In this document: piece after piece, positions 1 to 64,000 of the stretch
Numbering within the stretch: the first letter of the stretch is position 1
Layout of the letters: the number at the start of each line of letters is the position of its first letter
NCBI RefSeq assembly: GCF_023016155.1
Contig: NZ_JALKBG010000005.1
Location: forward strand, 1-64,000
Length of the DNA stretch: 64,000 nucleotides
Source: Aliiroseovarius sp. F20344
Lineage (GTDB): Bacteria > Pseudomonadota > Alphaproteobacteria > Rhodobacterales > Rhodobacteraceae
Direction: 5' to 3'
Notes under the pieces: model-generated
The model's database searches: none
What the model was told of the DNA's origin: nothing
Seen by the model: only the letters and a program-made list of their open reading frames with translations
Translations under genes and position numbers: made by a program

Positions 1-468
1 ATGATCGTCTTGTCAGTTGTTCTGATGGTGCCCGTAGCGGGTGCGTTTACAGGCTTGTTTCTGGACGAGGTCGCCGACGCGGTCGAGGCCAAGCACTATC
101 CCCATCTTGCCCCCAACGCGGAACAGCCCCTTATGGTTGCAGTACGCGAAAGCCTTGGGTTCTTCGGGGTGATCGTGGGCGTGAACCTGATCGCACTGAT
201 AATGTTCTTCTTCGTCGGCCCGCTTGCACCGATCCTGTTTTACGCCGTGAACGGCTACCTTCTGGGACGCGAGTATTTCACAATGGCCGCCATGCGGCGC
301 ATTGGGCGGCACGAAGCCCATCTTCTGCGCAAACGCCACAACGCCCAGATCTGGCTGGCTGGCTGTTTGATGGCAGTGCCGCTATCCATCCCTTTGGTGA
401 ATCTTTTGATCCCAATCTTAGGTGCGGCGAGCTTTACACACATGTTCCACCGTCTTGCGGGGCGTTAG
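1..468 (+). CDS. EI24/CysZ-like integral membrane protein, 5'-truncated by the window edge
   Basis: The 155 visible residues begin at base 1, so the ATG there is probably internal and the gene likely starts upstream of the window. Several hydrophobic helices are visible (about residues 1-20, 50-78 and 115-140). Between them lies a segment with NGYLLGREYF and a following basic stretch with RRIGRHEA, the pattern I associate with the C-terminal half of the EI24 (CysZ-like) family. Related proteins in Rhodobacterales are annotated as EI24 domain-containing proteins. CysZ is a sulfate permease, but most EI24 members have no tested function and I do not assign one. Confidence 0.7.
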   Translation: MIVLSVVLMVPVAGAFTGLFLDEVADAVEAKHYPHLAPNAEQPLMVAVRESLGFFGVIVGVNLIALIMFFFVGPLAPILFYAVNGYLLGREYFTMAAMRRIGRHEAHLLRKRHNAQIWLAGCLMAVPLSIPLVNLLIPILGAASFTHMFHRLAGR

Positions 469-627
469 AAGTCGGCGAAGTGCTTGCCGTGCGCCTTCAG
501 AGGGCTGAGTAAGGCTGGGCTTGCTACTATTTGTAGCCCAGCGTTCTTGTGGAATTTAGGTTATGAACCCAAATCTACGATCATCCAAATTTGCAAGAAG
601 TCCCATTTGGATGATATCGGAACGCCT

Positions 628-1053
628 ATGACCGAGATTTCAATTTATCAGTTCGTCAAAGAAAAACTCGTCACCCACGGTGTTGAAAATACCGAGGATG
701 GCGCGCTGACGTTGCAAGATCGGTATTTGTTCTCTCTATTTGTTGATCTTGAACGTGCGGTGCGAAACAGTAGTTTCGATGCTACTCAATCCGCAGTGCA
801 GAAAATTGAAAACTATCTAGTTTCAATCGAAAAGCGCCAGATCATGGCTTTTGCATACCTGTATCTGAAGTTTTCTGAATTCACGCCAGCACTAATAGAA
901 GCCGATGAGTATCTACAGAATGGCCGCGTCCGAAAAACTAAAGAGTTTTTGAGACAGATCTCAGATGAGGAGATGCTGATTGGGCTGTGGGCGACAGTTA
1001 AGTACGATCAGGAGGGCAAAAGGCTTCTCGGTGCGGTTCACGCAACCTCTTGA
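628..1053 (+). CDS. Hypothetical soluble protein, 141 aa
   Basis: The frame is open from 484, but the stretch before 628 reads like non-coding sequence. The ATG at 628 (MTEISIYQF) is the most natural start, although no strong ribosome-binding site is visible. The product is acidic and mostly helical, with no signal peptide, membrane segment or motif that I recognise. Its base composition is more AT-rich than the flanking genes, which could mean recent acquisition. It ends just before a bidirectional terminator. The function is unknown. Confidence 0.55.
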   Translation: MTEISIYQFVKEKLVTHGVENTEDGALTLQDRYLFSLFVDLERAVRNSSFDATQSAVQKIENYLVSIEKRQIMAFAYLYLKFSEFTPALIEADEYLQNGRVRKTKEFLRQISDEEMLIGLWATVKYDQEGKRLLGAVHATS

Positions 1054-1094
1054 AGATCGACTGGAAACGAACTGCCGCATAGTTCACACATACT

Positions 1095-1119
1095 AAGGGC
1101 GCCCGCTGGGCGCCCTTTT
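1095..1119. terminator. Bidirectional intrinsic terminator
   Basis: A perfect 10-bp stem (AAGGGCGCCC / GGGCGCCCTT) with a 3-nt loop is followed by TTTT on the plus strand. It lies between the convergent hypothetical gene (plus) and the DUF1467 gene (minus), so it can end both transcripts. Confidence 0.8.
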
Positions 1120-1120
1120 C

Positions 1121-1399
1121 TTACCCACGCACATCCTCATACCGATCAAACCAGTCGATATCTTCAATCCCGATCCAGCCCGAGACGATGATCCCCGCGA
1201 TAATCGCGAAGACGATGGTACCAACGATGGTCACGATGATCAGTGTGCGCCCGAGTTTGAAATTGGCGGGGGCACCGGCATGTGTACCGGGCACGATTTC
1301 GCCCTCGTCGCCTTGGGTGCGCAAGCGGATTGGAAGGACCACGAACATGGTCACGAACCAGATCACCACATAAAGAACGATGGCGGCGGTGATGGACAT
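1121..1399 (-). CDS. DUF1467 family small membrane protein
   Basis: This 92-aa protein has two transmembrane helices, roughly residues 3-23 and 52-75. The motif FVVLPIRLRTQGDEG follows the first helix and is the signature of DUF1467, a small family widespread in Alphaproteobacteria. Its ATG shares one base with the stop codon of the upstream epimerase gene (TGATG), so the two are translationally coupled. This mce-DUF1467 pairing is common in Rhodobacterales. The biochemical role is unknown; the location suggests a link to the epimerase only through co-expression. Confidence 0.85.
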   Translation of the reverse strand: MSITAAIVLYVVIWFVTMFVVLPIRLRTQGDEGEIVPGTHAGAPANFKLGRTLIIVTIVGTIVFAIIAGIIVSGWIGIEDIDWFDRYEDVRG

Positions 1400-1803
1400 C
1401 AGACTTGTTCCAGCTCGACCAAAGTGCCGGTGAAGTCTTTCGGGTGCAGGAACAGGACCGGCTTGCCGTGCGCGCCGATCTTGGGTTCGCCAGTGCCCAG
1501 AACGCGTGCGCCTGACGCCTGCAGCTGATCACGTGCGGCAAGAATATCGTCTACTTCATAGCAGATGTGGTGAATGCCGCCCGACGGGTTCTTTTCCAGA
1601 AAGCCCGCGATGGGAGAATTGTCGCCCAGCGGATAAAGCAGCTCGATCTTGGTGTTCGGTAGCTCGATGAACACAACGGTCACGCCATGATCGGGTTCGT
1701 CCTGAGGGGCGTTTACCTTTGCGCCCAGCGTGTCGCGATATTGCGCGGCGGCGGCCTCAAGGTCCGGTACAGCGATGGCTACGTGGTTCAGGCGTCCGAT
1801 CAT
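1399..1803 (-). CDS. mce: Methylmalonyl-CoA epimerase
   Basis: This is a 134-aa glyoxalase/VOC-fold protein that interconverts (2S)- and (2R)-methylmalonyl-CoA in the propionyl-CoA to succinyl-CoA pathway. It begins MIGRLNHVAIAV with the first metal-ligand His. Later come a DHGV segment and a GGIHHICYEV segment that supply further metal ligands, and it ends with a VELEQ tail as in family members. I chose the ATG at 1803 because GGGAGAGA precedes it at good spacing; the longer frame to 1896 has no support. The mutase is not in the window, but its G-protein chaperone MeaB is at 26088. Confidence 0.93.
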   Translation of the reverse strand: MIGRLNHVAIAVPDLEAAAAQYRDTLGAKVNAPQDEPDHGVTVVFIELPNTKIELLYPLGDNSPIAGFLEKNPSGGIHHICYEVDDILAARDQLQASGARVLGTGEPKIGAHGKPVLFLHPKDFTGTLVELEQV

Positions 1804-1960
1804 CTTGTCTCTCCCGTTTCGAATGCTGTGCTGCTTATGCCCAAGCGACCGGGTTTGGGCAAGCGGCACGGTGCCACAGGTGCGTGTTGTGTTCACGGAT
1901 GCCAGTTTAACCTCCTGTTAGGCAGTTCTGAGCCATGGTGACCGTGAAAGGAGCCAGAAG

Positions 1961-2680
1961 ATGAGCGACGATCTTGAAACCTTTATGATGACCCAACCCC
2001 CAACGGCAGACCGACCCCTGAATGGGATGACGGTGCTTGTGGTGGAGGACAGTCGATTTGCGTCAGAGGCGATCCGCCTGTTGTGCCTGCGCTCTGGCGC
2101 GCGCATTCGCAGGGCCGACAATCTTGCAGCTGCACATCGGCATCTCCGGGTTTATCGTCCTACCGCCGTCATTATTGATATGGGGCTGCCTGATGGATCC
2201 GGAGCGGAGCTGATTGAGGAGCTGACCAACGATGCAATTCGCGTTCCGGTGATCCTTGGGATGAGCGGTGATGCAGGAACGCAAGAAGTAGCTCTGGGAG
2301 CTGGTGCAGACGGGTTTCTTGTGAAGCCGGTCGAATCTCTGGCGGAGTTTCAACAGGCGATCTTGTCGGTTTTACCTCCACAAGAAGGACCGGTAAGCCT
2401 AAAGGTTTTGCCAAGCGAGATTGTTCAGCCAGATGAACTGGCGCTTCAGGATGATCTGTCACATCTGGCAAGGATAATCCATGATCGCGATGATGGGCCA
2501 GCACAGGACTATGTTGCGCAATTTCTGGGTGGCCTTGCGCTCAGCGCCCATGATCAGCCGATGGCGGTTGCCGCCCAAAGCCTTGCGGCTTCTCGGGTTG
2601 CAGGGCGTTCAACAAGCGCAGCTATGGCCCGCGTGATTCATCTGGTCGAAGATCGATTGAAGGATCGAAGGCAGCTCTAG
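1961..2680 (+). CDS. Response regulator receiver protein with an unassigned C-terminal region
   Basis: Residues about 23-140 form a receiver domain: acidic pair E29-D30 in VVEDS, phospho-acceptor D73 in IIDMGLPDGSG, switch Ser near 102 in GMSGDA, and K122 in FLVKPVES. The remaining 100 residues do not match any output domain I recognise (no HTH, GGDEF, HisKA or obvious Hpt motif). It may work by protein contact, like stand-alone receivers. A GAAAGGAG-like site lies 5' of the ATG at 1961. No histidine kinase gene is adjacent, so it is an orphan regulator. Confidence 0.85.
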   Translation: MSDDLETFMMTQPPTADRPLNGMTVLVVEDSRFASEAIRLLCLRSGARIRRADNLAAAHRHLRVYRPTAVIIDMGLPDGSGAELIEELTNDAIRVPVILGMSGDAGTQEVALGAGADGFLVKPVESLAEFQQAILSVLPPQEGPVSLKVLPSEIVQPDELALQDDLSHLARIIHDRDDGPAQDYVAQFLGGLALSAHDQPMAVAAQSLAASRVAGRSTSAAMARVIHLVEDRLKDRRQL

Positions 2681-2799
2681 GCTCAGAAATTAACCTGTTC
2701 GGCACGAAATGGACCCCCGGCTTCCTCATTTCCGCCCTTTTTCAGATGCAGATTGGGTCTCGAGGAAGGGTGAATTTAATCAATTGCGAGGTTGATAGT

Positions 2800-2982
2800 A
2801 TGAAAGACCTGATCAAGAAGTTTGCTGATGAAGAGCTTGGAAACGCTGTTGTTGACTGGACTGTACTAATTGCTGGTGCAGTTATGATGGTTACCGCGGT
2901 TGTTTTAGCTGTTGTTGAGCCCGGCACGCCGGTAAGCGAAGCAGTAAGTGAAATCATCGAGACGCAGCCCTTGGCAGGTTAG
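2800..2982 (+). CDS. Small Flp/pilin-like membrane protein, 60 aa
   Basis: The protein has a short charged N-terminus (MKDLIKKFADEELGNAVVDW) running into a single hydrophobic helix of about 22 residues and a short polar tail. That layout, with Gly before the helix and an acidic residue near +5, resembles Flp/Fap type IVb pilins and the related small proteins of Rhodobacterales. The canonical GATAIEYGLIA box is replaced by GNAVVDWTVLIAG, so it is at best a divergent member. No tad or cpa assembly genes are nearby. The ATG at 2800 fits better than the upstream frame from 2746. Confidence 0.55.
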   Translation: MKDLIKKFADEELGNAVVDWTVLIAGAVMMVTAVVLAVVEPGTPVSEAVSEIIETQPLAG

Positions 2983-3019
2983 CCTGACCTTATTGTAGCG
3001 TTCTGTTGTTATGAGTATC

Positions 3020-3049
3020 GGGCGCGCTTCGCAGCGCGCCCTGTTATAT
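3020..3049 (+). terminator. Intrinsic terminator after the pilin-like gene
   Basis: A 9-bp perfect GC stem (GGGCGCGCT / AGCGCGCCC) with a TCGC loop lies at 3020-3041. A T-rich tract follows. It separates the plus-strand small gene from the convergent DUF1501 gene. Confidence 0.7.
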
Positions 3050-3050
3050 T

Positions 3051-4286
3051 TTAAGCTATGATTTTTGGCAGGCCGGGAGACAAATCCAAGCCCGGGAAGA
3101 CCGTCCCCTCAATGTCGGATGTACTTGCGCTGAACAGGCCCTGCATGGCCGAAGCCGCATAAAGGCGAATGTCCGCAGTCGGCATCAAATCACGCCGATT
3201 ATAAAGCGCCTCTTCTTCCAGCCCCGGCCAGTTTCCATAGACCTGTCCCCCTCGGATGGCGCCGCCAGCCATTACGATGGCCCCGCCAGTTCCGTGATCG
3301 GTTCCTTTGCTGCCATTCTGGCGCACGGTGCGCCCGAATTCGGTCATGGCCATGACGGTGGTCTTTTCCCATACCGGTCCCAGATCCGCTTTCAGTGTCA
3401 TAATCGCGTCTTGCAGTTTGGACAAAGCACGCTTGAAGTTCCGCGCTTGACCGACATGTGTATCCCACCCGCCGATCGAAAAAGAAGCAATCCGCGTATC
3501 GTGTCTCAGCATTTCGGCGGTGAACGACGCAATGCCAGAGATGCTTCCATGCTCACGTGCCATTCTCATGGCGTCGGACATCATTTCGGCCGGATCGTCG
3601 GCGGCCTCCTCGGTGGTTATCAGCATCTCTGGGTGCAGAACCTCGGTCAGGTCCACAGCTTCGCTCAATGCGGACGAAAACAATGGATCATTTTGGTGGA
3701 CCTTCTTCATCAAAAGGCGCGTGGCTTCTGACAGGGACAAAGTCACATCTGGTGACCAGCCCGAAGTAGCAGCGTCCCCGTTGAGGATCAGCAGATCCTC
3801 GCGCCCGACCGCGAAGGCTGTGCGCAAACTGCTGTTGGGTATGGTTTGCACCAGCCGATTCAACCAGCCGTCACGGATCGCTCCGTTCGCGTCTACGCCT
3901 GCTTCCAATATGTCTTGCCCATCAAAATGGCTCCGTTTGTCGCGATATGGTGTCGAAACAGCTTGGCCAAAGGCCAATTCCCCAGATTTCCACAAGCTGT
4001 GCAACCGATCAGCCGCCGGGTGCAGAGCATAGAAATCGTTCAGTGGAAGCGCATTCTGATCTGCGGAAAGATCGGGTCTGAGGCTGGAGAACAGAGGGTC
4101 CCCAACCGGACGCACAAGATCCAACCCGTCCATCCCGCCGCGCAGTACGATGACCACCAGCCGATGGTCGCCGGGCGTTGATGCAAGACTGACCGGTGTC
4201 AGCAAAGGGCTTGCCGCAAGTGAACAGCCAAGGATACCTGCGTTCTTCAGAAAGCCGCGACGTGAGAGAGAAGTATGTTTCGTCAT
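3051..4286 (-). CDS. DUF1501 family Tat-exported protein
   Basis: This 411-aa protein starts with a twin-arginine signal (SRRGFLKNAG followed by a hydrophobic stretch and a small-residue cleavage region), so it should be exported folded. The mature part has the DUF1501 hallmarks: VIVLRGGMDGLD near the N-terminus, GGWDTH in the middle, and TEFGRT followed by DHGTGGA towards the C-terminus. These resemble alkaline-phosphatase-superfamily (sulfatase-like) folds. DUF1501 genes are almost always paired with DUF1800, as here; the upstream DUF1800 gene ends 14 bp before this start. The substrate is unknown. Confidence 0.9.
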   Translation of the reverse strand: MTKHTSLSRRGFLKNAGILGCSLAASPLLTPVSLASTPGDHRLVVIVLRGGMDGLDLVRPVGDPLFSSLRPDLSADQNALPLNDFYALHPAADRLHSLWKSGELAFGQAVSTPYRDKRSHFDGQDILEAGVDANGAIRDGWLNRLVQTIPNSSLRTAFAVGREDLLILNGDAATSGWSPDVTLSLSEATRLLMKKVHQNDPLFSSALSEAVDLTEVLHPEMLITTEEAADDPAEMMSDAMRMAREHGSISGIASFTAEMLRHDTRIASFSIGGWDTHVGQARNFKRALSKLQDAIMTLKADLGPVWEKTTVMAMTEFGRTVRQNGSKGTDHGTGGAIVMAGGAIRGGQVYGNWPGLEEEALYNRRDLMPTADIRLYAASAMQGLFSASTSDIEGTVFPGLDLSPGLPKIIA

Positions 4287-4300
4287 AATCGGTTTCCTTG

Positions 4301-5686
4301 TTAACGGCGCTGGAATTCGGGCGAAGACAGAATGATCCCAATCCCCTCCCACCGTGTTTCCGCTGCTCGGGCGGCAAAATCGGTGGCGTCCGAAGCCTGC
4401 CCGGCCAATGCAGTTTCTACGAAGTCACGCGGATCAGGCAGTTTGAAGTCCAAAGCAGATGGGGCAGAAACGGCCCACTGAATGCGCGCTGCCAGGCCCT
4501 GCGGTGTGATCCAATGGGCCGAATCTTCGGGCCAGCCATCAGGACCATTTGGGGTTTCCCATTGCTGGCCCATTAATTTCAATGGCCCAAAGAATACAAG
4601 ATTGCGTTGTTTGCGCTTCATGGCGGTGAGGGTGCCTTCGGGCACGCCCAGTGCGCGAACCGAAGACGCAACAAAATCAAACGGCTGCTTGACCTTATTA
4701 CGTTCCGGTGCCCATGCAGCTGGATGGTTCAACAAAACCTCGTAAAGCGCCATCAGGTCGCCATCGCTTTCTATGAAGCTTCCGGACAAAGCTCGAACCA
4801 AATCTGGATCAGGAATGTCGGACACGAAATGCGTTGCCAGTTTGGTCGCGATGTAGCGCGCTGTGTCCGGGTGCCGGGCGATGTCTTCCAGCGCCTCAAA
4901 TACATCGTCAACCCGCGGTTTTTTTCGGCCATAACGTTTGCCCAAAACCACCTCGGGACCCGGGTTGCCTTTGCGGGGGTGAAACCTGTAGCGGCCGTCT
5001 TCCCCCAACGCAAAACCCGCAAGAAGATTGGCAAATGAACGCACGTCTTTCTGCGTATAGGCTCCGTCGACGCCAAGCGTGTGAAGTTCTAGAATCTCGC
5101 GTGCCAAGTTTTCGTTTAGGCTACGCTTGCCTTGCATCGCCAGCTTGCTGCCTTCCCCGGCGGAAGCAAATTGGTCAAGAAAATGCAGCATCACCGGGTG
5201 GGTGCTGCTGGCCTTCAGCATGTCCACGAAACGGCCATTTACATGTGGCCGCACAACGTCTTCGGAGAAGGTCGAGGCTACGCTTCTGAACTGAGGCCCT
5301 TTGCCGATAACGGTGAAGTGGTCGGTCCAAAATCGCACCAGACGTTCACGGAAAGCGTCCTCGGTTGTGGTGCATCGGTTCAGTGTCGATATGAACCAGG
5401 CCTCTCGCTTGCGGTTCATCTGGGCGTATTTCTTCTTACGCGCAGCTATGGTTTTTTCGACAGCTGGCCCACCTTTGTTACGTGCTTTACGGACGGCAAT
5501 GGTCAGTTGCTTAACTTCTTTCAGGTGGTCGTAAATATCGACGAACCCGGGGATGGGAAAGCGTTCTGCCTGAGTGTCTGGACCAGCCAGCATATCCAGC
5601 ATCTGTGAAACAGATTTCGGCGCATCCAAACCAAGTCTTGGCCCATAGCCAAAACGGGTCTGTGCAATATTTGGATCAAATGACAT
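4301..5686 (-). CDS. DUF1800 family protein
   Basis: This 461-aa protein shows the features of the DUF1800 family: an N-terminal segment with QTRFGYGPR, a long helical domain with MNRKREAWF and FRERLVRFWTDHFTV, and the conserved NENLAREILELHTLGVDGAYTQ region around the middle (quoted only in part here as NENLARE and ELHTLGV). A C-terminal segment with W-x-x-P-NGPDGWPE follows. The ATG at 5686 has AGGAGA upstream; the in-frame TTG one codon earlier is less likely. It is transcribed ahead of the DUF1501 gene and the pair probably works together outside the cytoplasm. No enzymatic activity is established for the family. Confidence 0.9.
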   Translation of the reverse strand: MSFDPNIAQTRFGYGPRLGLDAPKSVSQMLDMLAGPDTQAERFPIPGFVDIYDHLKEVKQLTIAVRKARNKGGPAVEKTIAARKKKYAQMNRKREAWFISTLNRCTTTEDAFRERLVRFWTDHFTVIGKGPQFRSVASTFSEDVVRPHVNGRFVDMLKASSTHPVMLHFLDQFASAGEGSKLAMQGKRSLNENLAREILELHTLGVDGAYTQKDVRSFANLLAGFALGEDGRYRFHPRKGNPGPEVVLGKRYGRKKPRVDDVFEALEDIARHPDTARYIATKLATHFVSDIPDPDLVRALSGSFIESDGDLMALYEVLLNHPAAWAPERNKVKQPFDFVASSVRALGVPEGTLTAMKRKQRNLVFFGPLKLMGQQWETPNGPDGWPEDSAHWITPQGLAARIQWAVSAPSALDFKLPDPRDFVETALAGQASDATDFAARAAETRWEGIGIILSSPEFQRR

Positions 5687-5780
5687 CAAGTTCTCCTGGC
5701 ACCAGACTGGCCCTCACATGTTGTGTGGGCAAGCCTGTTTATGCCAGGGGAATTATTGATATGCGATGACGGTGGTCAAA

Positions 5781-7631
5781 TCACTCTTGTGGAATGACGC
5801 GCAGATGCAGTTCACGCAGCTGTTCGTTCTGCGGCTCGGATGGCGCATTCATCATCAGGTCTTCGGCGCGCTGGTTCATCGGGAACATCATTACTTCGCG
5901 GATGTTGTCTTGATCGGCCAGCAGCATCACGATGCGGTCGACGCCAGCGGCACAGCCACCGTGCGGGGGGGCACCATACTGGAACGCGTTGACCATGCCG
6001 CCGAAACGCTTGATCACTTCGCTCTTGCCATAGCCAGCCAGTTCAAAGGCTTTGAACATGATTTCAGGCTGATGATTTCGGATTGCGCCCGACACCAGTT
6101 CATAGCCGTTACAGGCCAAGTCGTACTGGAAACCCTTTACGTGCAGCGGATCGCCCAGAAGCGCGTCCAACCCGCCTTGCGGCATCGAGAACGGGTTGTG
6201 GTCGAAGTCTAGGCCGCCATTTTCTTCGTCCAGCTGGAAGATCGGGAAGTCGACGATCCAAGCGAAGGCGAAACGGTCCTTGTCAGTTAGACCCAGCTCG
6301 TCGCCGATGACGGATCGGGCACGGCCTGCGACGCCTTCGAAGGCTTTAGGTTTGCCGCCGAGGAAGAAGGCTGCGTCCCCGATGTCCAGACCCAGTTGCT
6401 GGCGGATCGCCTCGGTACGCTCGGGGCCAATGTTCTTGGCCAGCGGACCGGCGGCTTCCATTCCGCCTTCGACTTCACCGGATTTCAGCTTGGCCTGAGC
6501 TTCTTTCACCGTGATGGCTAGCTCTTGCGCCACGGCATCTGCGGTCTTCTCGCGCCAGAAGATATAACCCATGCCGGGCAAACCTTCTTGCTGTGCAAAC
6601 TTGTTCATCCGGTCGCAGAACTTCCGCGAGCCACCTTTCGGGGCGGGAATGGCGCGAATCTCGGTGCCGTCCTGCTCCAGCAATTTGGCGAAGATTGCAA
6701 ATCCCGAACCACGGAAGTGGTCCGAGACGATCTGCATCTTGATCGGGTTGCGTAGGTCCGGCTTGTCGGTGCCGTACCACAGAGCTGAGTTCGCATAGGA
6801 AATCTGTTCCCATGTCTGGTCGACTTTCCGGCCGCCGCCGAACTCTTCAAAGACACCGCGCAGAACCGGTTCGATCGTGTCGAACACATCTTGCTGTTCT
6901 ACAAAGGACATTTCCATATCCAGCTGATAGAAGTCGGTCGGCGAACGGTCAGCGCGCGGGTCTTCGTCGCGGAAGCAAGGCGCAATCTGGAAATACTTGT
7001 CGAAACCGGCAACCATCATCAGCTGTTTGAATTGCTGAGGAGCCTGCGGCAGAGCATAGAATTTGCCCGGGTGCAAACGCGATGGCACTAGAAAGTCACG
7101 CGCACCTTCCGGCGACGAGGCCGTAATGATCGGCGTCTGATACTCGCGGAACCCTTGATCCCACATGCGCTTTCGCATCGAGGCCACTACGTCCGACCGC
7201 AGCTTCATGTTTTCCTGCATCACCTCGCGGCGCAGGTCGAGGAAGCGGTACTTCAGGCGAGTTTCTTCCGGGTATTCCTGATCGCCGAAGACCATCAGAG
7301 GCAGTTCGTCAGCGGCGCCCAGAACCTCAAGGTCACGGACGAAGACTTCAACTTCGCCGGTCGGGATCTTTTCGTTCACCAGATCGGTGTCACGCGCTTT
7401 GACGTTGCCGTCGATACGGATACACCATTCCGAGCGTACCTTCTCCATTTCCGCAAAGACGGGGCTATCAGGGTCGCACAGAACCTGCGTCATGCCGTAA
7501 TGGTCGCGAAGGTCGATGAACAGGATGCCGCCATGATCGCGGACACGGTGGACCCAGCCCGACAGGCGGACGGTGTCACCGACGTTGGATTTGTTCAGTT
7601 CAGCACAGGTGTGGCTGCGATAGGCGTGCAT
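5781..7631 (-). CDS. aspS: Aspartyl-tRNA synthetase
   Basis: This is a class II aminoacyl-tRNA synthetase of 616 aa. The N-terminal OB-fold anticodon-binding domain carries [13 protein letters not shown] and FIDLRDHYG. Motif 2 is [10 protein letters not shown], and the bacterial GAD insertion lies in the middle. Motif 3 is the C-terminal GVDRIVMLL. It charges tRNA-Asp; many alphaproteobacterial AspRS enzymes are non-discriminating and also charge tRNA-Asn for the GatCAB route, but the sequence alone does not settle that here. I chose the ATG at 7631 (MHAYRSHTC) because GGGAG precedes it. Confidence 0.97.
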
Positions 7632-7827
7632 GTCAGGCTCCCACGAGCATTTGTAAGTCTCGGGCCGATACACCTGCCTTGGCGGGCAAAGTCAAGCCGC
7701 AGCGGCGCCAAGAGCGTAAAAGATCATCAACTAGGCGCAATTTTCTTGGTCTTCGCCGGATCACTGGATAAAAAGCATCTATTCCAACCTGCGCGAAGGC
7801 AGGCAAAAGTATAAAGGCAAAGACCGA

Positions 7828-9117
7828 ATGGTCGCGCGAATTGAGCACGCAGAGACTTCTAACGGGCACCGCACCGCATATCTGGCCATGTTGATATTGG
7901 GCGGTTTTCTGGTGTTTTTGCACTGGGGTCATTACCCACCCGATTTCGCGGCGCTTTATTTCGCAGGCCAGTTCTTTGCCGAAGGAACGCCGGCTTCGAT
8001 CTATCCCAAAGGTGAGACATTTTTTTGGGATGTGCCTCCGCACGAGTGGCAGTTGAAAGCAGATGCCGCAAGTCAGTTTTATGATCGACCTGCCCGTATC
8101 GTGACGCCTTACATCTATCCGCCGATATGGGTGTTGCCGTTGTCTTGGCTGTCCAAAGTCTTGGATTTCAAGCAGGCGTCGCACGCCATGCTTTTGCTGA
8201 ATGTCGCTTCTCTTTTAGCCATGCTCCGGATCGTTTTCGATTTGATACAGCCGCGTCGGATCACACTGTTTCATTGGGTTTTGATCCTGACCTTGCTTCT
8301 TGTCACCAGCACGATATCCCGGCTTGCGCTGCATCTTGGGCAGCCGCAGGTTTTGGTGTCTTTGCTAACCTTACTGGCTTTTGTGGATCTTGTGAAAAAC
8401 CGCCCCGTACGCGCGGGGGCATGGTTGGCGCTTGCAGCCTCGATCAAGTTGGCGCCAGCGCTTTTTGTGGTGATTTTCTTAATGGAAAGGAACTGGAAAG
8501 CTTTAGGGAGCTTCACAGTGTTTGGCAGTGTTCTTGCCGGTCTATCGGTCATGTTGATGGGCTGGCCAATACACGAGGCATTCTTGACCAAGCTCTCACA
8601 AGTCGAAGGGCAAGTGTTGGTTTCGCGCTTGAACCTAAGTCTAGAGCTTGCCCTGTTTCAAATTGATCAATTTATACGCGGAGAATTCGTATTTTCGATT
8701 TATGAGCCTGACACGTTTCCCAAACCCATTTGGGTTACGTGGGCCACGCGATTGCTATTGGTTTTTGGGGTGGTACTTATTGCTTTTCAGACCCGCATCG
8801 AAGATTTGCGTTGTCGCATCTGGGCGCGCTTGTTGTTGGTTGCAATACTTCTGCTGCTCACCAGCCCACTGGGTTGGCTGCACTATATGATCTTGCCGCT
8901 TGTACTTTTGCCCGGCTTGATTGAGCTTGCGCGCCCGCCGCTTGTGGCAACTCTGATCGCAGTCACAGGCATTGGCTATGCTCTGCCGCTGTATCTACGA
9001 TTGACTGACCATGCAGAAACCTTCCTGTTGCAGTCTTTCCTTTACACCACAGTTAGCCTTTTGATTTTCTGGACCGTTGTTGCTGCCCTTCGCCCCCTGC
9101 GAGGAGAAGCAGCATGA
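7828..9117 (+). CDS. GT87/DUF2029 family polytopic glycosyltransferase, copy 1
   Basis: The product is a 429-aa membrane protein with about ten hydrophobic helices. A conserved acidic residue lies in the first large loop (PPDFAALYFAGQFF). The family hallmarks LGQPQVLVSLL and ALAASIKLAPALF are present, with basic residues following. This is the pattern of DUF2029/GT87, GT-C enzymes that transfer mannose or other sugars from polyprenyl-phosphate donors. The stop overlaps the start of the next gene by 4 bp (ATGA), and that gene encodes a paralogue. Donor and acceptor cannot be read from the sequence. Confidence 0.82.
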   Translation: MVARIEHAETSNGHRTAYLAMLILGGFLVFLHWGHYPPDFAALYFAGQFFAEGTPASIYPKGETFFWDVPPHEWQLKADAASQFYDRPARIVTPYIYPPIWVLPLSWLSKVLDFKQASHAMLLLNVASLLAMLRIVFDLIQPRRITLFHWVLILTLLLVTSTISRLALHLGQPQVLVSLLTLLAFVDLVKNRPVRAGAWLALAASIKLAPALFVVIFLMERNWKALGSFTVFGSVLAGLSVMLMGWPIHEAFLTKLSQVEGQVLVSRLNLSLELALFQIDQFIRGEFVFSIYEPDTFPKPIWVTWATRLLLVFGVVLIAFQTRIEDLRCRIWARLLLVAILLLLTSPLGWLHYMILPLVLLPGLIELARPPLVATLIAVTGIGYALPLYLRLTDHAETFLLQSFLYTTVSLLIFWTVVAALRPLRGEAA

Positions 9118-10382
9118 GAGACAACAAAGACAAAGCCCTGAGTTTTGCCATTGTGTGTATTTTTGTCGTTTGGACTGTGAAAATCTATTGGGGAAACTGG
9201 CCAGTCGATTTGTCAGCACTTTATTTTGCAGCCTATTTCTTTGATGCGGGTGCGTATGAACTTGTTTACGCGCCCGATGGCCAAGCCTTTTGGAGGCAAG
9301 CTCACCTCGAGTGGCGCGAACTGGCGCACTCACAGGGGTATTACTCGGATCTAATCCCTGCTTATATCTATCCGCCTCTTTGGACGGCTTTGCTGGGCCC
9401 TGTTGCGCGTGCGGTTGATTTCGTGAGCTTCGCGAATGCGTTTTTTGTCCTGTTCATCGGTTCGATCCTCGGCATGATTGGATTGGCGTATGCCATCGCA
9501 GGGCGCATTGCGGCATCGTTAGGCAAGCTGGGGCCGCCAATCTGGGTCTTCTGTCTGTCCGGAGCTTTCGTCGCGGGTTTCACCTCTTACGGCGCGTTGT
9601 CTTTTCAGTTGGGGCAGCCTCAAATCATCGTGTCTTTCTTGATGATGCTCAGCTTGCACCTGCTGATTGCAGGTCGTGATCTTTCGGCGGGTGGAGTGCT
9701 GGCCTTGGCCGCTGCGATCAAGCTGATGCCGACCATGCTGGTGATTGTGTTTGTCTTTGAACGACGCTGGCGCGCTTTATTTTGGTTTTTGGGAATAGGC
9801 GGCGCGCTTGGGTTGCTTTCGATCTTTCTGTGTGGATGGCCTTTGCATCAAGCCTTGTTGGTGCGGATCGACTATCTTGGCAATCATGTCTCTGTCAGTA
9901 GGCTGTCCACAGGATTCGAGACTTTAGCTTATCACCTGGAAAACCTGTGGCATGGGTTTGTCTTTTGGGACATTTCTGGACCGTCGAAAGAGCCCAAATC
10001 CGCGTTTGTATCGCTGTTTGGACGGGCGGTCCTTTTCTTTGGATTGGTGGGTGTTTGGTGGACGACACGTGAAATCGGGCAATCGATCCGCATTTGGCTG
10101 CGTTTTACATTGGTTCTTGCGCTTGTTAACGCGACATCGCCGCTTGCTTGGCTGCATTACATGCTTCTGCCAGCGATGCTCGCCTTGGTAGCGTATGGAT
10201 TGATTGTGCCCCAAATCCCGGGGATCGTCTTGTTTGCAATGGCAGTTTTAACTTCACTACCGGTCTACCTGTTCTTCGCATTTAGCCCGATTGCAGGATT
10301 CGGAGAGGTCTATCTGCATTTCAGCCTGCTTGTTGTGACATGTATTACTCTACTGCAGTTAGGGCGCAATCAACGCGAATGA
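9114..10382 (+). CDS. GT87/DUF2029 family polytopic glycosyltransferase, copy 2
   Basis: This 422-aa multi-helix membrane protein is a clear paralogue of the preceding gene. Aligned blocks include PVDLSALYFAAYFF, AYIYPPLWTALL, LGQPQIIVSFLM, ALAAAIKLMPTML and NATSPLAWLHYMLLP. The two share layout over their full length but are diverged. The start is embedded in the previous stop (ATGA), so the proteins are translationally coupled and may form a heteromer or act in sequence on the same lipid-linked glycan. The next gene, carB, starts about 100 bp later with its own ribosome-binding site. Confidence 0.82.
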   Translation: MRDNKDKALSFAIVCIFVVWTVKIYWGNWPVDLSALYFAAYFFDAGAYELVYAPDGQAFWRQAHLEWRELAHSQGYYSDLIPAYIYPPLWTALLGPVARAVDFVSFANAFFVLFIGSILGMIGLAYAIAGRIAASLGKLGPPIWVFCLSGAFVAGFTSYGALSFQLGQPQIIVSFLMMLSLHLLIAGRDLSAGGVLALAAAIKLMPTMLVIVFVFERRWRALFWFLGIGGALGLLSIFLCGWPLHQALLVRIDYLGNHVSVSRLSTGFETLAYHLENLWHGFVFWDISGPSKEPKSAFVSLFGRAVLFFGLVGVWWTTREIGQSIRIWLRFTLVLALVNATSPLAWLHYMLLPAMLALVAYGLIVPQIPGIVLFAMAVLTSLPVYLFFAFSPIAGFGEVYLHFSLLVVTCITLLQLGRNQRE

Positions 10383-10487
10383 ATCCACAAACAGGGCTTG
10401 CACAAACCCCGTTCGTGTCTATAACCCACGACAATTTGCGCGCGGTTGGGATTCCCGCGTGTGTCCAGTCTGCCGATGGGGGTTACC

Positions 10488-13400
10488 ATGCCAAAGAGAA
10501 CCGATATCAACTCGATTATGATCATCGGCGCGGGGCCCATTATTATTGGGCAGGCCTGCGAGTTCGATTATTCGGGTGCGCAAGCCTGTAAGGCGCTGCG
10601 CGAAGAAGGTTACCGTGTCATTCTGGTGAACTCGAACCCGGCGACGATCATGACGGACCCCGGCCTTGCCGATGCGACTTATATCGAGCCGATCACCGCC
10701 GAGGTTGTCGCCAAGATCATCGAGAAAGAGCGCCCGGATGCGTTGCTGCCCACGATGGGCGGTCAGACTGGTCTAAACACCGCGCTGGAGCTGGACGATC
10801 TGGGTGTTCTGGACAAGTTCAACGTCGAACTGATCGGCGCCAAGCGCGACGCCATCGAGATGGCAGAAGACCGTAAACTGTTCCGCGAAGCAATGGACCG
10901 TCTGGGGATCGAAAATCCACGCGCGACCATCGTTACCGCACCGACCAACGAAAAGGGTCACGCTGATCTAGATGCAGGTGTGAAAACTGCGTTGGAAACG
11001 CTCGACGACATTGGTCTGCCAGCCATCATTCGTCCCGCTTTCACCTTGGGTGGCACCGGTGGTGGTGTGGCTTATAACCGCGAGGAATACGAACACTACT
11101 GCCGCACCGGTATGGACGCCTCGCCCGTGAACCAGATCCTTGTGGATGAAAGCCTACTGGGCTGGAAAGAATACGAGATGGAGGTTGTGCGCGACACTGC
11201 CGACAATGCCATCATCGTTTGCTCGATTGAAAACGTAGACCCGATGGGGGTTCACACTGGTGACTCGATCACTGTCGCGCCCGCGCTGACGCTGACCGAC
11301 AAGGAATACCAGCTCATGCGCACGCATTCGATCAACGTGCTGCGTGAGATCGGTGTGGAAACAGGCGGGTCAAACGTACAGTGGGCCGTGAACCCAGAAG
11401 ATGGTCGTATGGTTGTCATCGAGATGAACCCACGTGTGTCGCGTTCGTCGGCGCTGGCTTCAAAAGCCACCGGTTTCCCGATCGCCAAGATCGCTGCGAA
11501 GCTAGCCGTGGGTTACACTTTGGACGAGCTGGACAATGACATCACCAAGGTCACGCCCGCCTCGTTCGAGCCGACCATCGATTATGTGGTCACCAAGATC
11601 CCGCGTTTTGCGTTCGAGAAGTTCCCCGGAGCAAAGCCCGAACTGACCACCGCGATGAAATCGGTGGGTGAGGTCATGTCGATCGGTCGGACCATCCATG
11701 AGAGCCTACAAAAAGCGCTGGCCTCGATGGAAACCGGGCTGACTGGATTTGATGAGATCGAGATCGAAGGCGCTCCGGAAGAAGCAGCTATCGTGAAGGC
11801 CATTTCCGAACAGCGTCCGGACCGCATCCTGAAAATCGCGCAAGCCATGCGTCATGGCATGTCGAATGCCGACATTCAGCGCGTGACCGCATTTGACCCA
11901 TGGTTCCTAGATCGCATCCGCGAGATCGTGGATGCTGAAAACGTGGTCCGCGGAAATGGCCTGCCGTTGGACGCTGAAGGTCTGCGTAAACTTAAGATGC
12001 TGGGCTTTACAGACGCCCGTCTGGCCAAGCTCTCGGGTCGCACCGAGAAAGATGTACGTGATGTGCGTCGTGGGGCTGGCGTGAAGGCAGTTTTCAAACG
12101 CATTGACACCTGCGCCGCCGAATTCGAAGCGCAGACTCCTTACATGTATTCGACCTACGAAGTCCCGATGATGGGTGAAGTAGAATGCGAAGCACGCCCC
12201 TCGGACCGCAAAAAAGTGGTCATCTTGGGTGGTGGCCCGAACCGGATCGGCCAGGGGATCGAGTTTGACTATTGCTGCTGTCACGCATGTTTTGCGCTGA
12301 CGGATCAGGGCTATGAAACCATCATGGTCAACTGCAATCCAGAAACCGTGTCCACGGACTATGACACATCTGATCGTCTGTACTTTGAGCCGCTGACCTT
12401 CGAACACGTCATGGAAATTCTGCGCACCGAGCAGGAAAACGGCGAATTGCACGGCGTAATCGTTCAGTTTGGCGGGCAGACCCCGCTGAAGCTGGCCAAT
12501 GCGCTGGAAGAAGAAGGTATCCCGATCCTTGGCACCACGCCGGATGCCATCGATCTTGCTGAAGACCGCGAACGGTTCCAGGATCTGGTCAACAAGCTTG
12601 GCCTGAAGCAACCCCACAACGGCATCGCCTCGACCGATGAGCAGGCGCTTGAGATAGCACAAGAGATCGGCTTCCCGCTGGTGATCCGCCCGTCTTACGT
12701 TCTGGGTGGCCGCGCGATGGAGATTGTCCGCGATATGGGGCAGTTGAAACGCTATATCGCGGAAGCGGTGGTTGTGTCAGGTGACAGCCCCGTGCTGTTG
12801 GACAGCTATTTGTCCGGCGCGATCGAGGTTGACGTGGATGCGCTTTGCGATGGTGAAAACGTGCACGTTGCGGGCATCATGCAGCACATCGAAGAGGCTG
12901 GCGTACACTCGGGCGACAGTGGTTGTTCGCTGCCGCCTTACAGCCTGTCGGAAGACATCATCGCCGAGCTGCGCCGCCAATCGCGCGAACTGGCGCTGGC
13001 CTTGAATGTCGTCGGTCTGATGAACGTGCAATTTGCCGTGAAAGACGGCGAGATCTATTTGATCGAGGTGAACCCGCGTGCCTCGCGCACTGTGCCGTTC
13101 GTGGCTAAAGCAGTTCTGTCGCCCATCGCGTCCATCGCTGCGCGTGTTATGGCGGGCGAAAAGCTGGACGCCTTTGATCTGGTTGACCCCAACATCGATA
13201 CATTCGCTGTGAAAGAGGCGGTGCTGCCCTTCGCCCGCTTCCCCGGTGTCGATACAATCCTAGGTCCTGAAATGCGTTCTACCGGCGAGGTGATGGGGGC
13301 GGACAAGGATTTCGCAATGGCGTTCCTGAAGGCTCAGTTGGGCGCGGGTACTTTGCTGCCGACCGAAGGCACTGTGTTCCTGTCGATTAAGGACGGCGAT

Positions 13401-13757
13401 AAGACCGGGCAGTTGGTTGAGACAGCCGCACTTCTGACCCAGCAGGGCTTCCGCATTCTGGCAACCTCGGGCACCGCCAAGTTCCTTGCAGAAAATGGGG
13501 TTGAAGCAGATGTGGTCGCCAAAGCGTATGAGCCCGGCCGTATGATCATCGACATTATGAAAGACGGTGAAGTGCATCTGGTTATGAACACGACCGAGGG
13601 TGCTCAGTCGGTTAATGATAGCCGTGAAATGCGCAATGTCGCGTTGATGGACAAGATCCCATATTTCACCACGCTGGCTGGCAGCCATGCGGCAGCTCGT
13701 GCCATGATGATCCGCGGCGAACGCGAAATCACAGTGAAGGCGCTGCAAGAGGTCTAA
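10488..13757 (+). CDS. carB: Carbamoyl-phosphate synthase large subunit
   Basis: The 1089-aa product has the tandem layout of CarB. The first ATP-grasp half begins near [21 protein letters not shown] (cited in part) and the second near [21 protein letters not shown]. Each half has its nucleotide-binding glycine-rich segments ([10 protein letters not shown] and [10 protein letters not shown]), and an MGS-like allosteric domain lies at the C-terminus. With CarA it makes carbamoyl phosphate from bicarbonate, ammonia and ATP for arginine and pyrimidines. The ATG at 10488 follows a G-rich ribosome-binding site; the 14 extra codons upstream are not conserved. argF, a user of the product, is at 20319. 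Confidence 0.97.
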
Positions 13758-13780
13758 CCCTATTGCAAGTCCAAGTTCTA

Positions 13781-13807
13781 AGGGCGCGGCAACTCCGCGC
13801 CCTTTTT
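13781..13807 (+). terminator. Intrinsic terminator of carB
   Basis: A 9-bp stem (AGGGCGCGG / CCGCGCCCT) with a CAACT loop is followed by a run of T, 24 bp after the carB stop. Confidence 0.85.
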
Positions 13808-13881
13808 CGTGTTCAGGGTGAAAACCTCACCCAATTTGCGCGACTTGTGATATGCTCTTCGCAAACAGAAGGAGAGCAGTA

Positions 13882-14199
13882 ATGAAACCCTTTGCACCAA
13901 TGATTGCCCCGCTTGCCTTTGTCGGTCTATTGACCGGATGCGAGGCATTCAACCCGACAACTACGCCCACCACCAACGTTACCGATCTTCCGTTGATGGG
14001 CGGATATCGCAGCCCGGCAGACGAATGCGAAAAGTTGGGTGAGAATGAACTTACCATCAACTATCTGGACCACACCGCCGATCTGGTCGGGTGCCCCGAA
14101 GACTACGAAGGCTTGGGGGTTTTCCAGACTGACACCGGCGGCGTCGAGGTCGCACGGATTGATGGTTGGGTTCTTTTCAGCGTACCCAGCGGGATTTGA
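13882..14199 (+). CDS. Small putative lipoprotein, 105 aa
   Basis: The N-terminus has a type II signal peptide: MKPFAPMIAPLAFVGLLTGC, with the lipobox LTGC placing the lipidated Cys at residue 20. The mature part is short, Thr/Pro-rich at first (FNPTTTPTT), then acidic, with two further cysteines (DECEKL and VGCPEDYEG). It has no domain I recognise. AAGGAGAG lies 6-10 bp before the ATG at 13882. It stands alone between carB and a desaturase on the other strand. Confidence 0.7.
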   Translation: MKPFAPMIAPLAFVGLLTGCEAFNPTTTPTTNVTDLPLMGGYRSPADECEKLGENELTINYLDHTADLVGCPEDYEGLGVFQTDTGGVEVARIDGWVLFSVPSGI

Positions 14200-14223
14200 C
14201 CTGCAAGATAGCGTCGGGCGCGA

Positions 14224-15258
14224 TCAGCCGTAAAGCTGCCGCGCCTGCGCAAATGACATCAGCGTCCTGCTTTTTTCATCCCACAGGTGCAAACGCACAC
14301 TGGCCAAGCTTTCGCGAATGGTCATGCGGTTGATCGTTGCCAGATACTCATGATCCTTAAGGACCTCTGTCAGCCGATAGAACGGGATGCGGCTGTGCAG
14401 GTGATGCACGTGGTGAATGCCGATGTTGGCGCTGAACCATTGCAGCACTGACGGCATCACGTAGTGCGAACTGCCATGCAGGGCAGAATCGTGGAGCTGC
14501 CAATCTTCTTCAACATTCCAGTGGGTCTCTTCGAACTGGTGCTGGACATAGAACAGCCACATGCCTGCGGTCGCCGCCAAAAGGGTGGTTGGCAAGAAGA
14601 TCAGAAGCACAGGCATCAGGCCTCCGAAATACCAGATCAATATAAGCGCGGCGACGATGGCAAAGTTCGTCCCCATGGCGCTAATCCAGTAGCGGGCGGC
14701 GTTCATCAACCCAATGGGCAGGCGATTTTGCAGCAAGAACAGGTAACCGGGGGCGAATCCGAACAGAGTTATCGGGTTGCGATACAAGCGGTATTGGAAC
14801 TGACGCATTGGTGACAGGGCTTTGTATTCCTCAACGGTCAGGGTCATGATGTCCCCGATGCCGCGTTTGCCCAGATTGCCGGCCGAGTTGTGGTGGATGG
14901 AGTGGGTGCGTCGCCAGACGTCATAGGGCGTCAAGGTGACCACGCCGATCACCCGACCAACCCAATCGCTTACACTCCGGCTTTTGAAAACCGAACCGTG
15001 CCCACAATCATGCTGAATCGCAAACAGGCGCAGTAGAAAGGCAGAGTTGAATATCGCAATCGCAAGGCTCAGCCACGGGCTGATGGACAAGCAATACCAC
15101 GCAAGCGCCCAGAGAAGGATGAACGGCCCGGCACTGACGACAAGTTCAAACGAACTGCGAAACGCACTTGGTTCGCGGTACTTCGCAAGGGTTCTGACCC
15201 AATCGCGTGCTGAGGTTGCATCTTGTTCGGGCTGCGGGATCTTTGAAAGCTCTGTCAT
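14224..15258 (-). CDS. Membrane fatty acid desaturase (acyl-lipid type)
   Basis: This is a 344-aa di-iron integral-membrane desaturase. The three histidine boxes are intact: HDCGH at residues 83-87, HSIHH at 119-123 and HHVHH at 282-286. Hydrophobic helices lie at about 40-80 and 195-240. This spacing fits delta-12/omega-6-type and related acyl-lipid desaturases of COG3239, which introduce a double bond into a membrane acyl chain using O2 and ferredoxin. Regioselectivity cannot be read from sequence. It ends 25 bp from the convergent lipoprotein gene and has no operon partner. Confidence 0.9.
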   Translation of the reverse strand: MTELSKIPQPEQDATSARDWVRTLAKYREPSAFRSSFELVVSAGPFILLWALAWYCLSISPWLSLAIAIFNSAFLLRLFAIQHDCGHGSVFKSRSVSDWVGRVIGVVTLTPYDVWRRTHSIHHNSAGNLGKRGIGDIMTLTVEEYKALSPMRQFQYRLYRNPITLFGFAPGYLFLLQNRLPIGLMNAARYWISAMGTNFAIVAALILIWYFGGLMPVLLIFLPTTLLAATAGMWLFYVQHQFEETHWNVEEDWQLHDSALHGSSHYVMPSVLQWFSANIGIHHVHHLHSRIPFYRLTEVLKDHEYLATINRMTIRESLASVRLHLWDEKSRTLMSFAQARQLYG

Positions 15259-15367
15259 GGGCCTGCTTTTGTGGTGTTAGGCCATTCGGATAGACTATCG
15301 GGTCAACATAGCAAGTGAATAATGGAATATGTTGAAAACTCGCGCTTAGCGAGTGGCTTTCGAGGCG

Positions 15368-15769
15368 TTATGCACTAAGCCCGGGGGGATCAATCCGATA
15401 GACACCGTTGATCCGCCAGTTTCCATTCACCATGATCATTTCATAAGCGAACCAATGGTCTTCGCCAGCTTGGTCTTGGATGCGCAGACGCTGCAGCGTG
15501 TAAGATCCATTTGTGATCTGGTCGAGATGCTCAACTTTCGCAGGGTTCATTACCATTGGATACCCATTTTGCACCATCTCTCCGAACACGTCGGGCGTTC
15601 CAAAGAGGCGTTGAATATTGGGCGAGGCAAACGAAAAAGCCCCCTCCACATCACCCGCTTTCAGCGCGCTGATCTGGTCCGAAATGACGTCTTCGATCGT
15701 GTTTTCCTGAGCGTAAGCACCAAAACCTAGCGTGCTGATCAGGCCAACGGCGATAAATACATGTCGCAT
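15368..15769 (-). CDS. DUF4864 family exported protein
   Basis: The 133-aa product has a cleavable signal peptide (MRHVFIAVGLISTLGFGAYA, cleavage near AYA-QE). A compact SnoaL/NTF2-like domain follows, with the segments IEDVISDQISALKAGD, AFSFASPNIQRLFG and NWRINGVYRI typical of DUF4864, a periplasmic family common in Rhodobacterales. AGGAGAAGGA precedes the ATG. The function is unknown. It is monocistronic. Confidence 0.85.
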   Translation of the reverse strand: MRHVFIAVGLISTLGFGAYAQENTIEDVISDQISALKAGDVEGAFSFASPNIQRLFGTPDVFGEMVQNGYPMVMNPAKVEHLDQITNGSYTLQRLRIQDQAGEDHWFAYEMIMVNGNWRINGVYRIDPPGLSA

Positions 15770-15836
15770 GTCCTTCTCCTTGTACTGTTATAATACGCGG
15801 GAAGGGGGTGCTTGGATCAATCTCGGGGATTGCTCT

Positions 15837-17228
15837 CTATCGTAGTTGGCCCCACAGGTCGTATTCGCCTGCTTCGTCAACTTCGACCGACACAATATCT
15901 CCGACCGACAGTCCTTCGGTGCCGTCGTCGATAAACAGGTTCCCGTCGATCTCGGGCGCGTCGGCTTTGGTGCGGCAGGTTGCGATGCCGTCTGCGTCGA
16001 TGTCGTCAACAATCACGTCGATCACCTGACCGACTTTCGCGGCCAGCTTGGTTTCTGAAATCGCCTGTGCCTTCTCCATAAAGCGTTCCCAGCGTTCCTG
16101 TTTGATCTCGGCGGGGACGTGGTCAGGCAGATCGTTTGAGCGCGCGCCGTCTACGTTTTCGTATTGGAAGCAGCCGACACGATCCAGTTGCGCCTCATCC
16201 ATCCAGTCCAGAAGGGTTTGGAATTCTTCCTCGGTCTCGCCGGGATAGCCGACGATGAAGGTCGAGCGCAGGGTGATGTCCGGGCAATCCGCGCGCCACG
16301 CGGCGATCTCGTCCAGCGTTTTGGATGCCGCCGCCGGGCGGGCCATGCGTTTCAGCGTGTCCGGGTGGGCGTGTTGGAACGGTATGTCCAAATAGGGCAG
16401 GATCAACCCCTCGGCCATTAGTGGGATCAGATTGCGCACATGCGGATAAGGATAGACATAGTGCAAACGGACCCACAGGTCCTTGCCGGCACCCAGCGCC
16501 CCAAGATCGCGCGCCAGATCGGTGATATGTGCGCGGTGCCCACGCTCTTCTGCGTATTTGATGTCGACGCCATAGGCCGACGTGTCCTGTGAAATCACCA
16601 AGAGCTCTTTCACGCCAGCGTCTACCAGTTTGCCAGCCTCGCGAACGACCGCGTGGGCGGGGCGGCTGGCCAGCTTTCCGCGCATGTCCGGGATGATGCA
16701 GAACTTGCATTTGTGGTTACAGCCCTCGGAGATCTTCAGATAGCTGTAGTGGCGCGGGGTCAGGCTAACGCCGGTTGCAGGTAGAAGGTCGATGAACGGG
16801 TCCGGGCTGGGCGGCACGGCGCCATGAACAGCGTCCAGAACCTGCTCGTACTGATGCGGGCCGGTGACGGCCAACACGCTGGGATGGGTCCCGCGGATGT
16901 AATCCTCTTCCGCACCCAGACAACCGGTGACAATCACCTTGCCGTTTTCGTTCAAAGCTTCGCCGATCGCTTCAAGGCTCTCGGCCTTGGCGCTATCCAA
17001 AAACCCGCAGGTGTTCACGATCACCGCATCCGCGCCGGAATAATCCGGGCTGATCGCATAGCCCTCGGCACGCAGGCGCGTCAGGATGCGCTCACTGTCG
17101 ACCAGCGCCTTGGGGCAGCCAAGGCTGACCATGCCAACAGTGGGCTGACCGTCGCGGGCGGGGTCAGAGAAGCGTGGCTTCGGGGCAAGGTCGGGACGTA
17201 GGTTGGGCGGATTTACTGGATCAGTCAT
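15837..17228 (-). CDS. rimO: Ribosomal protein S12 (Asp89) methylthiotransferase
   Basis: This 463-aa radical-SAM methylthiotransferase adds a methylthio group to Asp89 of ribosomal protein S12. The N-terminal MTTase domain has the three cluster cysteines in [23 protein letters not shown] and TGCLGAEED. The radical-SAM motif CNHKCKFC follows in the [11 protein letters not shown] segment. A TRAM domain closes the protein (about residues 385-460). The conserved GRRQ-type segment of MiaB is absent and the RimO-like [10 protein letters not shown] is present. It is divergent from nothing and lies downstream of gcrA on the same strand, behind gcrA's own terminator. Confidence 0.96.
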
Positions 17229-17283
17229 GGCGGGCCGTATAGCTAAAGCTGTGCGTTATGGGAAGGGCGCGGGTGTGGAATGA

Positions 17284-17310
17284 AAAAGCGCGCCCGGTGG
17301 GACGCGCTTT
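17284..17310 (-). terminator. Intrinsic terminator of gcrA
   Basis: An 8-bp stem (AAAGCGCG / CGCGCTTT) with an inner CCC/GGG extension lies just past the gcrA stop. Read on the minus strand, the stem ends in TTTTT, as a terminator for gcrA would. Confidence 0.75.
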
Positions 17311-17332
17311 CGAAAATCTATGCGATGCGGGT

Positions 17333-17908
17333 TTACCGCTTGCGGTCGCGTCGCGAGGACATCGGCTGGAATGCCACGCCCACATGGGCCTCACAGTAGG
17401 GTTTGCCTTGCTGTACGGCCAGTCCGCAGAACCAGAAATCGTCGGTGGCCGGGTCACCCACGGGCCATTTGCAGGTTTTCTCGGTCAGTTCCATCAGGTT
17501 CAGGCGCTTTGCGTCCTTTTCGATTTCGCTGACTTTCGCCAAAGCCTCGGGGCTGATCTCATTCGCTGAGGGCTGCGGAGGCAAGGGTTGGCCTGCCGGA
17601 ATGATGGCTTTGCGCGCAGGCGACATTGGCTTCGCCTCGGCGGCCTCTGCCTTTGGTGCAGCGGCTTCCTTTTTCGGCGCGGCCTTGGGCTTGGCGGCTG
17701 CCTTGGGCTTGGCCGCTGCTTTTGGTGCGGCTTTTTCCTTGGCGGGTGCTTTGGTGCTGCTGGACCTGTTCGACAGGCCCAAACGGTGCACTTTGCCAAT
17801 CACCGCATTGCGGGTCACTCCACCCAGTTCCTTTGCGATAACCGAGGCCGATTGGCCCTCGCCCCACATCTTCTTCAGGATTTCAACGCGCTCGTCGGTC
17901 CAGGACAT
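17333..17908 (-). CDS. gcrA: GcrA cell cycle regulator
   Basis: The first 45 residues (MSWTDERVEILKKMW, then SASVIAKELGGVTRNAVIGK) are the GcrA DNA-binding domain. In Caulobacter GcrA joins sigma70-RNA polymerase at promoters carrying CcrM-methylated GANTC sites. A long low-complexity Ala/Lys/Pro linker (about residues 54-95, repeated AKPKA units) follows. The C-terminal domain has KTCKWPVGDP and FCGLAVQQGKPYCEAH, with the paired cysteines of the family. The length (191 aa) is normal. A GANTC-bearing intergenic region at 37928-38065 is one possible target in this window. Confidence 0.96.
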   Translation of the reverse strand: MSWTDERVEILKKMWGEGQSASVIAKELGGVTRNAVIGKVHRLGLSNRSSSTKAPAKEKAAPKAAAKPKAAAKPKAAPKKEAAAPKAEAAEAKPMSPARKAIIPAGQPLPPQPSANEISPEALAKVSEIEKDAKRLNLMELTEKTCKWPVGDPATDDFWFCGLAVQQGKPYCEAHVGVAFQPMSSRRDRKR

Positions 17909-18016
17909 GCTTTCTTCCCGTCTGCTTGGGGCAAGCCGTCATCGGCCAATGCCCCTGTGAATTCACAAGCCCCTATACTAATCACCCACGCGCTGGATAC
18001 AAGCGCAGATCGGACT

Positions 18017-18892
18017 CTAGCGACGGTGAACACCTTCGCGCCACGCCAAAATGGCCCCTCCGGCGATAATGATAGCGGCACCAAGCAGGCTTGTGAGGCC
18101 CGGACGCACGTCGAACACCCCAAAATCGTACAAGGCAGCGAAGATCAAAGTGGCGTAGGAGAACGGCACGACAAAGCTTGCATCCGCGCGGCGGATCGCT
18201 TGCACATAGCACGCCTGCGCAGCGGCCATCATAAAGCCAAGCGCTGCCAACACGCCCCATTGGGCAGGTGTCGGGGATTGCCAGACAAACAGCACCGCAC
18301 ACGAGGCGATGGTTAGGCCGATGGCGTTGTTGACCACAAGGATCTGCAAAGGTGCCTCGCGCCCGGCAAGCCGTTTGATGAAGATCGTCTCGAGCCCCAA
18401 AAGGGCGGCGGCCCCCAAGGCCAGAAGGGCAGCGGGATCAAAGCTGGTTGCGCCTGGCTTGATCAGGATCAGTGCCCCAACAAGGGCCATCGCTACGGAC
18501 AGCCAGCGCCATGGACCAACGCGCTCTCCCAAAAGGGGGATGGCTAGCAGCATTGCAAAGACGGGGTTCAGGAAACTAATCGCAGTCGCATCCGCCAGCG
18601 GGATCAGCGTGGCGGCGGCAAACATTAGGGTCACGCCCGCAAACCCTGCCGCTGATCGCGCCACATGCAGCTTCAGACTGGGTCGAGTGATGCGAAGGCG
18701 TTTAAACAGCGCGAAGCTGCCAATGGCTAAAAATGCAAATGTGAAGCGGCCGTGGGTAATCTGGAACGGGTGCAGTGGCTCGCCCAACAGGTCCTTACCC
18801 GCCAGCTTTGCCATCAGGGTTGTGCCTGCGACGAAGACGGTGGCCACCAGCATGAAGCCAACGGCGGCTAAAGGGGAGTTGCGCGTTTCCAT
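18017..18892 (-). CDS. EamA/DMT superfamily transporter
   Basis: The product has ten transmembrane helices arranged as two EamA halves (about residues 10-140 and 150-285), with conserved short loops such as FAAATLIPLADATAISFLNPVF (cited in part as LADATAISFL) in half one and VPFSYATLIFAALYDF-like PFSYATLIFA in half two. Such proteins export or import small metabolites; the substrate is unknown. The start is ambiguous: ATG at 18892 has AGGTGG upstream, while an in-frame GTG at 18901 has AAGGG at better spacing, adding three residues. It is divergent from argD. Confidence 0.88.
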   Translation of the reverse strand: METRNSPLAAVGFMLVATVFVAGTTLMAKLAGKDLLGEPLHPFQITHGRFTFAFLAIGSFALFKRLRITRPSLKLHVARSAAGFAGVTLMFAAATLIPLADATAISFLNPVFAMLLAIPLLGERVGPWRWLSVAMALVGALILIKPGATSFDPAALLALGAAALLGLETIFIKRLAGREAPLQILVVNNAIGLTIASCAVLFVWQSPTPAQWGVLAALGFMMAAAQACYVQAIRRADASFVVPFSYATLIFAALYDFGVFDVRPGLTSLLGAAIIIAGGAILAWREGVHRR

Positions 18893-19137
18893 CCCTTCCA
18901 CCTACGCGCCCTTGTTCGGATTGAAAAGGCTGGACAGAACCCGCGTGATCCCCTATCCCGCCCCCATGATCAAACGCACTCATATCGCTGACACCCGACG
19001 CCGACGCACCCGCGCCTGACGTCCGTCCCCGTTTGATCCTGCGCTATAGGCGCAACACACCTTCAAAAACACCTGAAATTGTTGACTTGGCGTCGCCCAT
19101 CCGGCACCCAAAGGCTTCTTTTACAAAGGATACCGAC

Positions 19138-20322
19138 ATGATCCCGTCGCTTCTTCCCACCTATAACCGTGTTGACCTTGCTTTCGAGCGGGGCCAGGGC
19201 AGCTGGCTTATCACGGATGGGGGCGAGCGATACCTGGATCTGGGTGCGGGCATCGCGGTGAACGCGCTGGGCCACGCCCATCCAACATTGGTCGAGGTTC
19301 TGGCTGAGCAGGGCGCGAAGCTTTGGCATGTGTCGAACCTTTATAAGATCCCGCAGCAGCAAAAATTGGCGGACCAATTGGTCGATCTGAGTTTTGCGGA
19401 CACCGTGTTCTTTACCAATTCAGGTACGGAAGCTTGTGAGCTTGCTGTGAAAATGGCGCGGAAATACTGGCACGACAAAGACCAGCATGAACGCACGCAA
19501 ATCATTGGCTTTGATGGCTCATTCCACGGTCGGTCGTCGGCGGGGATTGCTGCGGCGGGTGGCGAGAAACTGACCACTGGTTTCGGCCCGCTTCTGCCCG
19601 GCTTTACTCATTTACCGTTCGGGGACCTTGATGGCCTGACCGATGCGCTTGCCGAAGGCAACGTCGCGGCTGTGATCATCGAACCCGTACAGGGCGAGGG
19701 CGGTATCCGTCCCGTGCCCGACGACGAACTGAAGGCCATCCGAGCCGCCTGTGACGACGCAGGCGCACTTTTGATCTTTGACGAAGTGCAATGCGGCATG
19801 GGCCGGACCGGCAAGCTGTTTGCACATGAATTCTCGGGTATCACACCTGATATCATGATGGTCGCCAAGGGCATTGGCGGCGGCTTCCCCTTGGGCGCCG
19901 TTCTCGCGACGGAAGAGGCTGCAAGCGGCATGGTCGCAGGTACGCATGGGTCCACTTATGGCGGTAACCCGCTGGCCTGTGCCGTTGGCTCGAAAGTAAC
20001 CGAGATCGTCGCCGATCCCGAATTCCTTGCAGATGTCAGCCGCAAGGCAGGTCTGTTCCGTCAGAAGCTAGAAGGCCTAGTGGCTGCCCACCCGGACGTC
20101 TTTGACAGCGTACGTGGATCGGGCCTGATGCTGGGTTTAAAATGCAAAGCCACCAACATGGATGTGCTGGCGAAATGCTATGACGCGGGCGTCCTGTGCG
20201 TGCCCGCCGCAGACAACGTGCTGCGCATCCTGCCCGCACTGACAATTGAAGATGAAGACATTGCCGAGGCCATCACCCGCCTTGAAACCGCTGCCAAGGC
20301 TGTGGAGGGCCAGAGCACATGA
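19138..20322 (+). CDS. argD: Acetylornithine/succinyldiaminopimelate aminotransferase
   Basis: This class III PLP aminotransferase of 394 aa moves an amino group between glutamate and N-acetylglutamate semialdehyde in arginine synthesis. It has [11 protein letters not shown] for phosphate binding, [13 protein letters not shown], and the PLP lysine in [17 protein letters not shown] chose the ATG at 19138 ([11 protein letters not shown]), the usual family start, with AAAGGA upstream; the frame open to 19033 is not conserved. It overlaps argF by 4 bp (ATGA), so the two are co-translated. Confidence 0.95.
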
Positions 20323-21245
20323 AACATTTCCTCGATATCAACGCCACATCGCCTGAAGACCTGAAAGGCATCATTTCGGAAGCGCACCGGATCAAAGCTG
20401 CGCGCAATGGACAGCCCAAAGCGGCGCTTGACGCAGAAACGCCCTTGGACGGCCACATGGTCGCGCTGATCTTTGAAAAGCCCTCGACCCGGACGCGCGT
20501 CAGCTTTGACGTAGGCGTGCGCCAAATGGGCGGCGAAACCATGGTTCTGTCGGGTTCGGAAATGCAGCTGGGTCATGGTGAAACTGTTGCGGATACCGCC
20601 AAGGTTCTGTCCCGTTATGTCGACATGATAATGATCCGTACCTTTGAAGAGGCAACGCTTCAGGAAATGGCGGAATACGCCGATGTGCCGGTGATCAACG
20701 GGCTGACCAACCGTTCGCACCCATGCCAGATCATGGCCGATATTCTGACCTACGAAGAGCATCGAGGGTCGATCAAAGGCAAGAAAGTGGTCTGGGCGGG
20801 TGACGGCAACAATGTCTGCGCGTCTTTCCTGCATGCCGCTGGGCAGTTCGGGTTCGACCTGACCTTCACAGGACCAGAGCCCTTAGATCCGGAAGCGCTG
20901 TTCGTTGAAGAAGCCCGCGCCAAGGGCGTGAATGTCGACATCATCCGTGACCCCGTTGAAGCGGTTCAAGGTGCGGACCTTCTGGTCTCAGACACTTGGG
21001 TTTCGATGCACGACGCGCCTTCAGCCCGCGAGCGTCGCCATAACCTGCTGCGTCCTTACCAGATCAACGACGAACTGATGGCACACACCAAACCCGACGC
21101 GTTGTTCATGCACTGCCTTCCGGCCCATCGGGAAGAGGAAGTGACAAGCTCGGTGATGGACGGCCCGCAATCGGTAATCTTTGATGAGGCTGAGAACAGG
21201 CTTCATGCACAGAAGGCCGTGATGCGGTGGTGTTTGGGGAAGTAA
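20319..21245 (+). CDS. argF: Ornithine carbamoyltransferase
   Basis: This 308-aa enzyme condenses carbamoyl phosphate with ornithine to give citrulline. The carbamoyl-phosphate site is [13 protein letters not shown], followed by SHPCQ in the middle and the ornithine-loop FMHCLPAHR near the C-terminus. All catalytic segments are intact and the length is normal. It starts inside the argD stop codon. A strong bidirectional terminator follows. Confidence 0.97.
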
Positions 21246-21263
21246 GTTAGGTGAGTCTCAAAA

Positions 21264-21295
21264 GAAGGGCGCTCAAATCGAGCGCCCTTCTTTTT
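21264..21295. terminator. Bidirectional terminator between argF and pit
   Basis: An 11-bp perfect stem (GAAGGGCGCTC / GAGCGCCCTTC) with an AAATC loop is flanked by A-run and T-run on either side. It serves the convergent argF (plus) and pit (minus) transcripts. Confidence 0.9.
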
Positions 21296-21309
21296 CCGTT
21301 TTCCATCAA

Positions 21310-22791
21310 TTAAGCCATGACGGCATTCAAGACAAAGAAGATCGCAGCCGACATCAGAGCCGCAGCGGGGACTGTGATCACCCAAGCGGCTACGATGGTC
21401 ATGAAGTGCGAACGGCGCACCAATTTGCGGCGACGGCGCTCCTCGGGCGCGATGCGCTTGGCTTCTGGCCGGGCAGCGCGTGAATTGCGCAACCGGCGCT
21501 CCATGTGGAACTCGCGATAGAAGCCCACGCCAAAAACACCACCCACCGCGATGTGGGTCGAGCTGACGGGCAGGCCCAGCCAGCTGGCAACAATCACGGT
21601 GATGGCGGCAGACAACGCCACGCAATAGGCGCGCATTGGGTTCAACTTTGTGATCTGGCTGCCCACCATGCGGATCAGTTTGGGGCCGAACAGCATCAGG
21701 CCAAAGCTGATGCCGAACGCGCCAATGACCATGACCCATGTTGGGATCGTAACTTTCGCGGCGAAATCACCGACGCTTTCCACGTGTACGATGGCCGCCA
21801 GCGGACCAACGGCGTTTGCCACATCATTGGCACCATGTGCAAATGACAGCAGAGCGGCCGAAAAGATCAGCGGCAGTGCGAACAGGGTTTTCAGGGATTT
21901 GGTGCGGTTCTCAAGCCCCTCAGCCTGACGGGCGATCAGTGGTGCGGTGACCACATAGGCCACAGCGCCAACGCCAGCACCGATCAACAAAGCGGTTCCC
22001 AGATCAATCTTAACAATCCGCTTCAAGCCTTTGATTGACAGATACGCGCCAAAAGCAGCAGCCATGATCCCGATCAGGATTGGGACCCAGCGTTTGGCGG
22101 CGGCAATCTTGTCTTCTTGGTAGACAATTTTGTGCTTGATCAGGGCCAGGAACAGGGCGGCAACCACACCGCCCAGAACGGGCGAGATGACCCAAGAAGC
22201 AGCGATCTTGCCCATGGTCGGCCAGTTCACAGCGGCGAAGCCTGCTGCCGCAATACCAGCCCCCATAACGCCACCCACAACCGAGTGTGTGGTCGATACC
22301 GGTGCGCCAACCCACGTAGCAAGGTTTACCCAAAGCGCAGACGAGATCAGCGCGGCCATCATAGCCCACACAAACGTGCGCGATTGGTCAAATCCCGCAG
22401 GATCAATGATCCCTTTCGAAATGGTCGAGACCACATCGCCACCTGCTAACAACGCACCTGCGCTTTCAAATAGGGCAGCGATTACAATGGCACCGCCCAT
22501 GGTCAGTGCGTTTGCACCCACTGCAGGACCCATGTTGTTGGCAACGTCATTGGCGCCGATGTTAAGCGCCATATAGGCACCGAAGGCCGCGGCGATTACG
22601 ACAACCAGCGAGGTTGGTGTTTGTCCAAAGAACACAGCTGCCCCAAGGGCTGCCAGCACGATGAAGGCCAATGCGACGCCCATGCCCACCAAGGGGCGCG
22701 CAACATATTGCGTGGCGTACTCGACCTGACTGATCCGGTTCAGGTCTTTATCCAGTGTTTTCCACTGGTTGCCGTTATTCTCGCCGCTCAT
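21310..22791 (-). CDS. pit: Inorganic phosphate transporter, PiT family
   Basis: This 493-aa integral membrane symporter has the duplicated PiT signature: NIGANDVANNMGPAVG in the N-terminal half and FAHGANDVANAVGPLAA in the C-terminal half. About ten to twelve helices surround a central cytoplasmic loop (about residues 215-240). A basic, Arg-rich loop near residue 430 (RRLRNSRAARPEAKR) is unusual in its length. It is a low-affinity proton- or sodium-coupled phosphate carrier. A Pho-box-like direct repeat lies 20-40 bp upstream of the start codon. Confidence 0.94.
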   Translation of the reverse strand: MSGENNGNQWKTLDKDLNRISQVEYATQYVARPLVGMGVALAFIVLAALGAAVFFGQTPTSLVVVIAAAFGAYMALNIGANDVANNMGPAVGANALTMGGAIVIAALFESAGALLAGGDVVSTISKGIIDPAGFDQSRTFVWAMMAALISSALWVNLATWVGAPVSTTHSVVGGVMGAGIAAAGFAAVNWPTMGKIAASWVISPVLGGVVAALFLALIKHKIVYQEDKIAAAKRWVPILIGIMAAAFGAYLSIKGLKRIVKIDLGTALLIGAGVGAVAYVVTAPLIARQAEGLENRTKSLKTLFALPLIFSAALLSFAHGANDVANAVGPLAAIVHVESVGDFAAKVTIPTWVMVIGAFGISFGLMLFGPKLIRMVGSQITKLNPMRAYCVALSAAITVIVASWLGLPVSSTHIAVGGVFGVGFYREFHMERRLRNSRAARPEAKRIAPEERRRRKLVRRSHFMTIVAAWVITVPAAALMSAAIFFVLNAVMA

Positions 22792-22812
22792 GGTCTGTCC
22801 CCCGCGCTGCAG

Positions 22813-22830
22813 CTGTCATCTGGCTGTAAC
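22813..22830 (+). promoter_or_regulatory. Pho-box-like direct repeat upstream of pit
   Basis: CTGTCAT, a 4-bp spacer, then CTGTAAC gives the 11-bp-spaced repeat bound by PhoB. It lies on the plus strand, opposite to pit. The second half also joins an inverted repeat, TGTAAC-N6-GTTACA (22825-22842). Its placement between -22 and -40 of the pit start codon would suit repression. In Sinorhizobium meliloti, PhoB is known to repress the orfA-pit operon. Confidence 0.5.
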
Positions 22831-22924
22831 TTAGACGTTACAATTCAGCGCCTGCGCTAGCTTGTCGGCGCTTCAAATGCAACAGATTCGATAGGGGGTT
22901 GGGGCGGAAACCGCTACGCGCGTC

Positions 22925-23383
22925 TTAGAAGTCGCGTAGAAGTTGGCTCAGGTCCTTTTCGTCGACCATTTCGGCAGCTTCTTCGGGGGATACCCACTTG
23001 CGCGTGCGTTCATCGGCTTCTGGGAACTCTTCAGCCAGCTTTTCCACCTTCAGCGGATAAACCGATGCCGAACACCGGGCCACGCCGCCTGTGTCGAGCT
23101 CTTTGTCATAGAAATACTCACCAATCGGTGCGCGGTCGAGCTGACCTTCGCAAACGCCAGCCTCTTCCCACGCTTCTTCGCGTGCGGCTTCGGCGGCGTT
23201 TTTGCCGTCCATTGGCCAACCTTTGGGCAGGATCCAACGACCTGTGCCGCGGGATGTAACCAGAAGCACTTCTTTGTCATCACCCGTGCCGCGATAGCAG
23301 AGCGCCGCCACCTGCAATCGGTTGGGACGTTTGAACATAGGAGAGACAACCTCTTCCCAGGCTTGTTTGAAAAGCGATGACAT
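22925..23383 (-). CDS. NUDIX hydrolase, diphosphoinositol-phosphatase-like
   Basis: The 152-aa protein has an N-terminal beta strand RLQVAALCYR and a Nudix box in the KGWPMDGKNAAEAAREEAWEEAGV region (cited in parts: KGWPMDGKNAAEA, then EEAWEEAGV). The EExxEE core that binds metal is intact. The first Glu of the consensus is replaced by Lys and the usual Arg before the Glu pair by Glu, a variation seen among DIPP-like alphaproteobacterial proteins. It probably hydrolyses a nucleoside diphosphate derivative or polyphosphate-type substrate; the exact one cannot be inferred. Confidence 0.88.
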   Translation of the reverse strand: MSSLFKQAWEEVVSPMFKRPNRLQVAALCYRGTGDDKEVLLVTSRGTGRWILPKGWPMDGKNAAEAAREEAWEEAGVCEGQLDRAPIGEYFYDKELDTGGVARCSASVYPLKVEKLAEEFPEADERTRKWVSPEEAAEMVDEKDLSQLLRDF

Positions 23384-23502
23384 TTTGGGCCTGCATTCGT
23401 TTTTGAACGTTATTGATTAGACGTCATTATATGGGGAAACGAAGGAAAAATGCAAGCAAACGCCAGATTTAGCAGGGATTCATCACGGTGAAGTGACTTC
23501 GA

Positions 23503-25956
23503 TCAGGTGCCTTTTCGCTTCGCTCGCAGGGTGGGATCGGCTTGCGTGGGGTCCTCGGGCCAAGGGTGTTTTGGGTAGCGTCCGCGCATGTCCTTGCGCA
23601 CGTCCGCGTAACTTGTCGCCCAGAAATTCGGGATGTCGGTTGTTGTCTGAACCGGTCGACGCGCGGGTGACAGAAGCGTCACGCGCAGAGGTGTTCTGCC
23701 CACCATTGGGTGGCGGGTGACGCCGAACAACTCTTGCAGGCGCAGGCTGATTTCGGGTGTTTCGCCGGAATAGTCGATGGGGGTCTTGTGCCCCAAAGGC
23801 GTGGTGAAGTGGGCGGGCGCTTCTTGATCAAGTCGCGACATCTGGTTCCAGTCCAGCCACGCGCGCAGGGCCTCTAGGATGTCGAACTTCTTCCAGTCGG
23901 CAGAGGTCTTTACCCCAGACAGATGCGGCAACAACCAATCTTCGAGCGTCGCCATCAGCGCCTCTGCACGCATGTCTGGCAGCGTTTCGCCACCAGCACG
24001 CACCAATTCAACCCGCGCGATGAACCGCTTGGCGGCATCTGAAGGGCGCAGCCCCAGATCGCGCACCCCATCAAGCATCGCTTGCGCAACAGTGTCAGCG
24101 GGTGCGTCTTTCCAAATGCGATCATCCAGCACCACCGCGCCCAGACATTCCTGTCGCCGCGCCACCACCCGTCCGTCGCGTTTCGACCATGCGCAGCTGT
24201 CAATCCAACTGATTTGATCTGCGAACAATTCCCGAAGCTCGCCCTCACCCATCTGGATCGCCTGACGTATCCGCGCCTCGCGCGGGTTGCCGTCAGTGTC
24301 GGTCACCACGATAAGTCGTGCACCTGCCAGCGCGTCACCTTCGTCGATGATCCCGCCTTTGCCGCCAGACATGACGAAACGTGGAATATCACCGGGGCGG
24401 CGCAGCGCCACGCGGTCTGGATAGGCCAACGCGGCCATCTGCGCTGGGCTGCAGTCCGGGGGCGCGTCGCCAGCCATGCGGCGCAAGCGTTTTGCCTCGG
24501 TGCGTATATGCTCGATCCCGCCGCGGTTCGCTTGAATACCCCGTTTCGCAGCAAAGCCTTTCGGGTCGCGGATCGCCTCAAGCCTCAGCGATAAATCCAT
24601 CGGGGCGCCGCGGGGCAGGGGGTCGCGGTCGCTCCAGAGCGCGGCAAGGTCGGCAGCGTCCGGACCTGCGGTCAGAAGCATGTGTCCAAGGCGCGGGTGT
24701 AGCGGCAGGCGGGCGAGCTTTGTCCCATGATCGGTGATCCTGCCGCCATCATCCAGCGCGCCGAGGTTTTTCAGAAGGCTCTGTGCCTCGGCCAGTACGC
24801 CCGTGTTTGGCGGCGTCAGAAACGCTAACCCGGCCGCGTCCGAGCTGCCCCACCCGGCAAGCTCCAACGCCAAAGGCGCAAGGTCTGCGGTTTCGATCTC
24901 GGCAGGTGCAAAGGGCGGCATTCCGCCCTCCTCGCCTTTGGTCCAAAGCCGATAGCAGGTGCCCGGAGCGACACGCCCTGCGCGGCCCCGCCGTTGTTCA
25001 GCTTCGGCCTTGGAAACGCGTTCGGTTACAAGTCGGGACATGCCGCTGCCCGGGTCGAACCGCGCGCGCCGCGCCTGTCCTGCATCGACAACAACACGGA
25101 TGTCCTGAATGGTCAAAGACGTCTCGGCAATCGCGGTTGCTAGTACGATCTTGCGACCCTCTTTGGCAGGCTGAATGGCTGCGCGTTGGGCAGTGAAATC
25201 CATTGCGCCGAACAGAGTGTGCAACTGGCAGTCACCGGGCAAGCGGCCCTTGAGCACCCCTTCGCATCGCCGGATTTCACCTTCGCCGGGCAAGAAGACC
25301 AAGACGCCGCCTTTGGTTTCGCTCAGCGCGGTCAGAACCAGATCCGCTGTCGTATCGGGCAGTCGTGCACCTTTTGCCAAGGGGCGATCCAGATGCTTGG
25401 TCTCGACCGGAAAGGCCCGCCCTTCCGAACGCACGATGGGTGCGTCGTCCAACAGCTTTGCCACAGGGTCCGCATCCAGCGTGGCCGACATCACGACGAG
25501 CCTCAGATCATCGCGCAGCGCGCCCATCGCTTCCCATGTGAGCGCGAGCCCCAGGTCTGCATTCAAGGAACGTTCGTGAAATTCATCAAAGATCACCGCG
25601 CCGATGCCCTCAAGCGATGGGTCGGATTGCAGCATTCGCGTCAGGATGCCCTCGGTCACCACCTCGATCCGGGTGGCCTTTGACACTTTGGCTTCGCCAC
25701 GAATGCGATAACCGACGGTCTCGCCCGTTTTCTCGCCTAATGTCTGCGCCATGCGTTCGGCCGCTCCGCGTGCCGCCAGACGGCGGGGTTCCAACATGAC
25801 CAGCCGCCCGGAAAACGCACCGGCCTTCAGCATCTCAAGCGGTACGACCGTGGTCTTACCGGCGCCCGGCGGCGCCATCAGAACAGCGCGGCCGTGATCC
25901 GCCAGCGCTGAAAGCAGCGCAGGGATGGCATCATGGATGGGCAATTGATCCGTCAT
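23503..25956 (-). CDS. hrpB: ATP-dependent RNA helicase HrpB
   Basis: This is an 817-aa DEAH-box helicase. Motif I is APPGAGKTT near residue 30, motif II is the DEFH box in FDEFHERS, motif III SAT in VMSATLD, and motif VI is QRRGRAGRVAPG. The HA2 region and the C-terminal HrpB domain, ending in PKHPWPEDPTQA, complete the normal length. I chose the ATG at 25956 (MTDQLPIHD). HrpB is widespread in proteobacteria, but its RNA substrate is not well defined. It is divergent from meaB, with only 131 bp between their starts. Confidence 0.95.
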   Translation of the reverse strand: MTDQLPIHDAIPALLSALADHGRAVLMAPPGAGKTTVVPLEMLKAGAFSGRLVMLEPRRLAARGAAERMAQTLGEKTGETVGYRIRGEAKVSKATRIEVVTEGILTRMLQSDPSLEGIGAVIFDEFHERSLNADLGLALTWEAMGALRDDLRLVVMSATLDADPVAKLLDDAPIVRSEGRAFPVETKHLDRPLAKGARLPDTTADLVLTALSETKGGVLVFLPGEGEIRRCEGVLKGRLPGDCQLHTLFGAMDFTAQRAAIQPAKEGRKIVLATAIAETSLTIQDIRVVVDAGQARRARFDPGSGMSRLVTERVSKAEAEQRRGRAGRVAPGTCYRLWTKGEEGGMPPFAPAEIETADLAPLALELAGWGSSDAAGLAFLTPPNTGVLAEAQSLLKNLGALDDGGRITDHGTKLARLPLHPRLGHMLLTAGPDAADLAALWSDRDPLPRGAPMDLSLRLEAIRDPKGFAAKRGIQANRGGIEHIRTEAKRLRRMAGDAPPDCSPAQMAALAYPDRVALRRPGDIPRFVMSGGKGGIIDEGDALAGARLIVVTDTDGNPREARIRQAIQMGEGELRELFADQISWIDSCAWSKRDGRVVARRQECLGAVVLDDRIWKDAPADTVAQAMLDGVRDLGLRPSDAAKRFIARVELVRAGGETLPDMRAEALMATLEDWLLPHLSGVKTSADWKKFDILEALRAWLDWNQMSRLDQEAPAHFTTPLGHKTPIDYSGETPEISLRLQELFGVTRHPMVGRTPLRVTLLSPARRPVQTTTDIPNFWATSYADVRKDMRGRYPKHPWPEDPTQADPTLRAKRKGT

Positions 25957-26087
25957 CCTGCCCTTATCCGATGCCCCGCGCGTCGGGTCCAGCCCGGAAC
26001 TCTGCCGCAATCGGCGCTAACATGTCAGTGGCCTCTGGACAGGCGCAGGTGCAGGCGTCAGAAACGGTGCGAACAGGCGGAGGCGAC

Positions 26088-27074
26088 ATGGACATTCAGG
26101 ATCTGGCCAAACGAGTGATCGCGGGCGAACGCCGTGCTTTGGCGCGTGCCATTACGCTGGTGGAAAGTGGACGTGCGGATCACCGCGAACAAGCGGTAGA
26201 GCTTCTGGAAGCGACTGCACCGGAAAACCGCCAAGCCCTGCGCATCGGTCTGTCGGGCACACCCGGAGTGGGTAAGTCCACGTTTATCGAAGCGTTTGGC
26301 ATGTTCCTGATCGAAAAGGGTCTGAAGGTAGCTGTGTTGGCGGTGGATCCCAGCTCGGCCCGGTCGGGTGGCTCTATTCTGGGTGACAAAACCCGCATGG
26401 AAAGCCTGAGCCGCGAGAAGAACGCCTTCATCCGTCCATCCCCTTCGCAGGCGCAAATGGGCGGAGTTGCCCGTCGAACCCGCGAGGCTGTGGCCCTGTG
26501 CGAGGCTGCTGGTTTTGACATCGTGCTGATCGAAACTGTGGGCGTTGGGCAGTCCGAAACCATGGTGGCTGAGATGTCGGATCTGTTCCTTTTGCTTCTC
26601 GCCCCGGCAGGCGGCGATGAATTGCAAGGCGTGAAGCGCGGTATCATGGAGATCGCCGACCTAATCCTGGTGAACAAGGCCGATGGCCCGCTGAAAGAAA
26701 CCGCGATGCGCACCTGTGCCGACTATGCGGGTGCGCTGCGCCTGTTGCGCAAACGTGTCTATGATCCCGAAGGCTTCCCGAAAGCTCTGATGGTCTCTGC
26801 CGTCACGCAGGACGGTCTGCCCGAGGCATGGGAGACGATGGAAGAGCTTGTCGCATGGCGTCGCGAACATGGCCACTGGGAAAAGCGTCGCGCCGCGCAG
26901 GCCCGTCACTGGTTCGAGGAAGACCTGCGTATCGGCCTTTTGTCTGCGCTGGAAACAGGTGACGCACGCGCACGAATTGACGCGCTGGGCGGGCAGGTTG
27001 CGGCGGGCGAATTGTCAGCTTCGCGCGCTGCGGATCAGATGCTTGCTTACCTGAAAATGGCATCTGACAGCTGA
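26088..27074 (+). CDS. meaB: Methylmalonyl-CoA mutase-associated GTPase MeaB
   Basis: This is a 328-aa G3E-type P-loop GTPase that loads and protects the B12 cofactor of methylmalonyl-CoA mutase. The P-loop GTPGVGKST is at residues 57-65. The Mg-binding DPSSARSGGSILGDKTRM-type region follows (seen as DPSSARSGGSILGDK), then ETVGVGQSE, and the base-recognition NKAD. I chose the ATG at 26088 (MDIQDLAKRV), preceded by GGCGGAGG; the open frame back to 25971 lies in the divergent promoter region. It supports the same pathway as mce at 1399. Confidence 0.95.
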   Translation: MDIQDLAKRVIAGERRALARAITLVESGRADHREQAVELLEATAPENRQALRIGLSGTPGVGKSTFIEAFGMFLIEKGLKVAVLAVDPSSARSGGSILGDKTRMESLSREKNAFIRPSPSQAQMGGVARRTREAVALCEAAGFDIVLIETVGVGQSETMVAEMSDLFLLLLAPAGGDELQGVKRGIMEIADLILVNKADGPLKETAMRTCADYAGALRLLRKRVYDPEGFPKALMVSAVTQDGLPEAWETMEELVAWRREHGHWEKRRAAQARHWFEEDLRIGLLSALETGDARARIDALGGQVAAGELSASRAADQMLAYLKMASDS

Positions 27075-27259
27075 ATTCTGACGCTCTGCTGTCGGGGGTT
27101 GATATGCGCTAATAGCTGGGTTAGCGTGACTTTGAAACATGCAGGAGAATGCAGGATGATTCAATTCAGGACCCCACCGCGACGCTAGACGCTGGTCCTG
27201 TTGGGCTCACGTCAGCCCCGATTATCCTTTGTATTTTCCTTTAGCGCACGGAGCGCATC

Positions 27260-29089
27260 ATGTTTCGATTTTTCGAAAACCTTATCGACCCATTCCGTTC
27301 TTTTTCGGACGAAACTCCGCCCACAAAACTGTGGCCCTATCTGAAGTCGCAATATGACGGCTTTGGCAAACTGATGGCGCTTATGGCGCTGTCAGGTGTT
27401 GTGGTGGCCCTGATCGAAACTGGGCTGATCTTCTACTCCGGTCGCGTGATTGACTTGATGGACGGCTCTGACGCCGCGACATTCTTCCAGACGCACGGGC
27501 TGGAACTGCTGTTGGCGGCGCTGTTCATCTTGTTTCTCCGTCCCGCCATGATCGGCCTTAACCACCTGCTGCTTGAACAAACCCTCGTGGGCAACCTGCA
27601 TGATCAGGTTCGCTGGCGTGCGCATAAGCACCTGCTGGGTCAGAGCATGGGGTTCTTCCAGAACGACTTTGCCGGGCGGCTGTCTAATCGCGTGATGCAA
27701 TTGGGCGGCGCGGTCGAGGACGGAACCTATATGGCGTTCGAGGGCATTTGGTACGCGCTGACCTATGTTATCGCGGCCGCGTTGATCCTCAGCCAGATTG
27801 ATCCGCGATTGGCCCTGCCGCTGGTGATCTGGCTGGTGCTCTATATTTTCTATACCCGTTGGGTCGCGCTGCGTGTTGCAGCAGCGTCCGAAAAATGGTC
27901 GGACGCGCGGTCGCTTCTGTCCGGGCGGATCGTGGATGCTTATGCCAATATCGAAAGCGTCAAGCTGTTTAGCCAAGGCGAAAGCGAAGAGCGCTATGTT
28001 CTATCGGCACTGAAACGCCACCGTCTGCGTCTGCAACGGTTCCTGCGCCTGATGACGGAGCTTAGCTTCGGCCTGAACATCCTGAACGGGCTTCTGATCA
28101 CGGGCGTCCTGGGCACTTCGATCTATTTCTGGAGCCGCGGTGCCGTATCCGTGGGCGAGGTTGCCGCCGCATCCGCCCTGACCATTCGCCTAAATGGTAT
28201 GTCCGGTTGGATCATGTGGGTCACCGTGCGGCTGTTTGAGCATGCGGGCGTGATCCGTGAAGGCCTGCGCTCGATCTCGGTCGAGCACGAGGTGACCGAC
28301 GCGCCAAATGCCCCCGCACTTCAGTTGTCGAAAGGAGAGATCCGATTTGACGATCTAACCCATCACTATGGGAAGGGGTCTGGCGGTTTGGATGGCGTGA
28401 ACTTGTCCGTGAAACCCGGTGAGAAAGTGGGCTTGGTTGGACGTTCGGGTGCTGGAAAATCCAGCCTTGTGAATCTTCTCTTGCGGTTTCGCGATCCCGA
28501 GGGTGGGCGCATTCTGATCGACGGTCAGGACGTGGCAGGTGTCACGCAAGACAGCCTGCGCGCACAGATCGGGATGGTCACGCAAGACAGCTCGCTTCTG
28601 CACCGATCTGTGCGGGCGAACCTGCTCTATGGCCGCCCCTCAGCCACCGAGGCCGAGATGATTGCTGCCGCCGAACGGGCCGAGGCGCACGACTTCATCC
28701 ATTCGCTGGAAGACCCGAAAGGGCGTACTGGCTATGATGCCCATGTTGGCGAGCGTGGCGTGAAACTGTCCGGAGGCCAGCGCCAAAGGGTGGCCATCGC
28801 CCGCGTGATGCTGAAGAACGCTCCCATTCTGGTGCTGGACGAGGCGACATCTGCCTTGGACAGCGAAGTCGAGGCCGCCATTCAGAAAACTCTTTATGGT
28901 ATGATGGAGGGCAAAACCGTGATCGCCATCGCGCACCGCTTGTCCACCATCGCCCAGATGGACCGGATCGTCGTGCTGGATGAAGGCCGGGTGATCGAGG
29001 GCGGCAGCCATGATGAACTTCTGGCCACCAAGGGCATCTATGCAGGTCTATGGGAACGTCAATCAGGCGGTTTCTTGGCCGAGGAGTAA
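27260..29089 (+). CDS. ABC exporter, fused membrane and ATPase domains
   Basis: The 609-aa half-transporter has six helices in the first 330 residues, with coupling-type loops. A nucleotide-binding domain follows: Walker A GRSGAGKSS, Q-loop in GMVTQDS, signature KLSGGQRQRV, Walker B ILVLDEATSALD and H-loop IAHRLST, all intact. It would act as a homodimer, like MsbA or the multidrug exporters. The substrate is unknown. A 185-bp leader with a weak GGAG site precedes the ATG. No partner gene is adjacent. Confidence 0.92.
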   Translation: MFRFFENLIDPFRSFSDETPPTKLWPYLKSQYDGFGKLMALMALSGVVVALIETGLIFYSGRVIDLMDGSDAATFFQTHGLELLLAALFILFLRPAMIGLNHLLLEQTLVGNLHDQVRWRAHKHLLGQSMGFFQNDFAGRLSNRVMQLGGAVEDGTYMAFEGIWYALTYVIAAALILSQIDPRLALPLVIWLVLYIFYTRWVALRVAAASEKWSDARSLLSGRIVDAYANIESVKLFSQGESEERYVLSALKRHRLRLQRFLRLMTELSFGLNILNGLLITGVLGTSIYFWSRGAVSVGEVAAASALTIRLNGMSGWIMWVTVRLFEHAGVIREGLRSISVEHEVTDAPNAPALQLSKGEIRFDDLTHHYGKGSGGLDGVNLSVKPGEKVGLVGRSGAGKSSLVNLLLRFRDPEGGRILIDGQDVAGVTQDSLRAQIGMVTQDSSLLHRSVRANLLYGRPSATEAEMIAAAERAEAHDFIHSLEDPKGRTGYDAHVGERGVKLSGGQRQRVAIARVMLKNAPILVLDEATSALDSEVEAAIQKTLYGMMEGKTVIAIAHRLSTIAQMDRIVVLDEGRVIEGGSHDELLATKGIYAGLWERQSGGFLAEE

Positions 29090-29291
29090 TCAATTGCAGT
29101 GGGGCAGAAATTTCCTGTCCCACCGCCCCGCGACTCACTTGACGTCCCCTCTGAAGGCGTCTATTCACCGCGGACGGAATTCGGGGCGCTGCCGTGGCAG
29201 TGCCCGTTTGTATTGACCGGCTGGACGTGAGCGGCGCGAGGGCGCGCTGAAAATCTCACCAATCTGGCCCGAGTGAGCAAGGAAAAGAGCC

Positions 29292-29579
29292 ATGTCGCGT
29301 GTTTGCGAACTGACCGGAAAAGGCCCGATGACTGGCAACAATGTCAGCCACGCCAAAAACAGAACCCGCCGCCGGTTTCTGCCGAACCTGAACGACGTGA
29401 CGCTTCAGTCGGAAGCACTGGGCCGCGCATTCAAACTGCGCATCTCGGCTGCTGCCCTGCGTTCGGTTGACCACCGTGGTGGTCTGGACGCGTTCCTGGC
29501 AAAAGCCAAGAACGACGAACTGTCGGCCAACGCCCTGAAGATCAAGAAAGAAGTTGCGAAAGCTCTGGCAGCCGCCTAA
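29292..29579 (+). CDS. rpmB: 50S ribosomal protein L28
   Basis: This 95-aa basic protein begins [20 protein letters not shown] (after Met), the L28 signature, and continues with [13 protein letters not shown] and [12 protein letters not shown]. Length and sequence match alphaproteobacterial L28. It is monocistronic here, with no rpmG beside it, and is followed by a stem-loop terminator. Confidence 0.97.
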
Positions 29580-29611
29580 GCCCCGCGCCTTTCTGGATCG
29601 ACCAGATTTTG

Positions 29612-29645
29612 AACCGCCCCGGCCTTTGGCTGTGGGCGGTTTTCG
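29612..29645 (+). terminator. Intrinsic terminator of rpmB
   Basis: The 8-bp stem AACCGCCC / GGGCGGTT (29612-29619 and 29634-29641) is followed by TTC. It lies 32 bp after the rpmB stop. Confidence 0.75.
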
Positions 29646-29709
29646 CGTGTGCTGCACCTGTTACATTTTGTCACTTGTCCCTCCTGAAAAAGGGGCATAG
29701 CTAAGTGGC

Positions 29710-30057
29710 ATGATCCGTGCGGTATTTGCATATGTTCTGGCTTTTGCGCTGACCATCACCAGCTTTGCGCTGGCAGATGCCCGTGGTGATCATCCTGATA
29801 TTGGCGGGTCATTTGAAACGGTGCTGTGTACGGGCACCGGCATGACAACTATTACGCTTGGCCCGGATGGCGAGCCCATCGAATCGGTGCATCTGTGCCC
29901 CGATGGCACATCGATTTTTGCGGCCTCGTTCGCGCTTCCAGCCATGGATACGCCAGTTTCCCGATTTGTGGCCTATATTGTCCCTTCACAAGTCACTCCG
30001 CCTGCTGGTCGCGATGAACTGTCCCCGTCTGCCCGAGGTCCCCCGGCGCTGGTCTGA
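29710..30057 (+). CDS. Hypothetical exported protein beside a copper chaperone
   Basis: The 115-aa product has a signal peptide (MIRAVFAYVLAFALTITSFALA). The mature region has two cysteines, in ETVLCTGTGM and VHLCPDGTS. That layout resembles DUF2946-type small proteins often found with copper genes, but the match is weak. It lies 42 bp upstream of the PCu(A)C chaperone in the same direction and probably shares its transcript. A role in copper handling is inferred from that neighbour only. Confidence 0.65.
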   Translation: MIRAVFAYVLAFALTITSFALADARGDHPDIGGSFETVLCTGTGMTTITLGPDGEPIESVHLCPDGTSIFAASFALPAMDTPVSRFVAYIVPSQVTPPAGRDELSPSARGPPALV

Positions 30058-30099
30058 ACCCTTCAATCAAGACCAACCCAAAGACCTAAGGAAAAGACT

Positions 30100-30633
30100 A
30101 TGTCCCCTATGAAAACCGTTTTGGCTGCCGGTGCAGCTGCCCTTTTTGCTCTGCCTGCTTTGGCTGGCGACATCATGATCAACGATGCATATGCACGCGC
30201 CTCGGGCATGAATGCCAAGGCCGGTGCCGCCTTCTTCCAGATCATGAACCACGGCGCGGAAGATGACCGCCTGATTGCCGCGAAATCTGACGCCTCCAAA
30301 CGGGTCGAGCTGCACACCCACAAGGATATGGGTGATGGCGTGATGAAAATGATGGAAGTCGAAGAAGGCTTCGCGATTGCAGCAGGCGGCATGCACGCCC
30401 TGCAACGTGGTGGCGACCACGTGATGTTCATGGGCTTGAACGAACCCTTTGTGGATGGTGGAACCGTGACCGTCACGCTGGTGTTTGAAAAAGCCGGTGA
30501 AATGACTGTTGAGATCCCCGTGGATCTGAAACGCAACCCGATGGGTGGCGGCATGCAGCATGGCAAGCCTGAAGATGGCAAGATGGGCGAAGGCCATGGC
30601 GCCACGCACCAAGGTGGCACCAAAACCAACTGA
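30100..30633 (+). CDS. Periplasmic copper chaperone PCu(A)C
   Basis: This 177-aa exported protein has a signal peptide ending near ALA-GD and a single PCu(A)C domain. The Cu(I) ligands of the H-x-n-M, H-x-M type are visible in VELHTHKDMGDGVMKM and in GDHVMFMGL. The C-terminal tail is Met/His-rich (PMGGGMQHGK, MGEGHGATH), a feature that can add further copper-binding sites. The protein delivers copper to the CuA site of cytochrome oxidase together with Sco proteins. An in-frame ATG at 30109 is an alternative start; the GGAAAAG site fits 30100. Confidence 0.92.
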   Translation: MSPMKTVLAAGAAALFALPALAGDIMINDAYARASGMNAKAGAAFFQIMNHGAEDDRLIAAKSDASKRVELHTHKDMGDGVMKMMEVEEGFAIAAGGMHALQRGGDHVMFMGLNEPFVDGGTVTVTLVFEKAGEMTVEIPVDLKRNPMGGGMQHGKPEDGKMGEGHGATHQGGTKTN

Positions 30634-30736
30634 GGATAAGGGGTGCGGGGCGGTGAATGCGTCCCCATCCCCGCACCCTGAATAGGGGTTTCGTCACCCC
30701 GGACGGCCGTAGCGTTTCGCTGCGGCCTTTCCTGTC

Positions 30737-31429
30737 TCAGCTTTTCAAAACGTCTTCTACCCAGCCCGGCACAATTTGCGTTGCAGGTCCGAACCGCGCT
30801 TCGTTAAAAGCGCTGGCCGTGTCCGAAGGTTCTAGGTTTAGCTCCAGGGTCGGAATGCCCATGGCGCGGGCTTCCATTACAAATCCTGCGGCGGGATAGA
30901 CATTGCCCGAAGTACCAATGGCGACAAAAAGATCAGCCTCGCTGAGCGCCGCATAGATATCCTCCATCCGATAAGGCATTTCGCCAAACCAGACGATGTC
31001 AGGTCGTGTGTTTGGTTCCGCGCAACTGGGGCAGGGTGCCTCGGCCGACATTTCGCGAGGTGCTGGCCAACGGTGATCGCAATTGGCACATAGGGCGGAT
31101 CGCAACTCTCCGTGCATATGGATGATATCCGTTGCGCCGCCGCGTTCGTGCAGGTCATCAACATTTTGGGTGATAATCGTCACCCGCCCGGCATGTTCGG
31201 ACTGCAACCGACCAAGTGCGGTGTGGGCCGCATTGGGCGTAGCATCAAAGCAATTTGCACGCCGCGCGTTGTAAAATTCATGAACCAAGGTCGGATTGCG
31301 GGCGAAGCCTTCGGGCGTGGCAACCTCGTCCAGATCATATTTTGTCCAAAGCCCATCGACATCCCGAAACGTCCCCAACCCGCTTTCAGCTGAAATGCCA
31401 GCGCCGGTCAGGATCAGGATATGTGTCAT
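30737..31429 (-). CDS. cobB: NAD-dependent protein deacylase (class III sirtuin)
   Basis: This 230-aa sirtuin has the NAD-binding GAGISAESGLGTFRD, TQNVDDLHERGG and the catalytic His106 in HMHGE. A zinc site is formed by two CxxC pairs (C114/C117 and C133/C136). The Y53-x-x-R56 pair in EFYNARR marks class III enzymes, which prefer acidic acyl groups such as succinyl-lysine. It therefore probably removes succinyl or malonyl groups as well as acetyl. The gene starts inside the stop of an HxlR-family regulator (ATGA overlap). Confidence 0.93.
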   Translation of the reverse strand: MTHILILTGAGISAESGLGTFRDVDGLWTKYDLDEVATPEGFARNPTLVHEFYNARRANCFDATPNAAHTALGRLQSEHAGRVTIITQNVDDLHERGGATDIIHMHGELRSALCANCDHRWPAPREMSAEAPCPSCAEPNTRPDIVWFGEMPYRMEDIYAALSEADLFVAIGTSGNVYPAAGFVMEARAMGIPTLELNLEPSDTASAFNEARFGPATQIVPGWVEDVLKS

Positions 31430-32076
31430 TTAAAGCCGCCGTATATGTCCATTGCCTTTTGCAACAGATCAAGCAACGCGGCCACTTGCAAGGGATCTTG
31501 CGCCTCAATCTCGCCTTGTGCTGCGAAGTTGGCGACCCTTTGTTGGCCCTCGGCCACGGCCTCAAGGTCGCTCCAGGAAAAACCAAGCCGCACGGGGGCA
31601 AGCGGCATTTGCCCGGCGAGCATCGCTGCGCGCCCTTTGGAAACCGTCAGGGCGAACGGCGCTTCATCAAGCCAGATTTCGGCGCGCAGTTCGTCCAAAG
31701 GACCGGCAGCCCGTTCAATGGCTCCGGCAAGAATAGCAACGCGAGAGGACGGGGCATTCATCGAAACGCCCCCTTCTGGCAAAGGAAGATCGCGTCCAAA
31801 CCGCGCCAATTCGAACAGGATGCCACGTGTCGCATTCCCGCGATCAGTCAAGGCATAGGTGCGCCCGTTTTTGGAAACGAGACCCGCCTCGACCAGTTCT
31901 GCCAAGCGGGAGGACAACATATTCGTAGCGATCCCCGGCAAACCCTCTCGCAGTTTGCCAAAGCCAGATGGACCCGCGTGCAGCTCGCGCAGGACATGCA
32001 TGGCCCAGCGGTTGCCCAGAAGGTCAAGGGATAGGGAAATCGGACAGTTCAAAGAGTAAGGTTTAGCGCGCGACAT
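31426..32076 (-). CDS. HxlR-type winged-helix transcriptional regulator
   Basis: The 216-aa protein opens with the HxlR winged helix: CPISLSLDLLGNRWAMHVLREL, then GFGKLREGLPGIATNMLSSRL and LTDRGNATR (each cited in part). The C-terminal 110 residues form a second domain with an SCP2-like feel (APVRLGFSWSDLEAVAEGQ), which in similar regulators may bind a ligand. The lead Cys of HxlR sensors (C11 here) is present. I chose the ATG at 32076 (MSRAKPYSLNC). It overlaps the sirtuin gene by 4 bp, so the two are translationally coupled. Confidence 0.85.
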   Translation of the reverse strand: MSRAKPYSLNCPISLSLDLLGNRWAMHVLRELHAGPSGFGKLREGLPGIATNMLSSRLAELVEAGLVSKNGRTYALTDRGNATRGILFELARFGRDLPLPEGGVSMNAPSSRVAILAGAIERAAGPLDELRAEIWLDEAPFALTVSKGRAAMLAGQMPLAPVRLGFSWSDLEAVAEGQQRVANFAAQGEIEAQDPLQVAALLDLLQKAMDIYGGFK

Positions 32077-32190
32077 GGGGTGCTTTTGGCGCAGTGCCAA
32101 CCGGCCTGCAAGAGAGGATGTGAAGTTTAAGCGAAACAGCGCCCGTGGCGCTGAGTTGACCGGTTTTGACGGGCGGTGCATCCTAAGATC

Positions 32191-32433
32191 ATGGCACTGA
32201 TACGCCCAATCCAACCTATGCCCCCGGATATTGCCGCTCGGCTGCAATCCGACGGGTTGCAACACGCTTATGATCAGCGTCCGCCCTATCAGCGAAATGA
32301 TTATCTTGGGTGGATCGCGCAGGCTAAACGGCTCGAGACGCGGCAAAAGCGTATTGATCAAATGTGCGAAGAGCTTGCAGGCGGACGCTTGTATATGAAG
32401 ATGATCTGGCGCGATATACCGTCTGGACCGTGA
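32191..32433 (+). CDS. YdeI/OmpD-associated family protein, short form
   Basis: This 80-aa protein matches the C-terminal half of YdeI-like proteins: MPPDIAARLQSDG, then QRNDYLGWIAQAKRLETRQKRI and a terminal helix that resembles the family's MCEELAGG tail. YdeI-type proteins are linked to stress and peptide resistance in enterobacteria, without a known mechanism. The start is ATG 32191 or the GTG at 32176, five codons upstream; neither has a strong ribosome-binding site. It is divergent from the HxlR regulator. Confidence 0.75.
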   Translation: MALIRPIQPMPPDIAARLQSDGLQHAYDQRPPYQRNDYLGWIAQAKRLETRQKRIDQMCEELAGGRLYMKMIWRDIPSGP

Positions 32434-32464
32434 CAGTCTGGGGCGCCATCGCTACAACCGCCTT

Positions 32465-32917
32465 ATGACCACACGTGTTCTTTTCGTTTGCCTTGGTAAT
32501 ATCTGCCGTTCCCCCAGCGCCGAGGGTGTATTTCGCGCCCTTGCAACCAAAGCTGGGTTGGATGTGATCACTGACAGTGCAGGCACATCAAACTGGCATG
32601 TTGGCGACCCGCCTTACACGCCGATGCAAGCTGCTGCGAAACTCCGGGGGGTTGATCTGTCTGATCTGCGCGCACGGCAATTCACGGCTCGTGATTTTGA
32701 TCAGTTCGATCTAATCATCGGCATGGATGACAGCAATATCGACAATATCGAACATTTGCGCCCGACGGGGTCCCAGACACCGGTTCGATTGTTCACCGAT
32801 TTCGCGCCCGAGGCTGGCATGGATCACGTTCCTGATCCCTATTATACGCGCGACTTCGACCAGACGTTGGATCTGGTTCAGGTGGCGTCAGTTGGGTTGA
32901 TCAAGCACTTGGGTTAG
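32465..32917 (+). CDS. Low molecular weight protein-tyrosine phosphatase
   Basis: The 150-aa protein has the CX5R loop as VCLGNICRSPSAEG (Cys9, Arg15) and the general-acid loop DPYYTRDFDQ near residue 121, both intact. It removes phosphate from phosphotyrosine or related small substrates in the cytoplasm. It starts 31 bp after the YdeI-like gene and may share its transcript. The stop overlaps the end of the convergent hypothetical gene by 4 bp. Confidence 0.94.
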   Translation: MTTRVLFVCLGNICRSPSAEGVFRALATKAGLDVITDSAGTSNWHVGDPPYTPMQAAAKLRGVDLSDLRARQFTARDFDQFDLIIGMDDSNIDNIEHLRPTGSQTPVRLFTDFAPEAGMDHVPDPYYTRDFDQTLDLVQVASVGLIKHLG

Positions 32918-33222
32918 CTGCAGTGTTTGGCGACCAAAGCGCCGAACTTCTTGTATTTCTTCCAGAACTTCTCGTCCGTGCGGCGGTCAGATTGACGGGT
33001 CGATTGGCTTTTGTGCGGGTCCTTGAAGAACTTGGCAACTTTCGAACGCTCTCCGCCCGTCAGTGTCGCATTGGCCACTTTCTGAATGCAGCTGCAAAGG
33101 CTACGTGACGCGCTGGGGCGATCAGCCTTTATGCAGGCGCGTTCGATGGTGCCACCGGCAATTGCGGATTGTCCTGGTAAAAGCGCCGCTACCAGCGTCG
33201 CCGCAAGAACCACTCGTTTCAT
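32914..33222 (-). CDS. Small exported hypothetical protein, 102 aa
   Basis: A signal peptide (cleavage near AIAGG) precedes a basic helical domain with three cysteines in IERACIKAD, SLCSCIQKVA and a terminal KHCS. The conserved stretch FFKDPHKSQ and EKFWKKYKKFG are shared by a Rhodobacterales family sometimes labelled 'arginine transporter', a name that such a small soluble protein does not support. The function is unknown. Confidence 0.75.
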   Translation of the reverse strand: MKRVVLAATLVAALLPGQSAIAGGTIERACIKADRPSASRSLCSCIQKVANATLTGGERSKVAKFFKDPHKSQSTRQSDRRTDEKFWKKYKKFGALVAKHCS

Positions 33223-33321
33223 CTTAACCTCTTAAATTTCCGCCTCTGGCTGCAGATCTGATTTGCCCGCTTGGGCTTCAGAATACAGGTTGGATCGGAC
33301 GAATGCAATTTCCGCAATGGG

Positions 33322-34281
33322 TCAAAGTTTTGTGACCGAGACCTCGGGCAGCAGGCGGGCGACATCCGATGCTCTGCAAAGCTCTGTTGCGGGGCTCATA
33401 ACCGCTGCGCTTGCCGATGCAACCCCGGATCGCAGCGCATCTTCCCAGCTCTTACCCCTTGCACACGACAGTATGAAGCCGCCCATGAAACTGTCGCCAG
33501 CGCCCACTTTGCTTTGAACCGGAACAGGGGGCGTTTGCGCATGCAGGGCTTGGTCTGACGTCACAAGCACTGATCCTTCCGCCCCACGCGCAAGCACGAC
33601 GCAATGCGCTTTGCCGGATTCAATCAGTTTTTGAGCGAACTGCACGGCGTCCTCGATTGTCTCAAGCGCTCGTCCCGCCAATGCTTCGCTTTCTGCACTA
33701 TCCAATCGTAGAACATCAGGTGCGAGCGACCCAACTTCCTGCAAAGCCATCATGGCCGGGCCGGACGTGTCCAAATACACCAAAGCCCCTTTGGCATGTG
33801 CCAGTTTGATGAAATCGGACGGAAACTGCGGCGAAAGTCCAGGTGGCTGCGATCCAGACAGGACGACATGAGTTCCTTCGCGAAGCTCGCCTTTAAGCCG
33901 CTCACATAGCTTTGCCACATGCTCTTCCGTCCATTCTGGGCCGGGCATCACGAAGCGGTATTGGGTCTGCGCCGATTGTTCGGTGACGGCCAATGAGATC
34001 CGGGTTTCCCCCGGAAGCTCCAGCACCAGCTGTGGCACACCTTCTTGTTCCAAGAGGGCAGAAAGCTGTTGTCCCCGCAACCCCGCCAAAGCGACAAAGG
34101 CCGTTGCGTAGCCCCCAAGACGTTGGATAGCCCGGGCCACGTTGATGCCCCCACCTCCGGGGTCGATGGCGGGGGTATCACAGCGCAGTTTCTCGTTCGC
34201 GCGCACCTGACCCATTTGCGTGGATAGGTCCAACGCCGGGTTCAGCGTGATGGTCAGAATGTCAGATTGTTGTGTGATCAT
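33322..34281 (-). CDS. PfkB family sugar-phosphate kinase (1-phosphofructokinase-like)
   Basis: This 319-aa ribokinase-fold kinase has the N-terminal TLNPALDLS, the glycine-rich PGGGGINVARAI (substrate side) and the PfkB signature 2 KVGAGDSFMGGF with its catalytic Asp. These are the features of the 6-phosphofructokinase II / 1-phosphofructokinase / tagatose-6-phosphate kinase group. No PTS, aldolase or transporter gene is next to it, so the sugar phosphate is uncertain. A GC hairpin (34319-34338) separates it from the upstream leucine dehydrogenase gene on the same strand. Confidence 0.88.
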   Translation of the reverse strand: MITQQSDILTITLNPALDLSTQMGQVRANEKLRCDTPAIDPGGGGINVARAIQRLGGYATAFVALAGLRGQQLSALLEQEGVPQLVLELPGETRISLAVTEQSAQTQYRFVMPGPEWTEEHVAKLCERLKGELREGTHVVLSGSQPPGLSPQFPSDFIKLAHAKGALVYLDTSGPAMMALQEVGSLAPDVLRLDSAESEALAGRALETIEDAVQFAQKLIESGKAHCVVLARGAEGSVLVTSDQALHAQTPPVPVQSKVGAGDSFMGGFILSCARGKSWEDALRSGVASASAAVMSPATELCRASDVARLLPEVSVTKL

Positions 34282-34345
34282 GTCTCTCTGGCTTTCAACC
34301 AGAGACTAAGCCGAGAATGGGGGCGCCACAACGCCCCCTTCAGGT

Positions 34346-35395
34346 TTACGCTGCGCGCGAGGTCATCGATTGCGCCACAACATCCTGCGCGACCACGGCC
34401 GGGCTGACGCCTGCGTCTTTGGCCGAAGTCAGAATGTTGTTCATCGTATCGTCCAAGGCACGCAGTTTTTCATCAACCCAATCGACGCGGGTTTCGATCT
34501 CGAGGATCTCGGCGGCTGCGTTGATGATACCACCGCCATTGGCAACGTAATCCGGCGCATAAAGAATGCCGCGCCCGTGCAGAAGCTCTGCGTCTTGTGG
34601 TGTCGCCAGCTGGTTGTTGGCCCCACCGGCCACAGCTTTCACATTCAGGTTGGGAATGGTCTGAGCATTCAGAATGCCGCCGATTGCACAGGGTGCAAAG
34701 ATGTCAGCTTCGACGCCGTAGATATCGTCCAGAGATACAGCTTCCGCCCCAATCCCAGTCACGGCGGCTTTGACGCGGTCAGCGTCGATATCCGTGACCA
34801 CCAAATTGGCACCCGCCGCCTTCAGGCGATGACACAGATGCCAGCCAACATGCCCCAAGCCTTGAACGGACACGGTACGGCCCTTCAACCGGGCGTCCCC
34901 CAAGCCATGACGGGCGACCTGACGGATCGAGTTGAAAATCCCGCGTGCGGTGATGGGGGAGGGATCGCCGGACGCGAACTTGCCATCTGCCAAACCCGCA
35001 ACAAACCGGGTTTCCTTGGCCACTTCGGCCATGTCCGCAGGCGTCATGCCCATGTCTTCGGCGGTCCAGTACCGACCTTCGCAAGCGTCAACGGCCTTGC
35101 CAAACGCGCGCAGAAGCTTTGGCGTCTTCAGGCTTGTCGGATCACCCATGATGACGGATTTTCCGCCACCCAAAGGCAGCCCGGCCGCCGCGTTCTTATA
35201 GGTCATGCCCTCGGACAAGCGCAGCGCATCTGTCAGCGCCTCGTCCTCGGACCCGTAAGGTTTCATCCGCAAACCGCCCGCCGCAGGGCCAAGCGTTGTG
35301 GAGTGAATGGCGATAAATCCGACCAAGCCGAACTCGGCTGCTTCGACGCGATACACTCCTTCGTGGGTGGGCGTTGCCACTTGTGTGATATTCAT
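34346..35395 (-). CDS. Leucine (branched-chain amino acid) dehydrogenase
   Basis: The 349-aa protein is a Glu/Leu/Phe/Val dehydrogenase. The catalytic Lys lies in the glycine-rich AGLPLGGGKSVIMGDP. The Rossmann domain has VQGLGHVGWHL (GxGxxG), followed by VVTDIDADRV, whose acidic residue favours NAD. The short length and TLGPAAGGLRMKPY place it with leucine/phenylalanine dehydrogenases, not glutamate dehydrogenase. It converts branched-chain amino acids to 2-oxoacids. GGAGGAC precedes the ATG at 35395. A divergent Lrp gene is the likely regulator. Confidence 0.92.
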   Translation of the reverse strand: MNITQVATPTHEGVYRVEAAEFGLVGFIAIHSTTLGPAAGGLRMKPYGSEDEALTDALRLSEGMTYKNAAAGLPLGGGKSVIMGDPTSLKTPKLLRAFGKAVDACEGRYWTAEDMGMTPADMAEVAKETRFVAGLADGKFASGDPSPITARGIFNSIRQVARHGLGDARLKGRTVSVQGLGHVGWHLCHRLKAAGANLVVTDIDADRVKAAVTGIGAEAVSLDDIYGVEADIFAPCAIGGILNAQTIPNLNVKAVAGGANNQLATPQDAELLHGRGILYAPDYVANGGGIINAAAEILEIETRVDWVDEKLRALDDTMNNILTSAKDAGVSPAVVAQDVVAQSMTSRAA

Positions 35396-35480
35396 GATGT
35401 CCTCCGTGTTCCGCACAAGCTAACAACGCGACATGGGGGAAATTCACCAAAATTAGGCGTAGACTCGTGAAATCTTGGAG

Positions 35481-35522
35481 ATTATCTGATGACAGGCACG
35501 CAAAAACGAGAATTATCTAATG
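35481..35522 (+). promoter_or_regulatory. Direct repeat in the leucine dehydrogenase/Lrp divergent region
   Basis: ATTATCTGATG (35481-35491) and ATTATCTAATG (35512-35522) differ at one base and are 31 bp apart, three helical turns. The second copy includes the Lrp start codon. The phasing would suit binding by an Lrp octamer and autoregulation, but this is inferred from position. Confidence 0.3.
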
Positions 35523-35975
35523 GACGCCATCGACCACCGCATCATCGCCGCCCTGCAAGAGAACGGCCGCCAAAAGCTTGGCGACCTCGCTGATTCCGTC
35601 GGCCTGTCCCCCACACCCTGCGCCCGCCGGATCGCTGCGTTAGAGCAAAACGGGATCATCACCGGCTATGGCGCGCGGGTGGATCAGTCAAAGCTGGGCC
35701 TTCCGGTGACGGTCTTCATCTCGGTCGAGCTGGAAAGCCAAAACCGCGAGGCCGTCACCAAATTCGAACGTGCCGTTTCGCGCATGGACGAGGTGATGGA
35801 ATGCCATTTGATGAGCGGCAACCGAGACATCCTTCTGCGCGTCGCCGTCGCCGACCTGACCGCCTTTGACCGCTTCATGGAGGAGAAACTCATGCGCGTA
35901 GACGGCATCGCACGCATGCGGTCGAGCTTCACCTTGCGGACGATGGTGACACGGAATGTGCTGCCCGTAGAGTAG
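35520..35975 (+). CDS. Lrp/AsnC family regulator divergent from leucine dehydrogenase
   Basis: The 151-aa protein has an N-terminal HTH ([18 protein letters not shown], then [16 protein letters not shown]) and a C-terminal RAM ligand-binding domain ([11 protein letters not shown], then [19 protein letters not shown]). The gene points away from the leucine dehydrogenase 125 bp off. Lrp proteins in this arrangement usually sense the amino acid that the neighbour degrades, so it is probably a BkdR/LdhR-type activator responding to leucine or related residues. Confidence 0.92.
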
Positions 35976-36027
35976 GGGATGCATCGAAGTCCTTGACGGC
36001 CCTTTAAAACCACATCATATCCGGCCC

Positions 36028-37842
<1,815 letters not shown>

Positions 37843-37874
37843 GAATGAAATGGCCGCGAAAGTGGCCCTTTCAT

Positions 37875-37917
37875 CAGTGCGCGGCAGCGAATTTCGCAGA
37901 AAATCGCGTGCGTACCC
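37875..37917 (+). repeat. 43-bp repeat, copy A (partner at 38558)
   Basis: This copy begins CAGTGCGCGGCAGCGAATT and ends ATCGCGTGCGTACCC. It matches the copy at 38558-38600 at 37 of 43 positions in direct orientation. Each copy is followed within about 20-60 bp by a TCCACA-containing DnaA-box-like site. It starts 33 bp past the lepA stop. Confidence 0.7.
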
Positions 37918-37927
37918 CTTTGCGGCT

Positions 37928-38065
37928 CTATCCACATCCCAACCCATTGGGATCGCGGCGCAATCTGGTATCTGTCCACAGCTTTTCCACAGATAAAACG
38001 CTGCATTATCAACAGCTTATCCCCAAGAAATTTGCCTGAATCGCAGTTTTTTCCTTGAGGGAATC
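37928..38065 (+). other. Cluster of DnaA-box-like sites with GANTC: candidate replication origin or DnaA-binding locus
   Basis: Four 9-mers one mismatch from TTATCCACA lie in about 100 bp: CTATCCACA (37928), TTTTCCACA (37983), TTATCAACA (38006) and TTATCCCCA (38017). A fifth, CTGTCCACA (37972), has two mismatches. All are in the same orientation. Two GAATC sites (CcrM-type, 38038 and 38061) flank a TTTTTT tract next to them. The sequence here is more AT-rich than its surroundings. I see no coding frame. I cannot tell an origin from a DnaA titration or regulatory site. Confidence 0.45.
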
Positions 38066-38094
38066 GCACCCCAATGCAACAGTTTCCTTACAGC

Positions 38095-38295
38095 AAGACT
38101 TCTTCGGAAGACGCGCTGGACGCCAAGGCCTTCGGGTCAGGGTGGGCTGGAAAGGGTCCTCGGATCAAGACTGGTAGCTGGGAAAGATCTTCGGATTAGA
38201 ACTGGCAGGTGAAGGTTCTTTCGAACCGGAACCAATGATCGGGAAAGCCCTCGGGCGGAACCGTTCAGGAAGGCGTCAGGAGGTCGCAAGACCAA
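38095..38295 (+). ncRNA. Array of seven short hairpins with tetraloops, possible structured RNA
   Basis: Seven hairpins follow one another: CTTC-TTCG-GAAG (38099), GGCC-TTCG-GGTC (38127), GGTC-CTCG-GATC (38155), GATC-TTCG-GATT (38186), GGTTC-TTTC-GAACC (38214), GCC-CTCG-GGC (38247) and GGTC-GCAA-GACC (38282). Their starts are 28-35 nt apart, and the linkers are purine-rich with recurring CTGG and GGAA. Stem sequences differ while the fold is kept. A 41-codon frame (38074-38199) overlaps the first four hairpins and is the main alternative reading. I do not recognise a known RNA family. Confidence 0.35.
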
Positions 38296-38474
38296 TGCAA
38301 AGACCGCGTCTGAGCACCTGGCGCCTTTTCCTATTCTACCCCCTCACATCGCATCCCCCCAAACGCGAAGCGGAGCCCGTTTGCCGTCTGGCCTCCGAAC
38401 TCCGCTTGCTGCGTCAGTATGCATTCCGCGTCTAGCACCTGTGGGGTGATCTATAAGGGGCATGCGGGGTTTGG

Positions 38475-38521
38475 GCAACAATATATTGTGGGGGCTGGGT
38501 GCGGAACCGCTATATTGTTGC
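38475..38521. repeat. 11-bp perfect inverted repeat
   Basis: GCAACAATATA (38475-38485) and TATATTGTTGC (38511-38521) are perfect inverted arms around a 25-bp GC-rich centre that itself contains GCGGAACCGC. The AT-rich arms stand out from the local composition. It could be an operator, a recombination half-site pair or a stem-loop; there is no T-run, so it is not a standard terminator. Confidence 0.6.
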
Positions 38522-38557
38522 AAGCCTGCAAGATATGGGGGCCAACGCAGATTGCCC

Positions 38558-38600
38558 CAGTGCGCGGCAGCGAATTGCGAAACAAATCGCGTGCGCATCC
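38558..38600 (+). repeat. 43-bp repeat, copy B (partner at 37875)
   Basis: This is the second copy of the repeat at 37875-37917, with six substitutions and no gaps. A GATTC site (38616) and the DnaA-like GTGTCCACA (38622) follow it, echoing the order seen after copy A. Confidence 0.7.
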
Positions 38601-38691
38601 CGTCGCAACTCCTTCGATTCCGTGTCCACACATTGCATCCATCTAGCTCCCACCCAGAGCGCTAACCCGTCGGAATTTCCACGCCCCTTCC

Positions 38692-38741
38692 GTCCGGTCG
38701 ACAGACCGGACAACGCCCGACCCTCCCTACGGGAGGGCGTT
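38692..38741. repeat. Two adjacent stem-loops
   Basis: The first is an 8-bp perfect stem, GTCCGGTC / GACCGGAC, with a GACA loop (38692-38711). The second directly abuts it: AACGCC pairs with GGCGTT, with an inner CTCCC-TAC-GGGAG (38712-38741). No T-run follows. Otherwise the stretch 38601-38929 holds nothing I can name. Confidence 0.55.
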
Positions 38742-38929
38742 CCGCCCACCTAGGGTAAGGCGATGTCCGCCTGTTAGATTCTGAGATGCAATTATTGATT
38801 GAATGCTTTCCTGCATTCGGGTGAACTGTGCCCATGAAGACCGCTGTCAAATAATGGCTCTTAGTTCACTCGATGGGTTTGAGTGTCTGATTGAGGTTGA
38901 ATGATAATTGTGCGTGAAAGTGTTGATCT

Positions 38930-39382
38930 ATGAGAATAGCTCTGTTCTCGGTTTTGATTGTGAGCTTGGCGATTGATCTTTCGCTTCACTTCTTCGACCC
39001 CGCGCCCGAAGCGTGGTCGTCAGACTTCACTCAAGAAAGCTATACCGAAATACGCACGAAACTAGGTCAACCGATCCATACCCATGGTTTATTGTATGGC
39101 GAAGGGGAGCTCACAGCGATTCCGCAGGACTGGGTGGGTGCGGTTGGTAAGACACCGATGTTCTTCTATGACGTTTGGGTCGCGGGATGGGAGGTGGGGG
39201 ACTTTTTGTTTTTCCCCAAGGTGCTGGCGGTCGAGTACTCGCGTTTTCTTGAGTATTGTAAGCACAATGACACGCCCAACCCTTGCGATGAAAAAAACAT
39301 TGTCACGAGGTTCAGGTGGTTTTGGATGCGGCCTGCTGACGCGGACAGGTACGAATATGGGGTCTCGGGTTTCAAGATCTAG
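38930..39382 (+). CDS. Hypothetical protein with N-terminal anchor, 150 aa
   Basis: The protein begins MRIALFSVLIVSLAIDLSLHF, an uncleaved signal anchor or short signal peptide, followed by an aromatic-rich domain (FFYDVWVAGWEVGDFLFFPK) that ends with FRWFWMRPADADRYEYG. No family is recognised. Codon use and AT content differ from the flanking genes, which suggests a gene of limited distribution. No ribosome-binding site is obvious before the ATG at 38930. Confidence 0.5.
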   Translation: MRIALFSVLIVSLAIDLSLHFFDPAPEAWSSDFTQESYTEIRTKLGQPIHTHGLLYGEGELTAIPQDWVGAVGKTPMFFYDVWVAGWEVGDFLFFPKVLAVEYSRFLEYCKHNDTPNPCDEKNIVTRFRWFWMRPADADRYEYGVSGFKI

Positions 39383-39489
39383 CTTCAATTGAGGTTGACT
39401 GGGCGGCTTTACACCCCGGTAAAAAATCTTCCGCGTGACTCCTCCTACCAATCCCCCCTATAGCTCCCTCACCCAACCTCGGAGCCCCA

Positions 39490-39996
39490 ATGCATTGCCC
39501 CCTCTGCGCCTCAGACGCGCCTCTTTCCTCCTTCCCCGTTCCCGGCGGACCCGCTGACGCCTCGGCAGATATCTGCGCCACATGCGCCGTTCAGATCGAA
39601 GGCACGCCGGACGAAAATCACTGGCGGGGGCTGGCGTCCTCGATGTGGTCCGAGGATGCGGCGGTGCAGGTGTTGTCGGTGCGGATGTTGAAGCGGTTGG
39701 AGGCGGCGTGGGCGCGGGATTTGCTGGATCAGGTCTATCTGGACGAAGATACGCAGGCGTGGGTCGACAATGTGGCCGCGGCCTCAAACCACAAGGACAG
39801 CAACGGGGTCACGCTGAATGCGGGGGATAACGTGGTGTTGATCAAGGATCTGCCGGTGAAGGGGGCTGGGTTCACGGCGAAGCGCGGGACGGCGGTGCGA
39901 GGGATCAGCCTTGTCGCGGACAATCCCGAGCATATCGAGGGCCGCGTGGAAGGTCAGCGCATTGTCATTCTGACGCAGTTTGTGAAGAAGAAGTAG
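39490..39996 (+). CDS. PhnA/YjdM family protein
   Basis: The 168-aa protein has an N-terminal zinc ribbon (CPLCASDAPLS at residues 3-6, then CATCAVQ) and a C-terminal PhnA domain with SNGVTLNAGDNVVLIKDLPVKG, KRGTAVRGI and IEGRVEGQRIVILTQFVKK (cited in part). Although family members are named for alkylphosphonate use, E. coli YjdM is not part of C-P lyase and the name is misleading. The middle section (about residues 40-100) is a helical insertion seen in longer proteobacterial forms. The role is unknown. Confidence 0.85.
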   Translation: MHCPLCASDAPLSSFPVPGGPADASADICATCAVQIEGTPDENHWRGLASSMWSEDAAVQVLSVRMLKRLEAAWARDLLDQVYLDEDTQAWVDNVAAASNHKDSNGVTLNAGDNVVLIKDLPVKGAGFTAKRGTAVRGISLVADNPEHIEGRVEGQRIVILTQFVKKK

Positions 39997-40042
39997 GCAG
40001 CCCGGGCCCCGTGGGCTATGCCGCCCGCGAAGGAGACCCACC

Positions 40043-40237
40043 ATGCGCGCACCGCTTTGGAAAATCGTCGCCACGTTCTACGGCATCATCGGTTCGACCG
40101 TCGCGTCGGTGCTGGTGGTGATCGCATTGGTGAACGGCGTATCCGGCTTGTGGCCCTTGCTGGGCGCTGCGGCGGTGGGCTTCGTAGTCGGCCTTCCGGT
40201 GAGTTACTATGTCGCGCGTGCGATGGCCGGCGATTGA
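40043..40237 (+). CDS. Small two-helix membrane protein, paralogue 1 (64 aa)
   Basis: Two hydrophobic helices (about residues 7-29 and 35-57) are joined by a short GLWPLLG turn, ending VGLPVSYYVARAMAGD. AAGGAG lies before the ATG. The next gene encodes a protein with the same length and plan. Such short proteins in Rhodobacterales are often mislabelled 'CTP synthetase'; there is no synthetase domain here. The function is unknown. Confidence 0.7.
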   Translation: MRAPLWKIVATFYGIIGSTVASVLVVIALVNGVSGLWPLLGAAAVGFVVGLPVSYYVARAMAGD

Positions 40238-40306
40238 TCCGGATCAAAGCGCCGTAAGTTGGACGGGCAGAATGTCCCCCTGCAAATATAATGCAAGGAG
40301 ATTAAC

Positions 40307-40486
40307 ATGTTACGTCTTGCTGCCGTGATTTACATCCTGTTGGGTGCCACTCTGGCCGGCATTTTCATGGTCGCCGCATTGACCATCGGACAGGACACAT
40401 TGCAGCCGATCCTGTGGTCAGCCATGGCTGGCTTCGTCGTCGCACTGCCCGTTTCGTGGTTCGTGGCCAAACAGATCAACAGCTGA
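40307..40486 (+). CDS. Small two-helix membrane protein, paralogue 2 (59 aa)
   Basis: This gene is easily missed because it is under 60 residues. It begins MLRLAAVIYILLGATLAGIF and ends ALPVSWFVAKQINS, closely echoing the GLPVSYYVAR ending of its neighbour. AAGGAG sits 7 bp before the ATG at 40307. The two proteins share two helices with a short turn and a conserved PVS-aromatic motif, so they are tandem paralogues, possibly partners in the membrane. The function is unknown. Confidence 0.75.
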   Translation: MLRLAAVIYILLGATLAGIFMVAALTIGQDTLQPILWSAMAGFVVALPVSWFVAKQINS

Positions 40487-40540
40487 CACGCGATTTCAGG
40501 TTGAAACTGCACCGCACGCGGGGGTAATGCTCTGGCGTGC

Positions 40541-40617
40541 GGTCCCTTAGCTCAACTGGATAGAGCAGCTGACTTCTAATCAGCAGGTTGAGGGTTCGAG
40601 TCCTTCAGGGATCGCCA
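40541..40617 (+). tRNA. tRNA-Arg (anticodon TCT)
   Basis: The 77-nt cloverleaf has the acceptor stem GGTCCCT / AGGGATC, the D-arm GCTC...GAGC, the anticodon stem GCTGA / TCAGC with loop CTTCTAA, and the T-arm with GGTTCGAGTCC. The anticodon TCT at 40575-40577 reads AGA (and AGG). The 3' CCA is encoded, with G as discriminator. Confidence 0.97.
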
Positions 40618-40708
40618 AGTTGCCAAGATATCTTCGAACGCTGCACCCAACTGTTCTCTTCCGTTAGGTGTGGGGGCACTGGGTTTCTTTTCTTCTGTGA
40701 CCCTTGAA

Positions 40709-40745
40709 CAAAAAAAGCCGCCGAGAAAACTCGGCGGCTTTGTGT
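40709..40745 (-). terminator. Intrinsic terminator of the AGCS symporter gene
   Basis: The 10-bp stem AGCCGCCGAG / CTCGGCGGCT has an AAAA loop (40716-40739). A run of A on the plus strand gives a run of T at the 3' end of the minus-strand transcript. It may also stop read-through from the tRNA side. Confidence 0.85.
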
Positions 40746-40776
40746 TCCAATCACTCGTTAAAGGGATGCAACTACA

Positions 40777-42321
40777 CTAGTGGAACTTTTTGATTTCGCC
40801 TGACTTGAGGCGCGACAGGTAACTGTCCAGTTCGCCTTTCACCACGGGCATCAGGAAGTACAGCGCTACGATGTTCACAACAGCCATGGCAAAGATCGCT
40901 GCGTCCGAGAAGTCGATTACTGGGCCAAGGTTGGCCGAGGCACCGATCACCACGAAGATGCAGAAGATGATCTTGAACACCAGTTCTTTGGTCTGTCCTT
41001 CGCCGAACAGGAAGGTCCAGGCCTTAAGGCCGTAGTAGGACCAGCTGATCATGGTCGAGAAGGCAAACAAGATTACCGCAATCGCCAGGATGTACTTGAA
41101 GAACGGAATGGCTGACGAGAATGCTGCAGATGTCAGCGCGACGCCTTTGTTGCCATCAACCGTTTGAATGGTCGATGCACCTTCGTCCAGCAGATACAGG
41201 CCTGTGTTCGGATCGCTGACCAACTGGCCAGTGATGATGATCACCAAAGCGGTCATCGTACAGATCACAACGGTGTCAATGAACGGCTCAAGCAAGGACA
41301 CGAAGCCCTCGGTGATGGGCTCTTTCGTACGAACTGCCGAGTGGGCGATCGCGGCCGAACCCACGCCTGCTTCGTTCGAGAATGCGGCCCGTTTGAAGCC
41401 CTGGATCAGGGCGCCGACCATGCCGCCAGCAACACCGGCTCCGGTAAAGGCACCAGAGAAGATTTCGCCAAACGCCCAACCGATCATGTTTGCGTTCATG
41501 ATCAGGATAACCAGTGCAGTCAGCACATAAAGCACGCCCATGAAAGGCACGACTTTCTCGGTTACTTTGGCGATGGATTTCAGACCACCAACGATCACTA
41601 AGAATACGATGATGGCAAAGATCAGACCAGTGATCCAACCCGGGAAGTCACCAACAACGTTTGCGATCTGAGCATGCGCTTGGTTGGCCTGGAACATGTT
41701 GCCGCCACCAAAGGCACCTAAGATACAGAAGACCGAGAATAGGACCGCCATGAAGCCGCCTGCTGGCAGACCACGTTCGGCAAAGCCTTTGGTCATGTAG
41801 TACATAGGGCCCCCGGATACGGTGCCGTCTTCGTACTCATTGCGGTACTTCACGCCCAGCGTACATTCGGTGAATTTCGACGCCATGCCCATGAGGCCAG
41901 CGAGGATCATCCAGAATGTTGCACCGGGTCCACCGATGCCTACCGCGACTGCAACGCCGGCAATGTTGCCAAGACCCACGGTGCCGGAAAGGGCGGTTGC
42001 AAGTGCTTGGAAGTGGCTAACCTCGCCCGCGTCATTGGGGTCGGAATAGTCACCTTTGACCAGCGAGATAGAGTGAGGGAAAGCCCGGAACTGGATAAAG
42101 CCGAAGTAAAGCGTAAATACAGTTGCGGCGATCACCAGCCACATCACGATCCACGGGAAGGAAGTTCCGGGGAACGGGCTGAAGATAAGTGTAACAAACC
42201 ATCCGGTCGCGCTTGCGAAGCCTTCATTGATGGTCTGGTCCAATGATTGTGCCATGGCTGGCGCAGATGCTGCCAACATGGCGGGTGCAGCGAGAGCTGC
42301 CGCCTTAATTTGATTGGTCAT
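40777..42321 (-). CDS. Sodium:amino acid symporter, AGCS family
   Basis: This 514-aa protein has about ten to eleven helices with AGCS signature segments: GTVGLGNIAGVAVAVGIGGPGATFWM (cited in part as GTVGLGNIAGVA), FTECTLGVKYR, SGGPMYYMTKG and AAFSNEAGVGSAAIAHSA. An N-terminal hydrophobic leader ending in APAMAQS resembles a signal sequence, as in other proteobacterial AGCS proteins. Family members carry alanine or glycine with sodium; the substrate here could differ given the adjacent methionine operon. It lies 16 bp after the usp gene, in one operon. The start is ATG 42321 (MTNQIKAAAL). Confidence 0.92.
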   Translation of the reverse strand: MTNQIKAAALAAPAMLAASAPAMAQSLDQTINEGFASATGWFVTLIFSPFPGTSFPWIVMWLVIAATVFTLYFGFIQFRAFPHSISLVKGDYSDPNDAGEVSHFQALATALSGTVGLGNIAGVAVAVGIGGPGATFWMILAGLMGMASKFTECTLGVKYRNEYEDGTVSGGPMYYMTKGFAERGLPAGGFMAVLFSVFCILGAFGGGNMFQANQAHAQIANVVGDFPGWITGLIFAIIVFLVIVGGLKSIAKVTEKVVPFMGVLYVLTALVILIMNANMIGWAFGEIFSGAFTGAGVAGGMVGALIQGFKRAAFSNEAGVGSAAIAHSAVRTKEPITEGFVSLLEPFIDTVVICTMTALVIIITGQLVSDPNTGLYLLDEGASTIQTVDGNKGVALTSAAFSSAIPFFKYILAIAVILFAFSTMISWSYYGLKAWTFLFGEGQTKELVFKIIFCIFVVIGASANLGPVIDFSDAAIFAMAVVNIVALYFLMPVVKGELDSYLSRLKSGEIKKFH

Positions 42322-42337
42322 GATGTTTCCTGTTCGC

Positions 42338-42772
42338 TTATGGCACAATGGTCACTGGCACCGGCGCTGCCTGCGCCAGGCTGATGGCCGCTGACCCGAA
42401 AACGCGGGATGAAAGGCCAGGTTCGCCATTGCGACCGATCACAATCTGATTGGCTCCGCATTCCCCGGCAATTTCTCCAAGGGTTGTTGCGATGTTTCCG
42501 TATTTCAGCGCCGTGTCGATCTGCAGCCCGCTGTCTTTCAGGCTTTCAACGGCTGGGGCAAGAATAGCAGCCTCAGCACGGGCCAATTCTTCACCGCGTC
42601 GCTTATGACGTTCTTCCAATTCAGTTGGTGTCAAAAACGAATATGGCGACCATTCCAGTACGTGAGCAACAACGATGCTGCCCCCCAGAGTTTTGGCCAG
42701 ATCCGTAGCGAATGCGAGCGCCGCATTGGCGCTGTCACTGCCGTCATAACCGACGACGATCTTATGGGACAT
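42338..42772 (-). CDS. Universal stress protein (UspA family)
   Basis: The 144-aa protein starts MSHKIVVGYDGSDSANAALA, with the UspA beta-1 strand, and has the ATP-binding pattern G-x2-G-x9-G-S as IGRNGEPGLSSRVFGSAA near residues 112-129. It is a single Usp domain. The gene is first in an operon with the AGCS symporter; Usp proteins next to transporters often bind ATP or adenylates and modulate transport, but this is inference. Confidence 0.92.
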   Translation of the reverse strand: MSHKIVVGYDGSDSANAALAFATDLAKTLGGSIVVAHVLEWSPYSFLTPTELEERHKRRGEELARAEAAILAPAVESLKDSGLQIDTALKYGNIATTLGEIAGECGANQIVIGRNGEPGLSSRVFGSAAISLAQAAPVPVTIVP

Positions 42773-42862
42773 GTTTCCCTCCCTTAGTTGTAGCGTCCGT
42801 TTCAGGACAGTTTCAGGTTAGCGCAACCAAGATAAGAAAGGTTCTTCCATTTCTTGATTTAC

Positions 42863-42915
42863 AGGAAAATTTCTGGAAATATTTCCATCTGAGCGCCTCA
42901 AAAGAGAAAATTTCC
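42863..42915. promoter_or_regulatory. GAAAWTTTC operator array between usp-agcS and an Lrp gene
   Basis: GAAAATTTC occurs at 42865 and 42906, and a 14-bp perfect palindrome TGGAAATATTTCCA at 42874-42887. A fourth copy, GGGAAAATTTCCC, is inside the Lrp gene at 43049-43061. The array fits multi-site binding by the divergent Lrp protein. Confidence 0.55.
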
Positions 42916-42916
42916 T

Positions 42917-43375
42917 ATGGACCAACTCGATATCCACATTCTTTCCATCCTTCAGAAGGACGGTCAGATATCGATGGCACGACTATCCGACAAGGTCGGC
43001 CTGTCGTTGTCTGCGTGCCATAGGCGCGTCAAACTGCTTGAGGCTGAGGGGAAAATTTCCCACTACGCTGCCCGTTTGAATCGCAAGTCCGTGGGGCTTG
43101 AAATACAAATTTTCATCGAGGTCAAACTGGTAAGTGCACGGCGGACCGATATTTCGGCATTTGAAGAGGCCATTTGCCAGATGCCTGAGGTTCTGGAATG
43201 CCATCTGATTTCGGGTGAATTTGACTATCTCATCCGGGTGGCCGCCCGAAATACCGAGGATTACGAAGCGCTTTATCGTGAGCGGTTGTCGCTAATCCCA
43301 TCGGTCGCGCAGATGAAGACCTTGCTGTGCCTTTCGACGGTGAAGGAATTCCGGGGGTTCCACCTGACAGCGTGA
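42917..43375 (+). CDS. Lrp/AsnC family regulator divergent from usp-agcS
   Basis: The 152-aa product has an N-terminal HTH (MDQLDIHILSILQKDGQ, then LSDKVGLSLSACHRRVKLLE) and a RAM domain with LEIQIFIEVKLV and VLECHLISGEFDYLIRV. The gene is preceded by repeated GAAAWTTTC elements and is divergent from the usp-symporter operon, so it is the likely local regulator. It is a different paralogue from the Lrp at 43413, which faces it tail to tail 37 bp away. Confidence 0.92.
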   Translation: MDQLDIHILSILQKDGQISMARLSDKVGLSLSACHRRVKLLEAEGKISHYAARLNRKSVGLEIQIFIEVKLVSARRTDISAFEEAICQMPEVLECHLISGEFDYLIRVAARNTEDYEALYRERLSLIPSVAQMKTLLCLSTVKEFRGFHLTA

Positions 43376-43412
43376 CAACCGTTTGGTGGGCGCAATCCTT
43401 GTGGGGCGGACA

Positions 43413-43871
43413 CTAAGACGCTGGCGGGAAGACCGCTGTCTTCTTGACCGTCCCGTAGACAAAGCTGGTGTCGATTGAAGCGATGCCTCCGATTGGGTGG
43501 ATCCGGGTGCGGATGAAATCCTCGTATGCGTTCAGGTCAGGCACCAGAACCCGAAGCTGATAGTCCATCGCGCCCGTCATCACGTGACATTCCAGAACTT
43601 CGTCAATCAGGCGGACGCGTTTTTCGAAATTCTGCACATCTGCTTCGTTATGTCGTTCAAGCCGAACACGCACGAAGACTGTGATGGACAGGCCGTAGGC
43701 AGCTGGATCCACTTCAGCGCTGTATCCTTGGATCACGCCATCGGCTTCCAGATTGCGCACTCTGCGCAGGCATGGCGAGGGCGACAGGTTCACTTCCTGT
43801 GCAAGATCTTGATTGGTCATACGGCCATCTTTTTGCAATGCGCGTATGATCTGCCTGTCTTTCGCGTCCAT
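43413..43871 (-). CDS. mdeR: Lrp family regulator of methionine catabolism (MdeR-like)
   Basis: The 152-aa protein has the Lrp HTH (DRQIIRALQKDGRM, then LAQEVNLSPSPCLRRVRNLE) and a RAM domain (ITVFVRVRLERH, VLECHVMTGAMDYQLRV). It is divergent from methionine gamma-lyase with 114 bp between the starts, where a long perfect palindrome lies. In Pseudomonas putida, MdeR is an Lrp-type activator of mdeAB that responds to methionine, and the arrangement here is the same. The symbol is given by analogy of context. Confidence 0.88.
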   Translation of the reverse strand: MDAKDRQIIRALQKDGRMTNQDLAQEVNLSPSPCLRRVRNLEADGVIQGYSAEVDPAAYGLSITVFVRVRLERHNEADVQNFEKRVRLIDEVLECHVMTGAMDYQLRVLVPDLNAYEDFIRTRIHPIGGIASIDTSFVYGTVKKTAVFPPAS

Positions 43872-43882
43872 CTCGGGTCCTC

Positions 43883-43903
43883 TATTGGCATATTATGCCA
43901 ATA
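43883..43903. promoter_or_regulatory. 21-bp perfect palindrome in the mdeR-mdeA intergenic region
   Basis: The arms TATTGGCATA / TATGCCAATA meet at a single central T. Additional TGGCATA and TTGGCAA half-sites follow at about 43916 and 43925. The palindrome lies 11 bp from the regulator start and 82 bp upstream of mdeA. It is the best candidate MdeR operator. Confidence 0.7.
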
Positions 43904-43985
43904 TTTTACTAAATGGTGGCATAGTTGGCAATTCATTGCTGCTCAAAGGGGTTCATTATGTCTCAAAATGAATCAGGAGCTTCCC

Positions 43986-45185
43986 ATGACCCAATCGCCA
44001 GGTTTCGCAACCCGTGCCATCCATCACGGCTATGACCCAAGATCCGAGCAGGGGGCACTGAATCCACCGATCTACATGACGTCGACCTTCACCTTTGAAA
44101 ATGCCGAGGCAGGTGGCGAGATGTTTGCCGGCGAACGCGAAGGACATTTCTATTCGCGGATCTCAAACCCGACGCTGGATCATCTGGAACAGCGCATTGC
44201 AAATCTTGAAGGTGGTGAAGCGGGGCTGTGTACTGCTTCGGGCATGGGCGCGATCACCTCGACCCTTTGGTCGTTTCTAAGCGCGGGCGATGAGGTGATC
44301 ATCGACAAAACGCTTTATGGCTGCACCTTTGCCTTTATGACCCATGGCTTGCCGCGCTTTGGGGTGAAGGTGAACTTGGTTGATTTGACGGACCCAGCCA
44401 ACTTGAGCGCGGCCATCAGCGACAAAACCAAGATCGTCTATTTCGAAACGCCTGCCAACCCGAACAACCGATTGATCGACATTGAAGCGATTTCCGCAAT
44501 CGCGCACCGCGCTGGGGCCAAGGTCATCGTTGATAATACTTATGCAACGCCAGTGCTGACCCGGCCGATTGAACATGGCGCGGATATCGTTGTGCATTCT
44601 GCGACCAAGTTTCTGGGCGGGCATGGTGATGTCATTGCCGGTCTTGTGGTCGGAAGCGAGGAAGACATCACTCAGATCCGTCTGGTCGGCCTGAAGGATA
44701 TGACCGGCGCGGTTATGTCGCCGATAACTGCCATGCTTCTGCTACGTGGGATCAAAACGCTTGAGCTGCGGGTCGCGCGACACAGTGAAAGCGCCATGAA
44801 AGTGGCACAAGCACTTGAGGCTCATCCCGCGGTGCTGAAGGTTTCCTATCCTGGGCTGGACAGCTTTGAGCAGCGCGAGCTTGCAGGACGGCAGATGTCT
44901 GCTTTCGGGGGTATGATCCCGTTTGAAGTGAAAGGCGGGAAGGCCGGAGGGATCGCGGTGATGAACCGTCTGAAACTGATCCAGCGCGCTGTCAGCCTTG
45001 GCGATGCGGAAAGCCTTATCCAACACCCTGCGTCCATGACGCATTCCACCTACACGCCTGAAGAACGCGCCGAACATGGCATCGCAGAAGGTCTGGTCCG
45101 CTTGTCTGTTGGATTGGAAGCCTCTGATGACATCATTGACGATCTTTATGCCGCGCTTGGTGCGCACAACGCACAGGCAGCCTGA
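43986..45185 (+). CDS. mdeA: L-methionine gamma-lyase
   Basis: The 399-aa PLP enzyme splits methionine into 2-oxobutyrate, methanethiol and ammonia. The PLP lysine is K208 in [14 protein letters not shown]. The substrate-site cysteine that marks methionine gamma-lyases is present (C113 in LYGCTFAF; C116 in the Pseudomonas enzyme), whereas cystathionine lyases have Gly there. SRISNPT and YFETPANPN are also typical. I chose the ATG at 43986 ([10 protein letters not shown]), with CAGGAG upstream; the frame open further 5' crosses the divergent regulator. It is first of four genes in the same direction. Confidence 0.93.
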
Positions 45186-45260
45186 TACAAGAAACAGGCG
45201 GACAGGCAGTGCGGGTTTTAGTCACGCCGTCATTCTTTTAGGGAGAAATCGGAGTTCACC

Positions 45261-46583
45261 ATGTCGAATAAGAATATTCTGGGCGATCCGTCCAGCATAG
45301 CACCCGACTATTTAAATGATGGCTGGCTGAACGAGCTGGGCCGCACCCGTGGTGCTGGTCCGTTTCTGGCCAATCACCCAGCACCGGGCAGAGGAATGTC
45401 CACGACTTGCGTTCATGCAGGTACCCATGACGATCCACGCACTGGTGCCGTTGGAACCCCGATTTATCAGGCGTCGACCTTTGTGCTGAATGACAATCAG
45501 TATCAGTCCGTCGAAGATGGGTTTGCACGTGACCGCTTCATTTACTCGCGTTATGGCAACCCGTCGCAATGGGCGGTGCAGGAAAAGCTGGCGGCGCTGG
45601 AAGGCGCTGAATCCGCGATCGTATTCAGCTCGGGCATGGCGGCCATTACCAGCACTGTGATGGCGTTGGTGGACAAGGGCGCGCATGTCGTGGCCTCAAG
45701 CGACCTGTATGGCGGCACGTTCAACCTGTTTAATCAGGAATTCCCGACATTCGGAATGTCCTGCACCATGGTCGATTCTTATGATTTTGATGCGATCGAA
45801 GCCGCCATTCAGCCCAATACTCAGCTGATGTATTTCGAAGCGATCACCAACCCGCTTCTGAAGGTGATCGACATTCCGCGGCTGGTTGAGATCGCGAAAC
45901 GTCGCAACGTGCGGCTGGTGGTAGACGCCACTTTTGCCCCGCCTGTCGCAATGCGCACGCTGGAGCATGGCGTTGATGTCGTGGTGCACTCAGCGTCGAA
46001 ATACCTGAACGGGCACAGTGACCTGATTGCCGGTGTTGCCGCTGGTCCGCGAAAGCTGATCGACATGATCTGGCCACGGTTGCTGAACTACGGTGGCTCG
46101 CTGGATCCGCATGCCTGTTTCCTGTTGGAGCGCGGGTTGAAAACGCTTGATGTACGCATGCGCGCCCACGAGGAAAGCGCAACCGCTTTGGCAAAGTTCC
46201 TAGAGACACATCCACGGGTGAAAAAGGTCTTCTACCCGTTCTTGGAAAGCCATCCTGACTATGACACGGCCAAACGGCTTTTGAAGAACGGGATGGGCAA
46301 TATCACCTTCGTCATTGAAGGCGGGGACAAGGCTGCACTGCGATTGGTGGATGCGTTGCGCATTCCGAAACAGGCCACCAGCCTAGGCGGTGTGGAAAGC
46401 TTGATCAGCCTGCCATTCAACACATCGCAAGCCACGTTCACCACCCGTCAGCGGGCCGATATCGGCATTGATCCCGGATGTGTACGCCTGTCTGTCGGCA
46501 TTGAGGATGCAGACGATCTTATCGCCGATTTTGACCGCGCATTTGCCACCATATACTCATCAAAGGAACCCGCCCATGCGTAA
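45261..46583 (+). CDS. Second trans-sulfuration family PLP enzyme (cystathionine beta-lyase-like)
   Basis: The 440-aa protein carries K247 in VVHSASKYLNGHSD, SRYGNPS and SSGMAAITST, so it is a complete Cys/Met metabolism PLP enzyme. The position equal to the methionine gamma-lyase cysteine is Gly (LYGGTFNLF), so it is not a duplicate of mdeA. It has about 48 extra N-terminal residues (MSNKNILGDPSSIAPDY and onwards) of unknown role. It may act on cystathionine, cysteine or homocysteine derivatives, or resynthesise thioethers from methanethiol. AGGGAG lies before the ATG. It overlaps osmC by 8 bp. Confidence 0.85.
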   Translation: MSNKNILGDPSSIAPDYLNDGWLNELGRTRGAGPFLANHPAPGRGMSTTCVHAGTHDDPRTGAVGTPIYQASTFVLNDNQYQSVEDGFARDRFIYSRYGNPSQWAVQEKLAALEGAESAIVFSSGMAAITSTVMALVDKGAHVVASSDLYGGTFNLFNQEFPTFGMSCTMVDSYDFDAIEAAIQPNTQLMYFEAITNPLLKVIDIPRLVEIAKRRNVRLVVDATFAPPVAMRTLEHGVDVVVHSASKYLNGHSDLIAGVAAGPRKLIDMIWPRLLNYGGSLDPHACFLLERGLKTLDVRMRAHEESATALAKFLETHPRVKKVFYPFLESHPDYDTAKRLLKNGMGNITFVIEGGDKAALRLVDALRIPKQATSLGGVESLISLPFNTSQATFTTRQRADIGIDPGCVRLSVGIEDADDLIADFDRAFATIYSSKEPAHA

Positions 46584-47127
46584 CAATATCCCTGTAGCCG
46601 CTCTTAGCGAATTCGTGAATGAAGTGGCCGACGTCCCCGAAGAGGCGTTGATGGACTATGGATTGGAAATCAAATGGGAAAGCGGCACCCGCTCGCGCAG
46701 CGAAACCAAACCGATGAAAGTTGGACCGCATCAGATCAGCCGCTCGTTCACCTGGAAATCGGATGAACCGCGCCAGTTGATGGGCAACAATCATGGGCCA
46801 AACCCGCAAGAACTTCTGCTGTCGGGGCTGGGGTCGTGCATGATGGTTAGCTTTGTGGCTGGTGCCACAGCTGCCGGTATTCAGCTGGAAACCGTGCGTA
46901 TTGATTTTGATGCCACGCTGGACCTGCGCGGATTTATGGGGTTGGGTACCAACAGCACCGTTGGATTTCCAGAAGTCAAATACCGCATCTACGTGACGGG
47001 CGACGGGACAGAAGAACAATTCGCCGAACTTCACCGCAAGTCGGTTTCACACAGCCCGAATGCCCAGACGATCATGAACCCCGTGCAGATGACGGGCGAG
47101 ATCATAAGCACCCAAATCGAAAGCTGA
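46576..47127 (+). CDS. OsmC family protein
   Basis: The 183-aa protein has the OsmC core: NPQELLLSGLGSCMMVSFVAGA with the first redox Cys, followed by the long helix. The position that carries the second Cys in Ohr/OsmC peroxidases reads SVSHSPNAQTI, so the resolving thiol is missing and a classical thiol-peroxidase cycle is doubtful. The N-terminal 25 residues form an extra helix. It starts inside the preceding gene (8-bp overlap), with AAAGGA upstream. In this operon it might bind or detoxify methanethiol or its disulfide; that is inference. Confidence 0.88.
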   Translation: MRNNIPVAALSEFVNEVADVPEEALMDYGLEIKWESGTRSRSETKPMKVGPHQISRSFTWKSDEPRQLMGNNHGPNPQELLLSGLGSCMMVSFVAGATAAGIQLETVRIDFDATLDLRGFMGLGTNSTVGFPEVKYRIYVTGDGTEEQFAELHRKSVSHSPNAQTIMNPVQMTGEIISTQIES

Positions 47128-47175
47128 CCGGCACGGTCCTGCCACGCCAAAACAGCTCTGCCAGAAAGTTCCAAT

Positions 47176-49566
47176 ATGACGACCACAGACCATCACCACC
47201 TTAAGACCATTGAACAGCGCCTGCTTTGGCTGTCGCATTGGATGATCCATCACGCCAACCACGTACGTCCCAAAGTGGACGGGATCAAAGTAGGCGGGCA
47301 CCAGGCCAGCTCGGCCTCGATGGTGTCGATTATGACTGCGCTGTATTTCTCAACCCTGAAGCCGGAAGATCGTGTGGCGGTAAAGCCGCACGCTTCGCCC
47401 GTGTTTCACGCCATTCAGTATCTGATGGGCAACCAGACTCGCGAGAAGATGGAAAACTTCCGTGGTTATGGTGGGGTGCAGAGCTATCCCAGCCGGACCA
47501 AGGATATTGACGACGTTGATTTCTCGACGGGTTCGGTAGGCCTGGGTGTGGCGGTGACCTCGTTTGCGTCGCTGATCCAAGATTACATCAAGGCAAAAAG
47601 CTGGGGTGCGGATGCGCCGATGGGTCGTATGGTGGCGCTGGTTGGTGACGCTGAATTGGACGAGGGCAACATCTACGAAGCCCTTCAGGAAGGTTGGAAA
47701 AACGACCTGCGTAACACGTGGTGGATTATCGACTATAACCGCCAATCGCTGGACGGGATCGTGCGCGAAGGCCTGTTCGAGCGTGTCGAGAAGATCTTTG
47801 ACGCCTTCGGCTGGGTCGTTGTGCGCATCAAGCATGGCGCGCTGCAACGTGCGGCGTTTGAAGAACCGGGCGGCGACAAGCTGCGCGACTGGATCGATAG
47901 TTGCCCGAACCAAGACTACTCGGCCCTGACGTTCATGGGTGGCGAAGTTTGGCGCAAGCGGCTGATGGATGATCTGGGCGATCAAGGCGACGTCACTGCG
48001 CTGATTGAAAAGCGCAGCGATGAAGAGCTGGCCGCCCTTATGGAAAACCTCGGCGGTAACTGCGTCGAGACGATGGCCCAGACCTTTGACGCCATCGACC
48101 ACGACCGTCCTACTTGTTTCCTGGCCTATACGATCAAGGGCTGGGGCACGCCGATTGCAGGCCATAAGGACAACCACGGCGGCTTGATGAACAACACGCA
48201 GTTTGGCGCGTGGCAGAAGCACATGGGCGTGGCTGAAGATGATGAATGGGAGCCTCTGGCCACCGTCGAAGATCAGGCCGCCATGCGAGATTTCTTGTCG
48301 AAAGTGCCGTTCTTTGCCCAAGGTCCGCGCCGACTTTCCGATGAAAAGATCGAAGTGCCTGCGATCGAGATGGATACCTCGCGCGAGATCTCGACCCAGA
48401 TGGCGTTTGGTAAGGTGCTCGATGACCTGTCCAAGGGTGACAGCAAGCTAGCGGAGCGGATTGTAACGACTTCCCCTGACGTGACGGGCACCACGAACCT
48501 TGGTCCGTGGGTGAACCGCCGCAAGCTGTTCGCCCGCACCGCTCAGGCAGATGCGTTTATCGAAAACCGCATCCCCTCGACCGCGAAGTGGGAATTCAAA
48601 CCGGAAGGGCAACATATCGAACTTGGCATTGCCGAGATGAACCTGATGCTTCTTCTGGGGGCTGCGGGCCTGAGCCACAGCTTGTTTGGTAAGCGATTGA
48701 TTCCGGTTGGTACCGTCTACGATCCCTTCGTGGCGCGCGGGTTGGATGCGTTGAACTATGCTTGTTATCAGGATGCGCGATTCCTGCTGGTCGGCACCCC
48801 ATCAGGCGTCACGCTGGCCCCAGAAGGTGGCGCGCACCAGTCGATTGGTTCGCCGCTGATCGGCATGTCGCAAGATGGGCTTGCATCGTTCGAGCCAGCC
48901 TTTGCAGACGAATTGGCGGTGATCATGGAGTGGGCGTTTGACTACCTTCAGCGTGATGGCGAAGGCGATCCGGACGAGCGCACATGGCTGCGTGACGAGA
49001 CCGGCGGCTCGGTCTATCTGCGTCTGACCACCAACCCAATTGAGCAGCCCGGTAAACGGGTGGACGAGGACTTCCGCCAAGGGGCCATCGATGGTGCCTA
49101 TTGGATGCGCAAACCTGGTCCCAATTGCGAGGTCGTGATTGCCTATCAAGGTTCGGTCGCCCCAGAAGCGATCAAGGCCGCTGGCAGGATCGGTGAAGGG
49201 CGTCGCGATGTCGGCGTTCTCTCTGTCACCTCGGCAGATCGTTTGAACGCAGGCTGGACAGCAGCGCAACGTGCGCGGTCGCGTGGCAATACCGACGCGC
49301 AATCTCACATCGAAGCGCTGTTGGCCACGTTGCCCCCCCATTGCAAGATCATCACGGTGATCGACGGCCACCCCGCGACGCTTTCGTGGTTGGGTTCAGT
49401 GGCTGGTCATCAGACGATCCCGCTGGGTATCGAGCATTTCGGCCAAACCGGAACGATCGGCGATCTGTATCGCCATCACGGGATTGATGCCCAAGCGATT
49501 GTCGAGAAGGTGAACGGCTTGACCGTAGGACGGCGGCTTTTGCGAGGCGCAAACGCGCCTGCTTGA
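47176..49566 (+). CDS. mdeB: AceE-like 2-oxoacid dehydrogenase E1 (2-oxobutyrate dehydrogenase-like)
   Basis: The 796-aa protein is a homodimer-type E1 (thiamine diphosphate) related to AceE and transketolases. DGIKVGGHQASS is near the N-terminus, and the ThDP motif is GDAELDEGN (157-165) with N188 in IIDYNRQSLDG. A transketolase-like C-terminal domain follows. It is about 90 residues shorter than AceE. In P. putida, mdeB next to the lyase gene encodes such an E1 acting on 2-oxobutyrate. Here it would feed propionyl-CoA towards mce/MeaB. No E2 or E3 gene is adjacent, so these must come from elsewhere. Confidence 0.85.
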   Translation: MTTTDHHHLKTIEQRLLWLSHWMIHHANHVRPKVDGIKVGGHQASSASMVSIMTALYFSTLKPEDRVAVKPHASPVFHAIQYLMGNQTREKMENFRGYGGVQSYPSRTKDIDDVDFSTGSVGLGVAVTSFASLIQDYIKAKSWGADAPMGRMVALVGDAELDEGNIYEALQEGWKNDLRNTWWIIDYNRQSLDGIVREGLFERVEKIFDAFGWVVVRIKHGALQRAAFEEPGGDKLRDWIDSCPNQDYSALTFMGGEVWRKRLMDDLGDQGDVTALIEKRSDEELAALMENLGGNCVETMAQTFDAIDHDRPTCFLAYTIKGWGTPIAGHKDNHGGLMNNTQFGAWQKHMGVAEDDEWEPLATVEDQAAMRDFLSKVPFFAQGPRRLSDEKIEVPAIEMDTSREISTQMAFGKVLDDLSKGDSKLAERIVTTSPDVTGTTNLGPWVNRRKLFARTAQADAFIENRIPSTAKWEFKPEGQHIELGIAEMNLMLLLGAAGLSHSLFGKRLIPVGTVYDPFVARGLDALNYACYQDARFLLVGTPSGVTLAPEGGAHQSIGSPLIGMSQDGLASFEPAFADELAVIMEWAFDYLQRDGEGDPDERTWLRDETGGSVYLRLTTNPIEQPGKRVDEDFRQGAIDGAYWMRKPGPNCEVVIAYQGSVAPEAIKAAGRIGEGRRDVGVLSVTSADRLNAGWTAAQRARSRGNTDAQSHIEALLATLPPHCKIITVIDGHPATLSWLGSVAGHQTIPLGIEHFGQTGTIGDLYRHHGIDAQAIVEKVNGLTVGRRLLRGANAPA

Positions 49567-49581
49567 TGCGACCGTTCAAAA

Positions 49582-49616
49582 GTCGCCACACTCAGCGCTT
49601 TGCTGTGAGCGGCGAC
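49582..49616 (+). terminator. Stem-loop after mdeB
   Basis: GTCGCC (49582) pairs with GGCGAC (49611), with an inner CTCA/TGAG helix. No T-run follows, so termination strength is uncertain. It lies between mdeB and the convergent lacI-type gene. Confidence 0.5.
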
Positions 49617-49628
49617 CACAAGAAACTC

Positions 49629-50666
49629 TTAGGGCGTTGTGCTTCTTGGTGAAGAAGTCGACGCCCTTTGCACAAGCCGAAGTTCGCAATTCGTGGCAGT
49701 TGTCCCTTCGGTTTCGCCTGTCACCGTTTTGATAATCTGCTCAGCTGCCAACGTGCCGATACGCCGTGCTGGAATGCGGATGGTGGACAGCGATGGTTCG
49801 ATCTCGCCAGAGCCTTTGAAGTCCCCGATCCCCATGATCGACAGATCATCTGGCACATGAAGGCCTAGCTGAAGCGCGGCATATAGAACGCCTTGCGCAA
49901 TGATGTCATTGCCACACAGGATTGCTGTCGGTCGTTGGGGCCCGGACAGCAGTGTCAGACTCGCCTGTTTGGCGTCTGCAATATTGTAGGGGGCTTCAAG
50001 TCGCCAGTCATCCGGGATCGCAATCTGATCTTGCTGAAACGTATCAGAGGCCCCTTGCAGGCGGTCGCGGGCACGGTCATTTCCATCCGGATCTGGAAAG
50101 ATAAGCGCGATGTCGCGATGACCTAAGTCCAATAGATGCCGCGCGGCCAATCGACCTGCTTCTGAGTTCTGAACACCAACACAGGATAGCCGTGCATCTG
50201 TTTCGTAGTTCCAGATTGCGACGCTTGGAATGGCTTGCTGTTCGATCAGTTGATAGGTCGCTTCGCTGTGCTCAAGGCCAATAACTGCAAGCCCATCAAC
50301 CCGGTGCTCAAGAAGTTTTCGCAGCATCGCATATTCACGATCAAGGTCGAAGCCGTGCGACACAATAAGCATCGTAAATCCCAGCTGATCCAGCGCTTCG
50401 GAAAACGATTGGATGAGCTCTGCAAAGATTGCATTGTCGATTGTCGGGACTACCAATCCGATAGTCCCGGTCCTGCGACCATGCATAACCTGCGCGGCCC
50501 GGTTGCGGATATATCCCAGCTTTTGCACCGCCCGATCGATTTTCTTGCGAGTCGCTGGCTTCAACAAATCCGGGTGATTGAAGCTTCGCGACACGGTCGA
50601 GATTGATACCCCAGCCGCCTTCGCAACATCGACAATATCTGGCTTACTCTTTTGTTTTTGATTCAT
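49629..50666 (-). CDS. LacI family transcriptional regulator
   Basis: The 345-aa protein has the LacI HTH (DIVDVAKAAGVSISTVSRSF and the hinge LGYIRNRAAQVMHGRRTGTIGL) and a periplasmic-binding-protein-like effector domain (VPTIDNAIF, DGLAVIGLE, RPTAILCGNDIIAQG, PSLSTIRIP). It is divergent from the tctABC-sau operon with about 100 bp between the starts and is its probable repressor. LacI control of a sulfonate operon is less usual than control by IclR, LysR or GntR proteins. A palindromic operator-like site lies between the two. Confidence 0.93.
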   Translation of the reverse strand: MNQKQKSKPDIVDVAKAAGVSISTVSRSFNHPDLLKPATRKKIDRAVQKLGYIRNRAAQVMHGRRTGTIGLVVPTIDNAIFAELIQSFSEALDQLGFTMLIVSHGFDLDREYAMLRKLLEHRVDGLAVIGLEHSEATYQLIEQQAIPSVAIWNYETDARLSCVGVQNSEAGRLAARHLLDLGHRDIALIFPDPDGNDRARDRLQGASDTFQQDQIAIPDDWRLEAPYNIADAKQASLTLLSGPQRPTAILCGNDIIAQGVLYAALQLGLHVPDDLSIMGIGDFKGSGEIEPSLSTIRIPARRIGTLAAEQIIKTVTGETEGTTATNCELRLVQRASTSSPRSTTP

Positions 50667-50690
50667 ATTTCGGGTTTTTCACGCTAAAAA

Positions 50691-50718
50691 ATGAAAACAT
50701 TTGCAAAACTATTTTCAT
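50691..50718. promoter_or_regulatory. Operator-like inverted repeat upstream of tctA
   Basis: ATGAAAA (50691) and TTTTCAT (50712) are inverted arms. Between them sits the 8-bp palindrome TTTGCAAA (50700-50707). It lies 25 bp from the LacI start and about 50 bp from the likely tctA start. The same octamer recurs upstream of the glycerol transporter operon at 57011. Confidence 0.5.
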
Positions 50719-50764
50719 GTCTTAGCTTAAATTGTCAACGCGTGATCAACAACGGGACTGCATC

Positions 50765-52276
50765 TTGGAATTTCTCTACTACTTCGGTGATGTGTTCACC
50801 CCCATCTCATTTGGCCTTTTGCTTTTGGGCACGATTGGGGGGCTCATCCTTGGTGCCACACCAGGGCTTTCGCCCACGATGGCTGTCGCGCTGTTAATTC
50901 CTTTCACTTTTCATCTGGCGCCCGTTCAGGGTCTGATCCTTCTAGGGGCAGCCTACACGTCGACTGTGGCGGGTGGCGCGGTCAGTGCAATCCTTCTGAA
51001 AATTCCCGGCGCGCCTGCAAACATCGCGACAACGCTGGATGGCCACACAATGGCGAAGCAAGGCAAAGGCGCACAGGCACTTCAGCTAAGCTTCCTTGCG
51101 TCGGCGGTTGGGGGCGTGATTGGTGTGCTTCTCTTGATCTTCTTGACGCCTGTTCTGGCACAATGGGCACTGGCTTTCGGTCCCAGCCATCTGTTCTGGC
51201 TCGCCATCCTTGGCGTTACCGTCATTGGATCGCTGGACAGCGCTTCGGTGGTGAAGGGTCTGCTGTCGGGTTGCATTGGCCTGTGGCTCGCAACCATTGG
51301 ATTTGACGACATCATGGGTGCACAGCGGTTTATCTTCCACCCGGCTTTAGGTGGTGGGATCAACATCATCGCCGCGCTGATCGGGCTGTTTGCCATTCCT
51401 CAGGTTCTGACCATGTTCGCCAAAGGGCGCAGCGCGACGAATGCGGAGGTGATCGAAGTCGAGAAGCATTCGATCATGGATGCGGTGAGAGAGCTTCTTC
51501 GTCGTCCTAAAGCCCTGACCATCGGAACCATCACAGGTTCGGTCATCGGACTTATACCGGGTGTTGGTGGCCAGATTGCGGGCCTTGTCGCCTATGACCA
51601 AACCAAGAAATTCAGCTCGGAGCGAGAGAAATTCGGTAAGGGCCACAGCGAAGGCGTGATCGCGGCCGAAAGCGCAAACAACGCGATGGTTGGACCCAGT
51701 CTTGTGCCGCTTTTGACGCTTTCGATCCCTGGTTCACCCACTGCGGCGGTGCTGCTCGGCGGTTTGCTGATCCACGGCATTTTCCCGGGCACTGACCTCT
51801 TTGATAATCACCCAGACGTGGCGTGGACCTTCATCAATTCGATGCTGATCGGACAAATCCTGATGTGCATCTTCGGTCTTTACGTCGCTGGCCTTGCCGC
51901 CCGTGTGGCGCAGGTCCCGCAAAGCGTCATGGCTGCGGTCGTGCTTGGGCTTGCTGTCTTCGGCAGCTACTCGGTCCAGTCCAGCATGGGCGACGTTTAC
52001 GTTATGGCGACGCTGGGCGTCATGATGTACTTCCTTGAACGCTTCGGATTTTCGGCCGCACCACTGGTGCTCGGCCTGATCCTTGGCCCGATCGCCGAGG
52101 CAAACTTCATCCAAGGATCGATGATTGCAGGGGCCACCGATGGCATGGCCAGCTATTTCCTGACCGGCACGCTGAACATCGTCCTGATCGCAATCGTCGT
52201 CGCTTCCATTGCCTATTCGGTTTGGATGGAACTTCGCAGCCGCCGCTACACGTCGAAAGAGGAGATCATGGGATGA
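50765..52276 (+). CDS. tctA: Tripartite tricarboxylate transporter large permease (TctA)
   Basis: This 503-aa protein with about twelve helices is the large subunit of a TTT uptake system. The duplicated TctA motif appears as GLILGATPGLSPTMAVALL and SVIGLIPGVGGQIAGLVAYD. No ATG exists near the 5' end. TTG at 50765 gives MEFLYYFGDVFTPISFG, the usual distance to the first conserved block, with GGGA upstream; TTG at 50732 would add 11 residues. The stop overlaps tctB (ATGA). The substrate is probably the acid handled by the downstream sauS-sauT pair. Confidence 0.9.
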   Translation: MEFLYYFGDVFTPISFGLLLLGTIGGLILGATPGLSPTMAVALLIPFTFHLAPVQGLILLGAAYTSTVAGGAVSAILLKIPGAPANIATTLDGHTMAKQGKGAQALQLSFLASAVGGVIGVLLLIFLTPVLAQWALAFGPSHLFWLAILGVTVIGSLDSASVVKGLLSGCIGLWLATIGFDDIMGAQRFIFHPALGGGINIIAALIGLFAIPQVLTMFAKGRSATNAEVIEVEKHSIMDAVRELLRRPKALTIGTITGSVIGLIPGVGGQIAGLVAYDQTKKFSSEREKFGKGHSEGVIAAESANNAMVGPSLVPLLTLSIPGSPTAAVLLGGLLIHGIFPGTDLFDNHPDVAWTFINSMLIGQILMCIFGLYVAGLAARVAQVPQSVMAAVVLGLAVFGSYSVQSSMGDVYVMATLGVMMYFLERFGFSAAPLVLGLILGPIAEANFIQGSMIAGATDGMASYFLTGTLNIVLIAIVVASIAYSVWMELRSRRYTSKEEIMG

Positions 52277-52743
52277 GCTATGTAAGTCTTCCCCGCGTTC
52301 AACACATCGTGGCCTCTGGCTTTATTGCAGCAGTTGGGATGTGGGTGGCTTGGATAAGCTATACCCAGCAACCGTCCGAGGCATTCCTGTTCCCGCGCCT
52401 CATCTCGACAGTCTTCGTCGTGTTGGCCTTGTGGACGTTTGTCAAAGCAATCCTTGGCTGGACAAAGGTCGGTAACGGAGTTTCGCGACGGGATTTCGTC
52501 TGGCTGCTTCCGGGTTTGATCATCGCGCTCATTTACATTTTCTGGGGGGCAAAGGCGCTGGGCTTCTACACAGCTGGCACCATCGCCTTCTTCATCTTGC
52601 TAAGCTTTTACGACCCTTCACCACATGGCGTAGCCAAAACCTGGATCAAGCGGGTGATCATCACCGCTGGGTTTCTGGCCGTGATGTATGGGCTCTTCGC
52701 CATGCTGCTCAAGGTTTACACACCACGAGAGATATTTTTCTGA
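52273..52743 (+). CDS. tctB: Tripartite tricarboxylate transporter small permease (TctB)
   Basis: The 156-aa protein has four transmembrane helices: about residues 12-29, 39-60, 80-118 (a hairpin pair) and 128-146. The N-terminal FLFPRLISTVFVVLALWT segment follows the TctB pattern. The ATG at 52273 is within the tctA stop (ATGA). It forms the membrane complex with TctA and is followed 48 bp later by the binding protein gene. Confidence 0.88.
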   Translation: MSYVSLPRVQHIVASGFIAAVGMWVAWISYTQQPSEAFLFPRLISTVFVVLALWTFVKAILGWTKVGNGVSRRDFVWLLPGLIIALIYIFWGAKALGFYTAGTIAFFILLSFYDPSPHGVAKTWIKRVIITAGFLAVMYGLFAMLLKVYTPREIFF

Positions 52744-52791
52744 ACAAGACCGCGCAAAAGCGGCAAACGCACATCCAAGGGAGGATCTAAA

Positions 52792-53754
52792 ATGAAACAT
52801 CTACTGGCAGGCGCCGCATTGGCGCTGATGTCCCTAACCGGTGGCGTAGCCATCGCCGAGGACTACCCTGAACGTCCCATCATGATGATGGTTAGCTATG
52901 GTGCAGGCGGCGCAACCGACTTCCAAGCGCGTATCGTCACCATGACAGCGGGAAACGAAGACGCGCTTGGCATGCCCATCGCGATCATCAACAAGCCGGG
53001 CGCGGGTGGCCGCGTGGGTTGGAACTGGTTTGCAACTCAGGCCGAGGCTGATGGCTACACGCTGGGTGCCTACAACATCCCGCACTTCATCGCACAGTCG
53101 ATCAAAGGCGGTGTCGAGTATTCGGCAGACAGCTTTGAGCCGATCGCCAACTGGGGTGCAGACCCTGCGGTCTTCGTCGTCGGTAAAGACAGCCCGATGA
53201 ACTCGATGGAAGACGTTGTGAACTACGCCAAGGAAAACCCAGGCAAGTTGACCTTCTCAGGTGCAGGCCTGTTTGTGGGTCACCACATTGCAGCCCTTCA
53301 GCTTGAGAAAGCCGCAGGCGTGAAAATGGCTTACATCCCGACCAAAGGTGGCGGCGCAGCAGCCATGAAAGCCGTGATCGCAGGTGACGTCATGGGCGGG
53401 GTGAACAACTTGTCCGACGCATTCCGCGCTCAGGAAGCAGGCAACGTCAAAATTCTTGGCGTGTTCGACCTGGAACGCAACGAGTTCCTGCCCGACGTTC
53501 CAACCCTGAAAGAGCAGGGATTTGACATCGACAACGCCAGCGTGAACTTCCGCGGTGTTATGGTGCCCAAAGGCACCCCGCAAGAGGTCATCGACAAGCT
53601 TGCCGCTGCCGTGCCTGAAATGTTCAAGAATTCGCGCGTGGCAGGTAAAATGAAAGCCGGTGGTTCGCCCATGCACATCATGACCCGTGAAGAGGTTCAA
53701 GCGATGTGGGCAGCCCGTCAAGAGACCCTGAAAGAGCTTCTGGCAGGTCTTTAA
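52792..53754 (+). CDS. tctC: Tripartite tricarboxylate transporter binding protein (TctC)
   Basis: The 320-aa periplasmic protein has a signal peptide (cleavage near AIA-ED), followed by the Bug/TctC hallmarks YPERPIMMMVSYGAGGATDFQAR (cited in part as YPERPI and GAGGATDFQAR), INKPGAGGRVGWN and the late MVPKGTPQEVIDKL. It binds a carboxylate ligand with high affinity for the TctAB permease. GGGAGGA precedes the ATG. A strong stem-loop directly after the gene may raise its level relative to the downstream enzymes. Confidence 0.92.
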   Translation: MKHLLAGAALALMSLTGGVAIAEDYPERPIMMMVSYGAGGATDFQARIVTMTAGNEDALGMPIAIINKPGAGGRVGWNWFATQAEADGYTLGAYNIPHFIAQSIKGGVEYSADSFEPIANWGADPAVFVVGKDSPMNSMEDVVNYAKENPGKLTFSGAGLFVGHHIAALQLEKAAGVKMAYIPTKGGGAAAMKAVIAGDVMGGVNNLSDAFRAQEAGNVKILGVFDLERNEFLPDVPTLKEQGFDIDNASVNFRGVMVPKGTPQEVIDKLAAAVPEMFKNSRVAGKMKAGGSPMHIMTREEVQAMWAARQETLKELLAGL

Positions 53755-53773
53755 CAAGTAGAGCAGTACCAAC

Positions 53774-53798
53774 GGATAGGGCGGATGGCGCCCTATCC
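53774..53798 (+). promoter_or_regulatory. Intercistronic stem-loop between tctC and sauS
   Basis: A perfect 10-bp stem, GGATAGGGCG / CGCCCTATCC, has a GATGG loop and no T-run. Placed 20 bp after the binding protein stop and about 20 bp before the next start, it probably protects the upstream mRNA from 3' decay. Confidence 0.65.
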
Positions 53799-53818
53799 AC
53801 TTCAATAGGATTTTCGTG

Positions 53819-55222
53819 ATGAATGCACATGATGATGTAGCCCAAGTAAGCGCGATTGTGGCCAGTGCGCGTGCTGCCCAGAAAGCTTACGAGTCTGGCG
53901 CCAACCAAGCACGATATGACCGCGCGGCCGAAGCCGCCGCTTGGGCGATCATGGAGCCTTCACGCAACAAGGCTTTGGCCGAGCTTGCGGTCGAGACGAC
54001 CGGGCTTGGCAACGTGCCCGACAAGATCATCAAAAACCATCGCAAGACGCTTGGCCTTATGCGCGACATCAAGGGCGTGAAAACGCATGGGATCATCAGC
54101 GATGACGCGGCCACCGGCATCACCGAGATCGCCCGCCCCATAGGGGTGATTGGCGCTGTGGTGCCTTCGACCAATCCGGCGGCGACGCCCGCCAACAACA
54201 TCATCAACGCTTTGAAGTGTGGCAACGCGGTGGTTGTTGCCCCGTCGCCCAAAGGTGTGGCAAGCTGCGAGCTGCTTCTGTCCTACATTCACGCCGAGTT
54301 CGACAAGCTGGGGCTGGATCATGATCTGGTCCAGATGATCCCCGCGCCGGGCTCCAAAGCAAAAACACAAGCGATGATGGAGCTGAGCGACCGTGTGATC
54401 TGCACTGGGAGCCAAAACAACGTTCATCGTGCGCAAACTTGTGGGACACCCGCCGTGGCCGTTGGTGCGGGCAATGTCACCGTGATCGTGGATGAGACCG
54501 CAGATCTGACCGCCGCAGCCCAGAAGATCACCGCGTCTAAGACCTTTGACAACGCGACCTCGTGTTCGTCGGAAAACTCGATGATCGTGGTCGATGCGAT
54601 CTATGACGACTTCATCTCAGCGCTCGCCGAAGAAGGAGGAGCGCTGGTGGTAGACGAAGCGCAGATCGTTTCGAAGCTTTGGCCCGACGGGCACCTGAAC
54701 CGCGAAGTCATCGCGCAGGATGCAGACAAAATGATCGAGGCACTGGGCCTGTCCGGTCAAGTGCCGGATGATACCAAGTTCCTTGCGGTCGAAACGCAAG
54801 GGATCGGCGCGGACCATCCGCTTTCGGGCGAAAAACTCAGCCGTGTCGCGGCGCTGTATCGCGCGAGGGACTATGAGGACGCGCAGGCCATCGCAACGCG
54901 TATTCTGGAGTATCAAGGGGCAGGGCATTCCATCGGCATTCACACCGCTGATGATGCACGCGCCGTGTCGCTGGGGGCGTCGATGCCGACCTGCCGGGTC
55001 ATCGTCAATCAGGCGCATACCTTTGCGACCGGAGGGTCTTTCAACAACGGCATGCCCTTCTCGCTTTCGATGGGATGCGGCAGTTGGGGCGGCAATGCGA
55101 TAGATGAAAACCTACATTGGAAGCACTTCATCCAGAGCACAAAGATCGTGCGAGAGATCCCACCCGTTGAACCGGCCGTCGAAGACATCTTCGCGGATTA
55201 CTGGGCCGACGCCGGGAAATGA
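53819..55222 (+). CDS. sauS: CoA-acylating aldehyde dehydrogenase, probable sulfoacetaldehyde dehydrogenase (SauS-like)
   Basis: The 467-aa protein belongs to the acylating ALDH family (as in the N-terminal half of AdhE). The nucleophile is C249 in DNATSCSSENS, and GVIGAVVPSTNPAATP and VICTGSQNNVH lie in the cofactor half. Its immediate partner is an acyl-CoA synthetase, with a 4-bp overlap. In Cupriavidus necator, SauT makes sulfoacetyl-CoA and SauS reduces it to sulfoacetaldehyde. Here the same pair follows a carboxylate transporter. The start could be GTG 53816; I prefer the ATG at 53819. Other acyl-CoA substrates are possible. Confidence 0.78.
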   Translation: MNAHDDVAQVSAIVASARAAQKAYESGANQARYDRAAEAAAWAIMEPSRNKALAELAVETTGLGNVPDKIIKNHRKTLGLMRDIKGVKTHGIISDDAATGITEIARPIGVIGAVVPSTNPAATPANNIINALKCGNAVVVAPSPKGVASCELLLSYIHAEFDKLGLDHDLVQMIPAPGSKAKTQAMMELSDRVICTGSQNNVHRAQTCGTPAVAVGAGNVTVIVDETADLTAAAQKITASKTFDNATSCSSENSMIVVDAIYDDFISALAEEGGALVVDEAQIVSKLWPDGHLNREVIAQDADKMIEALGLSGQVPDDTKFLAVETQGIGADHPLSGEKLSRVAALYRARDYEDAQAIATRILEYQGAGHSIGIHTADDARAVSLGASMPTCRVIVNQAHTFATGGSFNNGMPFSLSMGCGSWGGNAIDENLHWKHFIQSTKIVREIPPVEPAVEDIFADYWADAGK

Positions 55223-56715
55223 TCGCGAACGATCATACGCCCCCCAATGGCACCGTCCGAGACTGGCTGGATGATCGGGCAGGCACCATCGGTGATCGTG
55301 ACGCCTATCTGTTTTTCGACGGAGAGCCTGCGCTGACATGGTCAGAGTTGCAGGGTAGGGCGCGGCAGTTGGCCGGGCATTTGACAGCGTTGGGACTGGA
55401 AAAGGGGGCCAGTGTTGCGATCCTTCAGCCTAACGGGCGCGAGGCAGTCGAATGCCTTTATGGTGCGCTCTATGGCGGGTTCCGCGCGACCGTGATCAAC
55501 CTTGTCGCTGGGGACGAGGCAATTGGATATGCGCTGGACCATTGCGAGGCACGTATCGCGCTTGTTGGTGACGCCCAGCTGGAGTTGTTCGAAAGAGTTC
55601 GCCCCAAAGATATGTCACGGTTCTCTGTTGCTTGCACGAGCGAGAGCGCGACATTGCACCCGCTCGGCCCCGAAGACGATGCGCTTTTGATGTATACATC
55701 GGGCACGACTGGCCGCCCAAAGGGTGTTGTTCACAGCCACGCGAGTCTGCTGGCCGGCGGTTGGACGCCCACTGTGGCCCACAAGCTGACGCCAAAAGAT
55801 CGTGGCCTTTGCGTGCTTCCGATTTATCATATCAACGGGCTATGCGTGACCGTCTTGAGCGCGCTGGTTTCGGGTGGGTCATTGGCTGTGTCCGAGAAGT
55901 TTTCGGCAAGCAAATTCTGGGACCAGTGCGAAACTGCCAAGGTGACGTGGTTCTCGGTCGTGCCGACGATCATCTCTCATCTACTGCATTCGGATATCAC
56001 ACCTTCATCCGAAACCCGTGCCGGTCTGCGCTTTGGGCGTTCAGCCTCTTCTCCGCTATCGCCGGATGTTCAAACCGCGTTCGAAACCCGCTTCGAGGTC
56101 CCGATTGTCGAGACGATGGGGCTGACGGAAACTGCGGCACAGATCCTATCCAATCCTTTGCCTCCGGGTGTGCGCAAAATAGGGTCACCGGGAAAGGCCT
56201 ATGGGAATGAAGCGTGTATTTTGTCTTCTGACCTGAAACCCCTGCCGCCGAACACCAAAGGTGAGATCGCAGTGCGTGGTCCAAATGTGATGCGCGAGTA
56301 TCTGAAGAACCCCGAAGCCACGCGTGAAACGTTCACCTCCGACGGATGGTTGCGCACCGGGGATCTTGGGCATGTGGATGAAGACGGGTATTTCTTTGTC
56401 ACGGGGCGTTTGAAAGAGTTGATCATCAAAGGCGGCGAAAACATCGCCCCACGTGAGATCGACGAGGCGCTTTATTCGCACCCAGATGTGGTTGAAGCTG
56501 CCGCGTTTGCCCGTCCCTGCGAAACCTATGGTGAGCGGGTCGAGGCGGCCGTTAAACTGCGCGATGGATCAGAGCTGTCGACCGAGCAGCTGGTGAATAT
56601 CTGTGTCGAGAAGCTGGGCAAGTTTAAATCCCCCGATGCCATCTATGTGCTGGAAGATTTGCCCAAGGGACCCTCGGGGAAGATCCAAAGGATCAAACTG
56701 ATTGAGATGGTGTAG
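55219..56715 (+). CDS. sauT: AMP-forming acyl-CoA synthetase, probable sulfoacetate-CoA ligase (SauT-like)
   Basis: The 498-aa ANL enzyme has the P-loop MYTSGTTGRPKGVVHSH, the A5-type ETMGLTETAAQI, the hinge region TGDLGHVDEDGYFFVTGRLKELI (cited in part) and the C-terminal catalytic Lys in GPSGKIQRIKL. All motifs are intact. It starts inside the sauS stop codon. Pairing with an acylating dehydrogenase and a TTT transporter points to sulfoacetate activation, though another short acid such as 3-hydroxypropionate or malonate semialdehyde precursors cannot be ruled out. The pathway's xsc and pta genes are not in the window. Confidence 0.78.
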   Translation: MIANDHTPPNGTVRDWLDDRAGTIGDRDAYLFFDGEPALTWSELQGRARQLAGHLTALGLEKGASVAILQPNGREAVECLYGALYGGFRATVINLVAGDEAIGYALDHCEARIALVGDAQLELFERVRPKDMSRFSVACTSESATLHPLGPEDDALLMYTSGTTGRPKGVVHSHASLLAGGWTPTVAHKLTPKDRGLCVLPIYHINGLCVTVLSALVSGGSLAVSEKFSASKFWDQCETAKVTWFSVVPTIISHLLHSDITPSSETRAGLRFGRSASSPLSPDVQTAFETRFEVPIVETMGLTETAAQILSNPLPPGVRKIGSPGKAYGNEACILSSDLKPLPPNTKGEIAVRGPNVMREYLKNPEATRETFTSDGWLRTGDLGHVDEDGYFFVTGRLKELIIKGGENIAPREIDEALYSHPDVVEAAAFARPCETYGERVEAAVKLRDGSELSTEQLVNICVEKLGKFKSPDAIYVLEDLPKGPSGKIQRIKLIEMV

Positions 56716-57068
56716 GGGGCGCTGAAACCTACCTTAGTTCTTGCAAATCCTCTGTTCCACAATCCTGATCTAGCAAGTTCTGGAAGGTCTGATTGGTGCG
56801 CTCCCTTGGCATCCACAAAACCAAACCTTCGAATGAACTCGGCCTTTCGTTAAGGGTGGGCTGTTAGCTGGCTTGGTTTTAGTGATCAGAAATTAAAAGA
56901 TAAAATCAACTTGTCGCGCGGCAATCAGGCCAAAGGACGGCCCTGTTTTTCAACGCTCTTAGGCGTCAATTGTATTTCTACTAATTTATTAGTTGACTGT
57001 TAGCGCTGTCTTTGCAAACGTTAAGCATCCGGCGGGAGGCCGGTTTATAAAAAAACTGGGAGGACAAG
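56716..57068 (+). promoter_or_regulatory. 353-bp intergenic region with glycerol transporter promoter elements
   Basis: The first 200 bp hold nothing I recognise. Further on are a 14-bp inverted repeat ACTAAT-TT-ATTAGT (56980-56993), a -35-like TTGACT (56993-56998) and the octamer TTTGCAAA (57011-57018) seen also at 50700. GGGAGGA provides the ribosome-binding site for the binding protein at 57069. The octamer would overlap the -10 region of a promoter using TTGACT, a position suited to repression. Confidence 0.45.
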
Positions 57069-58805
57069 ATGCGGACGTATCTTATGTCCGCAGTTGCGGC
57101 GACTGCCGTGATTGCGGGGACACACTCGATTTATGCCGATGAAGCGGCTGCAACGCGCTGGATCGACAGCGAGTTTCAACCTTCGTCGCTAAGCAAAGAC
57201 GAACAAATGGCCGAGATGAAATGGTTCATCGACGCCGCTCAACCCTATGCTGGGATGGAGATCAACGTGCTGTCGGAAGGTATTCCGACCCACGGTTACG
57301 AGGCCGAGGTTCTAACCAAGGCGTTCGAAGAAATCACCGGCATCAAGGTCAATCACCAGATCCTGGGTGAAGGCGAGGTTGTGCAAGCTGTGCAGACACA
57401 GATGCAGACCAAGCGGAACCTATATGATGGTTACGTGAATGACTCGGATCTGATCGGGACGCATTCGCGCCTGCAACTGGCCTATAACCTGACGGATCAG
57501 ATGACTGGCGATTGGGCCGCGACAACGTCGCCCACGCTGGATCTGGATGACTTTATGGGCACGCAATTCACCACCGGTCCGGATGGTGATCTGTACCAGC
57601 TGCCAGATCAGCAATTTGCGAACCTTTATTGGTTCCGCAAAGACTGGTTTGACCGTGAGGACTTGCAAGCTGCCTTTAAGGAAAAATACGGCTATGACCT
57701 TGGCGTTCCCGTCAACTGGTCGGCTTATGAAGACATTGCCGAGTTCTTCTCGAAAGACGTGAAGAACATCGACGGTGTCGATATCTACGGCCATATGGAT
57801 TACGGCAAACGTGCGCCTGACCTTGGCTGGCGTATGACAGACGCTTGGCTGTCGATGGCCGGTGCCGGTTCGAAAGGTGAACCCAACGGTGTGCCGATCG
57901 ACGAATGGGGTATCCGCATGGAAGCCGGTTCGTGTAACCCAGCAGGTGCAAGCGTTTCCCGTGGTGGAGCAGCAAACGGCCCTGCGGCTGTTTATGCGAT
58001 CCGCAAATGGGATGAATGGCTGCGCAACTATGCTCCTCCGGGTGCTGCAAGCTATGACTTCTATCAGTCGCTGCCAGCACTTGCACAGGGCAACGTGGCC
58101 CAACAAATCTTCTGGTACACTGCCTTCACCGCAGACATGGTGAAGCCGCAGTCAGAAGGCAACAACACGGTTGACGGCGACGGCAACCCGCTGTGGCGTA
58201 TGGCACCAAGCCCGCATGGTCCCTATTGGGAAGAAGGCCAGAAGGTTGGATATCAGGACGTTGGATCTTGGACCTTCTTGAAGTCGACCCCGTCGGATCG
58301 TGCACAAGCGGCTTGGCTCTATGCTCAGTTCGTGACCTCGAAAACCGTGGATGTGAAGAAGTCGCATGTGGGTCTAACCTTCATCCGCGACAGCTCGGTC
58401 AACCACGAGAGCTTCTCGGAACGCGCATCGAAGCTGGGTGGATTGGTAGAATTCTACCGCTCGCCTGACCGCGTTGCATGGTCGCCGACTGGCGTCAACG
58501 TGCCTGACTATCCGAAGCTGGCCCAGATTTGGTGGCAGCAGATCGGTGACGTGAACTCGGGTGCGTTTACCCCGCAGGAAGCGATGAACCGTCTGGCCGA
58601 GGAGATGGATATTACCATGGCGCGTATGCAGCGTGCAGACGAAGCCCAGAATGTTTATGGCGGCTGTGGTCCTCGTCTGAACGAAGAGAAAGACGCAGAG
58701 TGGTGGTATGCCAATGGCGGCGCCAAGCCTCCGTTGGACAACGAAAAGCCGCAAGGTCAGACCGTCAACTATGACGAGCTGGTAGCGCGCTGGAGTGCCA
58801 ACTAA
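57069..58805 (+). CDS. glpV: Glycerol-type ABC transporter substrate-binding protein (GlpV-like)
   Basis: This is a 578-aa periplasmic binding protein with a signal peptide cleaved near YA-DE (residue 23). It is much longer than common sugar-binding proteins (about 420 aa), which fits the GlpV type. Segments such as NVLSEGIPTHGYEAEV, QLPDQQFANLYWFRKDWF and GPYWEEGQKVGYQD (each cited in part) have the appearance of that family. Paired cysteines (C296 region and near the C-terminus) may form a disulfide. It is first in an operon with two ATPases, two permeases and DUF2160. In Rhizobium leguminosarum this gene comes last in the operon. Confidence 0.88.
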   Translation: MRTYLMSAVAATAVIAGTHSIYADEAAATRWIDSEFQPSSLSKDEQMAEMKWFIDAAQPYAGMEINVLSEGIPTHGYEAEVLTKAFEEITGIKVNHQILGEGEVVQAVQTQMQTKRNLYDGYVNDSDLIGTHSRLQLAYNLTDQMTGDWAATTSPTLDLDDFMGTQFTTGPDGDLYQLPDQQFANLYWFRKDWFDREDLQAAFKEKYGYDLGVPVNWSAYEDIAEFFSKDVKNIDGVDIYGHMDYGKRAPDLGWRMTDAWLSMAGAGSKGEPNGVPIDEWGIRMEAGSCNPAGASVSRGGAANGPAAVYAIRKWDEWLRNYAPPGAASYDFYQSLPALAQGNVAQQIFWYTAFTADMVKPQSEGNNTVDGDGNPLWRMAPSPHGPYWEEGQKVGYQDVGSWTFLKSTPSDRAQAAWLYAQFVTSKTVDVKKSHVGLTFIRDSSVNHESFSERASKLGGLVEFYRSPDRVAWSPTGVNVPDYPKLAQIWWQQIGDVNSGAFTPQEAMNRLAEEMDITMARMQRADEAQNVYGGCGPRLNEEKDAEWWYANGGAKPPLDNEKPQGQTVNYDELVARWSAN

Positions 58806-58816
58806 CATTCTCCCGC

Positions 58817-58875
58817 GTCACGGGATCTATCCCTCGTGACCAAGCAAGGGCTGGGGCCTAATCAGGCCTCAGCCC
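58817..58875 (+). promoter_or_regulatory. Two intercistronic stem-loops after the binding-protein gene
   Basis: The first pairs GTCACGGGA with TCC-CT-CGTGAC around a TCTA loop (58817-58840). The second is a 12-bp stem with one G-T pair, GGGCTGGGGCCT / AGGCCTCAGCCC, and an AATC loop (58848-58875). No long T-run follows. They are placed to stabilise the binding-protein mRNA and cut read-through to the ATPase genes. Confidence 0.7.
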
Positions 58876-58916
58876 CCCTTTCCGCCCACTGGCGCGTATT
58901 CAATCAAGGACGAACG

Positions 58917-59978
58917 ATGGCACTTGTGCTGAAAGACATCACCAAGGTGGTTCAAGGGGTGACGCATATCAAACCCACCAGCCTGACGTTGGAAAAAGGG
59001 CACTTCAATGTGCTTTTAGGCGAAACCGGAGCGGGCAAAACATCGTTGATCAAGATGATGGCGGGGTTGGACCCAATCGCATCCGGGCAGATCGTTATGG
59101 ACGGAGTGAATGTAACGAAACTGACGACGCAAAAGCGCAAGATCAGCTTGGTGCACCAGTTCTTCGTCAACTATCCCCATATGACAGTTTACGACAACAT
59201 CGCCTCGCCGCTGAAAGTGGCTGGGATGGCGAAATCCGAAATTCAGGGCCGCGTGGAAGAGGCCGCAGATATTCTGAAGCTGCGCCCGATGCTGCATCGC
59301 CGCCCACATGAATTGTCGGGCGGACAACAGCAACGCTGCGCACTTGCGCGTGCAATCGCAAAAGACAGCCAAGCCGTGTTCTTGGACGAGCCATTGGCGA
59401 ACCTCGACTACAAGCTGCGCGAGGAATTGCGCGAGCTGCTGCCCGAGCTGTTTGCCGGGCGCGGGGCCGTGGTGGTCTATGCGACTTCGGAACCGGAAGA
59501 GGCGCTGCTTCTAGGCGGGCAAACCGCACTGATGGCCGACGGGTACGTCGCACAATTCGGAACAACCGCAGAAATCTATCGTGCTCCTGACACGTTGGCA
59601 GCTGCGCGCATATTCTCGGACCCACCGATCAACTATGCGCCTGTGGTGAAGCAGGGTGGCAGTTTCCGGATGGGGGATATCAATTGGACTGCCAATTCTG
59701 AAACGTCTGGTCTTGCTGACGGTGAATACACGGTCGCCGTGCGCCCCAATCACATCGTGCCGCAGCCAAATGACATGGCAACCGTCCCACTTGAGGGCCG
59801 CATCGCTGTGACGGAACTCAGCGGTTCCGAAAGCTCAGCGCATTTTGAATTTGACAACCATGCCTGGGTTTCACTTGCCCACGGCGCCCACCCGTATGAG
59901 GTCGGCGAAAACCACACATTCTTCATGGATGCCAACGCGTGCCTTTACTTTGCACCCGATGGCAGCCGCGCCGTCTAA
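58917..59978 (+). CDS. glpS: Glycerol ABC transporter ATPase GlpS-like
   Basis: The 353-aa ATPase has Walker A GETGAGKTS (35-43), the full signature LSGGQQQRC, Walker B AVFLDEPLANLD and a C-terminal TOBE-like regulatory domain (about 240-350). The start at 58917 (MALVLKDITK) has AAGGACG upstream. Together with the next gene it forms an ATPase heterodimer. In this ATPase the H-loop position reads YATSEPEEAL in place of the usual YVTHDQxEA, so the switch His is replaced. This suggests that its two sites are not equal. Confidence 0.88.
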   Translation: MALVLKDITKVVQGVTHIKPTSLTLEKGHFNVLLGETGAGKTSLIKMMAGLDPIASGQIVMDGVNVTKLTTQKRKISLVHQFFVNYPHMTVYDNIASPLKVAGMAKSEIQGRVEEAADILKLRPMLHRRPHELSGGQQQRCALARAIAKDSQAVFLDEPLANLDYKLREELRELLPELFAGRGAVVVYATSEPEEALLLGGQTALMADGYVAQFGTTAEIYRAPDTLAAARIFSDPPINYAPVVKQGGSFRMGDINWTANSETSGLADGEYTVAVRPNHIVPQPNDMATVPLEGRIAVTELSGSESSAHFEFDNHAWVSLAHGAHPYEVGENHTFFMDANACLYFAPDGSRAV

Positions 59979-59988
59979 GGGGGACGAG

Positions 59989-61080
59989 ATGGCCAAGATC
60001 ACACTAAAGAACCTACGGCATTCTTACATGCCGGACCCGCAAGGTCCCGAGGACTACGCGCTGAAGCACCTCGATATTGATTGGGAAGACGGCGGGGCCT
60101 ATGCGCTGCTTGGCCCGTCAGGCTGCGGTAAATCCACGCTTCTGAACATCATTTCAGGGCTTCTGATGCCGTCCGATGGTCAGATATTGTTTGACGATCA
60201 GGACGTAACACCATTGCCGCCCGATCAACGCAACATCGCGCAGGTTTTCCAGTTTCCGGTCATCTACGACACGATGACGGTCTATGATAATCTCGCGTTC
60301 CCACTGCGCAACCGGGGCAGGGACGAAGCCACTGTGCGCGAACGAGTGCTCGCGATTGCCGAGATGTTGGAGGTCACTGACATGCTGGATCGTCGCGCGG
60401 CCGGGCTGTCACCTGACAACAAACAAAAGATCTCGATGGGGCGCGGATTGGTGCGTAACGACGTGAATGTCGTGATGTTCGATGAACCACTGACCGTGAT
60501 CGACCCGCATCTGAAATGGAAGCTACGATCAAAGTTGAAAGAGCTACATCAGCGCGTCAAAGCGACGATGATCTACGTCACCCATGACCAGACCGAGGCT
60601 CTGACCTTTGCCGATCAGGTCGTGGTGATGGAAGACGGCGAAGTGGTTCAAATCGGCACCCCGGTCGAGCTGTTCGAACGACCGGCTCACACCTTTGTCG
60701 GCCACTTTATCGGGTCGCCCGGCATGAACGTTATTCCGGCTGAATTGCGTGACGGAGGCGCCTTCTTCCAAGGTCAGAATGTGCCACTGGAAGGTGCTGT
60801 GAAGCCCGGCACGGATGGCCGAATTGAAATCGGTGTCCGTCCCGAATTTGTGGCCGTTGGTGATACTGGCATCGAAGCACGGGTCAACCGTGTGGCTGAC
60901 GTTGGTCGCCACAACGTGGTCGAAGCGATGGTGGGCGACCAAAAGGTCTCGGCCATTCTGAACGGTCCTGCACCGGCGCAAGGTGACAAAGTTCATTTGC
61001 AGTTTCAGCAAAGCCAGACCCGAGTTTATTCCGATGGCTGGATCGCAACCGATCCCGCCCCGCAGGAGGTTTCAGCATGA
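59989..61080 (+). CDS. glpT: Glycerol ABC transporter ATPase GlpT-like, with degenerate signature motif
   Basis: The 363-aa ATPase has Walker A GPSGCGKST (42-50), Walker B VVMFDEPLTVID and an intact H-loop YVTHDQTEAL. The ABC signature is not LSGGQ but LSPDNKQ (140-146), followed by KISMGRGLVR. The C-terminal TOBE-like domain is present. GlpS has the signature but lacks the H-loop His, and GlpT has the opposite pattern, so only one composite ATP site should be fully active. The start is ATG 59989, with GGGGACGAG before it. It overlaps glpP by 4 bp. Confidence 0.88.
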   Translation: MAKITLKNLRHSYMPDPQGPEDYALKHLDIDWEDGGAYALLGPSGCGKSTLLNIISGLLMPSDGQILFDDQDVTPLPPDQRNIAQVFQFPVIYDTMTVYDNLAFPLRNRGRDEATVRERVLAIAEMLEVTDMLDRRAAGLSPDNKQKISMGRGLVRNDVNVVMFDEPLTVIDPHLKWKLRSKLKELHQRVKATMIYVTHDQTEALTFADQVVVMEDGEVVQIGTPVELFERPAHTFVGHFIGSPGMNVIPAELRDGGAFFQGQNVPLEGAVKPGTDGRIEIGVRPEFVAVGDTGIEARVNRVADVGRHNVVEAMVGDQKVSAILNGPAPAQGDKVHLQFQQSQTRVYSDGWIATDPAPQEVSA

Positions 61081-61940
61081 AAACCGAAAACCAAAAGGCG
61101 TGGTTCTTTGTGCTCCCGGTGTTGATCCTGGTGGCGTTCAACGCCCTGATCCCGATGATGACCGTGGTGAACTACTCGGTTCAAGAAACCTTCGGTAACA
61201 ACCTTTTCTTCTGGGAAGGGCTGACTTGGTTTGAACAGATCCTGCGATCTGAACGGTTCCACGCCGCCCTTGGTCGCCAGTTCCTGTTCACCTTCCTGAT
61301 CCTAATCATCGAGGTCCCACTGGGTATTGCCATCGCGCTTTCAATGCCCCGCAAAGGCTTCTGGGTGCCGGTCTGTCTGGTCCTAATGGCCCTTCCGATG
61401 TTGATCCCGTGGAACGTGGTTGGCGCAATGTGGAACATCTTTGCGCTGCCTGATATTGGGCTGCTGGGCTACTTCATTAACCATGTTCTGGGCATCAGTT
61501 ATGACATGACCCAAAACCCGTTCGCGGCTTGGGTGACCATCATTACGATGGACGTGTGGCATTGGACATCCCTTGTGGTGCTGCTGGCCTATGCGGGTCT
61601 CGTCTCGATTCCGGATGCTTACTATCAAGCGGCCAAGATTGATGGCGCATCTAACTGGTCGGTGTTTCGCTATATCCAATTGCCGAAGATGAAAAACGTG
61701 CTGACCATCGCGATCCTGCTGAGGTTCATGGACAGCTTCAACATCTATACCGAACCCTTCGTCCTAACCGGCGGTGGCCCCGGCAACTCGACGACGCTTT
61801 TGTCCATCGACTTGGTGAAAATCGCCCTTGGGCAGTTCGACCTTGGACCGGCAGCGGCGATGTCTCTGATCTATTTCGCAATCACGCTTTTGGTGTCTTG
61901 GGTGTTCTACACCGTGATGACCAAAGACGACCTGAATTAA
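61077..61940 (+). CDS. glpP: Glycerol ABC transporter permease GlpP-like
   Basis: The 287-aa inner-membrane permease has six helices and the MalF-type EAA loop, seen as DAYYQAAKIDGASNWSVFRYIQLPKM (cited in part as YYQAAKIDGASNW). The ATG overlaps the previous stop (ATGA). It pairs with the following permease to form the channel. Confidence 0.9.
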   Translation: MKTENQKAWFFVLPVLILVAFNALIPMMTVVNYSVQETFGNNLFFWEGLTWFEQILRSERFHAALGRQFLFTFLILIIEVPLGIAIALSMPRKGFWVPVCLVLMALPMLIPWNVVGAMWNIFALPDIGLLGYFINHVLGISYDMTQNPFAAWVTIITMDVWHWTSLVVLLAYAGLVSIPDAYYQAAKIDGASNWSVFRYIQLPKMKNVLTIAILLRFMDSFNIYTEPFVLTGGGPGNSTTLLSIDLVKIALGQFDLGPAAAMSLIYFAITLLVSWVFYTVMTKDDLN

Positions 61941-61950
61941 GGGCGAAACC

Positions 61951-62748
61951 ATGAAGAAACGATCCCTCGTCCCGATCATCTACATCATCTTCCTGATGTT
62001 GCCGATCTATTGGCTTGTCGCGATGAGCTTCAAGACCACGAATGAAATCCTCGCCGGGTTCTCGCTGTTCCCGCAAACCTTCACACTGGATGCTTACCGG
62101 ACAATCTTTACCGATCCGACATGGTACTGGGGATACATAAACTCGATCCTCTATGTGTCGATCAACACCGTCATCTCGATCGCGGTGGCCTTGCCCGCAG
62201 CCTATGCATTCTCGCGCTATCGCTTTCTTGGTGACAAGCATTTGTTCTTTTGGCTGCTGACAAACCGGATGGCCCCGGCGGCGGTGTTCGCCCTGCCGTT
62301 CTTCCAGCTCTATTCGGCGGTGGGTATCTTTGACACGCACCTTGCAGTGGCGCTGGCGCATTGCCTGTTTAACATCCCGCTGGCTGTGTGGATCTTGGAG
62401 GGCTTCATGGGTGGTGTCCCGAAAGAACTGGACGAGACAGCCTATGTCGATGGCTATTCCTTCCCGCGTTTCTTCGTGTCGATCTTCATCCCGACGATTA
62501 AAGCCGGTGTCGGTGTGGCTGCCTTCTTCTGCTTCATGTTCTCGTGGGTCGAGCTGCTGCTGGCCAAGACGCTGACGGCGGTCGCCGCCAAGCCTATTGC
62601 CGCCACCATGACCAAAACCGCCTCAAGCGCAGGGTATGAACTGGGACTGCTAGCAGCCGCTGGCACCTTGACCATCATTCCGGGCGCAATCGTGATTTAC
62701 TTCGTCCGCAACTACATCGCGAAGGGCTTCGCGATGGGAAGGGTTTGA
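61951..62748 (+). CDS. glpQ: Glycerol ABC transporter permease GlpQ-like
   Basis: The 265-aa permease has six helices and a MalG-type EAA loop, KELDETAYVDGYSFPRFF. Its N-terminus, KRSLVPIIYIIFLMLPIYW, is a typical first helix. It starts 10 bp after glpP and is followed 1 bp later by the DUF2160 gene, so the three membrane genes are tightly coupled. Confidence 0.9.
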   Translation: MKKRSLVPIIYIIFLMLPIYWLVAMSFKTTNEILAGFSLFPQTFTLDAYRTIFTDPTWYWGYINSILYVSINTVISIAVALPAAYAFSRYRFLGDKHLFFWLLTNRMAPAAVFALPFFQLYSAVGIFDTHLAVALAHCLFNIPLAVWILEGFMGGVPKELDETAYVDGYSFPRFFVSIFIPTIKAGVGVAAFFCFMFSWVELLLAKTLTAVAAKPIAATMTKTASSAGYELGLLAAAGTLTIIPGAIVIYFVRNYIAKGFAMGRV

Positions 62749-62749
62749 T

Positions 62750-63028
62750 ATGCTAAGTTGGATGGCTTGGACGTGGCCCACAGCGTTCGTCTTCATTGGA
62801 ATTTTCACTGGGATCGCAATCCTGACAATCACCGAGATCAAATACCCGGGCGGGGCAGAGCGTCAGGGCGTGCTGGGACTGACCACCACCCGCGGTGATC
62901 GCTATTTCTTAAGCCTTCTGGGCACCAGTTTCATCTTTCTGATCTGGTTGGGCCTTATCGGAATGCCGCTTTGGGGGCCGCTGGCAATTTCAATCGCATG
63001 GGGCGTCTTCTGCTTCTGGAAAGTCTAG
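62750..63028 (+). CDS. glpU: DUF2160 small membrane protein (GlpU-like)
   Basis: The 92-aa protein has two to three helices and the DUF2160 pattern: MAWTWPTAFVFI, then GVLGLTTTRGDRYFLSLLG (cited in part) and a C-terminal WGVFCFWKV. DUF2160 is found almost only with Glp-type glycerol transporters, which supports the assignment of the operon. It is needed for growth on glycerol in some rhizobia, by an unknown mechanism. It ends the operon. Confidence 0.9.
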   Translation: MLSWMAWTWPTAFVFIGIFTGIAILTITEIKYPGGAERQGVLGLTTTRGDRYFLSLLGTSFIFLIWLGLIGMPLWGPLAISIAWGVFCFWKV

Positions 63029-63057
63029 GTTTACATTCCACCACTCACGAAAACCAA

Positions 63058-63088
63058 AAAACGGCCCAGTTTTCTGGGCCGTTTTCTT
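63058..63088. terminator. Terminator of the glycerol transporter operon
   Basis: A 12-bp perfect stem AAAACGGCCCAG / CTGGGCCGTTTT with a TTTT loop and T-rich tail. The matching A-run lets it also serve the convergent M56 gene. Confidence 0.92.
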
Positions 63089-63108
63089 TTCACCTAAAGT
63101 AGTGATGA

Positions 63109-64000
63109 CTACCAGCTTCGCTGTGCCATTGTGTTCAGCTGGTTCAGCCGCTCAAGATTGGCAACCGTCGACAGCATAATCCGCTCGTGGCTCCAATCCG
63201 CGGGTTGCGCAAGCGAGGTCGCCCCAACAAACACACAAGCGGTCATCACGATGGACATAGCGATACCCACAAAGCGACGTTCGCGTGTTGGGTTGGCCTG
63301 ATCGCGAGCAATCTCAAGAATGCGATCTTTCAGCATCGAGCGACGCCCCATGAACGGAATAGAACGCCCAACCAACGGCACACCAAAAGCGCGGGGCTGA
63401 CCGCGAGTGTTTCGGTTGCGGCGGGCGATACTGAGAAGACGGATCGAGTAGCCATGTGCGTCAAATCCACGGCGTGCCAGATAGGCGCGATCGCAAGCCA
63501 GTTCACCCAGTTTGCGCAGGCGACCTGACAGGAACCAAAAGCCGGGGTTCAGAACAGCCAAGGGTGAGATCAACGACAAGATCACTTCGGCATCCACGTC
63601 ACCCTGACGGATGTGCTGCATTTCGTGCCCGATGGACATCTGCATCGCATCGCGATCTCGGTACAGGTTTTCTGGAAGTACGACATAGTAATACCACAGC
63701 CCGCGCGTCGAGAACGGCACAGTGATTTCGGGGCTGAGCACCACACGTACGCGCCGGCTTTGCCCCATGACGCGTCCCGCGCGGATGGACCGATGAATTC
63801 GCGCGACATTGATGGCTAGGTAAAAGCTTCGACCGATGAGTGTCGCCAGAAACGCTGCGACCAGCATCATAGCCAGTGTCGAGCCACCGCCGGTGACAAG
63901 GTCAACGATCTGGGGTTTGACCGAGATTAAGGCGCTCATTTCACTGGCGCTGACGGAAAGATTGCCCTTCAAATATTGCGCCACAATCGCGTCCGTCGCA
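63109..64000 (-). CDS. M56 (BlaR1-like) family metallopeptidase, 5'-truncated by the window edge
   Basis: The frame is open to the window edge, so the true start lies beyond 64000; the GTG at 63984 is not a credible start. A hydrophobic helix lies at the beginning, and the zinc motif is HEMQH with the downstream acidic ligand in ELACDRAYLARRG. A further hydrophobic segment (IAMSIVMTACVFVGATS) ends the part seen. BlaR1-type proteins are membrane sensors that cleave a BlaI repressor. The C-terminal penicillin-binding sensor of BlaR1 is absent; the visible tail is only about 40 residues after the last helix. No blaI is in view. Confidence 0.82.
   Translation of the reverse strand, partial: ATDAIVAQYLKGNLSVSASEMSALISVKPQIVDLVTGGGSTLAMMLVAAFLATLIGRSFYLAINVARIHRSIRAGRVMGQSRRVRVVLSPEITVPFSTRGLWYYYVVLPENLYRDRDAMQMSIGHEMQHIRQGDVDAEVILSLISPLAVLNPGFWFLSGRLRKLGELACDRAYLARRGFDAHGYSIRLLSIARRNRNTRGQPRAFGVPLVGRSIPFMGRRSMLKDRILEIARDQANPTRERRFVGIAMSIVMTACVFVGATSLAQPADWSHERIMLSTVANLERLNQLNTMAQRSW

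Follow-up and report, generated by a model that had tools for sequence, protein, structure and literature searches.

A methionine gamma-lyase operon of Aliiroseovarius carrying a paired cystathionine-gamma-synthase-like enzyme and OsmC protein

Genes and putative operator of the locus

The stretch of DNA analysed here (the window) comprises 64,000 nucleotides from Aliiroseovarius sp. F20344. It contains LrpA, an Lrp/AsnC-type regulator in an MdeR-like position (43413-43871, − strand; Pfam AsnC_trans_reg and HTH_24) and, divergently on the + strand, four genes: a methionine gamma-lyase (MGL; mdeA-like, 399 aa, 43986-45185), a cystathionine-gamma-synthase-like PLP enzyme (hereafter CGS; 440 aa, 45261-46583), an OsmC protein (183 aa, 46576-47127) and, in an mdeB-like position, an AceE-like E1 (796 aa, 47176-49566; PDH_E1_M and Transketolase_N). 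Coordinates, strands and domain matches confirm the gene order given in an earlier, sequence-only reading of this DNA, as well as the 8-bp overlap of CGS and OsmC (46576-46583).

The MGL passes the cut-offs of two curated MGL models (701 against 666 and 618 against 549.7 bits; NCBIfam PRK07503 and TIGR01328) and contains both the gamma-lyase Cys (LYGCT) and the KD pair. The idea of a selenoprotein was rejected: the in-frame TGA at three loci (L019, L022 and L024) is only the C-terminal stop and the Cys is present.

The CGS belongs with the transsulfuration PLP enzymes, matching PF01053 (Pfam Cys_Met_Meta_PP) at 440.7 against 27 bits and retaining an ordinary PLP active site that includes the Lys (Y95, R97, Y150, D222, K247 and R409). 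It shares its fold and PLP residues with the CGL/CGS/MGL family, which also supplies its best-matching solved structures (those of CGL, CGS and MGL), but differs in having an N-terminal motif of its own and in falling under the cut-offs of all 25 NCBIfam models shown (at best 374 against 549.7 bits). With 374 against 549.7 and 344 against 666 bits it falls short as an MGL; the KD pair is absent and, as the earlier reading had it, the gamma-lyase Cys is missing, Gly152 standing in its place (LYGGT against LYGCT in the MGL). The N-terminal extension claimed in that reading is present, but its length is nearer 45 than 48 residues, the Pfam match beginning at residue 47. A predicted structure of the CGS was set aside (mean pLDDT 56.8; residues 1-104 below 50).

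The reactive Cys and Glu have known roles in OsmC/Ohr peroxidases. The window OsmC (66.8 against 27.5 bits for Pfam OsmC) has both, as its single Cys88 and Glu79 alongside Arg56, and all three are found in all 14 cassette members aligned. The resolving Cys of two-Cys peroxidases is indeed missing (HSPNAQT there), but this is no peculiarity of the operon since it is absent in 23 of 23 members of the wider clade. The nearest solved relative, both by sequence and in a fold look-up, is the GSU2788 OsmC-like protein (PDB 2opl), yet identity is 29% and superposition poor (TM 0.46); the OsmC model (pLDDT 66.7) served for the fold look-up only (34 matches at E <= 0.001, TM mostly 0.4-0.6).

The E1 lies far under the aceE cut-off (177 against 859.9), although three Pfam E1/transketolase models recognise it, and its nearest solved relative is a pyruvate dehydrogenase E1 (1l8a). 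Matches at E <= 1e-100 occur in 100 of 289 genomes of the class, with an MGL match beside the E1 in 10 of the 27 loci L177-L203, once with an Lrp between (L202). We only infer 2-oxobutyrate as its substrate, since the E1 is often found without an adjoining MGL. The genes mce (1405-1794, − strand) and meaB (25971-27074, + strand), enlisted by the sequence-only reading for processing propionyl-CoA, were both confirmed, though they lie about 42 and 16 kb from the operon.

Between LrpA and the MGL lies the palindrome TATTGGCATATTATGCCAATA (43883-43903, unstranded), likely the LrpA operator from its conservation in LrpA intergenic regions: TTGGCAT-N3-ATGCCAA occurs with 0-3 mismatches in 19 of the 21 tested. 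It is absent in Polaromonas and at locus L037 (6 mismatches each, equal to shuffles). No terminator-like site scored on the + strand of 43986-49566, and one weak promoter-like site scored within OsmC, ahead of E1 (47046-47075), the counts of both kinds of site being at chance level.

Conservation and composition of the operon

In one scan the five genes were contiguous in 9 of 14 close CGS loci, and two more are consistent with the same order, interrupted by contig ends. Among the others, one has extra sequence ahead of the E1, one has no adjoining E1 and one has no MGL. The five-gene order is conserved well beyond chance. The cassette is also present on plasmids of Sulfitobacter and Roseovarius.

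In gene set the operon resembles the Pseudomonas putida mdeR-mdeA-mdeB operon: a divergent Lrp-type regulator adjoins a true MGL, and an AceE-like E1, recognised from domain and structure matches, lies downstream. The window operon differs in having CGS and OsmC between MGL and E1. MdeR is described as a methionine-responsive, divergently transcribed regulator (PMC8707732). An expanded operon of this type, with the pair behind the putative LrpA operator and its order kept in other Rhodobacterales, is supported, as first proposed from the sequence. Neither the CGS-OsmC pair nor the five-gene operon was found described in the open-licence literature, among the matches listed.

The LrpA-MGL-E1 arrangement is also found elsewhere without the pair. 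No CGS or OsmC remnant was found in the MGL-E1 gaps of loci L222 and L223. Genome G234, by contrast, has lost CGS together with the N-terminal half of OsmC, the rest of OsmC remaining as a remnant between MGL and E1. The window LrpA is 89% identical to that of an ordinary operon (L224) and 61-72% identical to the LrpA of other cassettes. In this comparison one contig appears as both L038 and L051, and one locus as both L177 and L224; L224 is the sole ordinary operon in the LrpA tree, the others having a cut LrpA. The window operon has a mosaic appearance, its LrpA and E1 resembling the ordinary operon and its MGL-CGS-OsmC the cassette.

Co-inheritance of CGS and OsmC

OsmC lies directly 3' of CGS in the cassette loci, in Polaromonas, in Shinella and in Kocuria. 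The paired CGSs form one clade (18 tips, UFBoot 98), as do the paired OsmCs (17 tips, UFBoot 99), and Shinella and Kocuria are joined in both trees with support of 100. Polaromonas groups with the cassette in the CGS tree (99) and with Shinella and Kocuria in the OsmC tree (unsupported, 49). The CGS tree comprised the 18 paired sequences, 23 from the other 66 CGS loci (L048 and L052 being left out) and the window MGL. The OsmC tree comprised 14 cassette sequences, 9 others fetched and 23 from the 25 loci L012-L036, two of which (L013 and L032) had no piece of 110 residues; these 23 rows were trimmed to the matched part, which explains the gap at S11 in 14 of 29 unpaired OsmC rows.

N-terminal signatures mark both partners alike, an acidic S-E-x3-E in OsmC and W-x3-[LM]-x-R-x-R-x2-G-P (residues 22-34) in CGS. 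The latter is present in 18/18 OsmC-paired CGSs and 0/23 unpaired relatives checked; the nearest unpaired relative among the matches listed is 48% identical. A two-query phmmer search (E <= 1e-3) of the other 66 CGS loci, some of them short, found no adjoining OsmC and one weak, non-adjacent match, in L112. Searched with the Shinella CGS at E <= 1e-110, 190 genomes of the class gave a match in the window's genome only. This co-inheritance supports the view of CGS and OsmC as a co-evolved pair.

The connection of the pair with MGL is looser. Most Rhodobacterales copies adjoin MGL, and in Polaromonas a partial MGL (residues 259-378, in two frames) comes after the pair, which apparently ties the two genes to MGL outside that order as well. 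Two genomes, G848 (L057) and G054 (L037), have the pair beside an LrpA but yielded no MGL orthologue (best other matches 41-42% and 41%, respectively), although G848 is a metagenome-assembled genome and the absence there is not proven; nor does G054 figure among the 77 genomes in which E1 was found. Nor did the fetched Shinella and Kocuria stretches contain an MGL match apart from CGS itself. Whether the two genes occur mostly away from mdeA and mdeB, which would have told against the earlier reading, thus has a split answer: mostly together in Rhodobacterales, mostly apart elsewhere. Since the pair is inherited together across distantly related bacteria, sometimes where no MGL was found, it looks like a sulfur-handling unit of its own.

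The Shinella pair sits in an NRPS/PKS cluster and that of Kocuria in a cluster with a PF10014 dioxygenase, a BioF/Kbl-like enzyme and an enzyme that resembles PatB but scores below its cut-off. Both appear to be biosynthetic clusters, where the pair may form a C-S bond. A link to DMSP was dropped: for a Sulfitobacter neighbour annotated as dmdD, a broad crotonase model was the only one passed, and in Leisingera and genome G009 the ligases and crotonases next to OsmC fail every model shown.

Possible roles of the pair

Substrate, product, OsmC chemistry, contact between the two proteins and inducer are treated conditionally in what follows. Our leading interpretation, held tentatively and with somewhat less than even confidence, is that an LrpA-controlled MGL-E1 operon took up the co-evolved CGS-OsmC module, with CGS acting as a PLP-dependent C-S lyase distinct from MGL. 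It would probably release a 2-oxo acid, ammonia and a reactive sulfur leaving group, perhaps a sulfenic acid, which the single-Cys OsmC would probably bind as a mixed disulfide until a dithiol (e.g. dihydrolipoyl) or glutathione freed it. Where the cassette is complete, E1 would receive 2-oxobutyrate from both MGL and CGS. A precedent is the conversion of methionine sulfoxide to thiosulfinate by MGL described in PMC4717258. In Ruegeria pomeroyi, H2O2 is reported to leave megL 'greatly increased', and the authors propose that it takes part in the metabolism of methionine sulfoxide (PMC9769926).

It is possible, if rather unlikely, that CGS simply broadens the substrate range to homocysteine, cystathionine or S-alkyl cysteines while OsmC, carried along in the operon, serves generally against peroxide or thiol stress. 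The ordinary active site and closest solved relatives of CGS would suit this, and OsmC proteins are described as usually peroxidases (PMC7119367), but that one OsmC clade tracks one CGS clade over Alphaproteobacteria, Betaproteobacteria and Actinomycetota exceeds what a general stress gene needs. The sequence-only proposal that the pair captures or recycles the methanethiol released by MGL is weakened and now seems improbable. Paired CGS could be a gamma-synthase, remaking methionine from acyl-homoserine; the transsulfuration fold and the adjoining MGL genes and fragment agree with this. Such a reaction would, however, reverse the work of MGL, the pair occurs where no MGL was found, and a gene of the methanethiol oxidase family (SBP56) is already present in the window's genome. 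Least probable is an originally biosynthetic unit that the cassette re-uses, in which OsmC would carry a thiol or sulfur for gamma- or beta-substitution reactions yielding an unusual amino acid. This would fit the Shinella and Kocuria clusters but not the catabolic setting of the cassette pair, behind the putative LrpA operator with MGL and E1.

A more specific form of the C-S lyase interpretation, which we consider doubtful, has the two proteins docked through their signatures, basic on CGS (W-x3-L-x-R-x-R-x2-GP) and acidic on OsmC. CGS would cleave an oxidised sulfur amino acid, for example methionine sulfoxide, and pass the sulfenic acid to the OsmC Cys before toxic thiosulfinate forms, the module being reused in marine sulfur catabolism and natural-product clusters.

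Rhodobacterales are active in marine methionine turnover. They are also described as active in that of methanethiol (PMC10936201). Where an operon on a plasmid brings in a lyase-OsmC pair, the cell could come to release a different sulfur product. If the interpretation as a pair is true, one-Cys OsmC proteins would gain a defined enzymatic partner, and the Shinella and Kocuria clusters would be places to seek the same chemistry.

The paired OsmC clade joins the OsmCs of redox gene sets (UFBoot 92), a sulfur-redox link that favours the C-S lyase interpretation. The set on a Burkholderia cepacia plasmid comprises osmC, sdr, tetR, dsbA, ahpD-like, oye-like and 4-ot genes and a PatB-family C-S lyase, and closely resembles the Pseudomonas allicin-resistance islands described in PMC7119367; altJ/osmC of allicin or thiosulfinate tolerance sets is described in PMC9933511. 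For osmC of the islands, whose role there is at most a candidate one, PMC7119367 reports neither transposon insertions nor a recovered overexpression line. Such sets resemble ours in having an OsmC of a neighbouring clade beside thiol-redox genes but differ in that the B. cepacia stretch opened contains no paired-type CGS; the paired OsmC of Polaromonas and that of B. cepacia are 35% identical.

The window operon and its distribution

The five-gene layout proposed in the sequence-only reading was borne out. A divergent Lrp-type regulator gene (LrpA, 43413-43871, minus strand) precedes four plus-strand genes: methionine gamma-lyase (MGL, 43986-45185, identified by two curated models), a cystathionine-gamma-synthase-like member of PF01053 (CGS, 45261-46583), a clear OsmC family member (46576-47127) and an AceE-like E1 (47176-49566). 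The reading frames of CGS and OsmC share 8 bp; the gap is 75 bp between MGL and CGS and 48 bp between OsmC and E1. The CGS-like protein falls below the cut-off of every one of the 25 curated models shown, and E1 scores far under that of aceE. The mce and meaB genes, which that reading would have process the propionyl-CoA, are indeed present in the window but 42 and 16 kb distant from the operon.

The Lrp-MGL-E1 operon is already known; no description of the CGS-OsmC insert or pair was found among the matches listed in the open-licence literature. When genome contigs were searched with CGS and the best 80 of 225 relatives kept, 14 loci (L044-L057) were 72-90% identical to the query, the next relative being at 48%. 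All five genes are contiguous, in the window order LrpA-MGL-CGS-OsmC-E1, at nine of the 14 (L044-L047, L049-L051, L053, L055). Contig ends interrupt the cassette at L048 and L052, where the visible part fits; at L054 an Lrp and additional sequence separate OsmC from E1, and at L056 E1 is missing downstream. The insert is sporadic, since CGS (E <= 1e-95) occurs in 4/295 genomes of the family sample, the window genome counted, versus 77/295 for E1. CGS also matched nine plasmid records at E <= 1e-100, among them four from Sulfitobacter and one from Roseovarius (74-88% identity), and each of the three of these that were opened carries the full cassette. Downstream of the cassette on the Roseovarius W115 plasmid (14432-21305) are genes with peroxiredoxin-like, DsbA-family and glutathione S-transferase annotations; on a Sulfitobacter plasmid (15456-18067) an AraC-type gene comes next, then genes for an acyl-CoA dehydrogenase and for a crotonase that is annotated dmdD.

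A palindrome, TTGGCAT-N3-ATGCCAA with 0-3 mismatches, is found in 19 of 21 intergenic regions adjoining LrpA, and is absent beside the Lrp in Polaromonas and genome G054. It is common to cassettes, to ordinary operons lacking the pair and to L057, and at most 1/500 shuffled sequences matched as well. No terminator-like sites were scored on the plus strand inside the window operon, and the one predicted promoter-like site, within OsmC, is at chance level. A second Lrp-type gene (42917-43375, plus strand), convergent on LrpA, lies between it and a universal-stress-like gene, with an AgcS-type amino acid carrier beyond (40777-42348, minus strand); either could have a role in amino-acid uptake for the operon.

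Inheritance of the pair with and without MGL

Paired CGSs and paired OsmCs each form a single clade (UFBoot 98 and 99), and Shinella and Kocuria are sisters in both trees (support 100). Polaromonas joins the cassette in the CGS tree (99); in the OsmC tree its placement with Shinella and Kocuria, at 49, is unresolved. The motif W-x3-[LM]-x-R-x-R-x2-G-P is present in 18/18 paired CGSs checked and 0/23 unpaired relatives. Similarly, S11, E12 and E16 occur in 17/17 paired OsmCs; among 29 unpaired ones, of which roughly half are gapped there, the respective counts are 0, 2 and 1. One might guess that the two proteins dock through these N-terminal stretches.

The metagenome-assembled L057 reads LrpA-CGS-OsmC-E1, without MGL, other MGL-like matches in its genome being only 41-42% identical. 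G054, a 99% complete genome, carries just LrpA-CGS-OsmC: no orthologue of MGL was found (best match 41%), and the genome is not one of the 77 in the family sample with E1. In Shinella sp. WSC3-e, CGS (53%) followed by a tandem OsmC (the two spanning 11926-14300) lies within an NRPS/PKS cluster. The same arrangement occurs in Kocuria sp. TGY1120_3 (CGS 47%; 4088-6464), where the surrounding cluster encodes a PF10014 dioxygenase, a pre-ATP-grasp protein, a BioF/Kbl-like enzyme and a PatB-like enzyme that scores below its cut-off. Both clusters look biosynthetic, and in both stretches the sole match to MGL was CGS itself. Their tandem OsmCs carry the catalytic-position Cys in the first domain only. 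Polaromonas sp. P1-6 encodes an Lrp (43% to LrpA), CGS (62%) and OsmC, directly followed by a broken MGL fragment (13941-14298, plus strand; residues 259-378 in two frames), with no E1 match in the 25-kb stretch. The MGL link is therefore wider than Rhodobacterales, yet CGS and OsmC also stay together in places where no MGL turned up.

Origin of the window operon

E1 homologues are frequent in the class (100/289 genomes), often adjoining an Lrp, and LrpA-MGL-E1 occurs without the pair at, for example, L126, L127, L155, L177-L180 and L182. Window LrpA shares 89% identity with its counterpart in the ordinary operon L224 and 61-72% with those of other cassettes; for MGL the figures are 71% to L224 and 78-88% to the cassettes. 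The window E1 falls with that of L177/L224, a single locus (support 0.92). DNA identity switches near the MGL start (79% to cassette L044 versus 65% to L224) and weakly back within E1 (for example 76% versus 82%). This disagreement of parts, with the switches, fits replacement of a resident MGL by an MGL-CGS-OsmC block. In genome G234, CGS is gone and an 84-codon OsmC remnant (7531-7782, minus strand; residues 97-180) lacking the catalytic half and its Cys lies between MGL and E1; judged by sequence, it is the apparent scar of a lost pair.

Possible function of the pair

The PLP residues are intact in CGS; Gly replaces the cysteine of MGL, whose KD pair is also absent. W104, N155, E290 and N387 are among the positions that are invariant in paired CGSs and seldom shared by the others (<=2/23). 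Cassette OsmCs retain C88, E79 and R56, those of Shinella and Kocuria having Asp at the E79 position. Most likely the pair has its own substrate, because it persists where no MGL was found. Tentatively, though with a real chance of being right, CGS would act as a C-S lyase releasing a reactive sulfur product that OsmC would take up. A bolder, unlikely version has a sulfoxide or sulfenic-acid form. Thiosulfinate is formed from methionine sulfoxide by enzymes of the MGL type, according to one report (PMC4717258). The methanethiol recycling first suggested, in which the pair would handle the product of MGL, ranks below the lyase-OsmC reading and is rather improbable: CGS and OsmC also occur where MGL was looked for and not found, and the genome holds an SBP56 gene as well.

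The resolving Cys is missing throughout the clade neighbouring the cassette OsmCs. The nearest OsmCs outside the paired clade include members of redox gene sets, which resemble Pseudomonas allicin-resistance islands as described in part of PMC7119367, a portion in which a need for osmC is not shown. In an excerpt of another study, Ruegeria pomeroyi megL was raised with H2O2 (PMC9769926). In genome G009 (L011, 1498-2049) and Leisingera thetidis (L218, 6001-6555), the gene neighbours of a neighbouring-clade OsmC are an acyl-CoA ligase and a crotonase.
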